This document shows positions 1 to 64,000 of a DNA stretch of 64,000 nucleotides, in pieces. The translations under genes were made by a program, and so were the position numbers. The DNA comes from Acidobacteriaceae bacterium (GTDB lineage: Bacteria; Acidobacteriota; Terriglobia; Terriglobales; Acidobacteriaceae): assembly GCA_003131315.1 (NCBI GenBank), contig PKUV01000140.1, positions 1 to 64,000 of the forward strand. The letters are read 5' to 3'. Positions within the stretch are counted from its first letter, which is position 1. Each line of letters starts with the position of its first letter. The notes below the pieces were generated by a model that had not been told where the DNA came from, made no database searches, and saw only the letters and a program-made list of their open reading frames with translations.

Positions 1-73
1 GTATCTGTGAAAATGCTCTAAAATCCAACGACTGCGACCGCCCTCCGCCCCGTTCCGAGCACCGCGCCCCGTG

Positions 74-790
74 TCATTCCAAGCGGAGCCGAGCCGACTC
101 GTTAGCGAAGCGAATCGCCGACAGAACCTCCAGCGGCTCAGGCCGATCAGTGTAGTCCTCGTTAGCGGAGGCGAAAAGAATGGTCCCATCACGATCAATA
201 ACAAACGTTGCGGGGATAGGCAGCTCCCAGCTGGAGTCGCCGTTGACGAACGGCAGGTTGACGAAGGTGCTGCGGTAGAGCCCCTGCTGTTCGTCGGGGA
301 CGCGGTACACCAGCCCGAACTGGCGGGCGACCTCATTGTGAGCGTCCACCAGCAGCGGGAAGGCGACCTTGTGCTGGTCATGCATGAAAAAAGCCTGCTT
401 CTCCGTTTGCGGGGAGACGGCAACGAGCGCAGCTCCGGCGGCTGTGATCTCGGAGGCGATATAGTTCATGGCCTCCATCTGGCCGACGCAGAATGGGCAC
501 CAGCGCCCGCGGATGAACAAGAGCACGAGGCGTCCTTTGGCCAGAAGATTGGCGGAGGAAACGGCCCGGCCGTTGTGGTCCGGAAGTTCGAACGAGGGCG
601 ACTTGTCGCCGACCTTGAGCGCCTTGGATGCGAGTCCGTGAGTTTTGAGGCCGGAAACGGCGCGGGCATGGACAGCCTGAACGTCAGCGGGAACGTACTT
701 GGCGATGAGCTCTTTGCGCTCGGCAAAGATTTCGCGCAGCGGGCGCATGTCGCTGTAGGAGCCGGATTCCTGGAGAGAGCGCCACTTCAT
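74..790 (-). CDS. AhpC/TSA-family peroxiredoxin (redoxin domain)
   Basis: ORF 238 aa; thioredoxin-fold motif RGRWCPFCVGQMEAMNY and PATFVIDRDGTILFA. Confidence 0.88.
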   Translation of the reverse strand: MKWRSLQESGSYSDMRPLREIFAERKELIAKYVPADVQAVHARAVSGLKTHGLASKALKVGDKSPSFELPDHNGRAVSSANLLAKGRLVLLFIRGRWCPFCVGQMEAMNYIASEITAAGAALVAVSPQTEKQAFFMHDQHKVAFPLLVDAHNEVARQFGLVYRVPDEQQGLYRSTFVNLPFVNGDSSWELPIPATFVIDRDGTILFASANEDYTDRPEPLEVLSAIRFANESARLRLE

Positions 791-857
791 AAGGGAGGTG
801 CCAGTTGTAGGTTCCCAGCGGGTTCAAGCACTGGCAACTGAGAACTGAGAACTGGTT

Positions 858-2216
858 CTACATTCCCGGAAACTTCATCCCCGCCATTCGCCGCGCGAAA
901 CTCGGCTTGCCCATCTGCTTGAACATTTTTTTCATCTGGGCGTACTGGCGGAGCAGGTTGTTGACTTCCTGCACGCTGGTGCCGGAGCCGCGGGCGATGC
1001 GTTTGCGGCGGCTGCCGTTGATGGCTTCGTGATGGTTGCGCTCGTATCCGGTCATGGAATTGATGATGGCCTCGACGCGATTGATCTGTTTTTCGTCAAC
1101 CTTGTCGGCGGCTTTCTGCAGGCCGGAAAACGCGCCGACACTGGGCAGCATGCCCATGAGACTTTGCAGCGAGCCCATTTTGCGAACTTGCCGCAACTGG
1201 TCGCGGAAATCTTCGAGCGAAAAGCCGTCGCCACTGAGGACCTTGGAGGCAAGTTCGTTGGCCTTTTTCTTGTCGATCTGCGACTCGGCTTTTTCGATGA
1301 GCGAGAGGATGTCGCCCATGCCGAGAATGCGCGAGACGATGCGGTCGGGGTGGAAGGGCTCGAGCGCGTCGTATTTTTCGCCGACGCCGATGAACTTGAT
1401 GGGCTGGCCGGTCACCTGGCGGATGGAGATCGCCGCGCCGCCGCGGGCGTCGCCGTCCATTTTGGTAAGGATGACGCCGGTGAGCGTGAGCTTCTTATGG
1501 AATTCGTCGGCCGAGCGGACGGCGTCCTGTCCGGTCATCGAATCGGCGACGAACAAAATTTCCTGCGGATTGAGCAGGCGCTTGAGCGACTGCATCTCCT
1601 CCATGAGTTGGTCGTCGATGTGGAGACGCCCGGCGGTATCGACGATGAGCACGTCGCAGCCAGTGTTGATCGCTTCGCGGCGCGCTTCTTTGGCAAGGCG
1701 CTCGACGGTGGCCGTATTCGCTTCTCCGACCTCGCCTTCGTAGAGGTTGGCCTTGATCGCCGCCGCAACAACTCTAAGTTGCTCGCGCGCGGCGGGCCGG
1801 TAAACGTCAACCGAGACGAGCAGCGGCCGGTGTCCGCCATTCTTCAGCCAGTTGGCGAGCTTGCCCGAGGTAGTGGTTTTGCCGGAGCCCTGCAAGCCGG
1901 CCATGAGCACGACGGTCGGAGGCTGCGACGCGAACTTTAATTTAGCCGTATCTTTGCCAAGCGTTTCAACCAGTTCGTCGCGGACGATCTTGATGACCTG
2001 CTCGCCGGGCGAGAGCGCGGTCAGCACTTCCTGGCCGACAGCCTTGGCCTGGATGCGGTCGATGAGGTCTTTGACGACTTTGAAGTTGACGTCGGCTTCA
2101 AGCAAGGCCAGACGGATTTGCTTCATCGCCTCGGCGATGTTCTCTTCGGTGAGGACGGCTTGTCCGCGGAGAGACTTGAAGGCGCGCTGGAGTTTTTCCT
2201 GAAGATTCTCGAACAT
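858..2216 (-). CDS. ffh: Signal recognition particle protein Ffh
   Basis: ORF 452 aa; GLQGSGKTTTSGKLA P-loop, DTAGRLHIDD, LTKMDGDARGG, C-terminal Met-rich M domain. Confidence 0.98.
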   Translation of the reverse strand: MFENLQEKLQRAFKSLRGQAVLTEENIAEAMKQIRLALLEADVNFKVVKDLIDRIQAKAVGQEVLTALSPGEQVIKIVRDELVETLGKDTAKLKFASQPPTVVLMAGLQGSGKTTTSGKLANWLKNGGHRPLLVSVDVYRPAAREQLRVVAAAIKANLYEGEVGEANTATVERLAKEARREAINTGCDVLIVDTAGRLHIDDQLMEEMQSLKRLLNPQEILFVADSMTGQDAVRSADEFHKKLTLTGVILTKMDGDARGGAAISIRQVTGQPIKFIGVGEKYDALEPFHPDRIVSRILGMGDILSLIEKAESQIDKKKANELASKVLSGDGFSLEDFRDQLRQVRKMGSLQSLMGMLPSVGAFSGLQKAADKVDEKQINRVEAIINSMTGYERNHHEAINGSRRKRIARGSGTSVQEVNNLLRQYAQMKKMFKQMGKPSFARRMAGMKFPGM

Positions 2217-2298
2217 AGGCGTAAGTAGCTATTTTAGCAGTCGCGATGGGGTGGGAGTCGTTAGTCGTTCGCTGTTTGTCGTTCGCAAAATCCTCGGT

Positions 2299-2324
2299 GT
2301 CATCCTGAGCGAAGCGAAGGACCT
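2299..2324 (+). repeat. Single-arm copy of GTCATCCTGAGCGAAGCGAAGGACCT repeat
   Basis: Identical 26-bp core to 11789-11814. Confidence 0.85.
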
Positions 2325-2421
2325 ATGCAGTTTGCGCGCGTCGCCGGAGATGAGGATTCTGCAATAGCCGAATCTAGCTGCAGTCAGCGGCGGCTTCGCG
2401 TATCAGAGACATTGATCCCCT

Positions 2422-3078
2422 TCACTCGACCTTCGGCCTCGCCATTTCAAAGCGCTCGGTGGTTCGCGTGTACTGGATGCCGCCCATGCGGCCGATCAGA
2501 TCCAGGGAGTTCCGGTCCAGGCGTCCTTCTTTTATGTGCTCTTCGTTGATGTGGATCGAAACGATTTCACCAATCACCAGGCTGCCGCCCTCGGGGCCGG
2601 GATTGAAGTCGAGAATCTGATGCAGCTTGCATTCAAAGCTCACGGGAGACTCCGCCACTCGCCGCGGCCGCACGAGTTTCGAAGGCGCCGAGGCGAGTTT
2701 CGCCACTTCGAATTCATTGATGGCCGCGTCATATTCGCCGCTGGTCAAGTTCATGGCCTCGGCCAGTTCGTAGGTGACCACGTTGATCACGAATTCTCCA
2801 GTCTCGCGAATATTCCGCAGCGTGTCTTTGGGCGTTCCTGCAGGATGTCCTGCGGGATCTGCTGCCGCTGCTCCCGATTTTTTCGGCGAGCGCATCGCCG
2901 GCGCAAACGCCAACAGCGGAGGCTCGGCGCACACGGCATTGAAAAACGAAAAGGGCGCCAGGTTGGGTTGTCCGGAAGCGCTGAGGCTCGAGACCCACGC
3001 GATCGGCCGCGGCGCCACGGCGCTGATCAGAATGTTATAGATCTCACGGTGCGCAAGTTGAGAAGGAATGACGTCCAT
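2422..3078 (-). CDS. Flavin reductase-like (FMN-binding split barrel) protein
   Basis: ORF 218 aa; RPIAWVSSLSASGQPNLAPFSFFNAVCAEPPLLAFAP typical of the flavin reductase family. Confidence 0.88.
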   Translation of the reverse strand: MDVIPSQLAHREIYNILISAVAPRPIAWVSSLSASGQPNLAPFSFFNAVCAEPPLLAFAPAMRSPKKSGAAAADPAGHPAGTPKDTLRNIRETGEFVINVVTYELAEAMNLTSGEYDAAINEFEVAKLASAPSKLVRPRRVAESPVSFECKLHQILDFNPGPEGGSLVIGEIVSIHINEEHIKEGRLDRNSLDLIGRMGGIQYTRTTERFEMARPKVE

Positions 3079-3104
3079 AGCGTCAAGTATATCGAAGCGC
3101 TTTG

Positions 3105-4103
3105 TCAGCCCTTCCCGGCGAACACCTCTTTTGCGGCGACCACCGTATTGCAGTGGATGGTGATTGTGTCTTCGAGCTTCAGAGCGTAGCCGCCGGCGAG
3201 TGTGACCATCACGGGGATGCCCTCGGCCTTGGCGATTTGGAACACGAGAGCGTCTCGCTCCTTCAATCCCTCAATCGTCAACGACAATCCGCCGAGCTGA
3301 TCTTCGCGATAAGGATCGGCTCCGGCGAGGTAACAGATAAGCTCCGGCTCGAACTTGCTCAATCCCAAACTGAGCGCGTTGCCGAGGCACGCCAGATATT
3401 CGCCGTCGCCGATCTCGTCGGGCAAATTCAGGTCAAGCGACGAAGGGGGCTTAAACGCCGGGTAGTTGTTTTGCTGATGGAGCGAGATGGTGAAGACGTC
3501 CTCGGCGTGGGCGCTGCGCGTTCTGGTGGGGCGATAGGGATTCAGGACTGACCCGGATGCCGAGGGCAGCGGATCGCTGGGGACACGCGTGCCGGCAAAA
3601 ATCACGGCAGTGCCATTGCCCTGATGGACGTCGCAATCGACGGTCATCGCGGTGCGAATCTTGCCGTCACGCTGCATGCGGCGGATGGCGATGGCCACGT
3701 CGTGGATCATGCAGAAGCCTTCGCCGTGATCGGGGAACGCGTGATGGAATCCACCACCGATGCTGATGGCCACGCCGTCGTTGAGGGCATGATCGGCGGC
3801 CAGCATGGAGCCGCCCGCTGCGAGCCAGAAGGCGCGCACTAACTCCGGCGAGTACGGGACTTCGAGCTCCAACTCCTCGCGCGCGCTGAGCGTGCCCGTC
3901 TTCAACTTCTCGACGTACTGCGGAGTGTGCACGAGCAGCACGTCCTGGTCGGTCGCCGGACGAGGGGTGACAAAATCGGAGGGCGCGGCAATTCCGGACG
4001 CGAGCAGTTGGTCATGAATGCGCTTGTATTTTTCGGAGGGAAAAACATGGGAGCCGATGGGCAGGTAATAGTCGTCGCTGTAGACGAGTTTGAAGGGCAG
4101 CAT
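3105..4103 (-). CDS. Histone deacetylase-family protein (arginase/deacetylase fold)
   Basis: ORF 332 aa; GGGFHHAFPDHGEGFCMIHDVAIA and DCDVHQGNGTAVIFAG motifs, GADPYREDQLGGL. Confidence 0.92.
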   Translation of the reverse strand: MLPFKLVYSDDYYLPIGSHVFPSEKYKRIHDQLLASGIAAPSDFVTPRPATDQDVLLVHTPQYVEKLKTGTLSAREELELEVPYSPELVRAFWLAAGGSMLAADHALNDGVAISIGGGFHHAFPDHGEGFCMIHDVAIAIRRMQRDGKIRTAMTVDCDVHQGNGTAVIFAGTRVPSDPLPSASGSVLNPYRPTRTRSAHAEDVFTISLHQQNNYPAFKPPSSLDLNLPDEIGDGEYLACLGNALSLGLSKFEPELICYLAGADPYREDQLGGLSLTIEGLKERDALVFQIAKAEGIPVMVTLAGGYALKLEDTITIHCNTVVAAKEVFAGKG

Positions 4104-4278
4104 TCAGCACTCAGCATTCAGCACTCAGCGGGGCGAGGCTGAAAACTTCATATCATACGCGATTGGCCGGGATTTGGAAGAACGTCGTTCGCTGTTCGTC
4201 GTTCGCGGCGCGCGGCTCGATCATCGCGCGAGGATTCGGATCCGCGAGCTGTGGAGTATGGTCTTGCTTCCAAAATTC

Positions 4279-4385
4279 TTAACCACAGAGGGCATAGAGG
4301 AACACAGGGGGCTTCTTTTACAACTGACTACCAAATTGATCTCGAAACAAGTGTTTCCCCTGTGTCCTCTGTGCTCCCTGTGGTT
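4279..4385. repeat. Palindromic TTAACCACAGAGG-family element
   Basis: TTAACCACAGAGGGCATAGAGGAACACAGGGGG ... CCCCTGTGTCCTCTGTGCTCCCTGTGGTT. Confidence 0.85.
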
Positions 4386-4445
4386 GGGTCTTCTGCAGCT
4401 GTTAAACTTGGCCGGTTGCCTCCCAAAAAGAAATCGCCGCAGCAA

Positions 4446-7232
4446 GTGAGTACCTCGCCTGATCCCCTGCCCGCTTCCTCTCATGGTGCGGGCCGGATTT
4501 TCCTGATCGATACGATGTCGTTCATTTTTCGCGCCTATCACGCGATGGCGCGGCAGCGGCCGATGTCCACGAAGATGGGGGTTCCGACGGCGGCGACTTA
4601 TGTTTTCGTCAACATGCTGCGGAAGCTCCGGGACGATTTTTCGCCCGAGTATCTGGCGGCGGTGTTCGATGTGGGCGCGCCGACGATCCGCAATCGGCAG
4701 GCGGAAGCGATCACGACGATCCGCAAGTTCGACATGAAGACGCAGACGTTCAAAGAAGCGCAGTATGGCGGTTACAAGGCGAATCGCGCCGAGATGCCCG
4801 AGGACCTGGCGCAGCAGATTCCGTACATTCGGCGGGCGCTGGAGGGGTATCGCATCCCAATTTTGCAGCTGGAAGGTTACGAAGCCGACGATGTGATCGG
4901 AACGCTGGCGCGGAAAGCGGCGGCGGAATCGTATCCGGTGTTTGTGGTGTCGAGCGACAAAGACATGCTGCAGTTGGTAAACGACAAGGTGCAGGTGTTG
5001 AATCCGCCGAAGGACAACCTGATCTGCGATGCGGCAAAGGTTGAGGAGATTCTCGGGGTGCCTCCGTCGAAGGTGGTGGATGTGATGGCGTTGCGCGGCG
5101 ACGCGGTGGATAACATTCCGGGGGCGCCGGGGATCGGCGACAAGGGGTCGGTGGAACTGATTCAGCGCTTTGGAAGCGTGGAGCAGGCGCTGGAACATGC
5201 GGCTGAGGTGGAGAAGAAGACGTATCGGGAATCGCTGCAGAACAATCGCGACAACATCCTGCACAGCAAACAGCTGGTGACGATCGATGCCGACGTGGCG
5301 GTCGAGCTGGATGTTGCCGCGATGAAAGCGGGCGAACCGGACGTTGAATCTCTGCGCGCGCTGTTTGCCGAGCTCGAATTTACTTCTTTGTTGAAAGAAC
5401 TGCTTCCCGTGGCTGAAGTGAAGGAGGGCGACTACCGGGAGATCACGTCGAAGGCTGAATTCGAGGATTATTTGAGAGGCTTGGGCGAGAGCGTGCCGCT
5501 CGCGCTGGCAATTCCGACCGAGCACACGAAGAGCATTTACACCGAGAGCGCTGCAGGGGAAGACGAGGAGCCTCAGCCTGCGCAGTCGGGGTTTCTGGCT
5601 TTGCAGCCCGCGGATGCGGAGGATCAGAGTGCCAGAGGTGTAAAACGCATTGCCGTATCGAATGCGCCGGGGGCGGGGGCGATGGTCGCGCTGGAAGACA
5701 GGGAGCTCGCCGATCGAGTGAAGAGCATGCTCGAAGATGCCGCTGTGCCGAAGACGGTTCACGATCTCAAGTTTGCGCTGCACTATTTTTCCGAGCATTT
5801 TCCTGGAGCGGGAATTGCGTTGGCCGGAGTGAGGCATGATCCGATGCTGTATTCCTATCTGCTCGATCCGACCTATTCGTCGCATTCGTTGCCGGAGGTT
5901 GCGCTGCGGAGATTCAATTTGAAGATGAGCGGCAACCTGGCGGAAGCGGCGGATGTAACGGGCAGGCTGGCGAGCGCACTCCGCAAAGAAGTCGACGACC
6001 AGGGACTGACCTCGGTGTATGAGGAGATCGATGCGCCGCTGGTGCCTGTGCTGGCGCGTATGGAAGACGCGGGAGTGAAGATTGATCCGGCGGCGCTGGG
6101 GCAGATGTCGGTGAAGTTGCAGCGCGAGGCCGAAGCCAAGGCGCGGGACATTTATGAGCGTTGCGGCGTGGAGTTCAACATTAATTCACCGAAGCAACTG
6201 GGGGATGTGCTGTTCAACAAGCTGGCCCTGCCGATGCCGTCGAAATACGGGAAAGGGAAAAAGATTTCGACGGCGGTGGATGTATTGGAAGGACTGGCGG
6301 CAGATCACGAAGTTCCGCGACTGGTGCTGGAGTACCGGCAACTGACGAAGTTGAAGTCGACTTATGTGGATGCATTGCCTGTGCTCATTCGCAGCCAGAG
6401 CGGCCGAGTGCATACGACTTTTGGGCAGACGGGGACAGCGACGGGGAGGCTGTCTTCGACGAATCCGAACCTGCAGAATATTCCGATTCGCACCGAACTT
6501 GGACGAGAGATTCGGGCGGCGTTTATCGCTGAGCCGGGGCACGTACTGCTGGCCGCGGATTATTCGCAGATCGAACTGCGGCTACTGGCACATTTTTCGA
6601 AAGACAAGCTACTGGTGGAGGCGTTTCGCCGCGGGGATGACATTCACACGCTGACCGCGTCGCAGGTGTTTGGCGTGCCGCCGCTGATGGTGACGCCGGA
6701 ACACCGGCGGCAGGCGAAGGTGGTGAATTTCGGGATTGTCTATGGTTTGTCGGCGTTTGGACTGTCGCAGCAGTTGGGCATTGAGCCGGGTGAGGCCAGG
6801 AAATTCATTGATGCGTATTTCGAGAAATACGCGGGAGTGCGGGCGTTCATCGATGCAACGATCGAGCAGACGCGGCGCGATCAGAAAGTGAAGACGCTGT
6901 TCGGGCGCATTCGGCCGATTCCCGACATCAACAGCAAGAATGCCACCCAGCGCGGATTTGCGGAGCGCACGGCGGTGAACACTCCGCTGCAGGGAACGGC
7001 CGCCGACCTGATCAAGCTGGCGATGATCCGGATTGATGAGGAAATCCGGAAGCGCAGGCTGAAGTCGCGGATGACTTTGCAGGTGCACGACGAGCTTGTG
7101 TTCGAAGTGCCGGAGAGCGAAGTGGACGCAATGAAGCCGCTGGTGCGGGAGCACATGGAGGAAGCGCATTTGCTAGAGGTTCCGCTGCTGGTGGAAATCG
7201 GAGTAGGGCCAAACTGGCGGGACATGGAGTAG
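4446..7232 (+). CDS. polA: DNA polymerase I
   Basis: 5' nuclease domain (DTMSFIFRAYHAM, GYEADDVIGTLA) and polymerase motifs (DYSQIELRLLAHFS, RRQAKVVNFGIVYGLS, LQVHDELVFEVP). The track ORF starts at 4251, but its first ~60 codons are repeat-derived; 4446 GTG is one plausible start. Confidence 0.95.
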   Translation: MSTSPDPLPASSHGAGRIFLIDTMSFIFRAYHAMARQRPMSTKMGVPTAATYVFVNMLRKLRDDFSPEYLAAVFDVGAPTIRNRQAEAITTIRKFDMKTQTFKEAQYGGYKANRAEMPEDLAQQIPYIRRALEGYRIPILQLEGYEADDVIGTLARKAAAESYPVFVVSSDKDMLQLVNDKVQVLNPPKDNLICDAAKVEEILGVPPSKVVDVMALRGDAVDNIPGAPGIGDKGSVELIQRFGSVEQALEHAAEVEKKTYRESLQNNRDNILHSKQLVTIDADVAVELDVAAMKAGEPDVESLRALFAELEFTSLLKELLPVAEVKEGDYREITSKAEFEDYLRGLGESVPLALAIPTEHTKSIYTESAAGEDEEPQPAQSGFLALQPADAEDQSARGVKRIAVSNAPGAGAMVALEDRELADRVKSMLEDAAVPKTVHDLKFALHYFSEHFPGAGIALAGVRHDPMLYSYLLDPTYSSHSLPEVALRRFNLKMSGNLAEAADVTGRLASALRKEVDDQGLTSVYEEIDAPLVPVLARMEDAGVKIDPAALGQMSVKLQREAEAKARDIYERCGVEFNINSPKQLGDVLFNKLALPMPSKYGKGKKISTAVDVLEGLAADHEVPRLVLEYRQLTKLKSTYVDALPVLIRSQSGRVHTTFGQTGTATGRLSSTNPNLQNIPIRTELGREIRAAFIAEPGHVLLAADYSQIELRLLAHFSKDKLLVEAFRRGDDIHTLTASQVFGVPPLMVTPEHRRQAKVVNFGIVYGLSAFGLSQQLGIEPGEARKFIDAYFEKYAGVRAFIDATIEQTRRDQKVKTLFGRIRPIPDINSKNATQRGFAERTAVNTPLQGTAADLIKLAMIRIDEEIRKRRLKSRMTLQVHDELVFEVPESEVDAMKPLVREHMEEAHLLEVPLLVEIGVGPNWRDME

Positions 7233-7414
7233 GAGAACGCATCGAGACAGCAAATGATGAAGTCCGACGCTGAGGAAAACTATTCCAGCGTTTCCGTTCC
7301 AGCGTTCCGATATACTCGGTGGAACGACGCTCGCAAGCGCCGTGTTCGTTGTTGATTCCAGCCGGTTGATTCCAGCTGCATGACAAGGATTTTCGATCCT
7401 GCGGAGGCAGTCTG

Positions 7415-8266
7415 ATGAGTGCAGCTCCATCGCCGGTGTTCGAAGAAACGCCACAGCGCGTTTTTCCCCGGCACCCCATCAACGTACCCCTGGACTTGAT
7501 CGCATTGCGATCGGGGGTCCCCGAAAATTTACCTGGGCGCTGCACAGACCTCAGCGAAGCCGGCGTGGGTGCGGTTGTGGCCGGAGAGTTAGCCGCGGGC
7601 CAACAGGTGGCGGTCGAACTGCGGCTTCCGAATGTTGGCGTGCCCGTTCGGGCGCGCGCGCTGGTTCGCTATCAGTCACGACTCCGTTGCGGGCTTGAGT
7701 TCGTGGGGCTGTCGGTGGAGCAGCGGGAGATGATCCGGTATTGGGTTTACCGCTCCGCTTTAGATCCGGTGGATTTCAAAGAAGCGGCAGGCGGACCTGC
7801 AAAGACGGAAGCGCCGGTGGTCGTCGCGGAACTGGCTGCCAAGCCCAGGCACAGAATTCGCATCGGGCGCCGTGGATTTTATGTGCTGTTCGCTTGCCTG
7901 CTGGTGCTGACTGGTCTGGGATGGTGGCAGTGGCAGAGGTCCTGGAACGAACTGGAAAAGCGGGCGCCGGTTGGGGAGTCGGGGTTGCGAGTCTCTCCCG
8001 AAACCATGGAGAAGCGGATTGTAACGAAGTTGGAGCCGGTTTATCCGGAGGCTGCGCGGAAGGCAGGGATGCAGGGATTGGTGGTGCTGGATGCGGTGAT
8101 TGCGCCGGATGGCAATGTGAAACGCTTGCGGCCTGTGTCTGGGCCCGATCTGCTGGTGCAGTCGGCGACGGAGGCCGTGCAGTCCTGGAAATTTGAGCCG
8201 TACCTATCCAGCGGCAAGGCGGTTGAGGTTGAAACCACGATTGCGGTCGAGTTCCGGCTGAATTGA
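7415..8266 (+). CDS. PilZ domain - transmembrane - TonB C-terminal domain protein
   Basis: RVFPR (RxxxR) and DLSEAG (DxSxxG) PilZ motifs, TM segment FYVLFACLLVLTGLGWW, TonB-C domain YPEAARKAGMQGLVVLDAVIAPDGNV...SWKFEPY. Confidence 0.85.
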   Translation: MSAAPSPVFEETPQRVFPRHPINVPLDLIALRSGVPENLPGRCTDLSEAGVGAVVAGELAAGQQVAVELRLPNVGVPVRARALVRYQSRLRCGLEFVGLSVEQREMIRYWVYRSALDPVDFKEAAGGPAKTEAPVVVAELAAKPRHRIRIGRRGFYVLFACLLVLTGLGWWQWQRSWNELEKRAPVGESGLRVSPETMEKRIVTKLEPVYPEAARKAGMQGLVVLDAVIAPDGNVKRLRPVSGPDLLVQSATEAVQSWKFEPYLSSGKAVEVETTIAVEFRLN

Positions 8267-8273
8267 CGCGGCG

Positions 8274-8828
8274 CTACTCGAATTTTTCAGCCTGCTGGAA
8301 AGGCACACCACGCTGGTCTTTTGCAGAGACGATCGCGGAGACGACCGGTTCGCCGTCGAGTTGCCACGCGATCTTCAACGCAGGATCATTCCACGCCACC
8401 GTGCGTTCGTGCTCGGGCGCATAAAAGTCCGTCGTTTTATAGAGGACATGGGCGGTCTGGGACATGACTCGGAAGCCGTGAGCAAATCCGCGCGGAATCC
8501 ATAAAATGTGTTTGTTGTCGCCGGAAAGTTTGAAGGATTCCCATTTTCCGAAGGTGGGAGAGGTGCGGCGGAGGTCGAGCGCGACATCAAGAATCTCGCC
8601 GGTGATGGCGCGAATGAGTTTTCCCTGGGGCTGGTAAATCTGGTAATGCAAGCCGCGGATGACATTTTTCTCGGAATAGGAATGATTGTCCTGTACGAAT
8701 GGCTCCGGAATGCCGAGCTCGGCAAACGTGCGCTGATTGTAGCTTTCCAGAAAGAAGCCGCGGTCGTCGCCGAACACACGCGGTTCGAGGAGCAGAAGTC
8801 CGGGGAGGCTGGTGGCGATTTTTTTCAT
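8274..8828 (-). CDS. rfbC: dTDP-4-dehydrorhamnose 3,5-epimerase
   Basis: 184 aa; PRVFGDDRGFFLESYNQRTF, QDNHSYSEKNVIRGLHYQ, IPRGFAHGF. Confidence 0.97.
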   Translation of the reverse strand: MKKIATSLPGLLLLEPRVFGDDRGFFLESYNQRTFAELGIPEPFVQDNHSYSEKNVIRGLHYQIYQPQGKLIRAITGEILDVALDLRRTSPTFGKWESFKLSGDNKHILWIPRGFAHGFRVMSQTAHVLYKTTDFYAPEHERTVAWNDPALKIAWQLDGEPVVSAIVSAKDQRGVPFQQAEKFE

Positions 8829-8911
8829 CGGACGATATTCATCGGCAGATCTTAATTGGACGATCTTAATCGGACTGTCTAAATCGGACGACCATGGAAA
8901 CTACTCCCAAA

Positions 8912-9811
8912 TTAGAAGACGCGTTCCCGCAGCAATTGCAGGAGGTAAGCGCCGTATCCGTTGTTGCGCATCGGCTGGGCCAGCGCTTCCAGTTGCGCGG
9001 CGGTGATGTAGCCGGAGCGATAGGCGATTTCCTCGGGGCATGCGACCATGAGGCCCTGGCGCTTCTGCAGGGTCTGAATGAATAAAGAGGCTTCCATTAA
9101 GGCTTCGTGCGTGCCCGTGTCGAGCCAGGCCGTGCCTCGGCCCATCACGCAGACGTTGAGTTGATTGCGCTCGAGATACACGCGATTGACGTCGGTGATT
9201 TCAAGTTCGCCGCGGTTCGAAGGCTTGAGACTCGCGGCAATTTCGACGACCTGCCGATCGTAAAAATAAAGTCCGGTGACGGCGTAACGGGATTTGGGCT
9301 GCTTCGGCTTCTCTTCAATGCTAAGCGCCTTCCCATGCGGATCGAACTCGACGACGCCGTAGCGCTCGGGGTCATTCACGGGGTACGCAAAAACGCGAGC
9401 GCCTTTGGGCTGGAGCGTAGCTGCGCGCAATTCCTTGACGAGGTCGTGTCCGTAGAAAATGTTGTCGCCGAGCACGAGCGCGCAACCGCCAGAGCCGATA
9501 AATTCCTTGCCGATCAGAAATGCCTGGGCAATGCCTTCGGGTTTCGGTTGAACCGCGTACTGGAAATGGACGCCGAACCGCGAGCCATCGCCAAGTAAAT
9601 GCTGAAAGCGGGGCAAATCCTCGGGGGTGGAGATGAGCAGAATGTCGCGGATGCCGGCCAGCATCAGCGTGGAGAGCGGGTAGTACACCATCGGTTTGTC
9701 GTACACCGGCAGCAGGCTTTTGGCGATACCGTGGGTGACGGGATAGAGGCGCGTGCCCGATCCTCCCGCCAGAATGATGCCTTTGTAATTCGGTGGCGCG
9801 GTTTTGCTCAT
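8912..9811 (-). CDS. rfbA: Glucose-1-phosphate thymidylyltransferase
   Basis: 299 aa; [45 protein letters not shown]. Confidence 0.98.
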
Positions 9812-9838
9812 GTCGAGTTTCAGTCTCAGCTTTCCGTC

Positions 9839-10912
9839 TCAACGCTCAGTGGCGTAATGTTTCGCCATCCATTGACGATAGCTGCCGCTGGTGACATCAC
9901 GGACCCAGTCTTCGTGTTCAAGATACCAGCGGACGGTCTTGCGTATGCCGCTCTCAAACGTCTCCAGCGGGCGCCAGTGTAGTTCGCGCTCGATTTTGCG
10001 CGTGTCCATCGCGTAGCGACGGTCGTGGCCGGGGCGGTCTTTGACGAAGGAGACGAGCTTGCTGTGTGGAACGGCGGGGTCGTTCGGGCGCAGCTCGTCC
10101 AGCAGTCTGCAAATGGCTCCGATAATTTCCAGGTTCTTTTTTTCGCTTTGCCCACCGATGTTGTAGGTTTCTCCGACGCGGCCGTTTGAGAGCACGGTGC
10201 GAATGGCGCGGCAGTGGTCCTCGACGTAGAGCCAGTCGCGAACGTTCTTGCCGTCGCCATAAACCGGGAGCGGCTTGCCGGCGCACGCATTCAGGATCAT
10301 CAGCGGGATCAGTTTTTCGGGAAACTGGTGGGGTCCGTAATTATTGGAGCAGTTGGTGGTTAGAGCGGGAAGGCCATAGGTATGGCGATAGGCGCGGACC
10401 AGATGATCGGAAGCCGCTTTGGACGCGGAGTACGGGCTGTTGGGCGCGTAGGGGGTGGTCTCGCTGAAGGCCGGGTCGTTGGGGCCGAGCGATCCGTAGA
10501 CTTCATCGGTGGAGACGTGCAGGAAACGGAACGATGCGCGATCGGGTTCCGGAAGCGCCGACCAGTAGGCTCGCGCTTCTTCGAGCAGGCTGAACGTGCC
10601 GTTGACGTTGGTGCGGACGAAATCATCGGGGCCGTGGATGGAGCGGTCAACGTGGCTCTCGGCGGCGAAGTGAACGATGGCACGCGGTTGTTCGCTCCGC
10701 AGCAAGTTTCGCAATAGCTCGCGATCGCCGATGTCGCCCTGCCCGAAGCAATAGCGCGGATGGGCTTCGACGGCACGCAGATTGTTGAGATTGCCCGCAT
10801 ACGTCAGCTTGTCGAGATTCAGGATGCGCGCGCGTTCAGAGGCAATCCATTGCAGAATGAAGTTCGAGCCAATGAAGCCAGCGCCACCGGTGACGAGGAT
10901 GAGATCTTCCAT
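9839..10912 (-). CDS. rfbB: dTDP-glucose 4,6-dehydratase
   Basis: 357 aa; [12 protein letters not shown] Rossmann motif, [37 protein letters not shown]. Confidence 0.98.
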
Positions 10913-11006
10913 GCTAGAAATGCCGCATCGCGCAAAGACCCTGCGTTCCGATTCTAATCAAAGCCGGACGCGAAGTCGTGCCCAGCCTCGGCGGCGGGGG
11001 TCCAGA

Positions 11007-11555
11007 TCAGGCGGGTACGGTCTGGCTGGGGGCGACAGCTTCGGTGTCGAAGACCGTCGCCAGGCCATGAATTACAGACGCCAGGCGCACCGCCGCGAGG
11101 ATCGATTCCTCCGACATGCCTTTGTTGCGGAGAACCTGCTCGTGAGAATCGACGCAGGCTCCGCAGCCATTGATCGCCGAGACGGCCGTACACCAGAGTT
11201 CGAAATCGACTGGATCGATGCCGTGGGTGCGCAAAACGTTCATGCGCAGGCGGGCTGGCAGAGTGGCGTACTTTGGGTTCTTTGCCAGGTACTGGAAGCG
11301 GTAATAGATATTGTTCATGCCCATGACGGCGGCGGCGCCCTTGGCCGCTTCCAGAGCTTGCGGCGACAGGTGCGAAGCCGCTTCCGCGAGCACGGTCTGA
11401 AGGACTTGCGGGTTGCGGGACGCGATGGCGGATGCGGCCATGGTGCCCCAGATCTGCTGCTCGTTCAGTTCCTGCTGTTGCAGCAGCGTCGACAAGTTCA
11501 GTTTTAAATCTTTGGCGTACGCGGGCACGGTATCGAGAAGTTCATTCAGGGTCAT
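11007..11555 (-). CDS. ahpD: Alkylhydroperoxidase AhpD-family (carboxymuconolactone decarboxylase fold) protein
   Basis: 182 aa; CGACVDSHEQVLRNKGMSEESILAAVRLASVIH redox CxxC/His motif; next to ahpC. Confidence 0.9.
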   Translation of the reverse strand: MTLNELLDTVPAYAKDLKLNLSTLLQQQELNEQQIWGTMAASAIASRNPQVLQTVLAEAASHLSPQALEAAKGAAAVMGMNNIYYRFQYLAKNPKYATLPARLRMNVLRTHGIDPVDFELWCTAVSAINGCGACVDSHEQVLRNKGMSEESILAAVRLASVIHGLATVFDTEAVAPSQTVPA

Positions 11556-11579
11556 AGGGTACTCACATTTAGTTGGTCA

Positions 11580-11743
11580 CACTTAGGGAATCTCTGATTA
11601 AGTTCGTTTCGGGATAGCTTTGGGTAGGGCACGGCTTCAGCCGTGCCGTTAGGGCCCGCCAAACAAGCGGCTTTAGCCGCTGAGGCCCACTTTCGCAAAG
11701 CACCCCAACTCGCCAACGAACACTTAATCAGACCTTCCTTAGG
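11580..11743. repeat. MITE-like palindromic element between ahpD and ahpC
   Basis: Imperfect terminal inverted repeat: CTTAGGGAATCTCTGATTAAG-TTCG (left) versus reverse complement of CGAACACTTAATCAGACCTTCCTTAGG (right); internal hairpins CACGGC-TTCA-GCCGTG (11630-11645) and GCGGC-TTTA-GCCGC (11667-11680). Confidence 0.7.
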
Positions 11744-11786
11744 AGTCCGCGGTGAATGGTCGTGCACGAGCTACACCACTCATGAA

Positions 11787-11860
11787 TTGTCATCCTGAGC
11801 GAAGCGAAGGACCTGCTGTTCGCCGCGACAGCAGATCCTTCGCTTCGCTCAGGATGACAA
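11787..11860. repeat. Long hairpin of the GTCATCCTGAGCGAAGCGAAGGA repeat family
   Basis: TTGTCATCCTGAGCGAAGCGAAGGACCTGCTGT (11787-11819) and its reverse complement with one mismatch (11828-11860); a single-arm copy is at 2299-2324. Confidence 0.9.
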
Positions 11861-11871
11861 AAGTTTGCAAA

Positions 11872-12411
11872 TTACACGACGAGTGTCGGTTCGCCCTTCT
11901 TCCAGTTGCAGGGGCAGAGTTCGTCGGTCTGCAACGCATCGAGCACGCGCAGAACTTCCTGCGGATTCCGTCCGACGGAGAGGTCGGTCACCATCACGAA
12001 ACGGATGATCCCCTCCGGGTCGACGATGAAGGTGGCACGCTGAGCAACGCCGGCTTTAGGATCAAGAATGCCAAGCGCTTCCGAGAGATCGCGTTTGATG
12101 TCCGCCAGCATGGGGAACGGCAGGTTGTGCAGGTCTTCGTGGTGAACGCGCCAGGCGCGGTGCACGAACTCGGAGTCGGTGCTGCCGCCGAGGATTTGTG
12201 TGTCGCGGTCCAGGAATTCCTTGTTCAGCTTGCCGAAAGCTGCGATTTCCGTGGGGCAAACGAAGGTGAAATCCTTGGGCCAGAAGAAATAAACCTTCCA
12301 CTTGCCGGAGTAGTCGAGGTTGGTGATAGTTTTGAACGCTTTGTCGCTATTGTCGGTGCTGACGGTAGCCGTCAGCGAGTATGAGGGGAATTGTTCACCT
12401 ACTGCTAGCAT
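11872..12411 (-). CDS. ahpC: Alkyl hydroperoxide reductase C-like 2-Cys peroxiredoxin
   Basis: 179 aa; FFWPKDFTFVCPTEIAAFGKLNKEF, typical peroxidatic Cys motif. Confidence 0.93.
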   Translation of the reverse strand: MLAVGEQFPSYSLTATVSTDNSDKAFKTITNLDYSGKWKVYFFWPKDFTFVCPTEIAAFGKLNKEFLDRDTQILGGSTDSEFVHRAWRVHHEDLHNLPFPMLADIKRDLSEALGILDPKAGVAQRATFIVDPEGIIRFVMVTDLSVGRNPQEVLRVLDALQTDELCPCNWKKGEPTLVV

Positions 12412-12477
12412 TTCGCTTCTCCTAAGTTCTGTTTAATCCAGAGACTGTTTTCATCAAAGATTCTCAGAGTGATGTCC

Positions 12478-12600
12478 GGCCCTCAAGGGCTAAAGAGTGT
12501 GGGTGAGAACTGGGTCGTCCCTCCGGGACTCGACTCATTCTCTTCCGCTTTTCCCAGCGCTGAAGCGCTGGGCTAAGTTGGTACGCCCCTCCGGGGCTGG
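12478..12600. repeat. Cluster of short hairpins (CCCTCAAGGG, TCCCTCCGGGA, CCCAGCGC-TGAA-GCGCTGGG, CCCCTCCGGGG)
   Basis: Four consecutive perfect or near-perfect short palindromes in a non-coding interval. Confidence 0.65.
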
Positions 12601-12804
12601 ATGCTTTGTTGGTGCACACCGACTCCACGGAGGACGTCGAATTCCGAAGAAAAATATTCGCAAAAATATTCGCAAACGACAGCGTCTTTTCTCCAACAAG
12701 TTGGATTCGCGAGACTCTGCGCCGGATGCAGATTCTTTCGGCGAGAGAGGGCCTCCGTGTTCCGCAATTTCCGGGTCAGACGACCAGGGCTCGATCCAGC
12801 GGCG

Positions 12805-15249
12805 CTACCGGACTGCAGAAGTGCGGATCTGGATCTGCTCACTCGGCGTGTGCTCCCTCGGCATGTGCTCGCTCGGGCTCCAGCCCAGCACGTTGTAATA
12901 GGCCGTTTCGATCGATCGGGCGATTTCGGGCCAGAGATATTGGCTCTGGATACGTTCGCGTCCCCGAACGGTGGACTGACGGCGAAGTTCGGGATTGTGG
13001 ACGAGTACGTCGAGCATGCGCTCAAGATCTGCCTGGTCGCCGCGCCGGAAGGTGAAACCGGCGCCCTCGACCACTTCATTATTTTCCGGAATATCGCTGG
13101 TCAGCACGCAGACACCGGCGGCCATGGCATCGAGAAGAGCCAGGGACAGGCCCTCCAGTTCAGACGGCAGCACGAACAGAGCGGCATTGGAGAGAAGCTC
13201 TTCGAGATCGCTTCCCGAGACCCAGGGAAGGAAACGGATCTGGTCGGATTCGTGGCTGCGCAAGCTCTTGACGTAGGAATCGGAGTGACTCGAGCCTCCG
13301 GCGAGGACGAGTTTCATGCTGGTGTGGAGGGCTTCGAAGGCATTGATAAGGAGATGGCAGTTTTTTTCCGGTGAAAACCTGCCTAAGAAAAGGACGTAGT
13401 TGTCCGGGAGGAGATCCCACTCGATCAGTTGCCGGGGGAGGCGCCGGGGCGCTAGCGTGGCTCCGTTCGGGACGTAGATAGTATCGCGCTTGTACTGTTG
13501 GCGGTAGTGCTGCTGCAGGGTGCGCGAGACGACCATGGTGGCATCGGGCGAGGAAACCGCAGCAGCTTCTCCCCAGCGCAGTACGCGCGACGCGATCCGG
13601 CCCCACTTACCGCGCTGCCAGTCGAGACCCTGAACGGTGACGACGGTCTTCTTACCGGCAAGCCGCGGAAGAAAAGAAAACAACGCCGGTCCCAGGCAGT
13701 GGTAATGGACGACATCGTAGTCCGACGTCATGGCATCCACTGTGCTCAACAGAGTATGGACGACAGTTTCCAGATGCTTGGAGCGGATGGTCGGCAACCG
13801 CCGCACCCGCATGCCGTTGTGCGTGTCCATGGGAGGAGTGAAATAGCTGCGGCAATATACGGTAACTTCGTGCCCCAGGCGGGCCAGTTCGTGGCCAGCC
13901 TGCTCGTAGTAGGATTCGATGCCGCTGTACTTGGAGACCACGCCGCGACCCCCGATGAACGCGACACGGACGCTGCGGCGTGGGCGTGGGGGCTCAGGCG
14001 CGGCGGGGAAGGAAAGAAGCTTCTTAGGGAATGTGAGCCGGTAGTAGAGTTCGAGCAGCTTCTCCACGTGTTGATCGGGGTCGTGGTTGGCTTTCACGCG
14101 ACTGCGAGCGGCGGCGCCCATCTTCTCGATCAGATCGGGGCGGTCAAACAGAAATCCGATGGAATGAGCGAACTGTTCGCGGTCCCCGTCGGAATAAAGC
14201 AGGCCGGTGACGCCATGTTGGACGAGTTCGCGGCGCGAACCCAGATCGGAGGCGATGACGGGCCGTCCCCAGGCATTGGATTCCAGAATGGATTTCCCCA
14301 AGGTCTCGTAGGCGTGGGACGGAAACACGGAGAAGCTGCAACCGGCGATGAGTTTCTGGAGTTTCTCGCCATGGACCATGCCGGCGAACAGGACTTGGTT
14401 CAAGTTCAATTCTTGTGCCAGCGCCTCGAGTCGGGGACGCTCGGGACCGTCTCCCGCGATGACGAGAGGAATGTGTGGTAGCCGCACCATGGCGCGCAAG
14501 AGCTCATAGACGCCTTTCTCTGGAGAGAGCCGGCCGAAGTAGAGCAGGTATCCTTCATCGGTGGTGAGGTGTTCGTCGGGGGGCAGCGCCTGGAAGTGGG
14601 GCAGGACTTCGATGCGTTGCGCAGGGAAACCGCTGGCGATCAACTTGTTGCGCACGAATTCGCTGGGAGCCAGGAACATGTCCACGCAGCGTTCGTAAGT
14701 TCGCAACCATTTGTGCAGGTATGCTTCGGCGGCAAGGACCACCGCGCTGGAACGCGGTCCGGTATAGCAACCTTTCGTAGCGGCGTGGTGGAAAGCACCG
14801 TGACTGCAGAGTTCGCAAGGGTGAGCATCGGCGACAAAATTGTAGGTTGGGCACAAAATCTTGAAATCGTTCAGGTGGTAGAGCACGGGGATCCCCTGGT
14901 GCTTTAGTTCCCAGAGAATCGAGGGCGACAAGTGGTGGTAGATTCCGCGAACGTGCGCCAGATCGGGTGAAAAATCAGCCAGGCAACTGCGCATAGCGCG
15001 CCGGGCCGATGGTGAATAGATGGCGTGCGCTGCCATCTTAACCTTCTTCAGAAAACCGGCGTTTGGATCCTTGAAGTCAAGATGCGGAATGCGATAACTG
15101 CGGCCTGTAAAAGCGGGAGTACGGCCGTGGTCCATACTGAACAGAGCGGTTTCCTGGCCGCGCTGATCCATCTGGTGGATGAGGTCGAAGAGGTACGCTT
15201 CAGTGCCGCTAAACGGATAGTCGTACTTGTTGCAATACAGGATGCGCAT
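12805..15249 (-). CDS. Fused GT4-GT4 glycosyltransferase (two tandem GT-B glycosyltransferase domains)
   Basis: First GT from MRILYCNKYDYPFSGTEAYLFDL...LLYFGRLSPEKGVYELL; second from RVAFIGGRGVVSKYSGIESYYEQAG...VLFLGRFSPEKNCHLLINAFE. Track ORF begins at 15294; internal ATG at 15249 is the likely start. Confidence 0.88.
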   Translation of the reverse strand: MRILYCNKYDYPFSGTEAYLFDLIHQMDQRGQETALFSMDHGRTPAFTGRSYRIPHLDFKDPNAGFLKKVKMAAHAIYSPSARRAMRSCLADFSPDLAHVRGIYHHLSPSILWELKHQGIPVLYHLNDFKILCPTYNFVADAHPCELCSHGAFHHAATKGCYTGPRSSAVVLAAEAYLHKWLRTYERCVDMFLAPSEFVRNKLIASGFPAQRIEVLPHFQALPPDEHLTTDEGYLLYFGRLSPEKGVYELLRAMVRLPHIPLVIAGDGPERPRLEALAQELNLNQVLFAGMVHGEKLQKLIAGCSFSVFPSHAYETLGKSILESNAWGRPVIASDLGSRRELVQHGVTGLLYSDGDREQFAHSIGFLFDRPDLIEKMGAAARSRVKANHDPDQHVEKLLELYYRLTFPKKLLSFPAAPEPPRPRRSVRVAFIGGRGVVSKYSGIESYYEQAGHELARLGHEVTVYCRSYFTPPMDTHNGMRVRRLPTIRSKHLETVVHTLLSTVDAMTSDYDVVHYHCLGPALFSFLPRLAGKKTVVTVQGLDWQRGKWGRIASRVLRWGEAAAVSSPDATMVVSRTLQQHYRQQYKRDTIYVPNGATLAPRRLPRQLIEWDLLPDNYVLFLGRFSPEKNCHLLINAFEALHTSMKLVLAGGSSHSDSYVKSLRSHESDQIRFLPWVSGSDLEELLSNAALFVLPSELEGLSLALLDAMAAGVCVLTSDIPENNEVVEGAGFTFRRGDQADLERMLDVLVHNPELRRQSTVRGRERIQSQYLWPEIARSIETAYYNVLGWSPSEHMPREHTPSEQIQIRTSAVR

Positions 15250-16471
15250 GGTCACCGTCCGATTGGGGAATGCGGGCCAGGAGTTGCTCCGCAAAAGCGC
15301 GTAGATTTCGCTGGCGGTTATAGGAAGCGGCGATGCTGGCCGCGGCCGCGCGCTGGATTCCGGCCAGAGAAGCTTTGTGGCCCTGAATCCAACTGACGGC
15401 GCTGACGAAATCGGGTAAAGAGCCAGGTTGATAAAGAAATCCGGTGCGCTGGTGCTCGACCAGTTCGGGAATCCCGGTAATGGCAGGAGCCAGCACGAGT
15501 TTTTCGTGAGCCATGGCCTCCATCAGGACCACCGGGATTCCTTCGCTCTTGCTGGTCATGACGACCAGGTCGGCGTAGCGGTAATAGCCGGGAAGGTCGG
15601 TGCGAGGCACTTGACCGATCAGGTAAACACGCCCTTGAAGCCCCAATGCCACAATCTGGTTTTCGAGAGCTGTGCGCTCCGGTCCTTCGCCGACGATCCA
15701 GCAGATGAAGTCAAGACCTTGGTCGCGAAGCGCGGCACAGGCCTGGACGAGAAAGCGATAGTCCTTCACCCGATGCAGGCGTCCGACGGAGAGGAGACAG
15801 AACCGCCGGTGGTCCGCCTCGGCTGCGCTGGCGGGTGTGGGCCAGGAAAGCACGCGATCGACCCCAAGACGTTGCACGATGATTTTCTCAGCGGGCGTGG
15901 AAGGGTAGTTGCGGAGAATGTACTGGCGGTTGAAGTCGGAGACCGTTACGCAGAACTGGCAAGCCCGCAGCTTGGCCGAGAGCAGATCCGCGCGCTGCAG
16001 CAGATCGGAGCCGTGCAGGGTGAAGCTGAAGCCGATTCCGAGCAGACGGGCAGCGGCTAAGGCCATCCATGAGGCGAAGTATCCGTGATGAGCGTGGATG
16101 TGCTCGACATTGAGTGGCGCCAGTTGTTCTGCCAGCGCGGCACCCATTACCGTGTGGCCTAGCGCGCGAATGCGGCGGATCGGGGAAGCTCCGCGCTTCC
16201 ACATCAGGGGGCGCAACAGCTGCCAGAGGTTGTGACGATCGGAGGCGAGCCGGCGCACTGCCCGTACAAGCTCATCGTCGGAGAGCGGCTGAAAAAAACG
16301 CGTCTCTTTCCAGAAAGCACGCTCCGCCAAGCTGAGATCATTCGGCGAGACGCGTTTGCCGCTGCAGCAGATCACTTGCGCCCCGCGGCGGCGCAGTTCT
16401 GTAATTTCATCGATCACGTAAGGTTCGAGGGAAGAAGGAAACTCGTTGGCGACGTAGGCGATGGTGGTCAT
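15209..16471 (-). CDS. GT4-family glycosyltransferase
   Basis: 420 aa; HIHAHHGYFASWMALAAARLLGIGFSFTLHGSDL, LLSVGRLHRVKDYRFLVQACAAL, SKSEGIPVVLMEAMAHEKLVLAPAITGIPELVE. Confidence 0.93.
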   Translation of the reverse strand: MTTIAYVANEFPSSLEPYVIDEITELRRRGAQVICCSGKRVSPNDLSLAERAFWKETRFFQPLSDDELVRAVRRLASDRHNLWQLLRPLMWKRGASPIRRIRALGHTVMGAALAEQLAPLNVEHIHAHHGYFASWMALAAARLLGIGFSFTLHGSDLLQRADLLSAKLRACQFCVTVSDFNRQYILRNYPSTPAEKIIVQRLGVDRVLSWPTPASAAEADHRRFCLLSVGRLHRVKDYRFLVQACAALRDQGLDFICWIVGEGPERTALENQIVALGLQGRVYLIGQVPRTDLPGYYRYADLVVMTSKSEGIPVVLMEAMAHEKLVLAPAITGIPELVEHQRTGFLYQPGSLPDFVSAVSWIQGHKASLAGIQRAAAASIAASYNRQRNLRAFAEQLLARIPQSDGDHAHPVLQQVRLSV

Positions 16472-17754
16472 GCGACGGACTCCTCGGACGCGCAGAGCAT
16501 CCCGGCAACGGTGAACACGAGTCCAATGACAAACTGGTACGCCATGTCGACGAAGAAAGCGTTGAAGAGGTAAACGCTGAGCAAGATGGGCCAGACTTTG
16601 CGCAGAGAAGCGACGGGGCCGGACTCACCGAGCGGACCGTGCCAGGAAAGGCGGAAGAGGTTGAAGAAAAGAATGCCGTAGAGGGCCAACCCCGGCACAC
16701 CGAACTCAACCAGCAAGGCGAGGTAAGTGTTGTGCACGTAGAAGGTGCGGAGGTGGTAGCCCTCCATACGGCGGGCAAGCTCGGCGTACATACCTCCGGC
16801 AGCCCAACCGGTGAACGGCCGCTCCTGAAACATTGCCCAGCCGGCGTCGTACACGGCCAGGCGCGCGTCCACCGGACCGCGTTCTCCGGTGCGGTCCCAA
16901 AGAGCAGTCTTCAGCGAATGGTTGCCGAGGCCGATTGCCAGGCCAAGCAGTAGGCTCGCAACCGCCAACAAGGCGCACACCGCTCGCAGCCGGCGTTCGA
17001 CCAGGCGGAATCCGAGAACGATGGTGGAGACGGCGAACGAGATCCAAACGGCGCGCGTCATGGTGGCGAGCACGGCCAGGGGCAGAACCAGCCACAGCAA
17101 CCTGACGACGGTTTTGCGCTTTTGCGAGAGCGCGATGACAAGAATCCCAAGGATGTTCAACGAAACGCCGTTGGCCACTGCCTGGAGAAATGGGCCGCGA
17201 GCGCGGTCCACATGAAAACCAAGGCTTTCGTCAAGAATGAAACGCGGAAAGATGAGGGAGCGGGCGTCCGCGAGGAAGGCAATGGCAATAAACACGAGGT
17301 AGGCGAGCGCAAAGATGACGAAGATTTCGAAGTGTCTTCGTTGCGATGCGCCTCGGAAGATCAGCACAGCGAGGTGAAACAGCGCAAAGGGGACGATGAA
17401 CTTGCTGGCGATAATGCTCCAGGTTTGTGCGTCGAACGGCTCCCGAAGCGCACGGAACACGGCGAGCGCCATGAGACTGAGCATAGGCAAACTGAGTCCG
17501 GCAAAGAATGGGAGCTTATCGCGGAGCGCCATAGTACGCAGCGCAACGAAGAAGACCAGGATGCCGAACGCGATTCGGTCGGCGTAAAAAGAAAAAAGGT
17601 CTGGTGGACGAAACAGGAAAACGATCATCGCGGCCACGTAAAGGATCGAGGGAAAAGCCAATCCCAGGTGAAGGGGGCGAAGCAGCAGACCGGCAGCGCG
17701 CCAAAGCGGGTTGTCGTCACTATCCCGGATTAAAGCTAGGGCGCGGCTGCTCAT
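16468..17754 (-). CDS. O-antigen ligase/polymerase (Wzy-like) multi-TM protein
   Basis: Multi-TM; FTGWAAGGMYAELARRMEGYHLRTFYVHNTYLALLVEFGVPGL typical of Wzy_C/O-antigen ligase. Start refined from 17859 to 17754. Confidence 0.85.
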   Translation of the reverse strand: MSSRALALIRDSDDNPLWRAAGLLLRPLHLGLAFPSILYVAAMIVFLFRPPDLFSFYADRIAFGILVFFVALRTMALRDKLPFFAGLSLPMLSLMALAVFRALREPFDAQTWSIIASKFIVPFALFHLAVLIFRGASQRRHFEIFVIFALAYLVFIAIAFLADARSLIFPRFILDESLGFHVDRARGPFLQAVANGVSLNILGILVIALSQKRKTVVRLLWLVLPLAVLATMTRAVWISFAVSTIVLGFRLVERRLRAVCALLAVASLLLGLAIGLGNHSLKTALWDRTGERGPVDARLAVYDAGWAMFQERPFTGWAAGGMYAELARRMEGYHLRTFYVHNTYLALLVEFGVPGLALYGILFFNLFRLSWHGPLGESGPVASLRKVWPILLSVYLFNAFFVDMAYQFVIGLVFTVAGMLCASEESVA

Positions 17755-17764
17755 GGCGAGAGTC

Positions 17765-19318
17765 TCAGGCTCCTTCCGGCGCGAACAGCACGCGAACTGT
17801 GCTGGCGAGGATGCGCAGGTCCAGGCGCAGACTCCAGTTCTCGATGTAGGTGAGATCAAGGTGCATGTTGAGTTCGAACGACGGACAGCCGCGCGCCGTA
17901 ATCTGCCACAGACCCGTGATTCCGGGTTTTACGTCAAGGCGCCGGAACTGGTGAAGTTCGTAATGGTTGACCTCGTCCACGGGATGAGGCCGCGGTCCAA
18001 CCAGGCTCATCTCCCCGCGCAGCACGTTCCAGAGCTGAGGCAGTTCGTCGAGGCTGTAGCGGCGAATGATGTGGCCGATGCGGGTGATTCTGGGGTCGTC
18101 GTCGATTTTGAAGATGGGGCCCTGTCTCTGGTTGCGGGCGCGCAAGTCTTCCTTGAGGTGTGCGGCGTCGGTCACCATGGAGCGAAACTTATAGCAAAGG
18201 AAGCGGCGGCCTTTGGCGCCGGTGCGTTCCGCGGAGTAGACGATTGGACCGGGCGAGTCCAGCCGGATGAGCAGGGCCACGATCGCCATTAGAGGACTGG
18301 CCAACACCAGACCGAACGTCGCACCGGTGACATCCAGCAAACGCTTCAGAAATAAGGCGGCGCTGGGTAATGGTTCGCGATGCAGGGTGACGACCGGCAC
18401 CTCTCCGATGTGATCGATGCCTGAGTCTGGCCACGGACCCGGGGGCAGATCGGGCACGGCACGAATGTCCAGGTGGTTACGGAACGCGGCTTCGGCAGCT
18501 TCTCGCGTCTGGGCTGGCTGACCGGGGAGAGCGAGGATGACTTCATCGATGAATTCGGCGCGAGCGAGCCAGTCCAAGTCTGCGATTCGCCCCAATACCG
18601 CCGGGGAAAGAGGCTGGTCGTCATCCACGAAGCCGCAGACGGTTGCGCGTTGGAGAGGATCATTGCGCAGTGCCCGGGCGATGGAGCGAGCGACCGGCCC
18701 CCCGCCAATGATGAGGATCTTGCGCGATTCTGTTTCGCGGCGCCGCCGCTTCCATTCAATCTGCCTCAACCGGCGTAACAGCGCGAGGCCGGCCAGGCTG
18801 CTGGCAAATATTCTGGAGGCGGCGAGAGGACGCATTCCATCCCACCGGGCGATGAAGACCAGTCCGATCGCGAACAGGGTTGACCTCGCCAGTGCTGGGA
18901 CGATCCCGGCGGGAGACGGATCCCCAGCGCGTTTGTAGATCCCCTCACAGAAGCTAAAGAGCGTTACCAGAACAGCAAAAATCGGCAGATAAGCCCACGG
19001 TAGGCCCCAAGCGGGAGAGAACAGCGATAACGCGCTGCACACTACCACGAGAACGATCAAGTCGGCTGCCACCAGCTCACAAAGCGTGAATCGATCAATG
19101 GTAGGTTGCGGTAGATGTTGTTGAGTTAGCGTTCGCGCCTGGGTGCGTCTCGTGGTGGTTTGGTCGACCGCGTTGACTGAACGTGTGGGGGTGGCGTTGC
19201 CCGTCGGCGCGAATCTGGGAGGCGGCATTGCAGGTGTCCCAAGAATCATGCGGGCATACTGCGACGGGGAATCTTTGGGTCCGATGTCCCATAGCCGGTT
19301 TGTGGTCAATTCGCCCAT
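17765..19318 (-). CDS. Polyprenyl-phosphate sugar-1-phosphate transferase (priming glycosyltransferase)
   Basis: Bacterial sugar transferase C-terminus: KRLLDVTGATFGLVLASPLMAIVALLIRLDSPGPIVYSAERTGAKGRRFLCYKFRSM...LRGEMSLVGPRPHP...KPGITGLWQ; N-terminal TM and CoA-binding-like region. Start refined to 19318. Confidence 0.93.
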   Translation of the reverse strand: MGELTTNRLWDIGPKDSPSQYARMILGTPAMPPPRFAPTGNATPTRSVNAVDQTTTRRTQARTLTQQHLPQPTIDRFTLCELVAADLIVLVVVCSALSLFSPAWGLPWAYLPIFAVLVTLFSFCEGIYKRAGDPSPAGIVPALARSTLFAIGLVFIARWDGMRPLAASRIFASSLAGLALLRRLRQIEWKRRRRETESRKILIIGGGPVARSIARALRNDPLQRATVCGFVDDDQPLSPAVLGRIADLDWLARAEFIDEVILALPGQPAQTREAAEAAFRNHLDIRAVPDLPPGPWPDSGIDHIGEVPVVTLHREPLPSAALFLKRLLDVTGATFGLVLASPLMAIVALLIRLDSPGPIVYSAERTGAKGRRFLCYKFRSMVTDAAHLKEDLRARNQRQGPIFKIDDDPRITRIGHIIRRYSLDELPQLWNVLRGEMSLVGPRPHPVDEVNHYELHQFRRLDVKPGITGLWQITARGCPSFELNMHLDLTYIENWSLRLDLRILASTVRVLFAPEGA

Positions 19319-19323
19319 AAGAT

Positions 19324-20016
19324 TCACAGACTCCGGTACAGGCCTTGCGGCACAGGAAAACGACGTTCCGCGAGGACGGTCCCGAGCAGAGGAACTTGCG
19401 CCTTGCTTAGCTGGTCCTTGATTTGAGCGGCGACGAGGCGTCTTGTTTTGTTGGCGGTCAGCACGAGCACCAGACCGTCGCAGGTTTGGCCAATGCTCGC
19501 CGTGAGCCAGGAGACCGGAGCACACCACAGAATGGAAAAGTCGAACTCCGTCGTGAGTTCGCGGAGCCGCGATAAGTTCCGATCGGTGAGCCGCTGCTCG
19601 CAGGCGTCCGGGAGCCAGCTCTGGCGAGGAACCATCCAGAGACGCGGTGCGATTGGCCAGGTGGCCTCCGTACGGTTGGGGGAGGGAATCTGCAGTTGGT
19701 TTTGGAGAGGGATCGAGTCCGGGCGGGCGTCGATCAGCCCGACGTCGTACCTGTCTTCTTCAGCCAGCGCTCTGGCGACCTCGATGCACAGTGTCGCAGT
19801 TGCAGTCGATGCTTCGACCGGGGCAAATCCGACGTGCCGAACCGGCCTCGATTCATGCCGAAAGAAAAGTTGCTGAACCAGCGCATGGATCTGATCCTCG
19901 TGAACCGAAGCCGTCGGAGAAACTGCTTTGCGCTGGACTGGCTCGCGTATTGGAGTTACGCGCGGCGGTTCAGCGGCAGATGGCGTTTCGACAAGAAGCT
20001 CACGGAGAGTGCTCAC
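19324..20016 (-). CDS. CpsD/BY-kinase-like ATPase with degenerate P-loop
   Basis: Follows wzz with 4-nt overlap; VGFAPVEASTATATLCIEVARALA in place of GEGKST-type Walker A, then VGLIDARPD. Confidence 0.65.
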   Translation of the reverse strand: MSTLRELLVETPSAAEPPRVTPIREPVQRKAVSPTASVHEDQIHALVQQLFFRHESRPVRHVGFAPVEASTATATLCIEVARALAEEDRYDVGLIDARPDSIPLQNQLQIPSPNRTEATWPIAPRLWMVPRQSWLPDACEQRLTDRNLSRLRELTTEFDFSILWCAPVSWLTASIGQTCDGLVLVLTANKTRRLVAAQIKDQLSKAQVPLLGTVLAERRFPVPQGLYRSL

Positions 20017-21533
20017 TGGACCACCACCTTGGGCCGACCGATCCGAGAAATAGAAGGACGCGGAACCGCGGGCTTAGGCGCCGGCAACCAAGCCAGCACC
20101 GGTACTTCCAGCAGGCCGTAAGCTTCGTCGGGAGTGCGAATCGTCGAGTCAAAGTACTCTGTCGTAAAGGCGATGCCGACGCTGAACGCCATGGCCAGTC
20201 CGAAAGCGAGCAAGAAATAAAGGAGCACGGAGTGCGTGGGCAGGGCCGGGGCTACGGGCGATTCCACGATGGCCACATTGAGGATGCGACGCTCGTCGAG
20301 CGCGTCGCCGATGCGCGCTTCCTCGCGCTTGCGAAGGTAGAGCAGGTAGTTGTCTTCCTCGGCCTTGGCGGTGCGCATCAGATCCTGTTGATCCACGGAG
20401 GCGGATTGCATCTGCGTGGCAAACGTTCGCAGGGATGCGACCTGGGTGGAAGCATCGGATTGCCGTGCCCGCAAGCCGTCCCACTGCACCTGGGCTTTCT
20501 CCATTTCCATGCGGGCCCACTCGTAGTTGGGATCCTTGTCGGTAGTTTCGTCGCGCACCGGGGTGAGCGCTTCGGCGGCAATCGACGCGCGAGTTTCCCC
20601 GATTTCCTGTTCCACTTCTTGCACCAGCCGGTAGGACGGTTCAAAGCGGCTGAGAAGCTCAGTGCGCTTGAGCAGGAGCTCCAGCAGGTGTGTTTTCATC
20701 TTTTCGAGAACCTCCGGATTATCCGCCCAGCGATTGAGAGTGACCGACCGAGAGGGAAACGACTTGAGCTGTTCGCGCAGCGACGCAATCCGGCGCTCGG
20801 TCTCGACACGATCCTGGTCGATCTGGCGGTACGCCGCACCCGCCTCGCCTAACTTCTGCAGCGCGATATCGCGTTCCAGAGCCGCCGAAGCCACGCCCCG
20901 AGCGCGAGTAAAGTGCACGAGCTCGGCTTCGGACTGATGCAGTCTCTTTTCGTATTCCGCGGTTTGCTGGTCGAAAAACTGGATCTCCCCCGGGGGCCGC
21001 TGGAGATTCGTGTGCCTCCGCACGTAGAGGGTAGAAAGTGCTGAGAGTATGCGGGCAGCTCGCTCCGGATTGGTGTCCTTGTAACTGACCTGGATGAGGT
21101 TCGACTTCTTTAGCGCTTCGACATCCAAACGGCGCGCGAGCTTGCGAACGGCACGTTCGATCTCGGCTGGGCGCTCGAAATCCCGGGTGCCCGCAGGAAC
21201 AAGTCCCGCCATTTTCACAACTTGCTTCAGGAGATCTTCGTCGCGCAGGAGTTCGACTTCGGAATTGAGTTCTCCTTCGGTAATGTCGGGACGGGTGAAA
21301 TCCATGGCGCTGGCGGGCTGAGAAGAGACGATGGGGTCAAAGCGGCCGCGGCGCAGCAGAACCTTGAAGTGCGATTCATATCGCGCCGAGAAGACGCCGA
21401 AGAGCATCGTCGCCAGCAATACGAACCCAAAAGAAGCAGCGACGAGTCGCGGACGTCGGAACAGCGTGGCCGCAAGATCGCGGGGCGTGGGGGAAAGAGG
21501 GGTGTGCGAGTTTCCGTTCAATTCCGCGGACAT
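20013..21533 (-). CDS. Wzz/GumC-type polysaccharide chain-length determinant
   Basis: N-terminal and C-terminal TM flanking a coiled coil, FTTEYFDSTIRTPDEAYGLLEVPVLAWLP. Start refined to 21533. Confidence 0.88.
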   Translation of the reverse strand: MSAELNGNSHTPLSPTPRDLAATLFRRPRLVAASFGFVLLATMLFGVFSARYESHFKVLLRRGRFDPIVSSQPASAMDFTRPDITEGELNSEVELLRDEDLLKQVVKMAGLVPAGTRDFERPAEIERAVRKLARRLDVEALKKSNLIQVSYKDTNPERAARILSALSTLYVRRHTNLQRPPGEIQFFDQQTAEYEKRLHQSEAELVHFTRARGVASAALERDIALQKLGEAGAAYRQIDQDRVETERRIASLREQLKSFPSRSVTLNRWADNPEVLEKMKTHLLELLLKRTELLSRFEPSYRLVQEVEQEIGETRASIAAEALTPVRDETTDKDPNYEWARMEMEKAQVQWDGLRARQSDASTQVASLRTFATQMQSASVDQQDLMRTAKAEEDNYLLYLRKREEARIGDALDERRILNVAIVESPVAPALPTHSVLLYFLLAFGLAMAFSVGIAFTTEYFDSTIRTPDEAYGLLEVPVLAWLPAPKPAVPRPSISRIGRPKVVVQ

Positions 21534-21626
21534 GGATCGTACAGCACGCCGATCACACCCGGCGGGCTTTATGGGAACTCGCCAGATTTTGAAGACGCAA
21601 TCAGTGAATGCTGCCACTCCTTTCCG

Positions 21627-22451
21627 CTAAAACTGCAATGGGTTCATGTACCAACTCATGGAGTTGGTCGGAACATACTTGCGAATTTTTGAAATCCGGC
21701 TCTGTGGAACAAAGATAAAATCGCCGGCCTGAAGGTGCAGATCTTCGCGAAGATCGCGAGAATCCAGCATCTTCTTTAGGTCAATCACGTGGGATTCGGC
21801 GACGTACGCGGAAATCCGGCGAAACACAACAACCTGCGAATGACGGGCCTGCTGCGTGAAGCCGCCGGCAATCGCCACGGCTTCGTTTACGGTCAGATCC
21901 CCTCGCAGCTCATACTTTCCTGGCCGCGCCACCTCACCCGAAGCGAGGAAGTAGGGCTTGTCAAAATCTTTTAAGGTCACGGTGACCTCGGGCTCGTGCA
22001 GAAAGCCGCGGTAGGCATAGGCAACCGCCTGCTGCATCTGGGGGATCGTGAGTCCCTCCGCGAACAGCGTGCCTGCACCTTTCAGGGCCACGAAGCCATC
22101 GGGCTGCACGGTCAAGGTCTGATTGAAGTCGGGAGAAAAAGTGAAATTCACGTCCACGGTGTCCGATTTTGAAAGCCGGTAAAGCGGATGGCGTTCCCCT
22201 CCGAATGCAGGATCTCCCATGCCACCCGCTCTTCCGGGTTGTGTGATCGCTCCGTGGGTGGAACCGTCCGTGCCGGACCGGTCCTGGCTCTGCGAGTTCT
22301 CCGCCGCCGCGAGCTTGCCGGTTGGCGGAGCAGAGGACCGAGGCGCCGAAGCAGGCGACGGTACAGTCTCCTGAGCGGATGTGACCACGGCGAACTGCAG
22401 GATGAGCATACCCACAGCCCCCAAAACGACGTGTTTAGCAAATACATTCAT
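21627..22451 (-). CDS. Polysaccharide biosynthesis/export protein (Wza-like, SLBB)
   Basis: Signal peptide; YRLSKSDTVDVNFTFSPDFNQTLTVQPDGFVALKGAGTLFAEGLTIPQMQQAV; GEVARPGKYELRGDLTVNEAVAIAGGFT. Confidence 0.9.
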   Translation of the reverse strand: MNVFAKHVVLGAVGMLILQFAVVTSAQETVPSPASAPRSSAPPTGKLAAAENSQSQDRSGTDGSTHGAITQPGRAGGMGDPAFGGERHPLYRLSKSDTVDVNFTFSPDFNQTLTVQPDGFVALKGAGTLFAEGLTIPQMQQAVAYAYRGFLHEPEVTVTLKDFDKPYFLASGEVARPGKYELRGDLTVNEAVAIAGGFTQQARHSQVVVFRRISAYVAESHVIDLKKMLDSRDLREDLHLQAGDFIFVPQSRISKIRKYVPTNSMSWYMNPLQF

Positions 22452-22801
22452 CTCCGGACTCTCACCGTTGCTCTGAACGGCGAACTAAGCAACTCGGGCG
22501 TTTGAGTTGTTAGCACGAAGGTATCGTTGGGTCCCGAGCACAACAAGACTTGGAAAGTACTGTCCACCGCGGTATAGGGCACGTTCCAGCCATCAAAAAG
22601 GTGATGAAATCAGCAGCCGGGCCGCCAGGGCTGGGTTTCCGGCTACGGGCGCAGGCAGGGTGGGAGAGCGCTGCTACGAAAGCTGTGCACAAGAGTAGCC
22701 CTGCGAAAGTAGGCATGGAGGGCGGAATTCATCACCAACGGGGTGTGACGAGGCCTACATCCGGTCCGTGCACTTTTGGGCATGATGGTAGCGTGAAAAC
22801 C

Positions 22802-23524
22802 ATGCGCTCCGCGAAGCAGTCCACTGGAACCCGGCCGGTCGCAACCGAAGCAGTGCAAGTCGTGGTCGCCGATTCGGGTCTCATTCAGTCTCAACTCTTG
22901 ACGCGGGCTTTGAAAAGCCGGCGGGACTTTCAGGTTTCCGCTGTCGCTTTGGAGACGTCTGCTCTCCACAACTTCATGCAATCGAATCACGCCGACGTGG
23001 TCTTGATTGCGGGCAACCAACTGCCGGATTTGAGCCTGCTGCGCTGGTTGCGAGTCTCGTATCCGAAGATCGCTCCCGTGCTGCTGGCCGAGAACGATGA
23101 CCGCGAACTGGTGGTGAATGCCTTGCGCGCCGGCGCGAAGGGCATTTTTCTTTTTACCCAAACTCCTTTCGCGATGCTCTGCAAGTGCATCCATTGCGTT
23201 TTCCGGGGAGAGGTTTGGATCAACAGCCAGCAGATGAATTACGTGCTGGATGCGTTGTCGGAGGTGCCCACGCTGCGTGTGGTCAACTCAACTGGGAGGT
23301 CTTTGTTGACGCCTCGCGAGGAGCAGGTAGTCGCGCTCGTAGCCGACGGATTGACCAACCGCGGAGTCGCCGTCGAATTGGGGCTCAGCGAACACACGAT
23401 CAAGAAATATCTGCTGCGCATCTTCGATAAGCTGGGGATTTCGAGCCGGGTGGAACTGGTCCTCTACGCTGTGTCGCACGGCGAGAATCGTCCGGCGGAA
23501 TGGATGCCGACCAGCAACGCCTGA
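22802..23524 (+). CDS. LuxR/NarL-family regulator with degenerate receiver domain
   Basis: HTH LTPREEQVVALVADGLTNRGVAVELGLSEHTIKKYLLRIFDKLGISSRVEL; REC-like N-terminus with HADVVLIAGNQLPD. In-frame GTG at 22793 or ATG at 22802. Confidence 0.85.
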   Translation: MRSAKQSTGTRPVATEAVQVVVADSGLIQSQLLTRALKSRRDFQVSAVALETSALHNFMQSNHADVVLIAGNQLPDLSLLRWLRVSYPKIAPVLLAENDDRELVVNALRAGAKGIFLFTQTPFAMLCKCIHCVFRGEVWINSQQMNYVLDALSEVPTLRVVNSTGRSLLTPREEQVVALVADGLTNRGVAVELGLSEHTIKKYLLRIFDKLGISSRVELVLYAVSHGENRPAEWMPTSNA

Positions 23525-23979
23525 ACGCAGGAGGAAAGGCCGACGTACAATGGCAAAATACGGAAAGGCGAGGAGATCGGTCGGTGACGAGTTCCGGGTC
23601 GGGCGTAACACGCCGATGGACGGTGATCGCTTCAGGGCTGCTCCTTCTGGCGCTGGCGCTGGTCGTGATCTATACAGGGCCGAATGCTTTTTTCAGTCCC
23701 GTTGCTTTGGTAGTGGTGGCCGCGATCGGGCTGGCCGCGCTGCTGCTCCAGGTTCGGTTTCGCCAGGATCTTCCGAGTATTCATTCTCCTCTCTGGCTTA
23801 ACGTCCTCGGCATTCTCTGTGCCATGGTATCGCTGTTCGCGGATTACCTCCGGATGACCCGCCGTATGCTGGATCTGGTGGCGTTTGCCGCCGTGGTCTG
23901 CTTCGGCATCAGCGGAGCGCTCATCCTGCACGCACTGCGGCGGCGGGTACGAACACCTCAATCGAATGGGACCGAGTAG
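23500..23979 (+). CDS. Small multi-TM hypothetical protein
   Basis: Hydrophobic segments WTVIASGLLLLALALVVIYTG, PVALVVVAAIGLAALLLQV, VAFAAVVCFGISGALILHAL; start uncertain because it overlaps the preceding gene. Confidence 0.55.
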   Translation: MDADQQRLNAGGKADVQWQNTERRGDRSVTSSGSGVTRRWTVIASGLLLLALALVVIYTGPNAFFSPVALVVVAAIGLAALLLQVRFRQDLPSIHSPLWLNVLGILCAMVSLFADYLRMTRRMLDLVAFAAVVCFGISGALILHALRRRVRTPQSNGTE

Positions 23980-24111
23980 AACGTGCTTCATAGATGGTTC
24001 TTTGAAAGGTCCCGGCTTCAGCCGGGCCGCTACGAACCGCATAAACACTGGGCTTTAGCCCCTGAGAGAACTACCAGTCCCCTCTGAAACCGGTTTGTGA
24101 AACAAGTTCTA
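23977..24111. repeat. MITE-like palindromic element
   Basis: Ends AGAACGTGCTTCA (23978-23990) and TGAAACAAGTTCT (24098-24110), inverted with 2 mismatches; internal hairpins CCCGGC-TTCA-GCCGGG and GGGC-TTTA-GCCC. Confidence 0.6.
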
Positions 24112-24176
24112 GAGACGAAGATAAAGTCGCGGGCCTTTCACTCTTGTCCGCGGCGTTTCCCAGTTACAATGCCGCT

Positions 24177-25031
24177 ATGCGCGTCACGCTATTCGGAGCC
24201 TCGGGTTTGCTTGGCCAGGATCTGGTTCAGGAACTGAGCGGTGAGCAATTGACCGCGCTGTCTGTCGAAGACGCCGACCTGCGAGACCACGCGCGCGTTC
24301 GCGACGTGGTTCGCGATTCCCGTCCCGAATGGATTCTCCTGTTAGCCGCCTATACCGACGTGGATGGCTGCGAGTCCAACCGCGACCTGGCCTTCGCCGT
24401 GAATTGCGAGGGCTCCGTCAATGTGGCCGAGGCTGCCCGCGAAGCCGGATCGCGATTGATGTTCGTGAGCACGGACTACGTTTTCGACGGCAGCAAAACA
24501 TCGCCTTACCAAACCAGCGATGCCAGAAAGCCGACCAGCGTTTATGGCGAGAGTAAAGCCCGCGCCGAGGAACGGCTTCTCGAGATCCTGCCCGAGGTCT
24601 GCATCGCCCGGACTTCGTGGCTGTTCGGGCACGGAGGCAAGTGTTTTCCGGCGACGATTCTGAAGCTGGCGTCAACCCGTCCTGAGATTTCCGTGGTGAA
24701 CGATCAGCGTGGCAGCCCGACCTTCACGCGCGATCTCGCATCCGCTCTCGTGCAACTTTGCCGCGCTTCCGCTCGCGGGATCGTGCACGTCACCAATTCC
24801 GGCAACTGCACGTGGTACGAGTTTGCCACCGAAATCGTGCGCGCATCGGGGATGCCGACCACGGTCAAACCCGTGACTACGGCCGAATTCCCGCGTCCGG
24901 CGCGACGGCCCGCCTACTCCGTTCTGTCGCCTGACAGCCTGCACGCGTACAGCGTCCACATGCCGGAATGGCAGGATGCCTTGCGGCGCTATCTCGGGAG
25001 CGCTCCCGCTGCTGTTTCGGCGGTCCCGTAG
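24177..25031 (+). CDS. rfbD: dTDP-4-dehydrorhamnose reductase
   Basis: MRVTLFGASGLLGQDL, FVSTDYVFDGSKTSPYQTSD, YGESKARAEERL; start refined from 24144. Confidence 0.95.
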   Translation: MRVTLFGASGLLGQDLVQELSGEQLTALSVEDADLRDHARVRDVVRDSRPEWILLLAAYTDVDGCESNRDLAFAVNCEGSVNVAEAAREAGSRLMFVSTDYVFDGSKTSPYQTSDARKPTSVYGESKARAEERLLEILPEVCIARTSWLFGHGGKCFPATILKLASTRPEISVVNDQRGSPTFTRDLASALVQLCRASARGIVHVTNSGNCTWYEFATEIVRASGMPTTVKPVTTAEFPRPARRPAYSVLSPDSLHAYSVHMPEWQDALRRYLGSAPAAVSAVP

Positions 25032-25199
25032 ACCCGTTGCCTGCATCGATGCGCCAACGTCCAGTGGGTAGAAGGTCGGTTTCCGGGTTGTCGGCCATCC
25101 ATCCAAACGCGTCGCATCCGATGCAACCCGCTCCAAAGCGCCTGCGCTGTCCAATCGCCGCTGCCGTGGTTTATCCTTACCTCTCTTCGAGGATCAACC

Positions 25200-28100
25200 G
25201 TGAACAAGCGACTTTGTTGGATTCCGCTCGCCTCGCTCTGTGTTTTACTTTTCCCTTTCGCGCTTTTCGCCCAGCAGTATGACCCGGCGATGTACCAGGA
25301 ACTTCACTGGCGCATGATCGGCCCGTTTCGCGGCGGTCGCACGGTGGCGATCTCCGGCGTTCCGGGGCAGCCGAATGTCTTCTACATGGCGCCGAACAAC
25401 GGCGGAGTTTGGAAGACGACAGACTTCGGCCGCACCTGGAATCCGATTTTCGACGATCAACCAAACGACGCCCAGCCCTCCGGTTCGATAGGAGCGCTGG
25501 CGGTGGCGCCGTCGAATCCGAACACTATCTATGTCGGTAGTGGTGAAGGCCTGCGCCGGCCCGATCTCTCGGTAGGCGACGGTATCTACAAATCGACCGA
25601 CGCGGGCCGCACCTGGCAGCATCTCGGCCTGCGCGACGCGCAGCAGATTGGATCGATCCTGGTCGATCCCAAGGATGCGAACCGGGTTTTTGTTGGCGCC
25701 CTTGGACATCCCTATGGTCCGAATGCCGAGCGCGGCGTCTATCGCTCCGTCGATGGCGGTCAGACGTGGCAAAAAATTCTTTATAAAGACGACAACGTGG
25801 GCGCGATTGACCTGGTGTTCGATCCGCGAAACTCGCAGGTGATATTTGCCGGCATGTGGGCTTCGCGCCGTCCACCGTGGACGACCGGCGGCAGCTATGA
25901 CGGCCCGGGAAGCGGTCTCTACAAATCAACCGACGGCGGCGACAACTGGCGGCAAATCACAAAAGGATTGCCGGCCGAGGCCGATAAGCTGGGCCGCATT
26001 GGGCTTGCCGTTTCACGCAGCGATCCCGATCGCATGTTCGCCTGGGTAGACGCGCAGAAGAACGGCGGCATTTATCGCTCCGACGATGCCGGCGAAAGCT
26101 GGCAACTCGTGAACACCGAGGATCGCGTCTGGGGACGCGGCTCCGACTTCGCCTGCGTGCGCGTCGATCCGCGAAATAAAGATGTGATTTATGTGGCCAA
26201 CACTTCGACCTACCGATCCACCGACGCCGGCAAGAATTTCGCGGCTATCAAGGGCGCGCCCGGCGGCGACGACTACCACACCATCTGGATCAATCCCGAA
26301 ATGCCCGACATTATCGCCATTGCCGTGGATCAGGGCGCGACCATCAGCGTGAATGGCGGCCAGACCTGGAGCTCCTGGTACAACCAGCCCACCGCGCAGT
26401 TCTATCACGTCATCACCGACAACGGATTTCCTTACTGGGTCTATGGCGCGCAGCAGGAAAGCGGCTCGATCGGCACCGCCAGCCGCAGCGACTTCGGCGA
26501 AATCACCTTTCGCGACTGGACCACGGTCGGCGTGGAAGAGTACGGCTACGTCGCACCCGATCCACTGCATCCCAATCTGATTTACGGCGGTAAGGTGACG
26601 GTGTTCGATCGCAACACCGGACAGACGCGCGACGTTTCGCCCGTGGTTTTGCGCACCGGGCAGTATCGCTTCAATCGCACCGCGCCGCTGATTTTCTCGG
26701 CGGCGGATCCGCACGTACTGTATCTGGGATCGAACGTACTGTTCGCCACCCGCGACGGCGGTAACAGTTGGCAGATCGTCAGCCCCGATCTGACCCGCAA
26801 AGATCCCGGCTCTCCTGCGACTCTGGGGCCGTTTGTCGAGGCCGACCCGGCGAAGGGCAAGCATCGCGGCGTGATCTATTCGATTGCTCCGTCGCCGAAA
26901 GACGCAAACCTGATCTGGGCCGGTACCGACGATGGCCTGATTCACGTGACCCGCGACGGAGGCAAGAACTGGCAGAACGTGACGCCGCCCGAATTGACGC
27001 CGTGGAGCAAGCTCGCGCAAATGGACGCCTCGCACTTCGACACCGCGACCGCGTACGCCGCTGTGAACCGCTTCCGCCTCGACGACCTGCATCCTTATAT
27101 CTATCGCACGCACGATGGCGGGAAGTCGTGGCAGAAGATCGTGAGCGGCCTGCCCGATAACGAGCCCGTCAACACGGTAAGGGAAGATCCAGAACGCAGG
27201 GGATTACTTCTTGCTGGAACCGAACGCACCGTGTATGTGTCGTGGGACGACGGCGACCATTGGCAGTCGCTGAAGATGAATCTGCCGCCGACTTCGATCC
27301 GTGATCTTGTCATTCATCATGACGATGTTGTCGTCGGAACCCACGGGCGTTCGTTCTGGATCCTCGACAACGTCACGCCGCTGCGACAGTTTAGCCCGGA
27401 GGTTGCCGACGCTCCGGCGCATCTTTTCGCGCCGCAACTCACGTATCGCGTGCGCCGCAACAATAACACTGACACGCCCCTGCCGCCGGAAGAACCTGCC
27501 GGACAGAACCCTCCCGACGGCGCGATGATCGACTACTGGCTAGAGACAGGGACAAAGACTGCGGCTTCCGGTCCCGTTACTCTGGAAATTGTCGATGCAG
27601 CATCAGGACGAGTCGTACGCCACTTTTCGAGTCACGATAAGCCCGAGCCGGTCAATGCGAAAGAACTGAATGTTCCGATGTACTGGGTGCGTCCTGCGCG
27701 CGTGCTTTCGGTGGCAGCGGGTATGCACCGCTTGATCTGGGACCTGACTTATCCCGCGCCCGACGTGCTCGAGCACGACTACCCGATCTCGGCCATCTAC
27801 CACGACACGCCTCGTACTCCGCTCGGCGCCGCTGTGCTTCCCGGACAGTACAAGGTAGTGCTCACAGTTGGCGGCAAGAGCTACACGCAGCGGCTCGAAA
27901 TCCGCATGGATCCGCGCGTGAAGACTTCGCCGGAAGATCTGCGCCAGCAATTCGAACTCGACCGGAAAATTGCCGACGCCCTTCACAAAGACTACGAAGC
28001 CCTGCAGCAGGTGCGCAGCCTGCGATCGCAGTTGAAGTCGCTTGGCGGAGGGCCGTATGCAAGCAGTGCCGCCAGTGCCGCAAGTAACGAAACGTTCGCA

Positions 28101-28481
28101 GCGATCAAGACGGCTGGTGAGCTGGAAGCAAAAGCCGCGCCCATCGAGGGCGAAGAAGGCGGCTACGGTACGCGCTACCTGAGCACGCCCGAAGGCCGCA
28201 GCCTGGCTCGGCTGAACAGCGGCCTCAACACACTCGTCAGTGCACTCGATACCGCCGACGCCGCGCCAACGACACAGCAAGTTGCGATGTTCGGAGAACT
28301 GGACAAGGCGCTGGAAGAGCAGTTATCAGCGTGGGCCCAACTCAAGTCAAAAGACATTCCGGAGTTGAACGAGAAGCTGAAGAAAGCGGGATTGCCGTTG
28401 ATCGATCTCCAAAAGCCCGTTCCGGGCACAGCAGATTCGGCGCAGACAACCTCACAGGACCGGGATAAGGACGTGGAATAA
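25200..28481 (+). CDS. Secreted BNR/VPS10-like beta-propeller protein (sortilin/glycosyl-hydrolase-like)
   Basis: Signal peptide; repeated Asp-box motifs (STDAGRTWQ, SVDGGQTWQ, STDGGDNWR, SDDAGESWQ, TRDGGKNWQ, SWDDGDHWQ); coiled C-terminus. Confidence 0.9.
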   Translation: MNKRLCWIPLASLCVLLFPFALFAQQYDPAMYQELHWRMIGPFRGGRTVAISGVPGQPNVFYMAPNNGGVWKTTDFGRTWNPIFDDQPNDAQPSGSIGALAVAPSNPNTIYVGSGEGLRRPDLSVGDGIYKSTDAGRTWQHLGLRDAQQIGSILVDPKDANRVFVGALGHPYGPNAERGVYRSVDGGQTWQKILYKDDNVGAIDLVFDPRNSQVIFAGMWASRRPPWTTGGSYDGPGSGLYKSTDGGDNWRQITKGLPAEADKLGRIGLAVSRSDPDRMFAWVDAQKNGGIYRSDDAGESWQLVNTEDRVWGRGSDFACVRVDPRNKDVIYVANTSTYRSTDAGKNFAAIKGAPGGDDYHTIWINPEMPDIIAIAVDQGATISVNGGQTWSSWYNQPTAQFYHVITDNGFPYWVYGAQQESGSIGTASRSDFGEITFRDWTTVGVEEYGYVAPDPLHPNLIYGGKVTVFDRNTGQTRDVSPVVLRTGQYRFNRTAPLIFSAADPHVLYLGSNVLFATRDGGNSWQIVSPDLTRKDPGSPATLGPFVEADPAKGKHRGVIYSIAPSPKDANLIWAGTDDGLIHVTRDGGKNWQNVTPPELTPWSKLAQMDASHFDTATAYAAVNRFRLDDLHPYIYRTHDGGKSWQKIVSGLPDNEPVNTVREDPERRGLLLAGTERTVYVSWDDGDHWQSLKMNLPPTSIRDLVIHHDDVVVGTHGRSFWILDNVTPLRQFSPEVADAPAHLFAPQLTYRVRRNNNTDTPLPPEEPAGQNPPDGAMIDYWLETGTKTAASGPVTLEIVDAASGRVVRHFSSHDKPEPVNAKELNVPMYWVRPARVLSVAAGMHRLIWDLTYPAPDVLEHDYPISAIYHDTPRTPLGAAVLPGQYKVVLTVGGKSYTQRLEIRMDPRVKTSPEDLRQQFELDRKIADALHKDYEALQQVRSLRSQLKSLGGGPYASSAASAASNETFAAIKTAGELEAKAAPIEGEEGGYGTRYLSTPEGRSLARLNSGLNTLVSALDTADAAPTTQQVAMFGELDKALEEQLSAWAQLKSKDIPELNEKLKKAGLPLIDLQKPVPGTADSAQTTSQDRDKDVE

Positions 28482-28691
28482 ACCCCTATGAGTTGTCATC
28501 CCGACGAACACCCCCGCCCAAGCGGGAGCTTGAACGGGGCACCCTGAAGAGTAGGGGTGCATAGGCTGGGAACCCGCCTTGACGGCGGAACAGCGTCAAC
28601 CTGGCCAAGGCGGCGCCGCTCGAAAGTCGCGCCGACGCGCCCCCGACACCAACCGATTGTGGTCTAGAATGGACACTAGGGAAATCCGGGG

Positions 28692-28721
28692 TTGACACCG
28701 GGAGGTCCAGGTGGGTAGCAT
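28692..28721 (+). promoter_or_regulatory. Sigma-70-like promoter for ilvC
   Basis: TTGACA (28692-28697), 18-nt spacer, TAGCAT (28716-28721). Confidence 0.55.
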
Positions 28722-28726
28722 CTTTT

Positions 28727-28748
28727 AAACCGACCGCTCGGTCGGTTT
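28727..28748. promoter_or_regulatory. Candidate TetR-type operator upstream of ilvC
   Basis: Perfect 10-bp arms AAACCGACCG-CT-CGGTCGGTTT placed at the expected transcription start. Confidence 0.55.
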
Positions 28749-28805
28749 ATTGCCTTCAGACACGATTTAGTATTTCAGCCAACATAGATCATAAGGAGCT
28801 TTCCA

Positions 28806-29855
28806 GTGGCGACAGTCTTTTATCAAAAGGATGCCAATCCTTCCGCGTTGAAGGGCAAGACCATTGCCGTTTTCGGCTACGGGTCGCAGGGACACGCGCA
28901 GGCGCAGAACCTGCGTGACAGCGGATACGACGTGATTATCGGGCTCGATCCCGAGCGTGGCTCGGCCAAGCAGGCGCGCGCGGATGGAATGATCGTCGTC
29001 GCTCCAGCGGAAGCCGCCAAGCGCGCCGACTGGATACAGATTCTCACGCCGGACGAGACCCAGGCCGATTTCTACGAATCGGCCATCAAGCCGCATCTGC
29101 GCAAAGGGAAGATTCTCGGCTTCTCGCACGGGTTCGCGATTCACTTCAAGACCATCGAACCTCCGAAAGATGTGGACGTGGTCATGATTGCGCCGAAAAG
29201 CCCGGGCCATTTGCTGCGGCGCGTGTATTCGCAGGGCGGCGGCGTGCCCTCGCTGCTGGCCATCCACCAGGATGCGAGTGGACACGCGCATGAATACGCG
29301 CTCAGCTATGCGCACGGCATCGGTTCGACGCGCGCCGGCGTGTTGCAGACCACCTTCAAAGAAGAAACCGAGAGCGACCTGTTCGGCGAACAGGCTGTGC
29401 TCTGCGGCGGGTTGACTTCGCTGATGCAGAAGGGTTTCGAGACGCTGGTGGCGGCCGGTTACGCTCCCGAGATCGCCTACTTCGAGTGCGTGCACGAGAT
29501 GAAGCTGATCGTCGACCTCATCTACGAAGGCGGGTTGAGCCGAATGCGCTATTCGATTTCAAACACGGCGGAGTATGGCGACCTGACCCGTGGCGAAATG
29601 GTGGTGGGAGATGAAACGCGCAAGGCGATGAAGGAAGTCCTGGCGCGAATCCAGGACGGCGCCTTCGCCAGGGAATGGATCGAAGAGAACAAGAAGGGCG
29701 GAAAGAACTTTGCCGCGTTGCGTGAGCGCGCGAAGCAGCACCCGATTGAAAAAGTAGGGGAGCAGTTGCGGGCGATGATGTCGTGGCTGCCCTCCGAGAA
29801 GAAGAAAGCCACCGAACCAGCCAAGCCCACAGGACCGAGAGTTGTCAACGCCTAG
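28806..29855 (+). CDS. ilvC: Ketol-acid reductoisomerase
   Basis: GTG start with [61 protein letters not shown]. Confidence 0.98.
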
Positions 29856-29861
29856 AAGAGG

Positions 29862-29928
29862 GTTCTCAGTTCCCAGCAAGCAAATCCGCGGTTTTCACTG
29901 AGAACTGAGAACCGAGAACTGAGAACTT
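29862..29928. repeat. Palindromic GTTCTCAGTTCCCAG-family element between ilvC and ilvD
   Basis: GTTCTCAGTTCCCAG ... CTGAGAACTGAGAACCGAGAACTGAGAAC. Confidence 0.88.
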
Positions 29929-29962
29929 CTCCCCATTCAGCTACACTGTCTGCATCACTCCC

Positions 29963-31642
29963 ATGGACCTCAAACATCGCAGTCGCAATATCACTGACGG
30001 GCGCGACCAGGCTCCGGCGCGCGCCATGTACAAAGCCATAGGCTTCACTGACGCCGATCTTGCGAAGCCGCTGATTGCTGTCGCCAACACCTGGATCGAG
30101 ACCATGCCCTGCAACTTCCACCTGCGGCGGCTTTCGGCCAAGGTGAAAGAAGGCATTCGGGCCGCGGGCGGCACGCCGATGGAGTTCAACACCATCGCCA
30201 TTTCCGACGGCGAGACCATGGGCACCGAGGGCATGAAGGCGTCGCTCGTGAGCCGCGAGGTGATTGCCGACTCCATCGAACTGGTCTGCCGCGGGCAGCT
30301 TTTCGACGCGGCGGTTTGCATTGTCGGTTGCGACAAAACGATCCCCGCAGCAGCCATGGCGCTGGCGCGCATGAACCTGCCCGGCCTGGTGCTTTACGGC
30401 GGAACGATTGCCGCTGGGAAGTATCGCGGCAAGGACGTGACCATTCAGGATGTGTTCGAGGCCGTCGGCGCGAATGCGGCGGGCAAGATGAGCGACGCCG
30501 ATCTACTGGCGCTGGAAAATGTGGCCTGTCCCGGTGCGGGCGCATGTGGAGGCCAGTACACCGCCAACACGATGAGCACAGTGATGGAATTCATTGGCCT
30601 TTCGCCCATGGGCTTCAACGGCATTCCAGCCATGGACTCGCGCAAGGACGAAGTAGCATTCCGCTGCGGCGAAGTGGTAATGAATCTTCTAAAGCTCGGA
30701 ATTCGTCCCAGCGATATTTTGACGCACGCGGCGTTCGAGAACGCGATCGCGGGCGTAGCGACGACGGGAGGCTCGACCAACGCCGTGCTCCACCTGCTCG
30801 CGATTTCGCGCGAAATGGGGCTGCCACTCGAGATCGACGATTTTCAGCGGGTCAGTGAACGCACGCCGCTGCTGGCGGATCTGAAGCCTGCGGGAAAATT
30901 CGTGGCGGCGGATGTGGACGCAGCGGGCGGCATCCCGGTGATCGCCAAGCGGCTGCTCGACGGCAAGCATGTGGATGGTTCGGCGATGACCGTGACCGGG
31001 AAGACATTTGCCGAAGAGGCGAACGCGGCGATAGAAACTGCCGGACAGACGGTGATCGCTCCCTTGAGTAAGCCGCTGAAGGCCACGGGCGGACTGGTGA
31101 TCGTGAAAGGGAACCTGGCGCCGGAGGGCGGGGTGGTGAAGATGACCGGCCACGAACGCGGGTCGCAAACCGGCCCGGCGCGCGTGTTCGATTCCGAAGA
31201 AGCGGCGATGCAGGCGGTGACCAGCAAGCAAATCAAGGCCGGCGATGTGGTGGTGATCCGCTATGAAGGTCCAAAGGGCGGACCCGGTATGCGCGAAATG
31301 CTGAGCGTGACCGCGGCAATTGTGGGCGAAGGTTTGGGCGAGAGCGTGGCGTTGATCACCGACGGAAGGTTCAGCGGCGCAACCCGCGGTCTGATGGTCG
31401 GCCATGTTGCGCCAGAAGCCGCGCTGGGCGGCCCGATAGCCGCGATTCGCGAAGGTGACAAGATCACGATTGACACCAAGATTCGGAAGCTGGAGTTGGC
31501 GATTTCCGACGCCGAGATTGCGCGGCGGCTGGCAGAATGGAAAGCCCCGGCGCCACGTTACAAGACCGGGGTATTCGCGAAGTACGCAGCCCTGGTAAGG
31601 TCGGCGGCGGAGGGAGCGATCACGACGCCGGCGCAGCATTGA
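29963..31642 (+). CDS. ilvD: Dihydroxy-acid dehydratase
   Basis: 559 aa; [57 protein letters not shown]. Confidence 0.98.
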
Positions 31643-31654
31643 TAGCGCGACTTT

Positions 31655-31812
31655 ACAGGCTACGGAAAAACTCCGGTTTCGTATCAGGACATCGCTTCAG
31701 CGATGCCGTAAGTGCTTTCCGCCTGTAGAGACGGGGCTTGCCCCGTCTCTACGGGAAATCAGACGCCCCTTTAGGGGCTGGGCATCGGATATTGACTTTT
31801 TCCGCAGCCTGT
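31655..31812. repeat. MITE-like palindromic element between ilvD and sppA
   Basis: Terminal arms CAGGCTACGGAAAAA (31656-31670) and TTTTTCCGCAGCCTG (31797-31811), inverted with 1 mismatch; internal hairpins TCGC-TTCA-GCGA, GTAGAGACGGGGC-TT-GCCCCGTCTCTAC (31725-31752) and GCCCCT-TT-AGGGGC. Confidence 0.8.
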
Positions 31813-31914
31813 TCAATCGGGAGACCAACACATAGCATGGCGCGTTCGCTCTGGGCGCGGGGTTGGAGTTAGACTCTTCTTTCTTAATCTTTACCTTTCC
31901 AAGGAGAAGAGAAC

Positions 31915-33696
31915 ATGTCGAAGTTGATCGTGCGGTTTCTTGCCATCTTAGGCGCCCTGTGGCTGATCGGAATGGTCATCGTGATGGTGGCTGTGATCGG
32001 CACGAAGGGGAAAGTTCCATCCAAGACGATTCTCGAAGCCAATTTCGAGCAGGCGTTTATGGAGGACGTGCCGGACACTCCGGCGGCGCAGTTGCTGTTG
32101 ACCGAACGACAACAAACGCTGCGCGACGTGGTGGACGCGATTGATCGGGGAGCGAGCGATGATCGTGTCGTAGGCATGATCGCCAAGATTGGCGCCGCCC
32201 CGATGGGAATGGCGCAGACCCAGGAAATTCGCGATGCTGTCCAAAGATTTCGCGCGCACAAGAAATTTGCGGTTGCCTACTCGGAAACTTTTGGTGAGTT
32301 CGGTCCGGGCAACGGCGCTTATTACCTCGCGACGGCGTTTGATCATATTTATCTGCAGCCCTCGGGCGACGTCGGACTGACGGGCATCATCATGGAGTCG
32401 CCATTCGTGAAAGGGACTTTGGCGAAGCTGGGCGTAACCTTTCATGGCGATCACCGCTACGAATACAAGAATGCGCTCAACTCCCTAACCGAGACCAAAT
32501 ACACGGGACCACACAAAGAAGCGATGACCGCGATCATGACTTCTTGGTTCAACCAGATGAAAGATGGCATCTGCCAGGCGCGGCAAATCGATCCGGCGAA
32601 ATTCCAGTCGCTGGTGGACGCGGGGCCTTATCTGGGCAAAGAAGCAGTCGAAGCGAAACTGGTGGACGCGGTTGCTTATCGCGATGAGGTCTACGGCAAA
32701 GTAAAAAGCCAGGCGGGCGATGGAGCGGAGCTGCTCTATCTGGAGAAATATTTGCACCGCGCCGGGCGTCCGCACGATCATGGGAAGACGGTTGCACTGG
32801 TGTTCGGCGTCGGCGGCGTCACGCGCGGCAAGAGCGATTACGATCCCGTGCAAGGCAGCCAGAATATGGGCTCGGATACGGTGGCGGGCGCGATTCGAGC
32901 GGCGGCGGAAGACAAGGACGTAAAGGCGATCCTATTTCGTGTTGATAGTCCGGGCGGTTCGTACGTTGCCTCCGATACCATCTGGCGGGAAGTAGTGCGG
33001 GCGCGCCAGGCGGGCAAACCGGTGATTGTTTCGATGGGAAATCTGGCGGGATCGGGCGGATACTTTGTGGCGATGGCGGCCGACAAAATTGTCGCCGAAC
33101 CGGGAACCATCACGGCCTCGATCGGCGTGCTGGGCGGAAAGATGCTGACCAGCGGGTTGTGGGACAAAGTCGGGCTTTCGTGGGACGAAGTGCACCAGGG
33201 CGACAACGCCACCATGTTCACCGGAACGCACGATTACACGCCCGCCGAATGGGGACGGTTCCAGGCGTGGCTGGACCGCGTGTACGTGGACTTCACCGGT
33301 AAGGTTGCCGAAGGGCGCAAGCTGCCGAAGGAAAAGGTGCTGGAGATTGCGAAGGGGCGGATCTGGTCGGGCCAGGATGCGAAGAACCTTGGCTTGGTGG
33401 ATGAACTCGGCGGCTACGATGCGGCGCTGAAACTGGCGAAGAAAGCGGCCGGAGTTCCCGAAGGCGACGACGTCAAGATCGTGGTTTATCCGCGGCCCAA
33501 GACTTTTTTCGAGAGCGTGATCGAGCGCCGGGGTCCGGATAACAGCGATCGGGAAGCCGTAGGACAAACGCTCGCGCGGATTCTGCAGGTGGTGCAGCCG
33601 GTGGCGCGTCAGCTTGATGCGGTGGGGATCAAGGGCAAAGATAAAGATCAGGATGATGTGCTGCGGATGAATGCGGTACCGAGTAGCCAGTGGTAA
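31915..33696 (+). CDS. sppA: Signal peptide peptidase SppA (67K-type, two S49 domains)
   Basis: 593 aa; RVDSPGGSYVASDTIWREV, SMGNLAGSGGYFVAMAADKIVAEPGTITASIGVLGGK. Confidence 0.95.
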   Translation: MSKLIVRFLAILGALWLIGMVIVMVAVIGTKGKVPSKTILEANFEQAFMEDVPDTPAAQLLLTERQQTLRDVVDAIDRGASDDRVVGMIAKIGAAPMGMAQTQEIRDAVQRFRAHKKFAVAYSETFGEFGPGNGAYYLATAFDHIYLQPSGDVGLTGIIMESPFVKGTLAKLGVTFHGDHRYEYKNALNSLTETKYTGPHKEAMTAIMTSWFNQMKDGICQARQIDPAKFQSLVDAGPYLGKEAVEAKLVDAVAYRDEVYGKVKSQAGDGAELLYLEKYLHRAGRPHDHGKTVALVFGVGGVTRGKSDYDPVQGSQNMGSDTVAGAIRAAAEDKDVKAILFRVDSPGGSYVASDTIWREVVRARQAGKPVIVSMGNLAGSGGYFVAMAADKIVAEPGTITASIGVLGGKMLTSGLWDKVGLSWDEVHQGDNATMFTGTHDYTPAEWGRFQAWLDRVYVDFTGKVAEGRKLPKEKVLEIAKGRIWSGQDAKNLGLVDELGGYDAALKLAKKAAGVPEGDDVKIVVYPRPKTFFESVIERRGPDNSDREAVGQTLARILQVVQPVARQLDAVGIKGKDKDQDDVLRMNAVPSSQW

Positions 33697-33706
33697 CTCG
33701 TGCCTG

Positions 33707-33778
33707 TAGAGACGGGGCTTGCCCCGTCTTCTTTGGATGCGGCGGGAGACGCGGCAAGCCGCGTCTCTACAGGGCAGT
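33707..33778. repeat. Palindromic GAGACGGGGC-type repeat, two-arm copy
   Basis: CCTGTAGAGACGGGGCTTGCCCCGTCT ... AGACGCGGCAAGCCGCGTCTCTACAGG. Confidence 0.85.
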
Positions 33779-34053
33779 TATATGCCCAACTTCTTCACTT
33801 CATCGTTGTAATACTTGCGGTAGAGGATCGACCATTCCTCGGAGCCCTCGATGATGGTGCGCCGCTGGCTTTCGATCTTCTGGCGCGCGGCCTGATCGAT
33901 GCGGGCTTCCTGCATGAGGAGTTCTTCGAGAATCTTGCGGACTTCAAGGCGGATGGTATTGCGGTCCTCGATGAAGTCGACCGCATCCAACTCGGCTACG
34001 GCGTCGGTGACAGTGTGGGCGAGTTTGTTGACTTTGTCGCGGCTCAATCGCAC
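33778..34053 (-). CDS. DUF507-family small protein
   Basis: 91 aa; MRLSRDKVNKLAHTVTDAV...VRKILEELLMQEARID. Confidence 0.7.
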   Translation of the reverse strand: MRLSRDKVNKLAHTVTDAVAELDAVDFIEDRNTIRLEVRKILEELLMQEARIDQAARQKIESQRRTIIEGSEEWSILYRKYYNDEVKKLGI

Positions 34054-34066
34054 GGCAGGGGCGTCC

Positions 34067-34345
34067 TCAGAGAATAGCCTTGTATTTTTTCACCAGCTCG
34101 GTCTTCACCTTACGGAACATTTCCTGGTAATTGGCGCCGCTCTTCTGCATTTCGTCGGAATAAGCCTCGAGGATGACGCGCACCTCATCGTTAATGCGAT
34201 CCTCGAGCGCCAGTTCTTCGAGCAGGGCGGCGTGCACCTTCTCGGAAAGAGCAGGCATCGCCTTGGTCTCGATGAGACCGCTCGCCACCAGTTTTTTGGA
34301 AACTTCGCGGGCCAGATAGCCCACATATTCTTTGGAAAAGAGCAT
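34067..34345 (-). CDS. DUF507-family small protein (paralog)
   Basis: 92 aa; MLFSKEYVGYLAREVSKKL...LLEELALEDRINDEVRVIL; same layout as its neighbour. Confidence 0.7.
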   Translation of the reverse strand: MLFSKEYVGYLAREVSKKLVASGLIETKAMPALSEKVHAALLEELALEDRINDEVRVILEAYSDEMQKSGANYQEMFRKVKTELVKKYKAIL

Positions 34346-34481
34346 GATAAAAGCGCTTTTTTGTAAGCTGAAAGTTTAACACAACGCTAGCTGTGAACGG
34401 GCGGCGCTTCGTCTTGCAGAAGAAGATAAACGCCGGGCAGTGGCGGGTGACTGGGGCCAAGCCTTACAATGATGGAACTCC

Positions 34482-34958
34482 ATGTCTCCACATCCAGACG
34501 ACCTGACGGGCATGAAAGACGATATGACGGCCTTCATTGAAGGTCTGGGCATGCGCCGCTTCTTTGGCTATGTAGAGTGCGAAGAGATTCCGAGCGTGCT
34601 GTGGGACTCGGCACAGAATCCGGATGGCTGGAAAGACTTTGTGGAGCTGGCCAAGTCCACGGGCGCGCCCTTTCTGACGATGCATTCCTGGGCGCTCGAC
34701 CGCGAAGAGTTGGACCGCTTGTCCCAGCAGCTCGCCGACGGCGATTACAGAAGCGAAGAAGATTTGGAAGAAAGCCGCTGGTTGAAGACCTACGTCGGCA
34801 AGACCGGCTTCGTGCAACTCGGATGGGCGTACCAGGGATGCGTCTTCGTCTACGAAGCCGGCACGGAATGGTATGAGCATTATCAACACCTGCGCGAGCT
34901 GGCGGATGATGGCGGCGGATTCATGATCGATGAGCCGGATCAGGACGAGGAGCGGTAA
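34482..34958 (+). CDS. Conserved hypothetical protein
   Basis: 158 aa, acidic; distinct intergenic boundaries. Confidence 0.65.
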   Translation: MSPHPDDLTGMKDDMTAFIEGLGMRRFFGYVECEEIPSVLWDSAQNPDGWKDFVELAKSTGAPFLTMHSWALDREELDRLSQQLADGDYRSEEDLEESRWLKTYVGKTGFVQLGWAYQGCVFVYEAGTEWYEHYQHLRELADDGGGFMIDEPDQDEER

Positions 34959-34961
34959 GGC

Positions 34962-35055
34962 AGGTCTCAGGTGTCAGGTCTTAGGTCTCAGAAAACCTTG
35001 TAAGGCCCATCGCGCGGTTTTCCTAAGACCTAAGACCTGACACCTGAGACCTGAA
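34962..35055. repeat. Palindromic repeat (CAGGTCTCAGGTGTCAGGTCTTAGGTCTCAG...)
   Basis: Left arm of tandem TCAGGTCT-type units and right arm CCTAAGACCTAAGACCTGACACCTGAGACCTG. Confidence 0.85.
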
Positions 35056-35057
35056 AG

Positions 35058-36971
35058 ATGCGATGGATCTCCAATCCGCTGAATTCTCCCAAGGCCAGGG
35101 TGCTCGCAGCTGCGCTGCATGATTCCAACCTGAAAATCTCTCCTTCTGCTTTGCCTGTACTTGCCGATCTGCTTGCCGGCCGTGGGATCGAAGAGCCGGA
35201 GGCGGCTGCCCGTTTTCTTTCGCCTGCACTTGGCGACCTTCACGACCCGCTGCAAATGAGCGGGATGAAATCCGCGCTTGATCGACTGGAAGCGGCGTTG
35301 GAGCGCAAAGAGAAAATTCTGATTTACGGCGACTACGACGTGGACGGCACGACGGCGATCGTCATTCTCAAGACGGCGATTGAGCTTTGCGGCGGGGCGG
35401 CTGACTTTCACGTGCCGCACCGCATCCGCGAAGGCTATGGCATGCGCGACGAGGTGATTGAACGCGCCGCTGCCGACGGCGTGCGGCTGATCATCAGCGT
35501 GGACACTGGCATCCGCGCATTCGCCGCCGCCGACACGGCGCGGCGCACCGGAGTGGACCTGATCGTCACCGACCATCATCTGCCGGGACCGGGCGGCGTT
35601 CCGCTGGCGCTGGCCGTGGTCAATCCGAACCAGGAGGGATGCGATTATCCCTGCAAGCATCTGTGCGGCGCGGGCGTGGCGTTCAAGCTGGCCCAGGGAT
35701 TGATGCAGCGGCGGCTGGATGCGAAAGATCAGTCGCGCCTGCTGATGTCGTTCATGAAAGTCGTGGCCATCGCGACCATCGCCGATGCCGTTCCTTTGCT
35801 GGGCGAGAATCGCGTGTTCGCGAAGCTGGGATTGCAGGGGCTGCGTTCTCCGGTGAACGTCGGGCTGAAGGCACTGCTTGAAGTTGCGAAGCTCGGCGAC
35901 GGACGGGTGCTGACGGCAACCGAGGTCGCCTTCCGCATCGCGCCTCGCTTGAACGCTGCCGGACGCATGGACGTGGCCCGCGACGTGGTGGATCTTTTCA
36001 ACGAGAAAGACATGGAGCGGGCGAGGAAGATTGCCGGCCGGCTTGACCAGTTGAACGCCGAGCGTCAGGAAGAAGAACGGCGCATCATGGACAACATCGA
36101 GCGCCGTCTGGAAGAAGAGCCCGCGTTGCGCGAAGCGTATTGCGTGGTGGTGGATGGCGAAGGCTGGCATCGCGGCGTGATTGGCATCACGGCGTCACGG
36201 GTGGTTGAACGCCACGGGCGGCCAACGCTGGTCATCTCGCGTGAAGGCGACGAAGCGCACGGCTCGGGACGGTCGATCCCGGCATTCCATCTGCTGCATG
36301 CGATCGAATCGTGCCACGAACTGTTTTCCCGCCACGGCGGACACGCGCACGCGGTTGGCTTTGCACTGCCCAGCGCCAACGTGGAGAAACTGCGCGAGCA
36401 TCTCGATGCCTACGCGCGCGCCCGGCTCACTCCCGCCGATTTTGAACCGCAGCTTGAGTTCGATCGAGAGCTGCCGCTGGGAGAAGTCACGCCTGAACTT
36501 TACCAGGCGCTGCTCTTACTGGAACCTTTTGGGATGGAGAATCGGGAGCCCATCTTCGCCGCTCGCGCGGTGCGGCTGATGGCGCCTCCGCAGGCGGTGA
36601 AAGACAAGCACGTTCGGCTGCGGTTGGCGCCAGCTGTCAATGGCAGGGTTGCGGGCGCGGTTCCGGCGGCGACGGCCGTGCAAGACTTCACTCCCCGCTG
36701 CCATCCCGACGCGGCGGCGATCCCGAAGCGAGATGGTGTGGGGACGGGGCTCCGCCCCGTCCCGGCGGGGCAAAGCCCCGCCGCCACAACATCCTCCTGG
36801 CGCGACAACATCGCATTCAAAGCGATGGGCTGGGGCCTGAAGGAATCCTGCGACCGGTTGCAGTTGCTGGCCGGGGACCGTCTGGACATCGCCTACTCGC
36901 TCGGCATGAACGACCATCCTGAATTCGGCGGGCTTGAGCTGACTTTGCGCGACGTGGTGCGTGCCCGGTGA
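35058..36971 (+). CDS. recJ: Single-stranded-DNA-specific exonuclease RecJ
   Basis: 637 aa; IYGDYDVDGTTAIVIL, VTDHHLPG, CGAGVAFKLAQ, RLNAAGRMD, SGRSIPAFHLLHAIESC. Confidence 0.97.
   Translation: MRWISNPLNSPKARVLAAALHDSNLKISPSALPVLADLLAGRGIEEPEAAARFLSPALGDLHDPLQMSGMKSALDRLEAALERKEKILIYGDYDVDGTTAIVILKTAIELCGGAADFHVPHRIREGYGMRDEVIERAAADGVRLIISVDTGIRAFAAADTARRTGVDLIVTDHHLPGPGGVPLALAVVNPNQEGCDYPCKHLCGAGVAFKLAQGLMQRRLDAKDQSRLLMSFMKVVAIATIADAVPLLGENRVFAKLGLQGLRSPVNVGLKALLEVAKLGDGRVLTATEVAFRIAPRLNAAGRMDVARDVVDLFNEKDMERARKIAGRLDQLNAERQEEERRIMDNIERRLEEEPALREAYCVVVDGEGWHRGVIGITASRVVERHGRPTLVISREGDEAHGSGRSIPAFHLLHAIESCHELFSRHGGHAHAVGFALPSANVEKLREHLDAYARARLTPADFEPQLEFDRELPLGEVTPELYQALLLLEPFGMENREPIFAARAVRLMAPPQAVKDKHVRLRLAPAVNGRVAGAVPAATAVQDFTPRCHPDAAAIPKRDGVGTGLRPVPAGQSPAATTSSWRDNIAFKAMGWGLKESCDRLQLLAGDRLDIAYSLGMNDHPEFGGLELTLRDVVRAR
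36743..36782. repeat. Tandem hairpin repeat inside recJ
   Basis: GACGGGGC-TCC-GCCCCGTC (36743-36761) followed by GGCGGGGC-AAA-GCCCCGCC (36764-36782). Confidence 0.9.
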
Positions 36972-37027
36972 GCGCACTTGTTTCCGCGGTCTGCCGCTGC
37001 CGTCTTGCTTCTCCGGGAGTGTCCTAA

Positions 37028-37109
37028 TTAACCACGAAGGACACAAAGGAGCACGAAGGAAACCCTTAAGGGATTCACACCTTTGTGTGACTTCGTGCCC
37101 TTTGTGGTT
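37028..37109. repeat. Palindromic TTAACCAC(G)AAGG-family element
   Basis: TTAACCACGAAGGACACAAAGGAGCACGAAGG ... CTTCGTGCCCTTTGTGGTT. Confidence 0.85.
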
Positions 37110-37180
37110 GATGAATTTGGGGCACTACCTGCTTCTCCAGTTTTTGACAAGAAGCCGATCCATCATTATAGTGCCCGATC

Positions 37181-37834
37181 ATGAACGAAACTTTCTTCTG
37201 CAACAAGTGCGGCGCGCAGAACGCTGCCGGCGCTCAGTTTTGCAATCGCTGTGGAGCGCCCACCGGTCCGACGCCCGGCGTTGTCCCGACCGCGGTGGGA
37301 TCGCCCTCCGCATCATCGCCAAACCCAGCGTCGTCCAATCCGGCGTCGTCCTACCCAGCTTCAGCCACTCCGTATCAGGCGGTTGCGCCGGCGGTGGGAG
37401 TTGGCTATGGAGGGTTCTGGATTCGGGTGGTTGCGGCCATTATCGACGGCATCATCTTGCGGGTTGTGGTGGCTCCCGTGGGCATGATCTTCGGCGGTCT
37501 CGGCCTGGCACGCACGATGAGTGGCCTCCCACATGCGGGGCTTGCTGTTTTGGGCGGTGGCGTCACCTTCATCTTGCTGATTTTCGGTTCCTGGTTGTAT
37601 GAGGCTTTCATGGAAAGCTCGTCGTACCAAGCGACGCTCGGCAAGATGATCTTTGGGATGAAAGTTACCGATCTCAATGGCAACCGAATCTCATTCGAAC
37701 GCGCAACGGGAAGGCATTTTGCGAAGTGGCTTTCCGCCATGGTCCTGGGCATCGGCTACATCATGGTGGGGTTCACGGATCGCAAACAGGGGCTGCACGA
37801 TCTGCTGGCCGGGACGCTGGTGCGGCGGGGATAG
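37181..37834 (+). CDS. Zinc-ribbon + RDD-domain membrane protein
   Basis: FFCNKCGAQNAAGAQFCNRCGAP zinc ribbon; GGFWIRVVAAIIDGIIL and RATGRHFAKWLSAM RDD motifs. Confidence 0.85.
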   Translation: MNETFFCNKCGAQNAAGAQFCNRCGAPTGPTPGVVPTAVGSPSASSPNPASSNPASSYPASATPYQAVAPAVGVGYGGFWIRVVAAIIDGIILRVVVAPVGMIFGGLGLARTMSGLPHAGLAVLGGGVTFILLIFGSWLYEAFMESSSYQATLGKMIFGMKVTDLNGNRISFERATGRHFAKWLSAMVLGIGYIMVGFTDRKQGLHDLLAGTLVRRG

Positions 37835-38062
37835 ACCCGATAAGCGCTAACTCAAGCTGTTTGGCTAGAAGCCGACTTCAACGTGTGATGGCGGAGGTGC
37901 GGCAGGTTCCTAGTCGGTGGCTTCCGAGTAGGCGACCATCCGGAAGTTATCACATGCTGTCTCGACTCGAAATACAGAGTACAACAAATTCTACGGCTAC
38001 GTTTGGCGGTCGCCACACAAATCGCGGTCAGAGGCTCTTGCCAGCAACAGGGAAGGCAACAC

Positions 38063-38129
38063 CCACCACGGAGACACGGAGGAATTCCTTAAGAGAAGAA
38101 TTAAGCTCTTCTCCGTGTCTCTGTGGTGG
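38063..38129. repeat. Palindromic CCACCACGGAGACACGGAGG-family element
   Basis: CCACCACGGAGACACGGAG ... CTCCGTGTCTCTGTGGTGG. Confidence 0.85.
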
Positions 38130-38414
38130 ATTTTCTTTTGAACGAGTGCATCGCCTGGGGTAAAGAGTGGCATTGCTCGTGAGATGTCCAACTTCAACTC
38201 TGAGTCTGAGTCGAGGTCCGGTTGGGTTGGACGGTTTTCAACGAAGCGCTGGGGCACCTACCCGCTTCACGCAACACGAACGAGCCACCTAAGCAGCAGT
38301 ATCGGACCCTTTAACGACTTGCGGATGGCATCGTGAAGTTTTGCTCGTTCCGCATCGCACGAGGTGCCCGGCGCTGTTGAAAGCGCTATTCCAGTGGCCG
38401 CTTGCACGGGAAGC

Positions 38415-38924
38415 TTAGCGCGGCAAGATCTCCTTAAGCGCCCACTCAATCCTATCGACTTCTTCGCGGATCACTCTGATCGATTGTTGGTTTTTCAATG
38501 GGTGGGCCAACGGAGTGATTCCTTCCAGAGCGCCCCGTATTTGATGATTCCGAGCCCAAATAAAGTTGAGCCTGGCGCTCCTCTCCTTGCGATTTCTGTA
38601 AATACCGCCGACGAACTTAGTGGCGAGCCAGGCAAAGACCAAACCAAACAGCACCTCAACCGGAATACGATCGGTTGCGCCGTCAAACTCTGAAAACAAG
38701 AGTCGATAGACCGCTTCACCCATCCCAAACGATGCAAACAATACAGTTACACCGAACAAATATACTTTTAGACGCTCCATCGGTTGAAAGCGTATGGAGT
38801 CGTCGCTTCCGTCACGTGTCCGCACAAAGTTGATCGCCATCCTTGCCCCCAATGTCACTGTTATCGAGGTCACAACCAGCGGTACCAGAGCTGGTCTCGC
38901 TGAAATAATAACTTGAAATTGCAA
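38415..38924 (-). CDS. Hypothetical membrane protein
   Basis: 169 aa; TM segments ALVPLVVTSITVTLGARMAI, VYLFGVTVLFASFGMGEAVY, VLFGLVFAWLATKFVGGIY. Confidence 0.55.
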   Translation of the reverse strand: MQFQVIISARPALVPLVVTSITVTLGARMAINFVRTRDGSDDSIRFQPMERLKVYLFGVTVLFASFGMGEAVYRLLFSEFDGATDRIPVEVLFGLVFAWLATKFVGGIYRNRKERSARLNFIWARNHQIRGALEGITPLAHPLKNQQSIRVIREEVDRIEWALKEILPR

Positions 38925-38943
38925 TCAGCGGCGGGATTCTCTT

Positions 38944-40158
38944 TTAGCCGACTGGCTGCATTTCGTGTCGGACACTATCTGCAGCGTAGAAGCAGCGCTC
39001 GTAAGTCTTGTACATGCCCTCGAAAATCCGCTCCCACGAAGTCGAAAGAGCATGTTCGCGAGCTGCTGAACCCATCCGCAAGAGCAAGCCCGGTTGGGTC
39101 AGCAGAAGCTCGGTGAAGGCAACGAAGTCATCGAAATTATTCGCGATGTATCCGGTTTTGCCATGTTGCACGGTGTATTTTGGTCCACCAGTTGCGGTGA
39201 CGACGGCGGGAACTCCTGAAGAGAGTGCTTCGAGCACGGCAAGGCCGAACGTATCGGTTTCCGATGGGAACACGAAAAGATCCATATTGGCGAATGCGCG
39301 GGATAAATTCTTCCCGGTCAGCACCCCCGTGAATTCCGCGTGCTGCATGTTGTGTCGCAGCCAGGTTGCCTCTGCACCTTGCCCAACCACAACCATCCTG
39401 AAATCCCTATGGCTGCGGGCGAGGAGCGACCGCTCAAGCTGCGCCAGGCAGCGCACGTTCTTCTCGGCCGTGAGCCGTCCCACGTAGCCGATAGTGAACG
39501 GACCGCCGTCGCGGTCCCGGAACTGCGGACTGAAAACCGCAGCATCTACGCTATGGGGCATCAAAAAACAGGGCTTGCCGGTCGCCCGCTCAAGCCCCTC
39601 GACCATTTCCTGGTTTGGCGCGAACAGCAGTCGCGGGATCCTGTAAAAACGCGCTGCGGCGCGAAAGCTCCAGCGTTCAACCGCACTCAGCAATCTGGCG
39701 GACGCGGGCTTGGGCAAGAATGACAGTACCGGAGAAAGGCGACACCGGGCATACTGATGCACATTGGTCTGCCAACTAGCGGCCAGCGGAACCCCAAGTT
39801 TATGGGCGATCAGAGCACCGAGCATCCCGACGTCGCTCGGACCCGTGATCTGCACCACATCAGGATCGAAGTCCCGCGCCAAGCGCATCACTTCGCGATA
39901 ACGCCGCCACAAGGCAAGGTCGTATTCGTGAGTCTGATCGAGCGGGAACGTCAGTGGACTCCGCCGGAGCTGGACCCTGGTTACCGAACCCGCAGTCACA
40001 ATCTCGTTGCGGGGACCTGCGTGAATGGTCAGGAAAGGGAGCTCGCGGTTCCGCGCAAATGCTTCAAAGTGTCGGCTGGTATTCGCGACGCCGTCCACTT
40101 CGTGGTAAACATCCGGAAAGAAAGCGACTCTCAGACTCCCTCGATCTCTGTTGCTCAC
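38944..40158 (-). CDS. GT4 glycosyltransferase (mannosyltransferase-like)
   Basis: 404 aa; RVAFFPDVYHEVDGVANTSRHFEAFAR, IGYVGRLTAEKNVRCLAQLE, FVFPSETDTFGLAVLEALSSGVPAVVTATGGPKYTV. Confidence 0.92.
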   Translation of the reverse strand: MSNRDRGSLRVAFFPDVYHEVDGVANTSRHFEAFARNRELPFLTIHAGPRNEIVTAGSVTRVQLRRSPLTFPLDQTHEYDLALWRRYREVMRLARDFDPDVVQITGPSDVGMLGALIAHKLGVPLAASWQTNVHQYARCRLSPVLSFLPKPASARLLSAVERWSFRAAARFYRIPRLLFAPNQEMVEGLERATGKPCFLMPHSVDAAVFSPQFRDRDGGPFTIGYVGRLTAEKNVRCLAQLERSLLARSHRDFRMVVVGQGAEATWLRHNMQHAEFTGVLTGKNLSRAFANMDLFVFPSETDTFGLAVLEALSSGVPAVVTATGGPKYTVQHGKTGYIANNFDDFVAFTELLLTQPGLLLRMGSAAREHALSTSWERIFEGMYKTYERCFYAADSVRHEMQPVG

Positions 40159-41309
40159 GACAGTGCCTCATACGCACTGTCCGAGGGGAGCTCTAAACTT
40201 ACCTCGTCTCTAAGAATCTGCCCCAACGCCCGCCGCACGGTAGCATTTTCTACAACCCGCATGACCGAGAAAATCCGTTCGATAAAAGCTGGGGGAGCCT
40301 TCCACAGAGCGGAAATCGGTTGTTCGCCAGCGGCGGACTGGTTGGGATGGAAGACTCGATCGTCCCAACGGCGACAGCCTGGCGAGTATCCCGGATAGTC
40401 GCGAATCACGTCGAGCACGGCCTGGGTGGTGCGGATGCCAAGCGGCTCTGCATACTGCGGCATAAAAAGCACATGGCTGCGTTGTTCGACCCTGATTTCG
40501 TGAACAAACTCAGAGAAGCTCTCGGCGTGCGTCAGGTTCAGGGCGCCGCTGGGCTCGCATCCATGCCGGTCTCCACCAGAGATGAGCAACCGCCGCCAGA
40601 GCCCGGCCAATTCGATGACGCCTTTGTTCTCGCTCCGGCTACGGGTAGCGTTGAGTTCAAAGGCGTGCAGGAACCTGACGTTACCCTGCAAGAATCGCCC
40701 GAGGACTTGCGCGTGTCGTCGCCGCCCCATGCCGCTCAGATCCCAGAGGGGATGGTTAAAGATCAGGAGCACCTCCGGGCACTGGTGCAGCATCGCAAGC
40801 AGTTCACTGAGCTGAACCGCGGACTGGTGGCGCGTGTATGCGCCGAGATCGGCCACAATCGCTTGTGCCCGGTTGCTCGGCAGATTGTGGACTCCGAGAT
40901 GAAATACGGCTCCTTCGAACGGGACGCTCCACTCGAGTGCAAGCGGGATTTGACTGGTCTCCTCCACCACTCGCAACAAGGTCGGCGCTGAGATGCTGTC
41001 ATGATCGGTAAGCGAAACCAGTGCTGCCAGTGCGAGCACTTTTTCGATTTGATTTCTTTCCACTTCGAAGGCCAACCTGGGGATCAAAGGCGGCGTCCAG
41101 TAAGCCCGAACCCAGTCAACCGGGATGGTCGATCTGCGGCTCTGGCGTTCCAGCGCCCAGCGGAGAAGAGGTCTTTTTTGAGTGAACTCCAGAATGAAGC
41201 GGAGGCTTTCCTTGGAGTGATTCGTGTGACTGTGCAGTGAGACAGCCGATCGGTACTCCCCGCCAATGTCTGGTTCGTTCCAAAAACAAGAAATCTGGTT
41301 TTGGGCCAA
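40155..41309 (-). CDS. PHP-domain metal-dependent phosphoesterase-like protein
   Basis: 384 aa; SLHSHTNHS, SLTDHDS, LEWSV, IFNHP and SGGDRHG match PHP metal-ligand motifs; 4-nt overlap with the GT4 gene. Confidence 0.75.
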   Translation of the reverse strand: MAQNQISCFWNEPDIGGEYRSAVSLHSHTNHSKESLRFILEFTQKRPLLRWALERQSRRSTIPVDWVRAYWTPPLIPRLAFEVERNQIEKVLALAALVSLTDHDSISAPTLLRVVEETSQIPLALEWSVPFEGAVFHLGVHNLPSNRAQAIVADLGAYTRHQSAVQLSELLAMLHQCPEVLLIFNHPLWDLSGMGRRRHAQVLGRFLQGNVRFLHAFELNATRSRSENKGVIELAGLWRRLLISGGDRHGCEPSGALNLTHAESFSEFVHEIRVEQRSHVLFMPQYAEPLGIRTTQAVLDVIRDYPGYSPGCRRWDDRVFHPNQSAAGEQPISALWKAPPAFIERIFSVMRVVENATVRRALGQILRDEVSLELPSDSAYEALS

Positions 41310-41618
41310 TCGCGCTTATCCTCAATTTGAGCTGTATGAATAACTGTGACACACCTTGCCTGAGCCGTCCAGCTAAAGAACCTTGGAAGAAGAAACAACC
41401 GGTGAGAGATTTTCATTTCCGACTTTTCCCTCCCAGAACGAGAAATGCGGTGTGACGCCGCCTCTCGGATTGCACTTGAGTGACGACCCACTCGGAAGGA
41501 ATTCTGCCCTAAGTTAGCGCTTATGTGGTATAGACCCTAGCGCGGGCACTCCCTTTGACTCGCTGCGCTCGCTCAGGGCAGGCTCTGGCCGTTGGCTCAC
41601 GCGCTACACTAGCCTCTG

Positions 41619-44018
41619 ATGGCCCTTCCGGTTTCACGGCTGCGCCGCTGGTTCGCCTTGGGCGCGATTTTGATGATTGCGATGGTCGCGGGCATGTATT
41701 TCTACGCGCGATGGCGCGTGCGCAAGGCCGTCCACGACATTCCGGCGAAAATCGGCCTCGACATTCAGCAGACCGCCGAGGGCTTTTCCGTCTCCAAGTC
41801 CGTAGAAGGCCGCACTCTGTTTACGGTGAGCGCATCCAAGGCGGTTCAGTTCAAAGGGGGTGGACATGCGGAGTTGCACAACGTCAAGATCGTCATCTAC
41901 GGCAAGGATGCCGGCCGCTTCGACCAGATTACGGGGGATGATTTCGAGTACGATCCCGCGTCGGGCAATGTGAGCGCGAAGGGCACGGTGCTGATCGACC
42001 TGGAAGCGAATCCCGAGGGGATGCGGCATTCCGACCAGACGCCTCCGGAGCAAACCAGAGACCCGATTCATCTTGAAACCAACGGGCTGGTCTTCAACAA
42101 GAATACGGGGGACGCTTCCGCCACCGGGAAGGTGGTGTTTCAAACGCCGCAGGCGTCCGGTTCAGCTGTGGGCATTGAATATGTGGCCAAGACGGGCACG
42201 ATGAACTTGCTGTCGGCGGTCGTGGTGACTGTCAGCAGGCCGCAGGCGGTTCGTCTGAACGCAGATCGTGGCCTGATTTCGAAGCAGCCCCGCCAGGTCG
42301 TGCTCACCGGCGTGCGCCTGACCCGGGAGCAGCAGCAACTACAGTCCGACCACGCGACGTTCTTCCTGCGCGAGGACAACACGGTGGACCGCATTCTTGC
42401 CGAGGGCGATGTGCGGAGCGAGTTTCATGGCCGGTCATCCTCCAACTCGAAAACGTCCAACTCGGAAGCGCGCGCGCGGTCCGATCGCGCCGAACTGTTG
42501 CTGACCGGAACGCGGAATCTGCTCACCACGGCCATTCTCACAGGCAACGTGCAACTCGCGACCCAGGGAGCGCAGACCCAAGGAACGCAACCCCAGGGAG
42601 CGCAGCCCGCCGAGGCTGCCGCCGGACGCGTGACGCTGCACTTTGCCGGGCAGCAGATGCTGGAGACCGTTCATGCCGAAGACGGCGTGCGGCTGACGCA
42701 GAGGAAGAGCCAGAGCGGGACTGGAGCGGTGGCGATGTCATCGGCGTCGGCGTCGGCACTGTCGCCGTCGCGGGCGGGGGGAGACGCGCAAAATCAAGAT
42801 ATCGAGATGACGGCCCCGGTGATGGACTTCATCGTGAAAGGCGGCCGTCAGCTGGAGCGTGCCGTGACGAGCGGACCACCGCGGATCGTGATCACGCAGC
42901 CGGGCGCGAATCAGAAGACGGTGGTTACCGCCGCCAAGTTCACTGCGAAATTCACGGAGAAGAATCGCCTGGCCACGCTGCATGGAGAACCGGACGCGAA
43001 GATCGTTTCGAGTAAGATCGGCGCGCCAGGACAGCCCGATCGAGTATCGACCAGCCAGATGCTTGATGTCGTCTTCCGGCCAGAGGGCGGCGTCGCGTCG
43101 ATCACGCAGGCAGGTGCTGTGACCTACGTCGATGGCACACAAAAGGCTTGGGCGCAGCGTGGAGAGTACACGGCCGCCGATCAACTGTTGGTGCTGAGCG
43201 GGTCGCCTCGGGTGGTGGACAACGGCATGACGACGACGGCCCAGACGATTCGTATGAACCGGACGACCGGCGACGCCATCGCCGAGGGCAACGTCAAGAG
43301 CACGTACTCCGATCTAAAAGCGCAACCGGACGGCGGCATGCTCGCCTCCTCCGACCCGATCCACGTAAGCAGCCGCAGCATGACGGCACATCGTTCACCG
43401 GCGGTTGCGGTGTACACCGGCGATGCCCGGTTGTGGCAAAACGCGAACGTGGTGCAGGCTCCCACGCTTCAATTCGATCGCGACCACCGGTCGTTGGTAG
43501 CGCAAGGGGTAGCGGAGGGGGTGGCGCGGGGGACCTTGACTCAACCGGTTTCGACCGTGTTGGTGCAAGTGGACAAGAGCGGGAAGGCGACCCCAGTCAA
43601 CATCACATCAGCGCGTCTGAACTACGCCGATGCGGAGCGGAGAATTTTCCTGGATGGCGGGGTGACCGCGAAGGGGGCCGACACTACGCTGACGGGACAG
43701 CAGATGACGGTATTTCTGCTGGCGCGGAGCCAGTCGCAAGCAGGGACGGGCCCGGGAATGCCGGGGCAAGTGGAGCGGATCGTGGCCCAAGACAGGGTTG
43801 TGATCACGCAGCCGACGCGGCATGCGACCGGTGACCGGTTGGTGTACACGGCAGCCGAGGACAAGTTCGTCCTGACTGGCGGAACTCCCAGCATTTTTGA
43901 TGCCGAACGGGGCAAGATTACGGGCGATTCGTTGACTTTCTACAGACACGATGATAGGGTGCTCGTAGAAGGTAAAGAAACGTCCCCGACCGTCACCAGG
44001 ACGCAAGTGGCACGATAA
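41619..44018 (+). CDS. Large LptC/LptA (OstA-like) LPS-transport periplasmic protein
   Basis: 799 aa; N-terminal TM anchor, repeated OstA-like segments (GDDFEYDPASGNVSAKGTVLIDL, VFNKNTGDASATGKVVF, RMNRTTGDAIAEGNVKSTYSDL, DRLVYTAAEDKFVLTGGTPSIFD); its stop immediately precedes the lptB ATG. Confidence 0.85.
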   Translation: MALPVSRLRRWFALGAILMIAMVAGMYFYARWRVRKAVHDIPAKIGLDIQQTAEGFSVSKSVEGRTLFTVSASKAVQFKGGGHAELHNVKIVIYGKDAGRFDQITGDDFEYDPASGNVSAKGTVLIDLEANPEGMRHSDQTPPEQTRDPIHLETNGLVFNKNTGDASATGKVVFQTPQASGSAVGIEYVAKTGTMNLLSAVVVTVSRPQAVRLNADRGLISKQPRQVVLTGVRLTREQQQLQSDHATFFLREDNTVDRILAEGDVRSEFHGRSSSNSKTSNSEARARSDRAELLLTGTRNLLTTAILTGNVQLATQGAQTQGTQPQGAQPAEAAAGRVTLHFAGQQMLETVHAEDGVRLTQRKSQSGTGAVAMSSASASALSPSRAGGDAQNQDIEMTAPVMDFIVKGGRQLERAVTSGPPRIVITQPGANQKTVVTAAKFTAKFTEKNRLATLHGEPDAKIVSSKIGAPGQPDRVSTSQMLDVVFRPEGGVASITQAGAVTYVDGTQKAWAQRGEYTAADQLLVLSGSPRVVDNGMTTTAQTIRMNRTTGDAIAEGNVKSTYSDLKAQPDGGMLASSDPIHVSSRSMTAHRSPAVAVYTGDARLWQNANVVQAPTLQFDRDHRSLVAQGVAEGVARGTLTQPVSTVLVQVDKSGKATPVNITSARLNYADAERRIFLDGGVTAKGADTTLTGQQMTVFLLARSQSQAGTGPGMPGQVERIVAQDRVVITQPTRHATGDRLVYTAAEDKFVLTGGTPSIFDAERGKITGDSLTFYRHDDRVLVEGKETSPTVTRTQVAR

Positions 44019-44747
44019 ATGCACACGCTGGCCACCGACGAAATTGGGAAATCCTATCGTGGCCGACGCGTAGTAAACGGCGTAAGCCTTCAGGTTCTGC
44101 AGGGCGAGGTAGTGGGCCTTCTGGGACCGAATGGCGCCGGAAAAACCACTTCCTTCTATTCCATCGTAGGTCTGGTTCCTCCCGACACAGGCAGGGTGTT
44201 GTACGACGACGAAGATATCACTAGCGTTCCCATGTACTTACGGGCGCGCCAGTACGGCATCAGCTATCTCCCTCAGGAAGCTTCGGTTTTTCGGAAACTG
44301 ACGGTCGAGGAGAACATCCTGGCCGTGCTGGAAGTCCAGCCTATTTCCTGGCATGAGCGCCGGGAAAAGGCGGAGAAGCTGATTGACCAGCTCGGACTGG
44401 AGCATATCCGGCAGAATCGCGGGTACGCGTTGTCGGGCGGGGAGCGGCGGCGGGTGGAAATCGCGCGGTCGCTCTGCATCAACCCTACATTTATATTGCT
44501 CGATGAACCGTTTTCGGGAATCGACCCGATCGCCGTTTTGGATTTGCAGAAAATCATTTCCGATCTGCGGGCCAGCGGGATCGGGATCCTGATCACGGAC
44601 CACAACGTCCGCGAGACGTTGTCGGTGACGGATCGGGCATACATCATTAACGAGGGCCGGATCTTCCGCTCCGGTACGCCGGAGGAGTTGGGTAGTGATC
44701 CGGAGGTACGGAGGGTTTATTTGGGGGAAAGCTTCTCATTGGTGTGA
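44019..44747 (+). CDS. lptB: LPS export ABC transporter ATP-binding protein LptB
   Basis: 242 aa; [56 protein letters not shown]. Confidence 0.97.
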
Positions 44748-44828
44748 GTTCTCAGTTCCCAGTTCTCAGTTCTCAGTTCTCAGTCAGCCCCGCTTTTCTG
44801 AGAACTGGGAACTGAGAACTGGGAACTG
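44745..44828. repeat. Palindromic (T)GAGTTCTCAGTTCCCAG-family element
   Basis: TGAGTTCTCAGTTCCCAGTTCTCAGTTCTCAGTTCTCAG ... CTGAGAACTGGGAACTGAGAACTGGGAACTG. Confidence 0.9.
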
Positions 44829-44976
44829 TTTCTAGTTACCAAGGCGTGGGCACATTGACCTTTCGTGCCCACACGATCTACCTCGGTGCATGAGAAGCTA
44901 AATTTTCCACACTCGGAAGTGCCGGACGTCACAGCGCGGGCCGGGTGAGTGAGGAATAATAAATTTTTAGGGAGAA

Positions 44977-46836
44977 ATGGTGCTTCTTCAGCACAAACTG
45001 AACGTCAAGTTGTCCCAGCGGCAGATATTGACGCCGGGTCTCGTGCAAATGGTCTCCGTGCTCGCGCTCAACAAGCTCGAGCTCAAGGACATGATCAATG
45101 CCGAGATGGTCGAGAACCCGGTGCTGGAAGAGCTGGAAGACGCCATCCCGATGCTCGACGATGTCGGACGACAGGAAGAGGAACGCGACCGGCTGGCCGC
45201 CAAGGCGACCGCCGCGCCGGAAGAGGGTCCGACCATCGCGGATGAGAAGAAGGATCCTTTCGAGGAGATCGATTTTGGCTCGTTTTTCCAGGATTATCTG
45301 GATCCCGGCTATCGCAGCTCGGGAGAAATGGAAGAGATCGAGAAGCCTTCGTTCGAGAACTTCCTGTCGAAGCCGGGGAACTTGAGCGACCACCTGCTAT
45401 GGCAACTGGGCGCGATTTCTGTCCGGCCGCCTGTGCACCAGGCCGCTGAGCTGATAATTGGGAATCTGAACGAAGAAGGGTACCTGATTGCCACCGACGA
45501 AGAACTGCTGGGAATCGATCCGGTCGCGGCTCCCGAGGCAGATGTGGAAGTGGCGGCCAAGATCGTTGGTGAGGCGGAGGCGCTGGGAATTGCTGTCGCC
45601 GAGGCCCCGCCGGGAACTTCTGACCTCGAGACTTCTGGCATCGAGACTTCCGTTCTCGCTCCGCAGGACCTCGCCGCAGAAGACGCCGGCCTTTCGGAGT
45701 TGACGGCGGAAGGCGCTGGAACGGGCTCTTTTGAGCCGGATGCTGAACCAGAGGTTGAGCCAGCGATAGCAGCCGAGGTTCCGCTGCCGAGCGCGGCGAG
45801 CCACGGAACCACAGCCACGGGAACAGCGGCCACGGGAGCAGCGACAGCGCCAGCCCGGATTGCGTCCGTAAACTTCACTGTCGCCGATCTGCACGAAGCG
45901 CTGGAAGTTGTGCGCCAGTTCGATCCGTCGGGCATCGCCTGTCGCGACCTGCGCGAATGCCTGCTCTATCAGTTGCGCTACCATCTGGAGCAGTTGCCGC
46001 TGCATAGAAACAGCAATGCCCTGACCGAGCAAGTTGTGAGAGACGCGATTGCCGTCGTCGATCAACATTTGCGAGCGGTGACGCTGAAGCAGTTCAAGGA
46101 AATTGCGCGTGCGATCGGGCGTCCAGTCGAAGCGGTGCAGGCGGCGCTCGAGTATGTCCGCACGCTGGATCCCCGGCCTGGCTTGCGCTACAACAAAGTT
46201 CCGGCCCGGCTGATTGAGCCCGATGTCGCTTTCGTGAAGCATGGCGACGAGTGGCTGGTCATCATGAATGACGAGGACATGCCGCAGTTGCGCTTGAATC
46301 CCGCGTACAAGCGTCTGCTGACCCGCGACGGCAATGACCGCGACACGCGTAACTACGTCAAGGATCGCTACAAGTCCGCCATCCAGCTGATTAAGAATAT
46401 CGAACAACGCAAGCAGACGATCACCAAGGTCTGCTACTCGATCGTGGCGCGGCAGCAGGATTTTCTCGAACGGGGAATCGATTTCCTGAAGCCGATGATG
46501 ATCAAAGAAGTGGCCGAAGAGATCGGCGTGCATCCTTCTACCGTCAGCCGCGCGGTTGCCAATAAGTACGTCCACACGCAGCAGGGCGTGTTCGAATTGC
46601 GGTATTTCTTCTCGGAGAGCGTGCAGGGGCCCGAGGGCGGCGGCACTTCGCTGCTGATTTTGAAACGCCGCGTCAAGAAGCTGATTGAAGAAGAAGATCC
46701 AAGCCGGCCGCTGACCGACGAACAGATCACCCGCATTCTGCAATCGCAGGGTATCCAGGTCACTCGCCGAACCGTCGCGAAATATCGGGAAGATATGAAA
46801 ATTCCGAGTACGCACCAAAGAAGAGTAAAGAAGTAA
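44977..46836 (+). CDS. rpoN: RNA polymerase sigma-54 factor
   Basis: 619 aa; LNVKLSQRQILTPGLVQMVSVLALNKLEL region I, TVSRAVANKYVHTQQGVFELRYFFSE, RpoN box TRRTVAKYREDMKIPS. Confidence 0.97.
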   Translation: MVLLQHKLNVKLSQRQILTPGLVQMVSVLALNKLELKDMINAEMVENPVLEELEDAIPMLDDVGRQEEERDRLAAKATAAPEEGPTIADEKKDPFEEIDFGSFFQDYLDPGYRSSGEMEEIEKPSFENFLSKPGNLSDHLLWQLGAISVRPPVHQAAELIIGNLNEEGYLIATDEELLGIDPVAAPEADVEVAAKIVGEAEALGIAVAEAPPGTSDLETSGIETSVLAPQDLAAEDAGLSELTAEGAGTGSFEPDAEPEVEPAIAAEVPLPSAASHGTTATGTAATGAATAPARIASVNFTVADLHEALEVVRQFDPSGIACRDLRECLLYQLRYHLEQLPLHRNSNALTEQVVRDAIAVVDQHLRAVTLKQFKEIARAIGRPVEAVQAALEYVRTLDPRPGLRYNKVPARLIEPDVAFVKHGDEWLVIMNDEDMPQLRLNPAYKRLLTRDGNDRDTRNYVKDRYKSAIQLIKNIEQRKQTITKVCYSIVARQQDFLERGIDFLKPMMIKEVAEEIGVHPSTVSRAVANKYVHTQQGVFELRYFFSESVQGPEGGGTSLLILKRRVKKLIEEEDPSRPLTDEQITRILQSQGIQVTRRTVAKYREDMKIPSTHQRRVKK

Positions 46837-46947
46837 TTGCAGAGGTTAGAGAGGTCAGATTTCAGAGGTCAGATTTCAGAGGTGAACCCAATAGCCGCGA
46901 GGGTGAAGGTTTTCACCTCTGCAATCTGACCTCTCACCTCTGACCTT
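46837..46947. repeat. Palindromic AGAGGTCAGATT-family element
   Basis: ATTGCAGAGGTTAGAGAGGTCAGATTTCAGAGGTCAGATTTCAGAGGTG ... CACCTCTGCAATCTGACCTCTCACCTCTGACCTT. Confidence 0.9.
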
Positions 46948-46962
46948 GCTGGAGGCTCCTTA

Positions 46963-47556
46963 ATGAACGTGGAATATACCGCGAGGAAATACGAAATTAC
47001 TCCCACCATCCGCAGGGAAGTTGAAACCGGCCTTAACAAGATCCGCAAAATTCTAGGCGACCGATTCGAGACCAAGGTGATTCTGGCCGTCGAAAAGCGC
47101 CGGCACAAAGCCGAAATCACGATCAACCCGCCAAATGGTCCCATCGTGGGGCTGGCTCAGACCACCGACATGGCGTCGGCCGTCAGTGAAGCTCTCGACC
47201 ACCTGCAGAAGCAGGCGCTCAAATATAAAACGAAATGGCTGAGCAAGAAGCGCAAGGCGGTCAAGAAGTTTGACGGCCAGTCGCTGGAAGACAACATTGA
47301 GGTGGCGCTCGGACTGGCGGAGAGTGCTACAGTTTCCGTTCTCGTGCATAAATTTCCATCGGTGGCGCGGACCACCGAGGTGCATCTGGTGCATGCCAAG
47401 GACTCGGTTGCGCTTCGTCCGATGACGTTGGAAGAAGCGATCAAAGAGGCCCACTTCCGCGACAAAGATGTTTTCGTATTCCGCGATCCCAAGGGCAAGT
47501 TGATGGTGCTGCACCGGACACGGGAAGGCAAGATGGAGTTGATCGAAGCACCGTAG
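46963..47556 (+). CDS. hpf: Ribosome hibernation promoting factor (long form)
   Basis: 197 aa; MNVEYTARKYEITPTIRREVETGLNKIRKIL; C-terminal HPF dimerization domain VLVHKFPSV...RPMTLEEAIKEAHFRDKDVFVFRDPKGKLMVLHRTREGKMELIE. Confidence 0.92.
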   Translation: MNVEYTARKYEITPTIRREVETGLNKIRKILGDRFETKVILAVEKRRHKAEITINPPNGPIVGLAQTTDMASAVSEALDHLQKQALKYKTKWLSKKRKAVKKFDGQSLEDNIEVALGLAESATVSVLVHKFPSVARTTEVHLVHAKDSVALRPMTLEEAIKEAHFRDKDVFVFRDPKGKLMVLHRTREGKMELIEAP

Positions 47557-47570
47557 AAGCAGGAGAAGCA

Positions 47571-47663
47571 ATTGCAGAGGTTAGAGGTCAGATTGCAGAG
47601 GTGAAACCAAATGCGCATCGGGCCTTTTACCTCTGTAATCTGACCTCTTACCTCTGACCTTGT
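47571..47663. repeat. Palindromic AGAGGTCAGATT-family element
   Basis: ATTGCAGAGGTTAGAGGTCAGATTGCAGAGGTGAAA ... TTTTACCTCTGTAATCTGACCTCTTACCTCTGACCTT. Confidence 0.9.
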
Positions 47664-47667
47664 TTTC

Positions 47668-48984
47668 TCAGATGCCGCTGGTTGCTTCTTGTGCCCACTG
47701 CAGGGCCTGCCACCAGGTTGACGCGACTTCTTCATCGGGCAGGTGCAATTGTTTGGCGAGTGCGCTCGATTGCGACCACTCACCCGATTCCTGGGCCAGC
47801 ATGAGTTGGTACAGGGGCCGGAGGCTACTATTCTGGCCAAGCAGCGCTGCCTTGGTTTCGCGCTCCACTGGCAGTTGTTCAAGGAGCACATCCATGCTGA
47901 CCTCAAGGATGGCGTCCATAATGGAGAGCAGCCCCATCAGGAACAAATCAGAATTCGATTGCAGCCGGTTGGAGAGCAGTTCGCAAAAACGGGCACGGGC
48001 CAATCCCATCAGCACCAGTTCGCTGCACTTCTGCTCGGCCGCGCCCACGGTGACTACGAGCCGGATCCAACGCCGCATTTCCCGTTCTCCCAGAACGGCC
48101 ATGGCATGGCGGATCGACTTGACTTCGAGGGCAAATCCAAAGAGCGGGGAATTCAGATACCGGAGCAAGCGGTAAGAAATCGAGGGTTCCTGTTTGAGCA
48201 TCCTCTCGAGTTCGCGCATGTCGATTTCCGACCGGGAGACCATTTCGAGCAGCCGCATATAGTGCAAGCGGCTGGCAGGAACTTCGCGGCCGATGACGAG
48301 TTCGGGCCGGCAGAAAAAATATCCCTGGAAATAGACGAATCCCATGTCACGGGCCTGATGAAACTCGTGGGGCGTTTCGAGTTTTTCAGCCAGCATCTTG
48401 CACTTCGGGGACCCAAACCGGCGCATCATGCCAGCCCGTTCTTCCGGCCTGGTTGCCCGGACGTCGATTTTTATGATGTCGGCAAACTCGCAAAGCGGTA
48501 GGCGCGGATCGTTGGGGGCGAAGTCATCGAGGGCGATGAGATAGCCAAACGATTTCAGCCGCTTGCAGGCAGCGATGACGCGGTCTTCGGGCTCAACCGT
48601 CTCCAGAATCTCGGCCACGGTCTGGTGGGGGGGGAGCAAGGTAATCAGATCTTTGAACAGGACCTCACGGGTGCAATTCACGAAGGCGCGGCGATTATCG
48701 CAAAGCGTGTTGATGCCGAAAAGCAGGGAGCTATCCAGTGTGGAGCGGGCCGCAAGTTCCGGGTCGGCGTTGAAGTAGTCTTCAACACCGTTTCGGAAAA
48801 GAATTTCGTATCCGAACACATTCTGCGAGCGGTCAAAAATTGGCTGGCGGGCAACGAAGCGCTGCCCCGGCAGCGCAAGCGAGTGCGATGCGGAGGTTTT
48901 CTCTTTGCCAGGAGCCGGTTTCACCCCTTTTATATCGGCGTAGCCGTGGCGGAACTTCAGGCGAAACTGCGCGGCTGTTATCAT
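47668..48984 (-). CDS. EAL-HDOD domain signalling protein
   Basis: 438 aa; RFVARQPIFDRSQNVFGYEILFRNG (EAL/YuxH-like), QEPSISYRLLRYLNSPLFGFALEVKSIRHAMAVLGEREMRRWIRLV (HDOD). Confidence 0.88.
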   Translation of the reverse strand: MITAAQFRLKFRHGYADIKGVKPAPGKEKTSASHSLALPGQRFVARQPIFDRSQNVFGYEILFRNGVEDYFNADPELAARSTLDSSLLFGINTLCDNRRAFVNCTREVLFKDLITLLPPHQTVAEILETVEPEDRVIAACKRLKSFGYLIALDDFAPNDPRLPLCEFADIIKIDVRATRPEERAGMMRRFGSPKCKMLAEKLETPHEFHQARDMGFVYFQGYFFCRPELVIGREVPASRLHYMRLLEMVSRSEIDMRELERMLKQEPSISYRLLRYLNSPLFGFALEVKSIRHAMAVLGEREMRRWIRLVVTVGAAEQKCSELVLMGLARARFCELLSNRLQSNSDLFLMGLLSIMDAILEVSMDVLLEQLPVERETKAALLGQNSSLRPLYQLMLAQESGEWSQSSALAKQLHLPDEEVASTWWQALQWAQEATSGI

Positions 48985-49552
48985 CCGGGAATAAGGGATT
49001 TACCAACCGGCGCTTGCGGTCGAACCCGGCGCCAGTGCATGCTTCTGGTCCGGTGCAAGCCGGAAACATGCGCCCGGAATTCCAGGGCTTCGGCTCCTGT
49101 AGTGTGGCTGCCGTTCCCGTCCGTTTCTAGTTCGCAGCAGCGCATGGACTGGTTTCAAAAGGGCTTCAGCACCGGCGACATGAAGGGATGCAACACCTTC
49201 GCACAGTGAGGGAAGGTTCGTAGCCCACTTTGGTAATGTCCAGATGTGGAAAACTTAGGGCACTCCCCCCCTTGCGCAGTCGGCGGTTTCATGAGTAACA
49301 TCAAGATGTTCCCAACGGCCATGCTTCCAGGCTGGCCGTTCGCGCCAAATACAACTCCAGGCGCCAAGATAGTTTGAACATCGACAGTTTGAATATCGTT
49401 CTCGAATAGCATCCAGCCGATGTGGGGTTTGGTCTGCCGTTAGCCGGTGTGCAGTGAGCCACGCGTTGCGCCACACCTTAACGTGCCGACCGCACAGGGA
49501 AGACGAAACAATCAGGCCTGTAATCCAGGCCGGGGATTAACAAGAGAAAAAT

Positions 49553-50212
49553 ATGAATGCAGGACCCGGACATCCCTCCGCAGGCGGAGGGAAACACAAA
49601 CGGCGCCATGGACGGCGTCCGCCGAGACGAGGCGCGGGTGGCCCGATGGGCCGCGACCGCCAGGAGCAACAGGGCATTTTTACCGCTCCCATGGATCACA
49701 GCTATCGCGCCAATATGGGCGGCGGCAACGGCAACCGAGGACCGCGACGGCCCGGTTTCTCCGCGTCTTACCCGGTGGTCGATCCTGAGCCTCTGCCCGC
49801 TCCACGAGAGGATGCGGCTTCGCGCGTCTTCGCGTTTGTCGAAGACCTGTTCTTCCTGAGCAAGATTCAGGACACGGGCCGCAAGATGAACGTGAAGGTG
49901 GAGTTCGTGAAAAACGAGAAGGAACTCACCGAGCGGATGAAGAGCAACGGCGAAGAAAAACCTTCCCTGATCATCTTCGACTTGAACAACGCCAATGCCA
50001 AGCCTTTGACGCTCATCCCGAAACTGAAAAGCAAGCTGAAGAAGGGAACGTCGATCATTGGGTTTCTCTCGCACGTGCAGGGCGACTTGAAGCAGAAAGC
50101 GCACGAAGTGGGCTGTGACATGGTATTGCCGCGCTCGGCGTTTTCGCAGAATCTGCCGCAGTTGCTGCGCCGGCATGGTGCCATCGAGGCCGATTCCGGG
50201 GCAGCCGACTAG
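49553..50212 (+). CDS. REC-like protein with disordered basic, glycine-rich N-terminus
   Basis: 219 aa; N-term MNAGPGHPSAGGGKHKRRHGRRPPRRGAGGPMGRD...GGGNGNRGPRRPG; C-term receiver-like KPSLIIFDLNNANAKPLTLIPKL...IIGFLSHVQGDLKQKAHEVGCDMVLPRSAF. Confidence 0.75.
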   Translation: MNAGPGHPSAGGGKHKRRHGRRPPRRGAGGPMGRDRQEQQGIFTAPMDHSYRANMGGGNGNRGPRRPGFSASYPVVDPEPLPAPREDAASRVFAFVEDLFFLSKIQDTGRKMNVKVEFVKNEKELTERMKSNGEEKPSLIIFDLNNANAKPLTLIPKLKSKLKKGTSIIGFLSHVQGDLKQKAHEVGCDMVLPRSAFSQNLPQLLRRHGAIEADSGAAD

Positions 50213-50213
50213 G

Positions 50214-50319
50214 ATTGCAGAAGTCAGAGGTCAGATTGCAGAGGTAAAACCTCTGGCTGCTGCACTGCTGTGTCCACTCATAGGGTTTCACCTCTGAAAT
50301 CTGACCTCTGACCTCTGCA
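50214..50319. repeat. Palindromic AGAGGTCAGATT-family element
   Basis: ATTGCAGAAGTCAGAGGTCAGATTGCAGAGGT ... CACCTCTGAAATCTGACCTCTGACCTCTGCA. Confidence 0.9.
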
Positions 50320-50340
50320 TTCCCCTGATACAATTTCGCC

Positions 50341-51072
50341 GTGTTCCCTCACAAAATTCTGATCATGACGGCGGTCATGGCTATGGCGGCGGTAGCTTCC
50401 GCCCAGACTCCTCCGGTCAGCGCCCAGCCTCCGATAAAAGTAAACGTCATCAACGTGTGCGCACCTTCGACCGAAGAGCAGAAGGAATTATCGTCGGCGC
50501 TGGCCAAGGTACCGGGCAAGCCGGCGTTCAGCAAAGATTATGAAGTGGCTCGCGGGCATTCCACACTCGACCAGAGCACTCCAATCCCCGGTATGCAGCC
50601 CTTACCGCCCGGTGCGGTCTCGGCGGCCGATTGGGTAAGGGTTCGGCGCGAGTTCCCCGGCGCCACCCTGTTCAGCAACGTCCAATACTCGTTGAGCGTG
50701 GATTCGACGAATATGGTGGAGACGCTCGTGCTGCGCGTGCGCGAGCCAAAAGATCTGATGCAGGTCTCGATCGAGGATAGTGCTTCCGCGGTTGCTTCCG
50801 CGACCGCGATGTTGTCCACCAGTACGCCGGTTTCGCGCGTCAAACTGGAGCGCTTTGGAAAATCGTCGGTGGCTCTGGCGCGGTGCTCGGGAGAAGAGGG
50901 AAGTCCGGCGAAGGACCAGAGCGCGTACGAGTCGATCTTCCGCGCCGCCTCTTCGATTATGGAGCGCTATCGCGACGCTCTCGGCGCACGCAAAATGGTG
51001 CCCGAGGAACTGGCTCGCATGGGCGTGGGAACTTCGACCAAGGCGGGCGCCGGCAGCAAGAAGAATCCGTAG
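50341..51072 (+). CDS. Secreted hypothetical protein
   Basis: 243 aa; signal peptide MTAVMAMAAVASAQ; GTG start. Confidence 0.65.
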   Translation: MFPHKILIMTAVMAMAAVASAQTPPVSAQPPIKVNVINVCAPSTEEQKELSSALAKVPGKPAFSKDYEVARGHSTLDQSTPIPGMQPLPPGAVSAADWVRVRREFPGATLFSNVQYSLSVDSTNMVETLVLRVREPKDLMQVSIEDSASAVASATAMLSTSTPVSRVKLERFGKSSVALARCSGEEGSPAKDQSAYESIFRAASSIMERYRDALGARKMVPEELARMGVGTSTKAGAGSKKNP

Positions 51073-51148
51073 GTTGTCCCGCCGGCTTTGCGGTCTGAAG
51101 CGAAATCTATTTTTCAGAATCTATCTACTGACACTGTTTCTTACTACT

Positions 51149-52078
51149 ATGGACATACGCAATGTTGTGATCATGGGCTCCGGATGTGCCGGTCACACCG
51201 CCGCCCTCTACACCGCCCGCGCCAACCTCAAGCCGCTGGTGATCGAAGGCCATGAACCGGGCGGACAATTATCGCTGACCACGTTGGTGGAAAACTTTCC
51301 CGGTTTTCCCGAAGGTATCCAGGGGCCGGAACTGATCGAGAACATGCGCAAGCAGGCGGCGCGCTTCGGCGCCGACTATCAAATGGGCCACGTGGTCAAA
51401 GCCGATTTGAGCAAACATCCGTTCGAGTTAAGCGTCGGCAAAGAGACCATTCAGACCCATACGCTCATCATCGCCAGCGGAGCATCGGCGCGCTGGCTCG
51501 GCCTGCCGAACGAACACGCGCTGATCGGCCACGGTGTTTCTTCCTGCGCTACTTGCGATGGCTTCTTTTTCTCCGGCAAGGAAATTGTGGTGATCGGCGG
51601 CGGCGACTCCGCCATGGAAGAAGCGACATTTCTGACGCGTTTCGCGAGCAAGGTGACACTCATCCATCGTCGCGAACAGTTTCGCGCTTCGAAAATCATG
51701 CTCGATCGCGCACGTTCTAATTCAAAGATCGCCTTTCTCACCGATACCGTGGTGGACGACGTTCTCGATGTCAGCAAGAAGGAAGTCACCGCGCTGCGTC
51801 TGCGCAATCTGAAGAGCGGCGAAAGCTGGGATTTCCCGGCGAGCGCAATGTTTCTTGGGATCGGCCACATCCCGAACGCCAAGATGTTCGAGGGCCAACT
51901 CGAAACCGATGCCGATGGCTACCTGGTGACGCAAAAGAATGTTTTCACGCGAGTGCCGGGTGTGTTCGCGTGCGGCGACGTGCAGGACCGCCGCTACCGC
52001 CAAGCCATTACTGCCGCTGGTTCCGGCTGCATGGCGGCTCTGGAAGTGGAGAAATTTCTGGAGGAGGAAGGGCACTGA
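51149..52078 (+). CDS. trxB: Thioredoxin reductase
   Basis: MDIRNVVIMGSGCAGHTAALYTARANLKPLVIEG; CATCDGFFF redox motif; FACGDVQDRRYRQAITAAGSGCMAALE. Track ORF starts at 50780; true start likely 51149. Confidence 0.96.
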   Translation: MDIRNVVIMGSGCAGHTAALYTARANLKPLVIEGHEPGGQLSLTTLVENFPGFPEGIQGPELIENMRKQAARFGADYQMGHVVKADLSKHPFELSVGKETIQTHTLIIASGASARWLGLPNEHALIGHGVSSCATCDGFFFSGKEIVVIGGGDSAMEEATFLTRFASKVTLIHRREQFRASKIMLDRARSNSKIAFLTDTVVDDVLDVSKKEVTALRLRNLKSGESWDFPASAMFLGIGHIPNAKMFEGQLETDADGYLVTQKNVFTRVPGVFACGDVQDRRYRQAITAAGSGCMAALEVEKFLEEEGH

Positions 52079-52094
52079 CGGCGGATTGTGCATC

Positions 52095-52219
52095 GCTACC
52101 GTCGAAATGCGCTACCACAGAGGTCACAGAGGTACACAGGGATACACAGAGGAAACCCCATGCATATCTTAATTCTCCTCTGTGTTCCTCTGTGCCTCCT
52201 GTGGTTAAGCTTTTGTTCG
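52095..52219. repeat. Palindromic CTACCACAGAGG-family element with extended arms
   Basis: GCTACCGTCGAAATGCGCTACCACAGAGGTCACAGAGG ... CCTCTGTGCCTCCTGTGGTTAAGCTTTTGTTC. Confidence 0.85.
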
Positions 52220-53110
52220 TTCGCGCAACACTTGCTTCCGCGAGGCAACCGGCAGCGTCTCACAAGCGGTCCGCAACACAAGTCGTGGCGCATTTTGCCG
52301 AATTTTGATCAAGTAGGGCACGGTGCGCTTCGGATCGGCTTTGGCCGTCTCGCGCAAAAGCCAGCCCAATCCCTTCTGCACCATGTCGTCTTCGTCATTC
52401 AGCAATTGATTCGAAAGTCGCACGATCTGTTCAAAGAACCGCTGCTCGCGCGCTCCGCGGATCAGCGCCACACACGCCGCGCGCCGCCGCCAACGATTCG
52501 GCGACTTCGCCCAGAGGAAAACCTGGCGGCAACGGGCAGGATCGGCGGCCACCATCGGAGCCAGCAGATAATGCGCCAGCGCGTCGTGATCGGCCCAACT
52601 GGTTACACGGTCGAGCCATGAGGCGAAGAGCTGAAATTCCTTCTCGCCAAAGTTCTTCGTCTGTTTTTCGAGCAGGAGAACAGCCATCGCCTTCTCTGCA
52701 AGAATCCGGCCAGAGAAAAGTTGGTCGGCGACTTGCACCACGAAATCCATGCCCCGTTCTCGGGCGATGCTGCGCCGGAACCGCACCGCAAATTTTCTTA
52801 GTTCAGCCGTGTACCAGCCGCGCGATTGTATTTCTTCCTTGAAAAAGCGTTGCACGTCTTCCGAGTGCGGTGCCGACCCGCCATCCTTCAGCACGCGCCG
52901 GATGTGGTCGGCAATGTAGCTGGGCGTGATTTTGCTGTTGGACATCTTCTCCTCATGCAGCAACGGCGTTCTCCGCCTGTCAGTTTGCGAAGAGTTGCTC
53001 ATGATAAAGGGAGTGCCAAGCGAGTGCTGTGATCTGGCGTCACAGTGATATGGTCGCGGGAGCGGCTTACTTTGTGGGAGGTGTGCCGCCTGTCCGCAGA
53101 GTTTTGTCAT
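52205..53110 (-). CDS. DNA alkylation repair (AlkD-like HEAT-repeat) protein
   Basis: 301 aa (likely start at an internal Met, MSNSKITPSYIADHIRR); SWADHDALAHYLLAPMV, AKSPNRWRRRAACVALI, QKGLGWLLRETAKADP. Confidence 0.82.
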   Translation of the reverse strand: MTKLCGQAAHLPQSKPLPRPYHCDARSQHSLGTPFIMSNSSQTDRRRTPLLHEEKMSNSKITPSYIADHIRRVLKDGGSAPHSEDVQRFFKEEIQSRGWYTAELRKFAVRFRRSIARERGMDFVVQVADQLFSGRILAEKAMAVLLLEKQTKNFGEKEFQLFASWLDRVTSWADHDALAHYLLAPMVAADPARCRQVFLWAKSPNRWRRRAACVALIRGAREQRFFEQIVRLSNQLLNDEDDMVQKGLGWLLRETAKADPKRTVPYLIKIRQNAPRLVLRTACETLPVASRKQVLRERTKA

Positions 53111-54467
53111 AAATCCAAAGCAGCGCCGCGGTGGCTAGGCCGACCGCAGTGACGCTCCACCAGATCCGCGCCGGTTGATGAGTGACTTCTCCGAAGTGGT
53201 GAACCAGGGTGCCGCCAAACCAGCCACCGATCAGCGATCCAATTCCGATCGGCAGGAACGCGAAGCCCATGTAAGTGCCCTGCTGTCCGGGAGGCGCGAG
53301 GCGCGAGATGTATTCGTAATAGCGAGGAGATTGAATGATTTCGCCGAGCGCCAGCACAAACAGGGAAAGCACCGCGCCCCAGAGCGTCGGCCGCAGGGCG
53401 AGGATCACCCACGAAACAGAAGTGATCACCGTGCCCAGAATCACGGCCTGAAATGCGGGGATCTTGCGAGTCAGATAATTCACCGCGAGCGTGAGGCAGA
53501 TCACGGTTAGCCCATCAGTTACCAGGATGATTTCGACGTTAGCGTTGGAGTTGATGTAGCCGTGAATGTAGCCGGGCAAACTGATGTACTGCTGCCAGAA
53601 CACCACCCAGTAGCCGGCAAAAAGCACGAGGAACCACATAAAGCGGCTGATCCCTGCGAGCACGAGAATGAGCAGCGCGCTCCATATCCACCAAGGTATG
53701 GTGTATCTCGGATAGATCAACAAACCGATGCGCAGCACCAGCGCGATCAGCAGCACCGGCAGGACCAGCCTGTAATTGCCCACTACGACGCAGAAGTTCC
53801 GCGCGACCGTCGCGATCGACGGGGGAGGCGCATCCCCGGGCTTGCGCGGTTCGCGGAAGAAGAAGATGACCACAAAGAACATCGCGAAGACGCTGACTGC
53901 CGCAATGCGGTAAACATTCTCAACTCCCAGGTGGCGATGGGCCCAGGAAGCGAATAGCGGTCCAAGGGCTCCGCCGATGTTGACCATTGTGTAGTAAATC
54001 GAGTAGCCGATGGAGCGGACGTTTTCCTTTGAGGCTCGCGCGGTGGTGCCTACCACGCAAGGCTTCACCAGCGAGATGCCGAGCGCGGGGAGGATGAGAA
54101 TGCAGCCGACAAACAATCCCAGCGGCACCGCGTTGCGCACCGGCGCCAGCCATGACGCTCCAATCGATCCGATCAAGAAATAGGCTGCGGCCAGGATGAG
54201 GTAGGCCATCGAAAGAGCGCGGCGAAAGCCGAGGCGATCGGCGGCGGCTCCTCCGAAGATGGCGAGAAACCATACCATGCCACCGAACAAGCCCGTCAGA
54301 GTCCCGGTTTGCTCAGTCGAGAAATTCAGCTTCTCCTGCAGATACAGGGCAAGAGAAGCAAAAGCCCCATAGTAGGAAAGGCGTTCGAATATCTCGGTGA
54401 TGTTTGCGACCCAGAAGGGCCGCTCAAAGCCGGACCGAATTTCCTGCAAACGTTCGGAGAAGGTCAA
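53067..54467 (-). CDS. MFS/POT-family transporter
   Basis: 466 aa; FWVANITEIFERLSYYGAFASLALYLQEKL, multiple TM segments. Confidence 0.88.
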   Translation of the reverse strand: MTFSERLQEIRSGFERPFWVANITEIFERLSYYGAFASLALYLQEKLNFSTEQTGTLTGLFGGMVWFLAIFGGAAADRLGFRRALSMAYLILAAAYFLIGSIGASWLAPVRNAVPLGLFVGCILILPALGISLVKPCVVGTTARASKENVRSIGYSIYYTMVNIGGALGPLFASWAHRHLGVENVYRIAAVSVFAMFFVVIFFFREPRKPGDAPPPSIATVARNFCVVVGNYRLVLPVLLIALVLRIGLLIYPRYTIPWWIWSALLILVLAGISRFMWFLVLFAGYWVVFWQQYISLPGYIHGYINSNANVEIILVTDGLTVICLTLAVNYLTRKIPAFQAVILGTVITSVSWVILALRPTLWGAVLSLFVLALGEIIQSPRYYEYISRLAPPGQQGTYMGFAFLPIGIGSLIGGWFGGTLVHHFGEVTHQPARIWWSVTAVGLATAALLWIYDKTLRTGGTPPTK

Positions 54468-54488
54468 ACATGGCTCCTGATGCTGATT

Positions 54489-54776
54489 TCAGATTTTCAA
54501 ACGCCGCCGGACTTCCTCTGCCGACAAACCCGCCACACGGACCACTTTATTCCGGCTGCTCTGGCCGGCTGCAATAGTAACGGAGGAATGCGGTACCTTC
54601 AAAAATTTTGCGAAAAAATCAATGCAGGCCTCGTTGGCCTTGCCGTCCACAGGAGGGGCGGTGAGGGCGAGTTTCAGCGCGTCGCCTACTTCGCCGGTGA
54701 TGGCATTCTTCTTCGCGCGCGGGTGGACTCTTACCGCGAAGGTCGCGCCGGTGGGCGAATTTTGAATTGCTACCAT
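54489..54776 (-). CDS. DUF167/YggU-family protein
   Basis: 95 aa; FAVRVHPRAKKNAITGEVGDALKLALTAPPVDGKANEACIDFFAKFLKVPHSSVTIAAGQSSRNKVVRV. Confidence 0.92.
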   Translation of the reverse strand: MVAIQNSPTGATFAVRVHPRAKKNAITGEVGDALKLALTAPPVDGKANEACIDFFAKFLKVPHSSVTIAAGQSSRNKVVRVAGLSAEEVRRRLKI

Positions 54777-54886
54777 CGAAAAGCGCTACCACAGGGGCCA
54801 CAGAGGTACACAGGGGAAACCTGACAACATTTCTTAGATTTTCCTCTGTGTTCCTCTGTGGCCCCTGTGGTTAAGCTTTTGCTCTC
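54769..54886. repeat. Palindromic CTACCACAGGGG-family element with extended arms
   Basis: GCTACCATCGAAAAGCGCTACCACAGGGGCCACAGAGG ... CCTCTGTGGCCCCTGTGGTTAAGCTTTTGCTC. Confidence 0.85.
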
Positions 54887-55581
54887 TCCCCGAAGATCGC
54901 CGTCCCGACGCGCACACACGTCGCTCCCTCTTCAATCGCGACTTCGAAATCATGCGACATGCCCATGGAAAGAACAGACGTGCCGATTTTCGGCAGCTCA
55001 CGGGCGGCGATGCTGTCCCGAATCTGACGGAGTTGGCGGAAATAGGGTCGCGAGCCCTCGGGATCTTCTGTGTACGGCGGGACGGTCATCAGGCCGTGAA
55101 TTTTCAGATTTCCCCATCGCGGCCCGCCGCGCAGAATCTGCTCCAGTTCCTCCGAGCCTGGTGCGACTCCGTTTTTTGCCTGCTCGCCACCCACATTGAT
55201 CTCGATCAGGACGGATAACGTCTTGCCCGCGCTTTCCGCGAACGCATTCAGCTTCTCCGCCATCCGCACTGAGTCAACTGAATCCACCGCGTCAAACAAC
55301 TCCGTCGCCTTCGCGGCCTTATTTGTCTGCAGATGTCCGATCAGGTGCCATTCGGCGTCAGGCAAGTCGCGCAGAGCATTCGCCTTTCCGGCAAACTCCT
55401 GCACCCTGTTCTCGCCGAAAACGCGCAGCCCAGCAGCGTACGCATCGCGGATGCTCTCGACCGGAAAAGTCTTGCTCACGGCCATCAGAGTGATGTCAGC
55501 GGGATTGCGCCCGGCACGGCGGGCGGCCGCTGCGATCTGCTCGCGGATCTGCGCGATGTTTTCGGCAATGGACACTGACAA
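54871..55581 (-). CDS. YggS-family pyridoxal phosphate-binding protein
   Basis: 236 aa; ADITLMAVSKTFPVESIRDAYAAGLRVFGENRVQEFAGK, WHLIGHLQTNKA, LSMGMSHDFEVAIEEGATCVRVGTAIFG. Confidence 0.96.
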   Translation of the reverse strand: MSVSIAENIAQIREQIAAAARRAGRNPADITLMAVSKTFPVESIRDAYAAGLRVFGENRVQEFAGKANALRDLPDAEWHLIGHLQTNKAAKATELFDAVDSVDSVRMAEKLNAFAESAGKTLSVLIEINVGGEQAKNGVAPGSEELEQILRGGPRWGNLKIHGLMTVPPYTEDPEGSRPYFRQLRQIRDSIAARELPKIGTSVLSMGMSHDFEVAIEEGATCVRVGTAIFGERAKA

Positions 55582-55709
55582 GATTTAACCACAGCGGACA
55601 CAGAGGAGCACGGAGGAAGGCAACAACGAAGAAGTCAGAATGCAGAAGCAGCACCCGCTCGCACACGCAGGTTTTCACCTCTGCAATCTGACCTCGAACC
55701 TCTGACCTC
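55582..55709. repeat. Composite repeat: single-arm TTAACCACAGCGG unit followed by AGAGGTCAGATT-family palindrome
   Basis: TTTAACCACAGCGGACACAGAGGAGCACGGAGG then GAAGTCAGAATGCAGAAG ... CACCTCTGCAATCTGACCTCGAACCTCTGACCTCA. Confidence 0.8.
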
Positions 55710-57774
55710 ACATAATCGCAGTCGGCGGCGCCGGATCCTCGGGCCGGCCGGCGTTGGCCAGCGGAACTCGGATCATGACAATCGCCAGCACGGCGAGTGC
55801 GCCTAGTGCCAGAAGAAATGGAGGCGTCCACTTGAACAACGTCACGTCGTGGCCAGAGCCCACCAGGCCCGCGATGAGCAGGCCGCACAGCGCTTCGCCC
55901 GCGATCAGACCCGAGGCCGTCAGGACGCCGGAGTTTTCCACGCGCGCCTTCTGGGCATCGTTAAGGCCACGGCGATCGCGCAATTTGTCGGTGATCCAGC
56001 GAATCACGCCTCCGAGAAAGATGGCAAAGGTTGTGCCTAACGGCAGATACATGCCGACCGCGAAGAGCATCACGCTCTTCACCTCGATCATGATCATCGC
56101 CAGTCCCAGCAGGATGCCAACGATCACCAGCGGCCACGCCATGTCGCCGCCCACGATTCCCTTGGACAGCATGGCCATGAGTCCCGCCTGCGGAGCCGGG
56201 AGCGCCGGGCTGCCGAAGGTGTACGCCTTGGCAAGGATCGCGATCGGGAAGAACAGGACGAGCGATGCCACGACGATGCCGAGAAGATCTCCGATCTGCA
56301 TCTTGGAGGGCGTGCCGCCGAGAATGTGTCCGACCTTCAAGTCCTGGAGCATCTCACCCGCCACAGCGGATGAAACGCACACCACTGCTGCTACTCCAAG
56401 TACCGCTGCCACTCCACCCGTTCCGGAAACGCCAAGCGCGACCATGAGAAGCGCAGCAATCACTAGCGTGCACAGCGTGAGCCCTGAGACTGGATTGTTC
56501 GAGGATCCGATCATGCCGACCAAGTTCCCAGAAACGGCGGCAAAGAAAAATCCGACGATGATCATCACGCCGGCTGCGACCAGGGAGCCGGACAGAATGG
56601 TGGAAGTCGACAGATTGCCTGCTCCGCTGATGAAATAGTGGTAGAGCAGAATCATGGCCACGAATACGACGGCGATGCCGGCAAATACTGCCTTGGCGGG
56701 CAAATCTCGCTCAGTGCGATTTGTAGCGGCTTGCACTGCCGCCGACTTTTTCAAATCGGAAACGGCGCGGCCCATGCCGAGGGCCAATTGCTTGCGCATC
56801 TTGAACAGCGTGTAGGTCGCGCCCACGAGCATCCCGCCCACCGCGATCGGCCGCACAATCGAGAAGTAGATGGCTTGTGCCAACAGAGGCCATGCGATGG
56901 TTTGTCCCTCGGGCATTGACGCCTGGATGTACGGACCAATGGTGAAGGTTAGGAGTGGAACCAACAGGCCCCATGCCAGCACGCCTCCGGCGAAGTTCAA
57001 GGCGGCCAGTCTTGGGCCAATGATGTATCCCACGCCAAGATAGGCAGGGCTAATGTCGGGTGCCGTTAACAGCGTGGCGCCACCGGTGATCGTCGTAGCC
57101 ACGTTTGGATTCGTACTGGTGCGGAGCAGCAACTTCTTTCCCAGGTCGCTGATCTTCATGGGGAAAGTGTTGCTGGGATTGAAAACATTGACTGCTCCCA
57201 GCAGATACATGAACGCGCCGAAGCCCATGTTGGCAAACAGAATCTTCGCGGCCTTGGCTCCCTGTTGTCCGGCCTTGTGAATCTCGGAGGCGGCCACGGA
57301 TTCGGGAAACGGCAGGTCGGGATCCTCGACCATCACGCGGCGCAAGAGGGTCACGAACAGGATGCCCAGCGTGCCCCCGATCATCATCAGGGCTACGGAT
57401 TTCCAGTATTCGGGTGTTCTGAAATCCGGCGTCAGTGTCGGCCACAGACCGGCCATCACAAAGGCAGGGATGGTGAATATTGCGCCCGCCGCCACCGACT
57501 CGCCAATCGAGCCCACGGTTCGCGCGATGTTTTCTTCGAGCAGTGAACCCTTCATCAACCGCAGCAGTGCCATCGAGATGACGGCTGCCGGATAGGTCGC
57601 GGCAATCGTCATCCCCGCCTTGAGACCGAGGTACGCGTTCGCAGAGCCGAGTAGGGCGGTCAAGAACAGGCCGATCAGTACGGCCCGGAAGGTAAACTCC
57701 TTCATTTCCATCGATTCCGGAACATAGGGGCGATGCTTGCGGGGGGCTTCAGTATTCGCCGCAGGGGTGCTCAT
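55708..57774 (-). CDS. OPT-family oligopeptide transporter
   Basis: 688 aa; FTFRAVLIGLFLTALLGSANAYLGLKAGMTIAATYPAAVISMALLR; many TM segments. Confidence 0.93.
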   Translation of the reverse strand: MSTPAANTEAPRKHRPYVPESMEMKEFTFRAVLIGLFLTALLGSANAYLGLKAGMTIAATYPAAVISMALLRLMKGSLLEENIARTVGSIGESVAAGAIFTIPAFVMAGLWPTLTPDFRTPEYWKSVALMMIGGTLGILFVTLLRRVMVEDPDLPFPESVAASEIHKAGQQGAKAAKILFANMGFGAFMYLLGAVNVFNPSNTFPMKISDLGKKLLLRTSTNPNVATTITGGATLLTAPDISPAYLGVGYIIGPRLAALNFAGGVLAWGLLVPLLTFTIGPYIQASMPEGQTIAWPLLAQAIYFSIVRPIAVGGMLVGATYTLFKMRKQLALGMGRAVSDLKKSAAVQAATNRTERDLPAKAVFAGIAVVFVAMILLYHYFISGAGNLSTSTILSGSLVAAGVMIIVGFFFAAVSGNLVGMIGSSNNPVSGLTLCTLVIAALLMVALGVSGTGGVAAVLGVAAVVCVSSAVAGEMLQDLKVGHILGGTPSKMQIGDLLGIVVASLVLFFPIAILAKAYTFGSPALPAPQAGLMAMLSKGIVGGDMAWPLVIVGILLGLAMIMIEVKSVMLFAVGMYLPLGTTFAIFLGGVIRWITDKLRDRRGLNDAQKARVENSGVLTASGLIAGEALCGLLIAGLVGSGHDVTLFKWTPPFLLALGALAVLAIVMIRVPLANAGRPEDPAPPTAIM

Positions 57775-57942
57775 AGGGTCCTCGTGGTCACTAGGGATTT
57801 CATTGCCGATTCACAGTAGCAGCGACGGCGCACCTTAACATGCCGAAAGGCAGCTTTACAAGTGCAGCGCTCACTTAGGAAAGGTGGGTGAGCGGAGACC
57901 GCATCTTTATATCCGCAACTTTGCATCTTAACCAGGGTTAGA

Positions 57943-58242
57943 ATGGTCCTGTCCTGGAGGTATTTTGTGACTCCCCTTGCCAGCCCGTCTTGGAGCCGGT
58001 TTTTCGAGGAATTCCACTGCCGGGGATGTGGCGCACAAGAAGCATATCGCTCCCGCCCTCGCGGTTTCTTTGAGAAGCATGTGCTTCCGCTTTTGTTACT
58101 GCAAACGGTCCGCTGTGGGCGCTGCGATCAACGGGGCTACGTCTTGCGGACGATTCCGGCGCTCGAACGCGTTCAGCCCGACCGCAAGCAGTCACAGAGT
58201 CAACCGCCGAACGGTTCGAAGTCCGATAGCCGCGTTGCATAG
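57943..58242 (+). CDS. Small zinc-ribbon-like conserved hypothetical protein
   Basis: 99 aa; FHCRGCG...PLLLLQTVRCGRCDQRGY (two CxxC pairs). Confidence 0.55.
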   Translation: MVLSWRYFVTPLASPSWSRFFEEFHCRGCGAQEAYRSRPRGFFEKHVLPLLLLQTVRCGRCDQRGYVLRTIPALERVQPDRKQSQSQPPNGSKSDSRVA

Positions 58243-58295
58243 GGCGTGCACCGCGGCTATACTGACGAAGTGTAGCCCGGCGAAGCGTCATCGGC

Positions 58296-59249
58296 TTGCC
58301 GGGGGTGCGGGAGGCCGTCTTCAGCAGTACTGGGTTTCGAATACGGGCTGCCCAGGGCCAAGCGGCGGACCATGGGTTCGCCGGCTTTGCCAAGCGCGCT
58401 GCTGCGACTTTATTCTTCACGCTTTTTCCCGCCGATTGCCGTATCTGTGGTTTCCCACTGGTCAGAGTTTCCCGACTTCCCGTTTGTGAAACCTGTTTGA
58501 TCGCGCTGCGACCGCTGAAGGGGTCGTACTGCTCCGTTTGTGGAGAAGCGCTGCACTTCCCAGCCTGCATTGATCGCTTAGAGGCGGATCGCGGAGATGC
58601 GGATCGCGGAGAGCCGCGGTGCCTGCTGTGTCAGCGCGTGGATCCGCCGTTCGAGCGAGCGGTTGCTTATGGGCGCTATGACGGTGGGTTGCGCGACCTG
58701 ATCCATGTGCTCAAGTTCCAGCAGGTTCGTCCCGCGGCGGCAGTTCTGGGGCGCATGCTGGCAGAGACGATTGCCAACCTGGAACAGGCGATGCCCGTTG
58801 GGACGATCGCGGTGGTCCCTGTTCCCCTGCATACGCGCAAGCAAGCGCAGCGCGGATTCAATCAGGCGGAGATGATTGCGCGGGGCGCGCTGAAGCAACT
58901 GTCGCGTCCGAAAAGATTTGATCTGTGCACGGGAATCCTGGTGCGCCGCCGCGAGACCGGAAGCCAGATTGGCCTGACTCGTCATCAACGGCGCGAGAAC
59001 ATGCGTGGCGCTTTTGCGGTGAGCGATCCAACGCGAATATTGAACCGCGACATCTTGTTGGTGGATGACGTCTTCACTACGGGGGCTACGGTCTCGGAGT
59101 GCGCGCGGGTCCTTCTCCGCGCAGGAGCAGCGCGGGTGTGGGTGGCGACAGTAGCGCGCGCGTTGCAAGTTTCCGATGTCATCGCCTTGCCGGAGGATGT
59201 GCCGGAGGAAGGGAGTGAAGATCGCCTGGGCATGGCGGCTCACGGGTAG
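58296..59249 (+). CDS. ComF-family phosphoribosyltransferase-like protein
   Basis: [11 protein letters not shown]...CETCL...CSVCGEAL zinc motifs; [46 protein letters not shown]-terminal start uncertain. Confidence 0.92.
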
Positions 59250-59254
59250 AAATC

Positions 59255-59863
59255 ATGTCGTTGCGATTGCACAATTTCGGTGGAAGCATACGATCGCACC
59301 TCCCGGCCGCGATGCTTGGCTCCGGCATGCATTCCGAAGGGGATGGCTACGCGCTGCACCAGCCCGTGCTGGTGTTGAACGCCTCCTACGAGCCGATCAA
59401 CGTCTGTGCCGCGCGCCGCGCGATCGTGCTGGTGCTGAAGGGCGTCGCCATGACCGAAGAAGAAAACGGACACTTCCTGCACGCCGCCCGCGTTGCCATC
59501 CGCGTGCCCTCGGTGATCCGGTTGCTGGAGTATCGCCGGATTCCGCACCAATCGCGGGCGCTGTCGCGGAAAAACATCCTGCTGCGTGACCGCAATACCT
59601 GCCAGTATTGCAGCACCACGCTTCCATCCGGCGAACTTACGCTGGACCACGTGATTCCGCGGTCGCGCGGCGGCCTCTCCACCTGGGAGAACCTCGTCGC
59701 CTGCTGCCATTCCTGCAACCGCCGCAAAGGCAACCAGCTTCCTCATGAAGCCAACATGAAGCCCACGCGCGAACCCCGCTCCTTCAATCTCCACACCAGT
59801 CGCCACATCATGCGCCTGATGGGGCACTCGGATGATAAGTGGAGAAAGTATCTGTTTTACTAA
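59255..59863 (+). CDS. HNH endonuclease
   Basis: 202 aa; [50 protein letters not shown]. Confidence 0.95.
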
Positions 59864-59908
59864 GGTTTCAGAGTTTCAAAGAACGACGGGCTCCGAAGTG
59901 GAAATTGC

Positions 59909-60018
59909 GGGTGCCCCACTCATCGCGTTCTTTGCGATGAGTGGGATTCGGCCGCGAGCCTCGACGGTATCGCGAAATTCCCACTCATTCGCACAGAACG
60001 CGAATGAGTGGGGCACCC
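59909..60018. repeat. Nested long inverted repeat
   Basis: GGGTGCCCCACTCATCGCGTTCTTTGCGATGAGTGGGA (59909-59946) and TCCCACTCATTCGCACAGAACGCGAATGAGTGGGGCACCC (59979-60018); each arm is itself a hairpin. Confidence 0.9.
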
Positions 60019-60054
60019 AGCCAATTATCTTGACCGGAACTCTGAACCTGGCTT

Positions 60055-60930
60055 CTACTGCGGCTTTGGCGGCTCAGTCGGTTTCTGCTCTCCCGCTTTC
60101 GGCTCGGCCTTCTTAACTTCCTGGCCTTCGTAAGTGATCTTCGATTTTGATCCGAAGCGTTTGTAGTTCGTGTACTTGATGATCTCGCGGATCTTGATGT
60201 CCCCCATGGAGAACTTGAGGGTGTCCTCGGCGCGCGTGTAGGTGGGGAACCAGTACTGGCCGTCAATCTGTTCGCGCCAGGTGGTGAACTTGGGGAACAG
60301 ATTCTCGTTGCCCTTTTTCTTCCGGATGTCGGGTACGGTCTTGCCGTAAGTTTCCACGATCTGAAAATCGCGGTTGTCCACCCAGATTCGCCCCTGGAAA
60401 TAGCGCTTCTTGCCGCTGATCTGCTTGGGGGCAATATCGAAGACATAGGTGCTCAGTTCGTCCTGTTTTTGCTGGCCGACGTACAGGATGTCGTATTCCC
60501 CGATTTCATCCGAGGTCAGAACGAACGGGAGGCGGTTCTCGATGTCGTCAAAATCTTCCTCGGTCATCATGAGGCGCTGCAGTGTCGGCTGCGGCGCAAA
60601 GACCACGTTCTTGATCTTGCGTCCCTTGTCGTCGAAGGTCACGTCGAACACTTGCTGGTAGTAGCCGTCCGGGGTGTCGCCGTCGAGCGTCATGACCTTG
60701 ACGTCCTGCCGGTAGGTGTACTGATCGCGCGCCTCCTTGAACTCTTTCTCCTTGATGGAGAAGCGCTTGATGATTTCCTCGACCGTGGTCCCCTTGGGCT
60801 CGGATTTGTCGAGGGGGCCCTCCTGTGCGCGTGCAGCCTGAGGCATGATTAGCAACAGGACGCTAAACACTGCGGCCAGAGAAAGAAGCAAGGGGAACAT
60901 CAACCGCGCAGGTCGGGATCGGAATCTCAT
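60055..60930 (-). CDS. Outer membrane lipoprotein-sorting protein-like secreted protein
   Basis: Signal peptide; DTYVFDIAPKQ-like core (LSTYVFDIAPKQISGKKRYFQGRIWVDNRDFQIVETYGKTVPD); Pro/Lys-rich tail. Start refined to 60930. Confidence 0.75.
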   Translation of the reverse strand: MRFRSRPARLMFPLLLSLAAVFSVLLLIMPQAARAQEGPLDKSEPKGTTVEEIIKRFSIKEKEFKEARDQYTYRQDVKVMTLDGDTPDGYYQQVFDVTFDDKGRKIKNVVFAPQPTLQRLMMTEEDFDDIENRLPFVLTSDEIGEYDILYVGQQKQDELSTYVFDIAPKQISGKKRYFQGRIWVDNRDFQIVETYGKTVPDIRKKKGNENLFPKFTTWREQIDGQYWFPTYTRAEDTLKFSMGDIKIREIIKYTNYKRFGSKSKITYEGQEVKKAEPKAGEQKPTEPPKPQ

Positions 60931-61082
60931 AAACCTTATTCTAACGAAAAGGGAGCACAAGAAAAGTTAACGGCAGCCTCCACCCCCAAGGGCCGCCGTG
61001 CAAACGGTCCTTCGGAGGGGGTGGAAGACTGCAGTTCTGCCTATTTCATTGGATGCTTCGGGCGACTGCAGGTTAGACGAAT

Positions 61083-61886
61083 TTACCTTTCTTTACCTTC
61101 GCGCGAATTCCGCATTGCCTTTGCCATTGCCCACTCGACCAATCCCGGAAACAACTGGTACAGCTTTATGACTGGAATCATGGTCCAGGGTACGACGACC
61201 TCACGCTTTCTTTTGCGATATCCGCGATAGGCCGCTTGCGCCACTCGCTCAGTCGTGACGCCGCGCACGGATTGCGGGCGGACGGTGCCCTGGCGATTGG
61301 CGACGAAGTGCTCGCCGAATTCGGTGCGCACGTAGCCGGGACAGACGGTAAGCACGTTGATGTTGTCGCGCTTCAACTCAAGCCGGGCGCCTTTCCCGAT
61401 AGCGTTTATGGCAAATTTGCTGGCACAGTACACAGCCATAAACGGCACCGGAATGTGTCCGGCAACGCTCGATATGTTGATGATGGTTCCGCCGCCTTCT
61501 TCGCGCATGGCGGGCACCACCGCCTGCATGCAGGCGATGGTGCCGAAGAAATTGGTTTCGAACAATTCGCGGCATGTGGGCGCTTCCATATCGGCGACCG
61601 AGTCGCGAATGCCCACGCCCGCGTTATTGACCCACACATCCACGCGATCAAAGTGGTGCAGCGTGAGGGCAAGCGCGCGGTCGACATCTTCGCGATTGCG
61701 AACATCGCAGGCCATGGCGAGCGTGCGGTCGGTGTGGCCGACCCGGTGGCGGGCTGCCTCGGCGCGACTGGCATCGCGCGAAAGCAACACCACGCTGGCC
61801 CCTTCGTCGGCAAAAACTTTGGCAATCGCTTCCCCAATTCCCATGGAAGCCCCGGTCACAACCACGACTTTCCCGTCCATCTCCAT
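61083..61886 (-). CDS. SDR-family oxidoreductase
   Basis: 267 aa; VVVTGASMGIGEAIAKVFADEGASVVLLSRD, NNAGVG, YCASKFA catalytic motif. Confidence 0.95.
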   Translation of the reverse strand: MEMDGKVVVVTGASMGIGEAIAKVFADEGASVVLLSRDASRAEAARHRVGHTDRTLAMACDVRNREDVDRALALTLHHFDRVDVWVNNAGVGIRDSVADMEAPTCRELFETNFFGTIACMQAVVPAMREEGGGTIINISSVAGHIPVPFMAVYCASKFAINAIGKGARLELKRDNINVLTVCPGYVRTEFGEHFVANRQGTVRPQSVRGVTTERVAQAAYRGYRKRKREVVVPWTMIPVIKLYQLFPGLVEWAMAKAMRNSREGKER

Positions 61887-61931
61887 GGCGTCTCTTGTAT
61901 CGCCTGCGGGGCGGGCAAGTCAATTCATATC

Positions 61932-62014
61932 AAGTTCTCAGTTCCCGGTTCTCAGCTCTCAGAAAAACCCAACAACCATTCAGTTCCCACTGAGAACTGG
62001 GAACTGAGAACTTC
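61932..62014. repeat. Palindromic AGTTCTCAGTTCCCGG-family element
   Basis: AAGTTCTCAGTTCCCGGTTCTCAGCTCTCAG ... CTGAGAACTGGGAACTGAGAACTT. Confidence 0.88.
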
Positions 62015-62048
62015 TTATAGCGTAAAATCGTCTGCAATTGGAGGCGGC

Positions 62049-62633
62049 GTGAATTCGCTGTTGCCCATCTTTCCGCTCGAACTGGTGCTGCTGCCGGGCG
62101 TTCCCCTGCCGCTGCACATCTTCGAGCCGCGCTATAAGGAGATGATCGCGGAATGCCTGGAACAGAAGAAGCCGTTCGGTGTGGTGCGGGCGTCTTCCGA
62201 TGGAGTCGCCGACATCGGCTGCACGGCCGAGATCATGTCGGTCACCAAGAAATACGACGATGGGCGCATGGACATCCTGACGCGTGGGGTCGAGCGGTTT
62301 GAGGTGATCCAGGTCAACGAAGATCGACCGTTTTTGCAGGCCGAGATTTCGGTGGTTGAAGACGAACCCGGCAAGCCGGCAGCCCAGATGGTGACGCAGG
62401 CAGTGCGGTTGCACGCAGAGATCGCGAAACTAGCCGGGGCAGAGCCCTCCGGACCCGACGATCATGCCGGCAATCTTTCCTTCTTACTCGCAGGATCGCT
62501 TCCGCTCGACCTCGACTTCAAGCAGAACCTGCTCTCGACTCTGTCGGAAGCAAAACGTCTGGAGGCGGTGGTCGGCTATCTCGAGGCCATTCTGCCTGGT
62601 CTGCGGCGGGCGGCGAAGGCGCGGTGGAACTAG
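62049..62633 (+). CDS. LON substrate-binding domain (Lon N-terminal-like) protein
   Basis: LPIFPLELVLLPGVPLPLHIFEPRYKEMIAECLEQKKPFGVV; GTG start at 62049. The track ORF from 61236 is a spurious N-terminal extension. Confidence 0.9.
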   Translation: MNSLLPIFPLELVLLPGVPLPLHIFEPRYKEMIAECLEQKKPFGVVRASSDGVADIGCTAEIMSVTKKYDDGRMDILTRGVERFEVIQVNEDRPFLQAEISVVEDEPGKPAAQMVTQAVRLHAEIAKLAGAEPSGPDDHAGNLSFLLAGSLPLDLDFKQNLLSTLSEAKRLEAVVGYLEAILPGLRRAAKARWN

Positions 62634-62711
62634 CTCTTAGCTCTCCGCTGTCAGTTTTCAGTTAAATCAGTTTTTACTGACAACTGATAACTGACGGCTG
62701 AAAGCTGACAG
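62634..62711. repeat. Palindromic CTGTCAGTTTTCAGTT-family element
   Basis: AGCTCTCCGCTGTCAGTTTTCAGTT ... ACTGACAACTGATAACTGACGGCTGAAAGCTGACAG. Confidence 0.8.
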
Positions 62712-62765
62712 CGTTCCTCGGCGGTATAATCCGCGTAAGGCCGTTTCCTTTTGGGGGTTCCCACC

Positions 62766-64000
62766 ATGAGTGTTGCCCGGACTCTCGGCGAGTTGCGCCG
62801 AAGTCCTTTCACCGAACAGCGTCTCGGTTCGCGGCGGGTAAAGGATGAGCTGCGCGAGAACCTGATGTCGCGGCTGCGCGAGGGCAGTTCGATATTTCCA
62901 GGCATCATTGGGTACGACGACACGGTGGTGCCTCAGATCGTGAACGCGATCCTCTCGCGGCACAATTTTATTCTCCTCGGGTTGCGGGGACAGGCGAAGA
63001 GCCGAATTCTAAGGGCGCTGACGGCGCTACTTGATCCGCAGATGCCTTACGTCGCGGGTTGCGAGATTCACGATAACCCCTATGCTCCGATCTGCCGCCG
63101 GTGCCGCGAGCTGGTTGCGAAAGAAGGAGACGCCACGCCAATTGCCTGGCTCACGCCCGAGCACCGCTACGTGGAGAAGCTGGCCACGCCGGATGTCACG
63201 ATCGCGGACCTGATCGGCGATATCGATCCGATCAAGGCGGCGCGTGGCGGGCACGAACTATCGAGCGAGTTCACCGTGCATTATGGGTTGCTGCCCCGCG
63301 CTAATCGCGGAATTTTTGCGATTAACGAGTTGCCGGATCTGGCGGGCAAGATTCAAGTCGGACTCTTCAACATCATGCAGGAAGGCGACGTGCAGATTAA
63401 GGGCTATCCGATCCGGCTGCCGCTGGATGTCGCGATTGTGTTCAGCGCGAACCCCGAGGACTACACCGCGCGCGGCAAGATCATTACGCCGCTGAAGGAT
63501 CGCATCGGGTCCGAGATTCGCACCCACTATCCGGCGACGGTGGAAGAAGGGATCGCGATTACCGCACAGGAAGCCTGGCTCGATCGCGAGAACGATCGCG
63601 AGAATGACCGCGACGGCTCACGGCTGCACGTTCCGAAGTATGTGCGGGAAGCGATCGAGCGGATCGCTTTCGTGGCGCGTGACGACAAGAAGATCGACAA
63701 GCGGTCGGGCGTGAGCCAGCGGCTGCCGATCTCGGCGATCGAGAACGTGGTTTCGAATGCCGAGCGGCGCGCGCTGACGCATCGGGAGAAACTTATCGTG
63801 CCGCGGATCAGCGACATCTACGCGGCGCTGCCGGCGATCACGGGCAAGCTGGAACTGGAGTACGAAGGCGAGATGAAGGGCGCGGACTATGTGAGCCGCG
63901 AGTTGATCCGCACGGCGATTGCGAAGACGTTTGATACTTATCTTCATGGCGTCAACATGAATCAGGTGGTGCAGTGGTTCGATCTGGGCGGCGAGATTCA
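62766..64000 (+). CDS. Magnesium-chelatase-like / sigma-54-interacting-type AAA+ ATPase (partial, runs off the window)
   Basis: [37 protein letters not shown]-loop-like, [70 protein letters not shown]. Confidence 0.85.

Follow-up and report, generated by a model that had tools for sequence, protein, structure and literature searches.

The window, a 64,000-nt stretch of Acidobacteriaceae DNA, encodes a genuine and conserved acidobacterial protein in which a PilZ domain, one transmembrane (TM) helix and a TonB C-terminal domain (TonB_C) are combined in a single chain (Table 1), and its neighbourhood of exopolysaccharide (EPS) genes suggests control of slime export rather than classical TonB energy transduction. 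The chain, proposed in the original prediction, is borne out by translation and by a Pfam search in which both domains exceeded their gathering cut-offs on one polypeptide (PF07238 PilZ, residues 14–112, 1.6e-10, 41.7 bits against a cut-off of 22.5; PF03544 TonB_C, residues 207–282, 3e-19). An AF2 model built on a 41-row alignment (a 20-row version gave a poor PilZ half) comprised a PilZ barrel, a helix at 152–183 and a TonB-type C-terminal domain; its mean pLDDT was 87.5, and with a pTM of 0.44 the placement of the domains relative to each other is uncertain. Comparison of this model with the PDB by Foldseek returned a PilZ fold and a TonB CTD fold. An assembly or frameshift chimera was rejected, as orthologues are syntenic in many genomes of the same genus, with polA on one side and EPS genes on the other.

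Table 1. Features of the PilZ-TM-TonB_C gene and of the neighbouring EPS locus in the window
Feature	Position	Strand	Details and basis
Promoter-like element TTCCGaTATACT, -10-like TATACT	7305–7316	+	23 aligned orthologue upstream regions
Shine-Dalgarno GGAGG inside conserved leader CTGCGGAGGCAGTC	7403–7407	+	Sequence and orthologue alignment
PilZ-TM-TonB_C protein	7415–8266	+	283 aa; translation without internal stops, Pfam, orthologues
PilZ domain, residues 14–112	7454–7750	+	Pfam, motif conservation, Foldseek
RxxxR	7457–7471	+	RVFPR = R15-R19
DxSxxG	7547–7564	+	DLSEAG = D45-G50
TM helix (~154–172), then conserved WWxWQ..W.ELE (170–181)	7874–7957	+	Hydropathy, AF2 helix 152–183
Short periplasmic tether, 29 aa, 2 Pro	7946–8032	+	TM-to-TonB_C spacing
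TonB_C domain, residues 207–282	8033–8260	+	Pfam, TonB CTD structures by profile and fold
dTDP-rhamnose genes rfbC (8274–8828), rfbA (8912–9811), rfbB (9839–10912), near edge of EPS locus	8274–10912	-	Pfam, synteny
EPS core: GT4 x2, GT4, Wzy-like, WbaP-like PGT, P-loop-like ORF, Wzz-like, Wza (Poly_export + SLBB)	12805–22451	-	Pfam
LuxR-type (GerE) regulator of EPS locus	22550–23524	+	Pfam; beside wza in other genera too
Small membrane protein, 159 aa, ~4 TM	23500–23979	+	Homologues adjoin the PilZ-TM-TonB_C gene convergently in other genera

The gene is present in 23 of 24 genomes of the same genus, the one without it being ~75% complete. Most of these place polA upstream and rml or EPS genes downstream; one (L044) has the gene without any neighbour from the window. 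Closely related pairs gave dN/dS values mostly of 0.05–0.22 for PilZ and 0.11–0.27 for TonB_C, with a relaxed cytoplasmic linker; both domains are thus under purifying selection. The gene is probably driven by a promoter of its own: a -10-like TTCCGnTATACT lies ~100 nt upstream of the ATG and is kept in nearly all orthologues, and across the 23 aligned upstream regions TTCCGnTATA(C/A)T is nearly invariant while the remaining spacer varies (one row reads TTCGATATACT). Around the gene no riboswitch or other known RNA matched Rfam at E values up to 1.

Full-length matches were confined to Acidobacteriaceae when class (399 genomes) and phylum (396 genomes) samples were searched with the 20-row alignment. 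Within the family, the 41-row alignment detected a full-length homologue in 34 of 200 genomes from 16 genera, one of the 34 matches (G797) covering residues 10–196 only; an apparent confinement to four genera was therefore a sampling effect. Some genomes hold a second, divergent full-length copy with ExGxxG (L136 486–1352; L135 1494–2369), which forms its own clade and shows no EPS linkage. In the literature searched, whose scope lay outside subscription journals and preprints, we found no paper on such a fusion.

Both ligand motifs named in the original prediction, RVFPR and DLSEAG, are present. The 23 same-genus sequences all have R15, R19, D45 and G50; position 47 is S in 22 of them and N in one. 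RxxxR is kept by every one of the 51 homologues compared. Outside the genus the second motif mostly reads (D/N)xGxxG or (D/N)xCxxG, with E for D in a few, and a few forms (L182, L186, L197 and L199) bear the S. The expectation of intact motifs in orthologues thus held through the genus (save one S to N) and mostly failed beyond it for DxSxxG. In Foldseek the top PDB match of the PilZ half was the Alg44 PilZ domain with c-di-GMP (4rt0, 1.6e-06), followed by other c-di-GMP-bound PilZ domains and cellulose synthase. Motifs alone settle neither binding nor non-binding, since PixB binds c-di-GMP despite an altered second motif and PlpA fails to bind it despite intact motifs (PMC8316039); on motifs and modelled fold together, gating by c-di-GMP is plausible. 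As the genome carries 15 GGDEF matches, c-di-GMP is made. Its PilZ matches are unusually many (30); these proteins share the PilZ fold, the nearest by sequence being short (e.g. L068 and L067), but none of the others has a TonB_C in the same frame. An EAL-HDOD protein at window positions 47668–48984 may be another c-di-GMP-related gene.

Between PilZ and the membrane helix lie a variable linker and the basic stretch RIRIGRRG, followed by the hydrophobic FYVLFACLLVLTGLG and then WWQWQRSWNELE. W170, W173, W177, E179, L180 and E181 are invariant. Since RIRIGRRG stands just before the hydropathy peak at 154–170, in line with the positive-inside rule, and the AF2 helix spans 152–183, we infer an N-in/C-out topology; the proposed cytoplasmic PilZ and periplasmic TonB_C thereby gain support as a prediction. 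The C-terminal half fits the TonB CTD 6i97_D (TMt 0.84, rmsd 1.4). The usual Pro-rich TonB spacer is missing, as had been noted from the single gene, and the tether measures 28–42 residues in all 51 homologues compared. The genome has an unusually high 22 TonB_C matches, often behind long N-terminal regions. Its other TM-called TonB_C proteins mostly place ~98–378 residues with 12–37 Pro between TM and TonB_C, and two short ones have 58 and 72 residues there. No exbB or exbD was found among the annotated window neighbours, all four MotA/ExbB matches lying on other contigs; a tonB-exbB-exbD-exbD operon is located on another contig. The SxxxH-type motif for ExbB/ExbD coupling is absent from the TM helix and equally from the operonic TonB of the same genome, so its absence is not diagnostic.

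The gene sits at the edge of the window's EPS locus, where it and rfbC are transcribed towards each other. The Wzz-like ORF had no direct Pfam match and was assigned via a homologous L132 ORF with a weak Wzz match; the 23500–23979 protein belongs to no confident Pfam family, and rmlD lies beyond it and the LuxR gene. AhpD-like and peroxiredoxin-like genes, named by reading, sit within the locus (11007–12411) and occur in some relatives and not in others. Elsewhere in the window (41619–44018), a 799-aa protein combines LptC-like and LptA/LptD_N-like parts in one chain.

The closeness to dTDP-rhamnose and EPS genes, already part of the original prediction, proved stronger across genera than claimed. 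EPS linkage was found in six genera (g1, g15, g335, g355, g360 and g363) with differing flanking genes. In g15, wza lies ~2–4 kb from the gene, with LuxR and, in most genomes, the small membrane protein between; g335 and g360 have the same gene order. In g363 and g355 the gene and that of the small protein converge, and rmlD-rfbC-rfbA-rfbB and glycosyltransferases come next. EPS genes were absent from the stretch read in g27, g40, g370 and g339, where the small protein is nonetheless near. On the homologue tree, EPS linkage requires 6 changes, a result compatible with a single origin of the linkage but not showing one.

The fusion gene is usually convergent with the homologue of the 23500–23979 protein. 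Among 26 genomes outside the genus, the two are less than 200 bp apart in 13, separated by 1.6–3.5 kb in 6 and on different contigs in another 6; one lacks the small protein. This protein occurs in 33 of 34 fusion-bearing versus 14 of 166 fusion-less genomes (Fisher 1.8e-25, a value that ignores shared descent). Since it usually still sits beside LuxR and EPS genes (LuxR-wza-wzz-wbaP) in the fusion-less genomes, it is part of the EPS locus and thereby connects the fusion with EPS. From this gene linkage we infer an EPS role for the PilZ-TM-TonB_C protein.

Two of the 23 same-genus orthologues, in G014 (L015/L138) and G008 (L023/L137), have mostly or wholly deleted TonB_C while keeping PilZ and TM (L138 833–1576 and L137 5980–6636). 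Their PilZ dN/dS values are 0.05–0.15. Both come from MAGs, and one, the weaker case, lies on a 3.1-kb contig; as the two cluster in the tree (98/83), they may represent one loss. TonB_C is kept in the other 21 orthologues and in other genera.

These observations bear on what the TonB_C domain does. The original prediction saw a possible c-di-GMP-gated energy transducer, which would amount to a gated TonB passing ExbB/ExbD energy on to a TonB-dependent transporter in the outer membrane. The protein does share with such TonBs (PF03544) the sequence and fold of the C-terminal domain, which is close to a FoxA-bound CTD, as well as the inner-membrane anchor and, given the predicted N-in/C-out topology, a periplasmic CTD; ExbB-type genes also exist in the genome. 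However, it carries PilZ ahead of the TM helix and has neither a long Pro-rich spacer nor exbB/exbD linkage. As the tether is 28–42 aa in every homologue, against ~100–380 aa with 12–37 Pro in the majority of the genome's other TM-TonB_C proteins, it has no plausible reach to outer-membrane TonB boxes; together with the separate tonB operon and the loss of TonB_C in two orthologues, this makes the gated transducer very improbable. With both the spacer test and the exb linkage test negative, we do not assign the protein to the energy-transducing TonBs. The two TonB_C-less orthologues, with PilZ and TM kept and the PilZ part constrained, rather favour a membrane-tethered PilZ that works in the cytoplasm, for example on a glycosyltransferase or the WbaP-like initiating transferase; TonB_C would then be a losable periplasmic or cell-wall anchor. 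An initiating transferase under the cytoplasmic control of a small regulator has been described (PMC12802240). Against this, TonB_C is retained under purifying selection by 21 of 23 genus orthologues as well as in other genera, which indicates that the domain normally matters, and we regard this alternative as rather unlikely.

The PilZ fold might also be a scaffold unresponsive to c-di-GMP, as the G or C in place of S in most homologues outside the genus, and the occasional E for D, would suggest. Against this stand the invariant RxxxR, the full second motif, which the genus and a few further homologues retain, and the binding by PixB with its altered motif, so that we consider such a scaffold unlikely. 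Quite improbable, in our assessment, is an envelope coupler for polysaccharide export, in which TonB_C would engage the Wza/Wzz path and the binding of c-di-GMP, perhaps aided by energy of the ExbB/ExbD type, would open or drive that path; if true, it would mean that the second messenger directly controls Wzy-type EPS export from the periplasmic side.

The explanation we prefer, and to which we give about an even chance of being right, is an Alg44-like membrane-anchored c-di-GMP receptor in which TonB_C replaces the periplasmic domain of Alg44 and which tunes EPS assembly or export. Alg44, the Pseudomonas alginate copolymerase subunit, shows the order PilZ, TM, periplasmic domain. It is a c-di-GMP-binding protein required for alginate polymerisation and needs this ligand for alginate synthesis; an N-terminal cytoplasmic PilZ, one TM helix, a periplasmic C-terminal domain and a polysaccharide context are shared with it (PMC3815931). 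The periplasmic part of Alg44 is a MexA-like/HlyD-like membrane fusion domain, whereas that of the acidobacterial protein is TonB_C, and the acidobacterial locus, in which no Alg8-type synthase was found, is of the Wzy type, unlike that of Alg44. As the periplasmic domain differs, we do not claim membership of the Alg44 family. In the Alg44-like mechanism, the cytoplasmic PilZ would bind c-di-GMP, as its motifs and fold suggest, and the single-pass protein would change state on binding. The short tether would keep the periplasmic TonB_C close to the inner membrane, where it may dock on some component of the EPS machinery in the periplasm or inner membrane; candidate partners, each of them a guess, are Wza, Wzz and the 23500–23979 protein. 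High c-di-GMP would then lead to more EPS assembly or export.

A TonB_C match thus need not imply energy transduction, although proteins of this kind tend to be annotated as TonB. If the Alg44-like explanation is true, the Acidobacteriota, which abound in soil and peat, would possess an Alg44-like receptor for a Wzy-type pathway, made by swapping in a TonB C-terminal domain.
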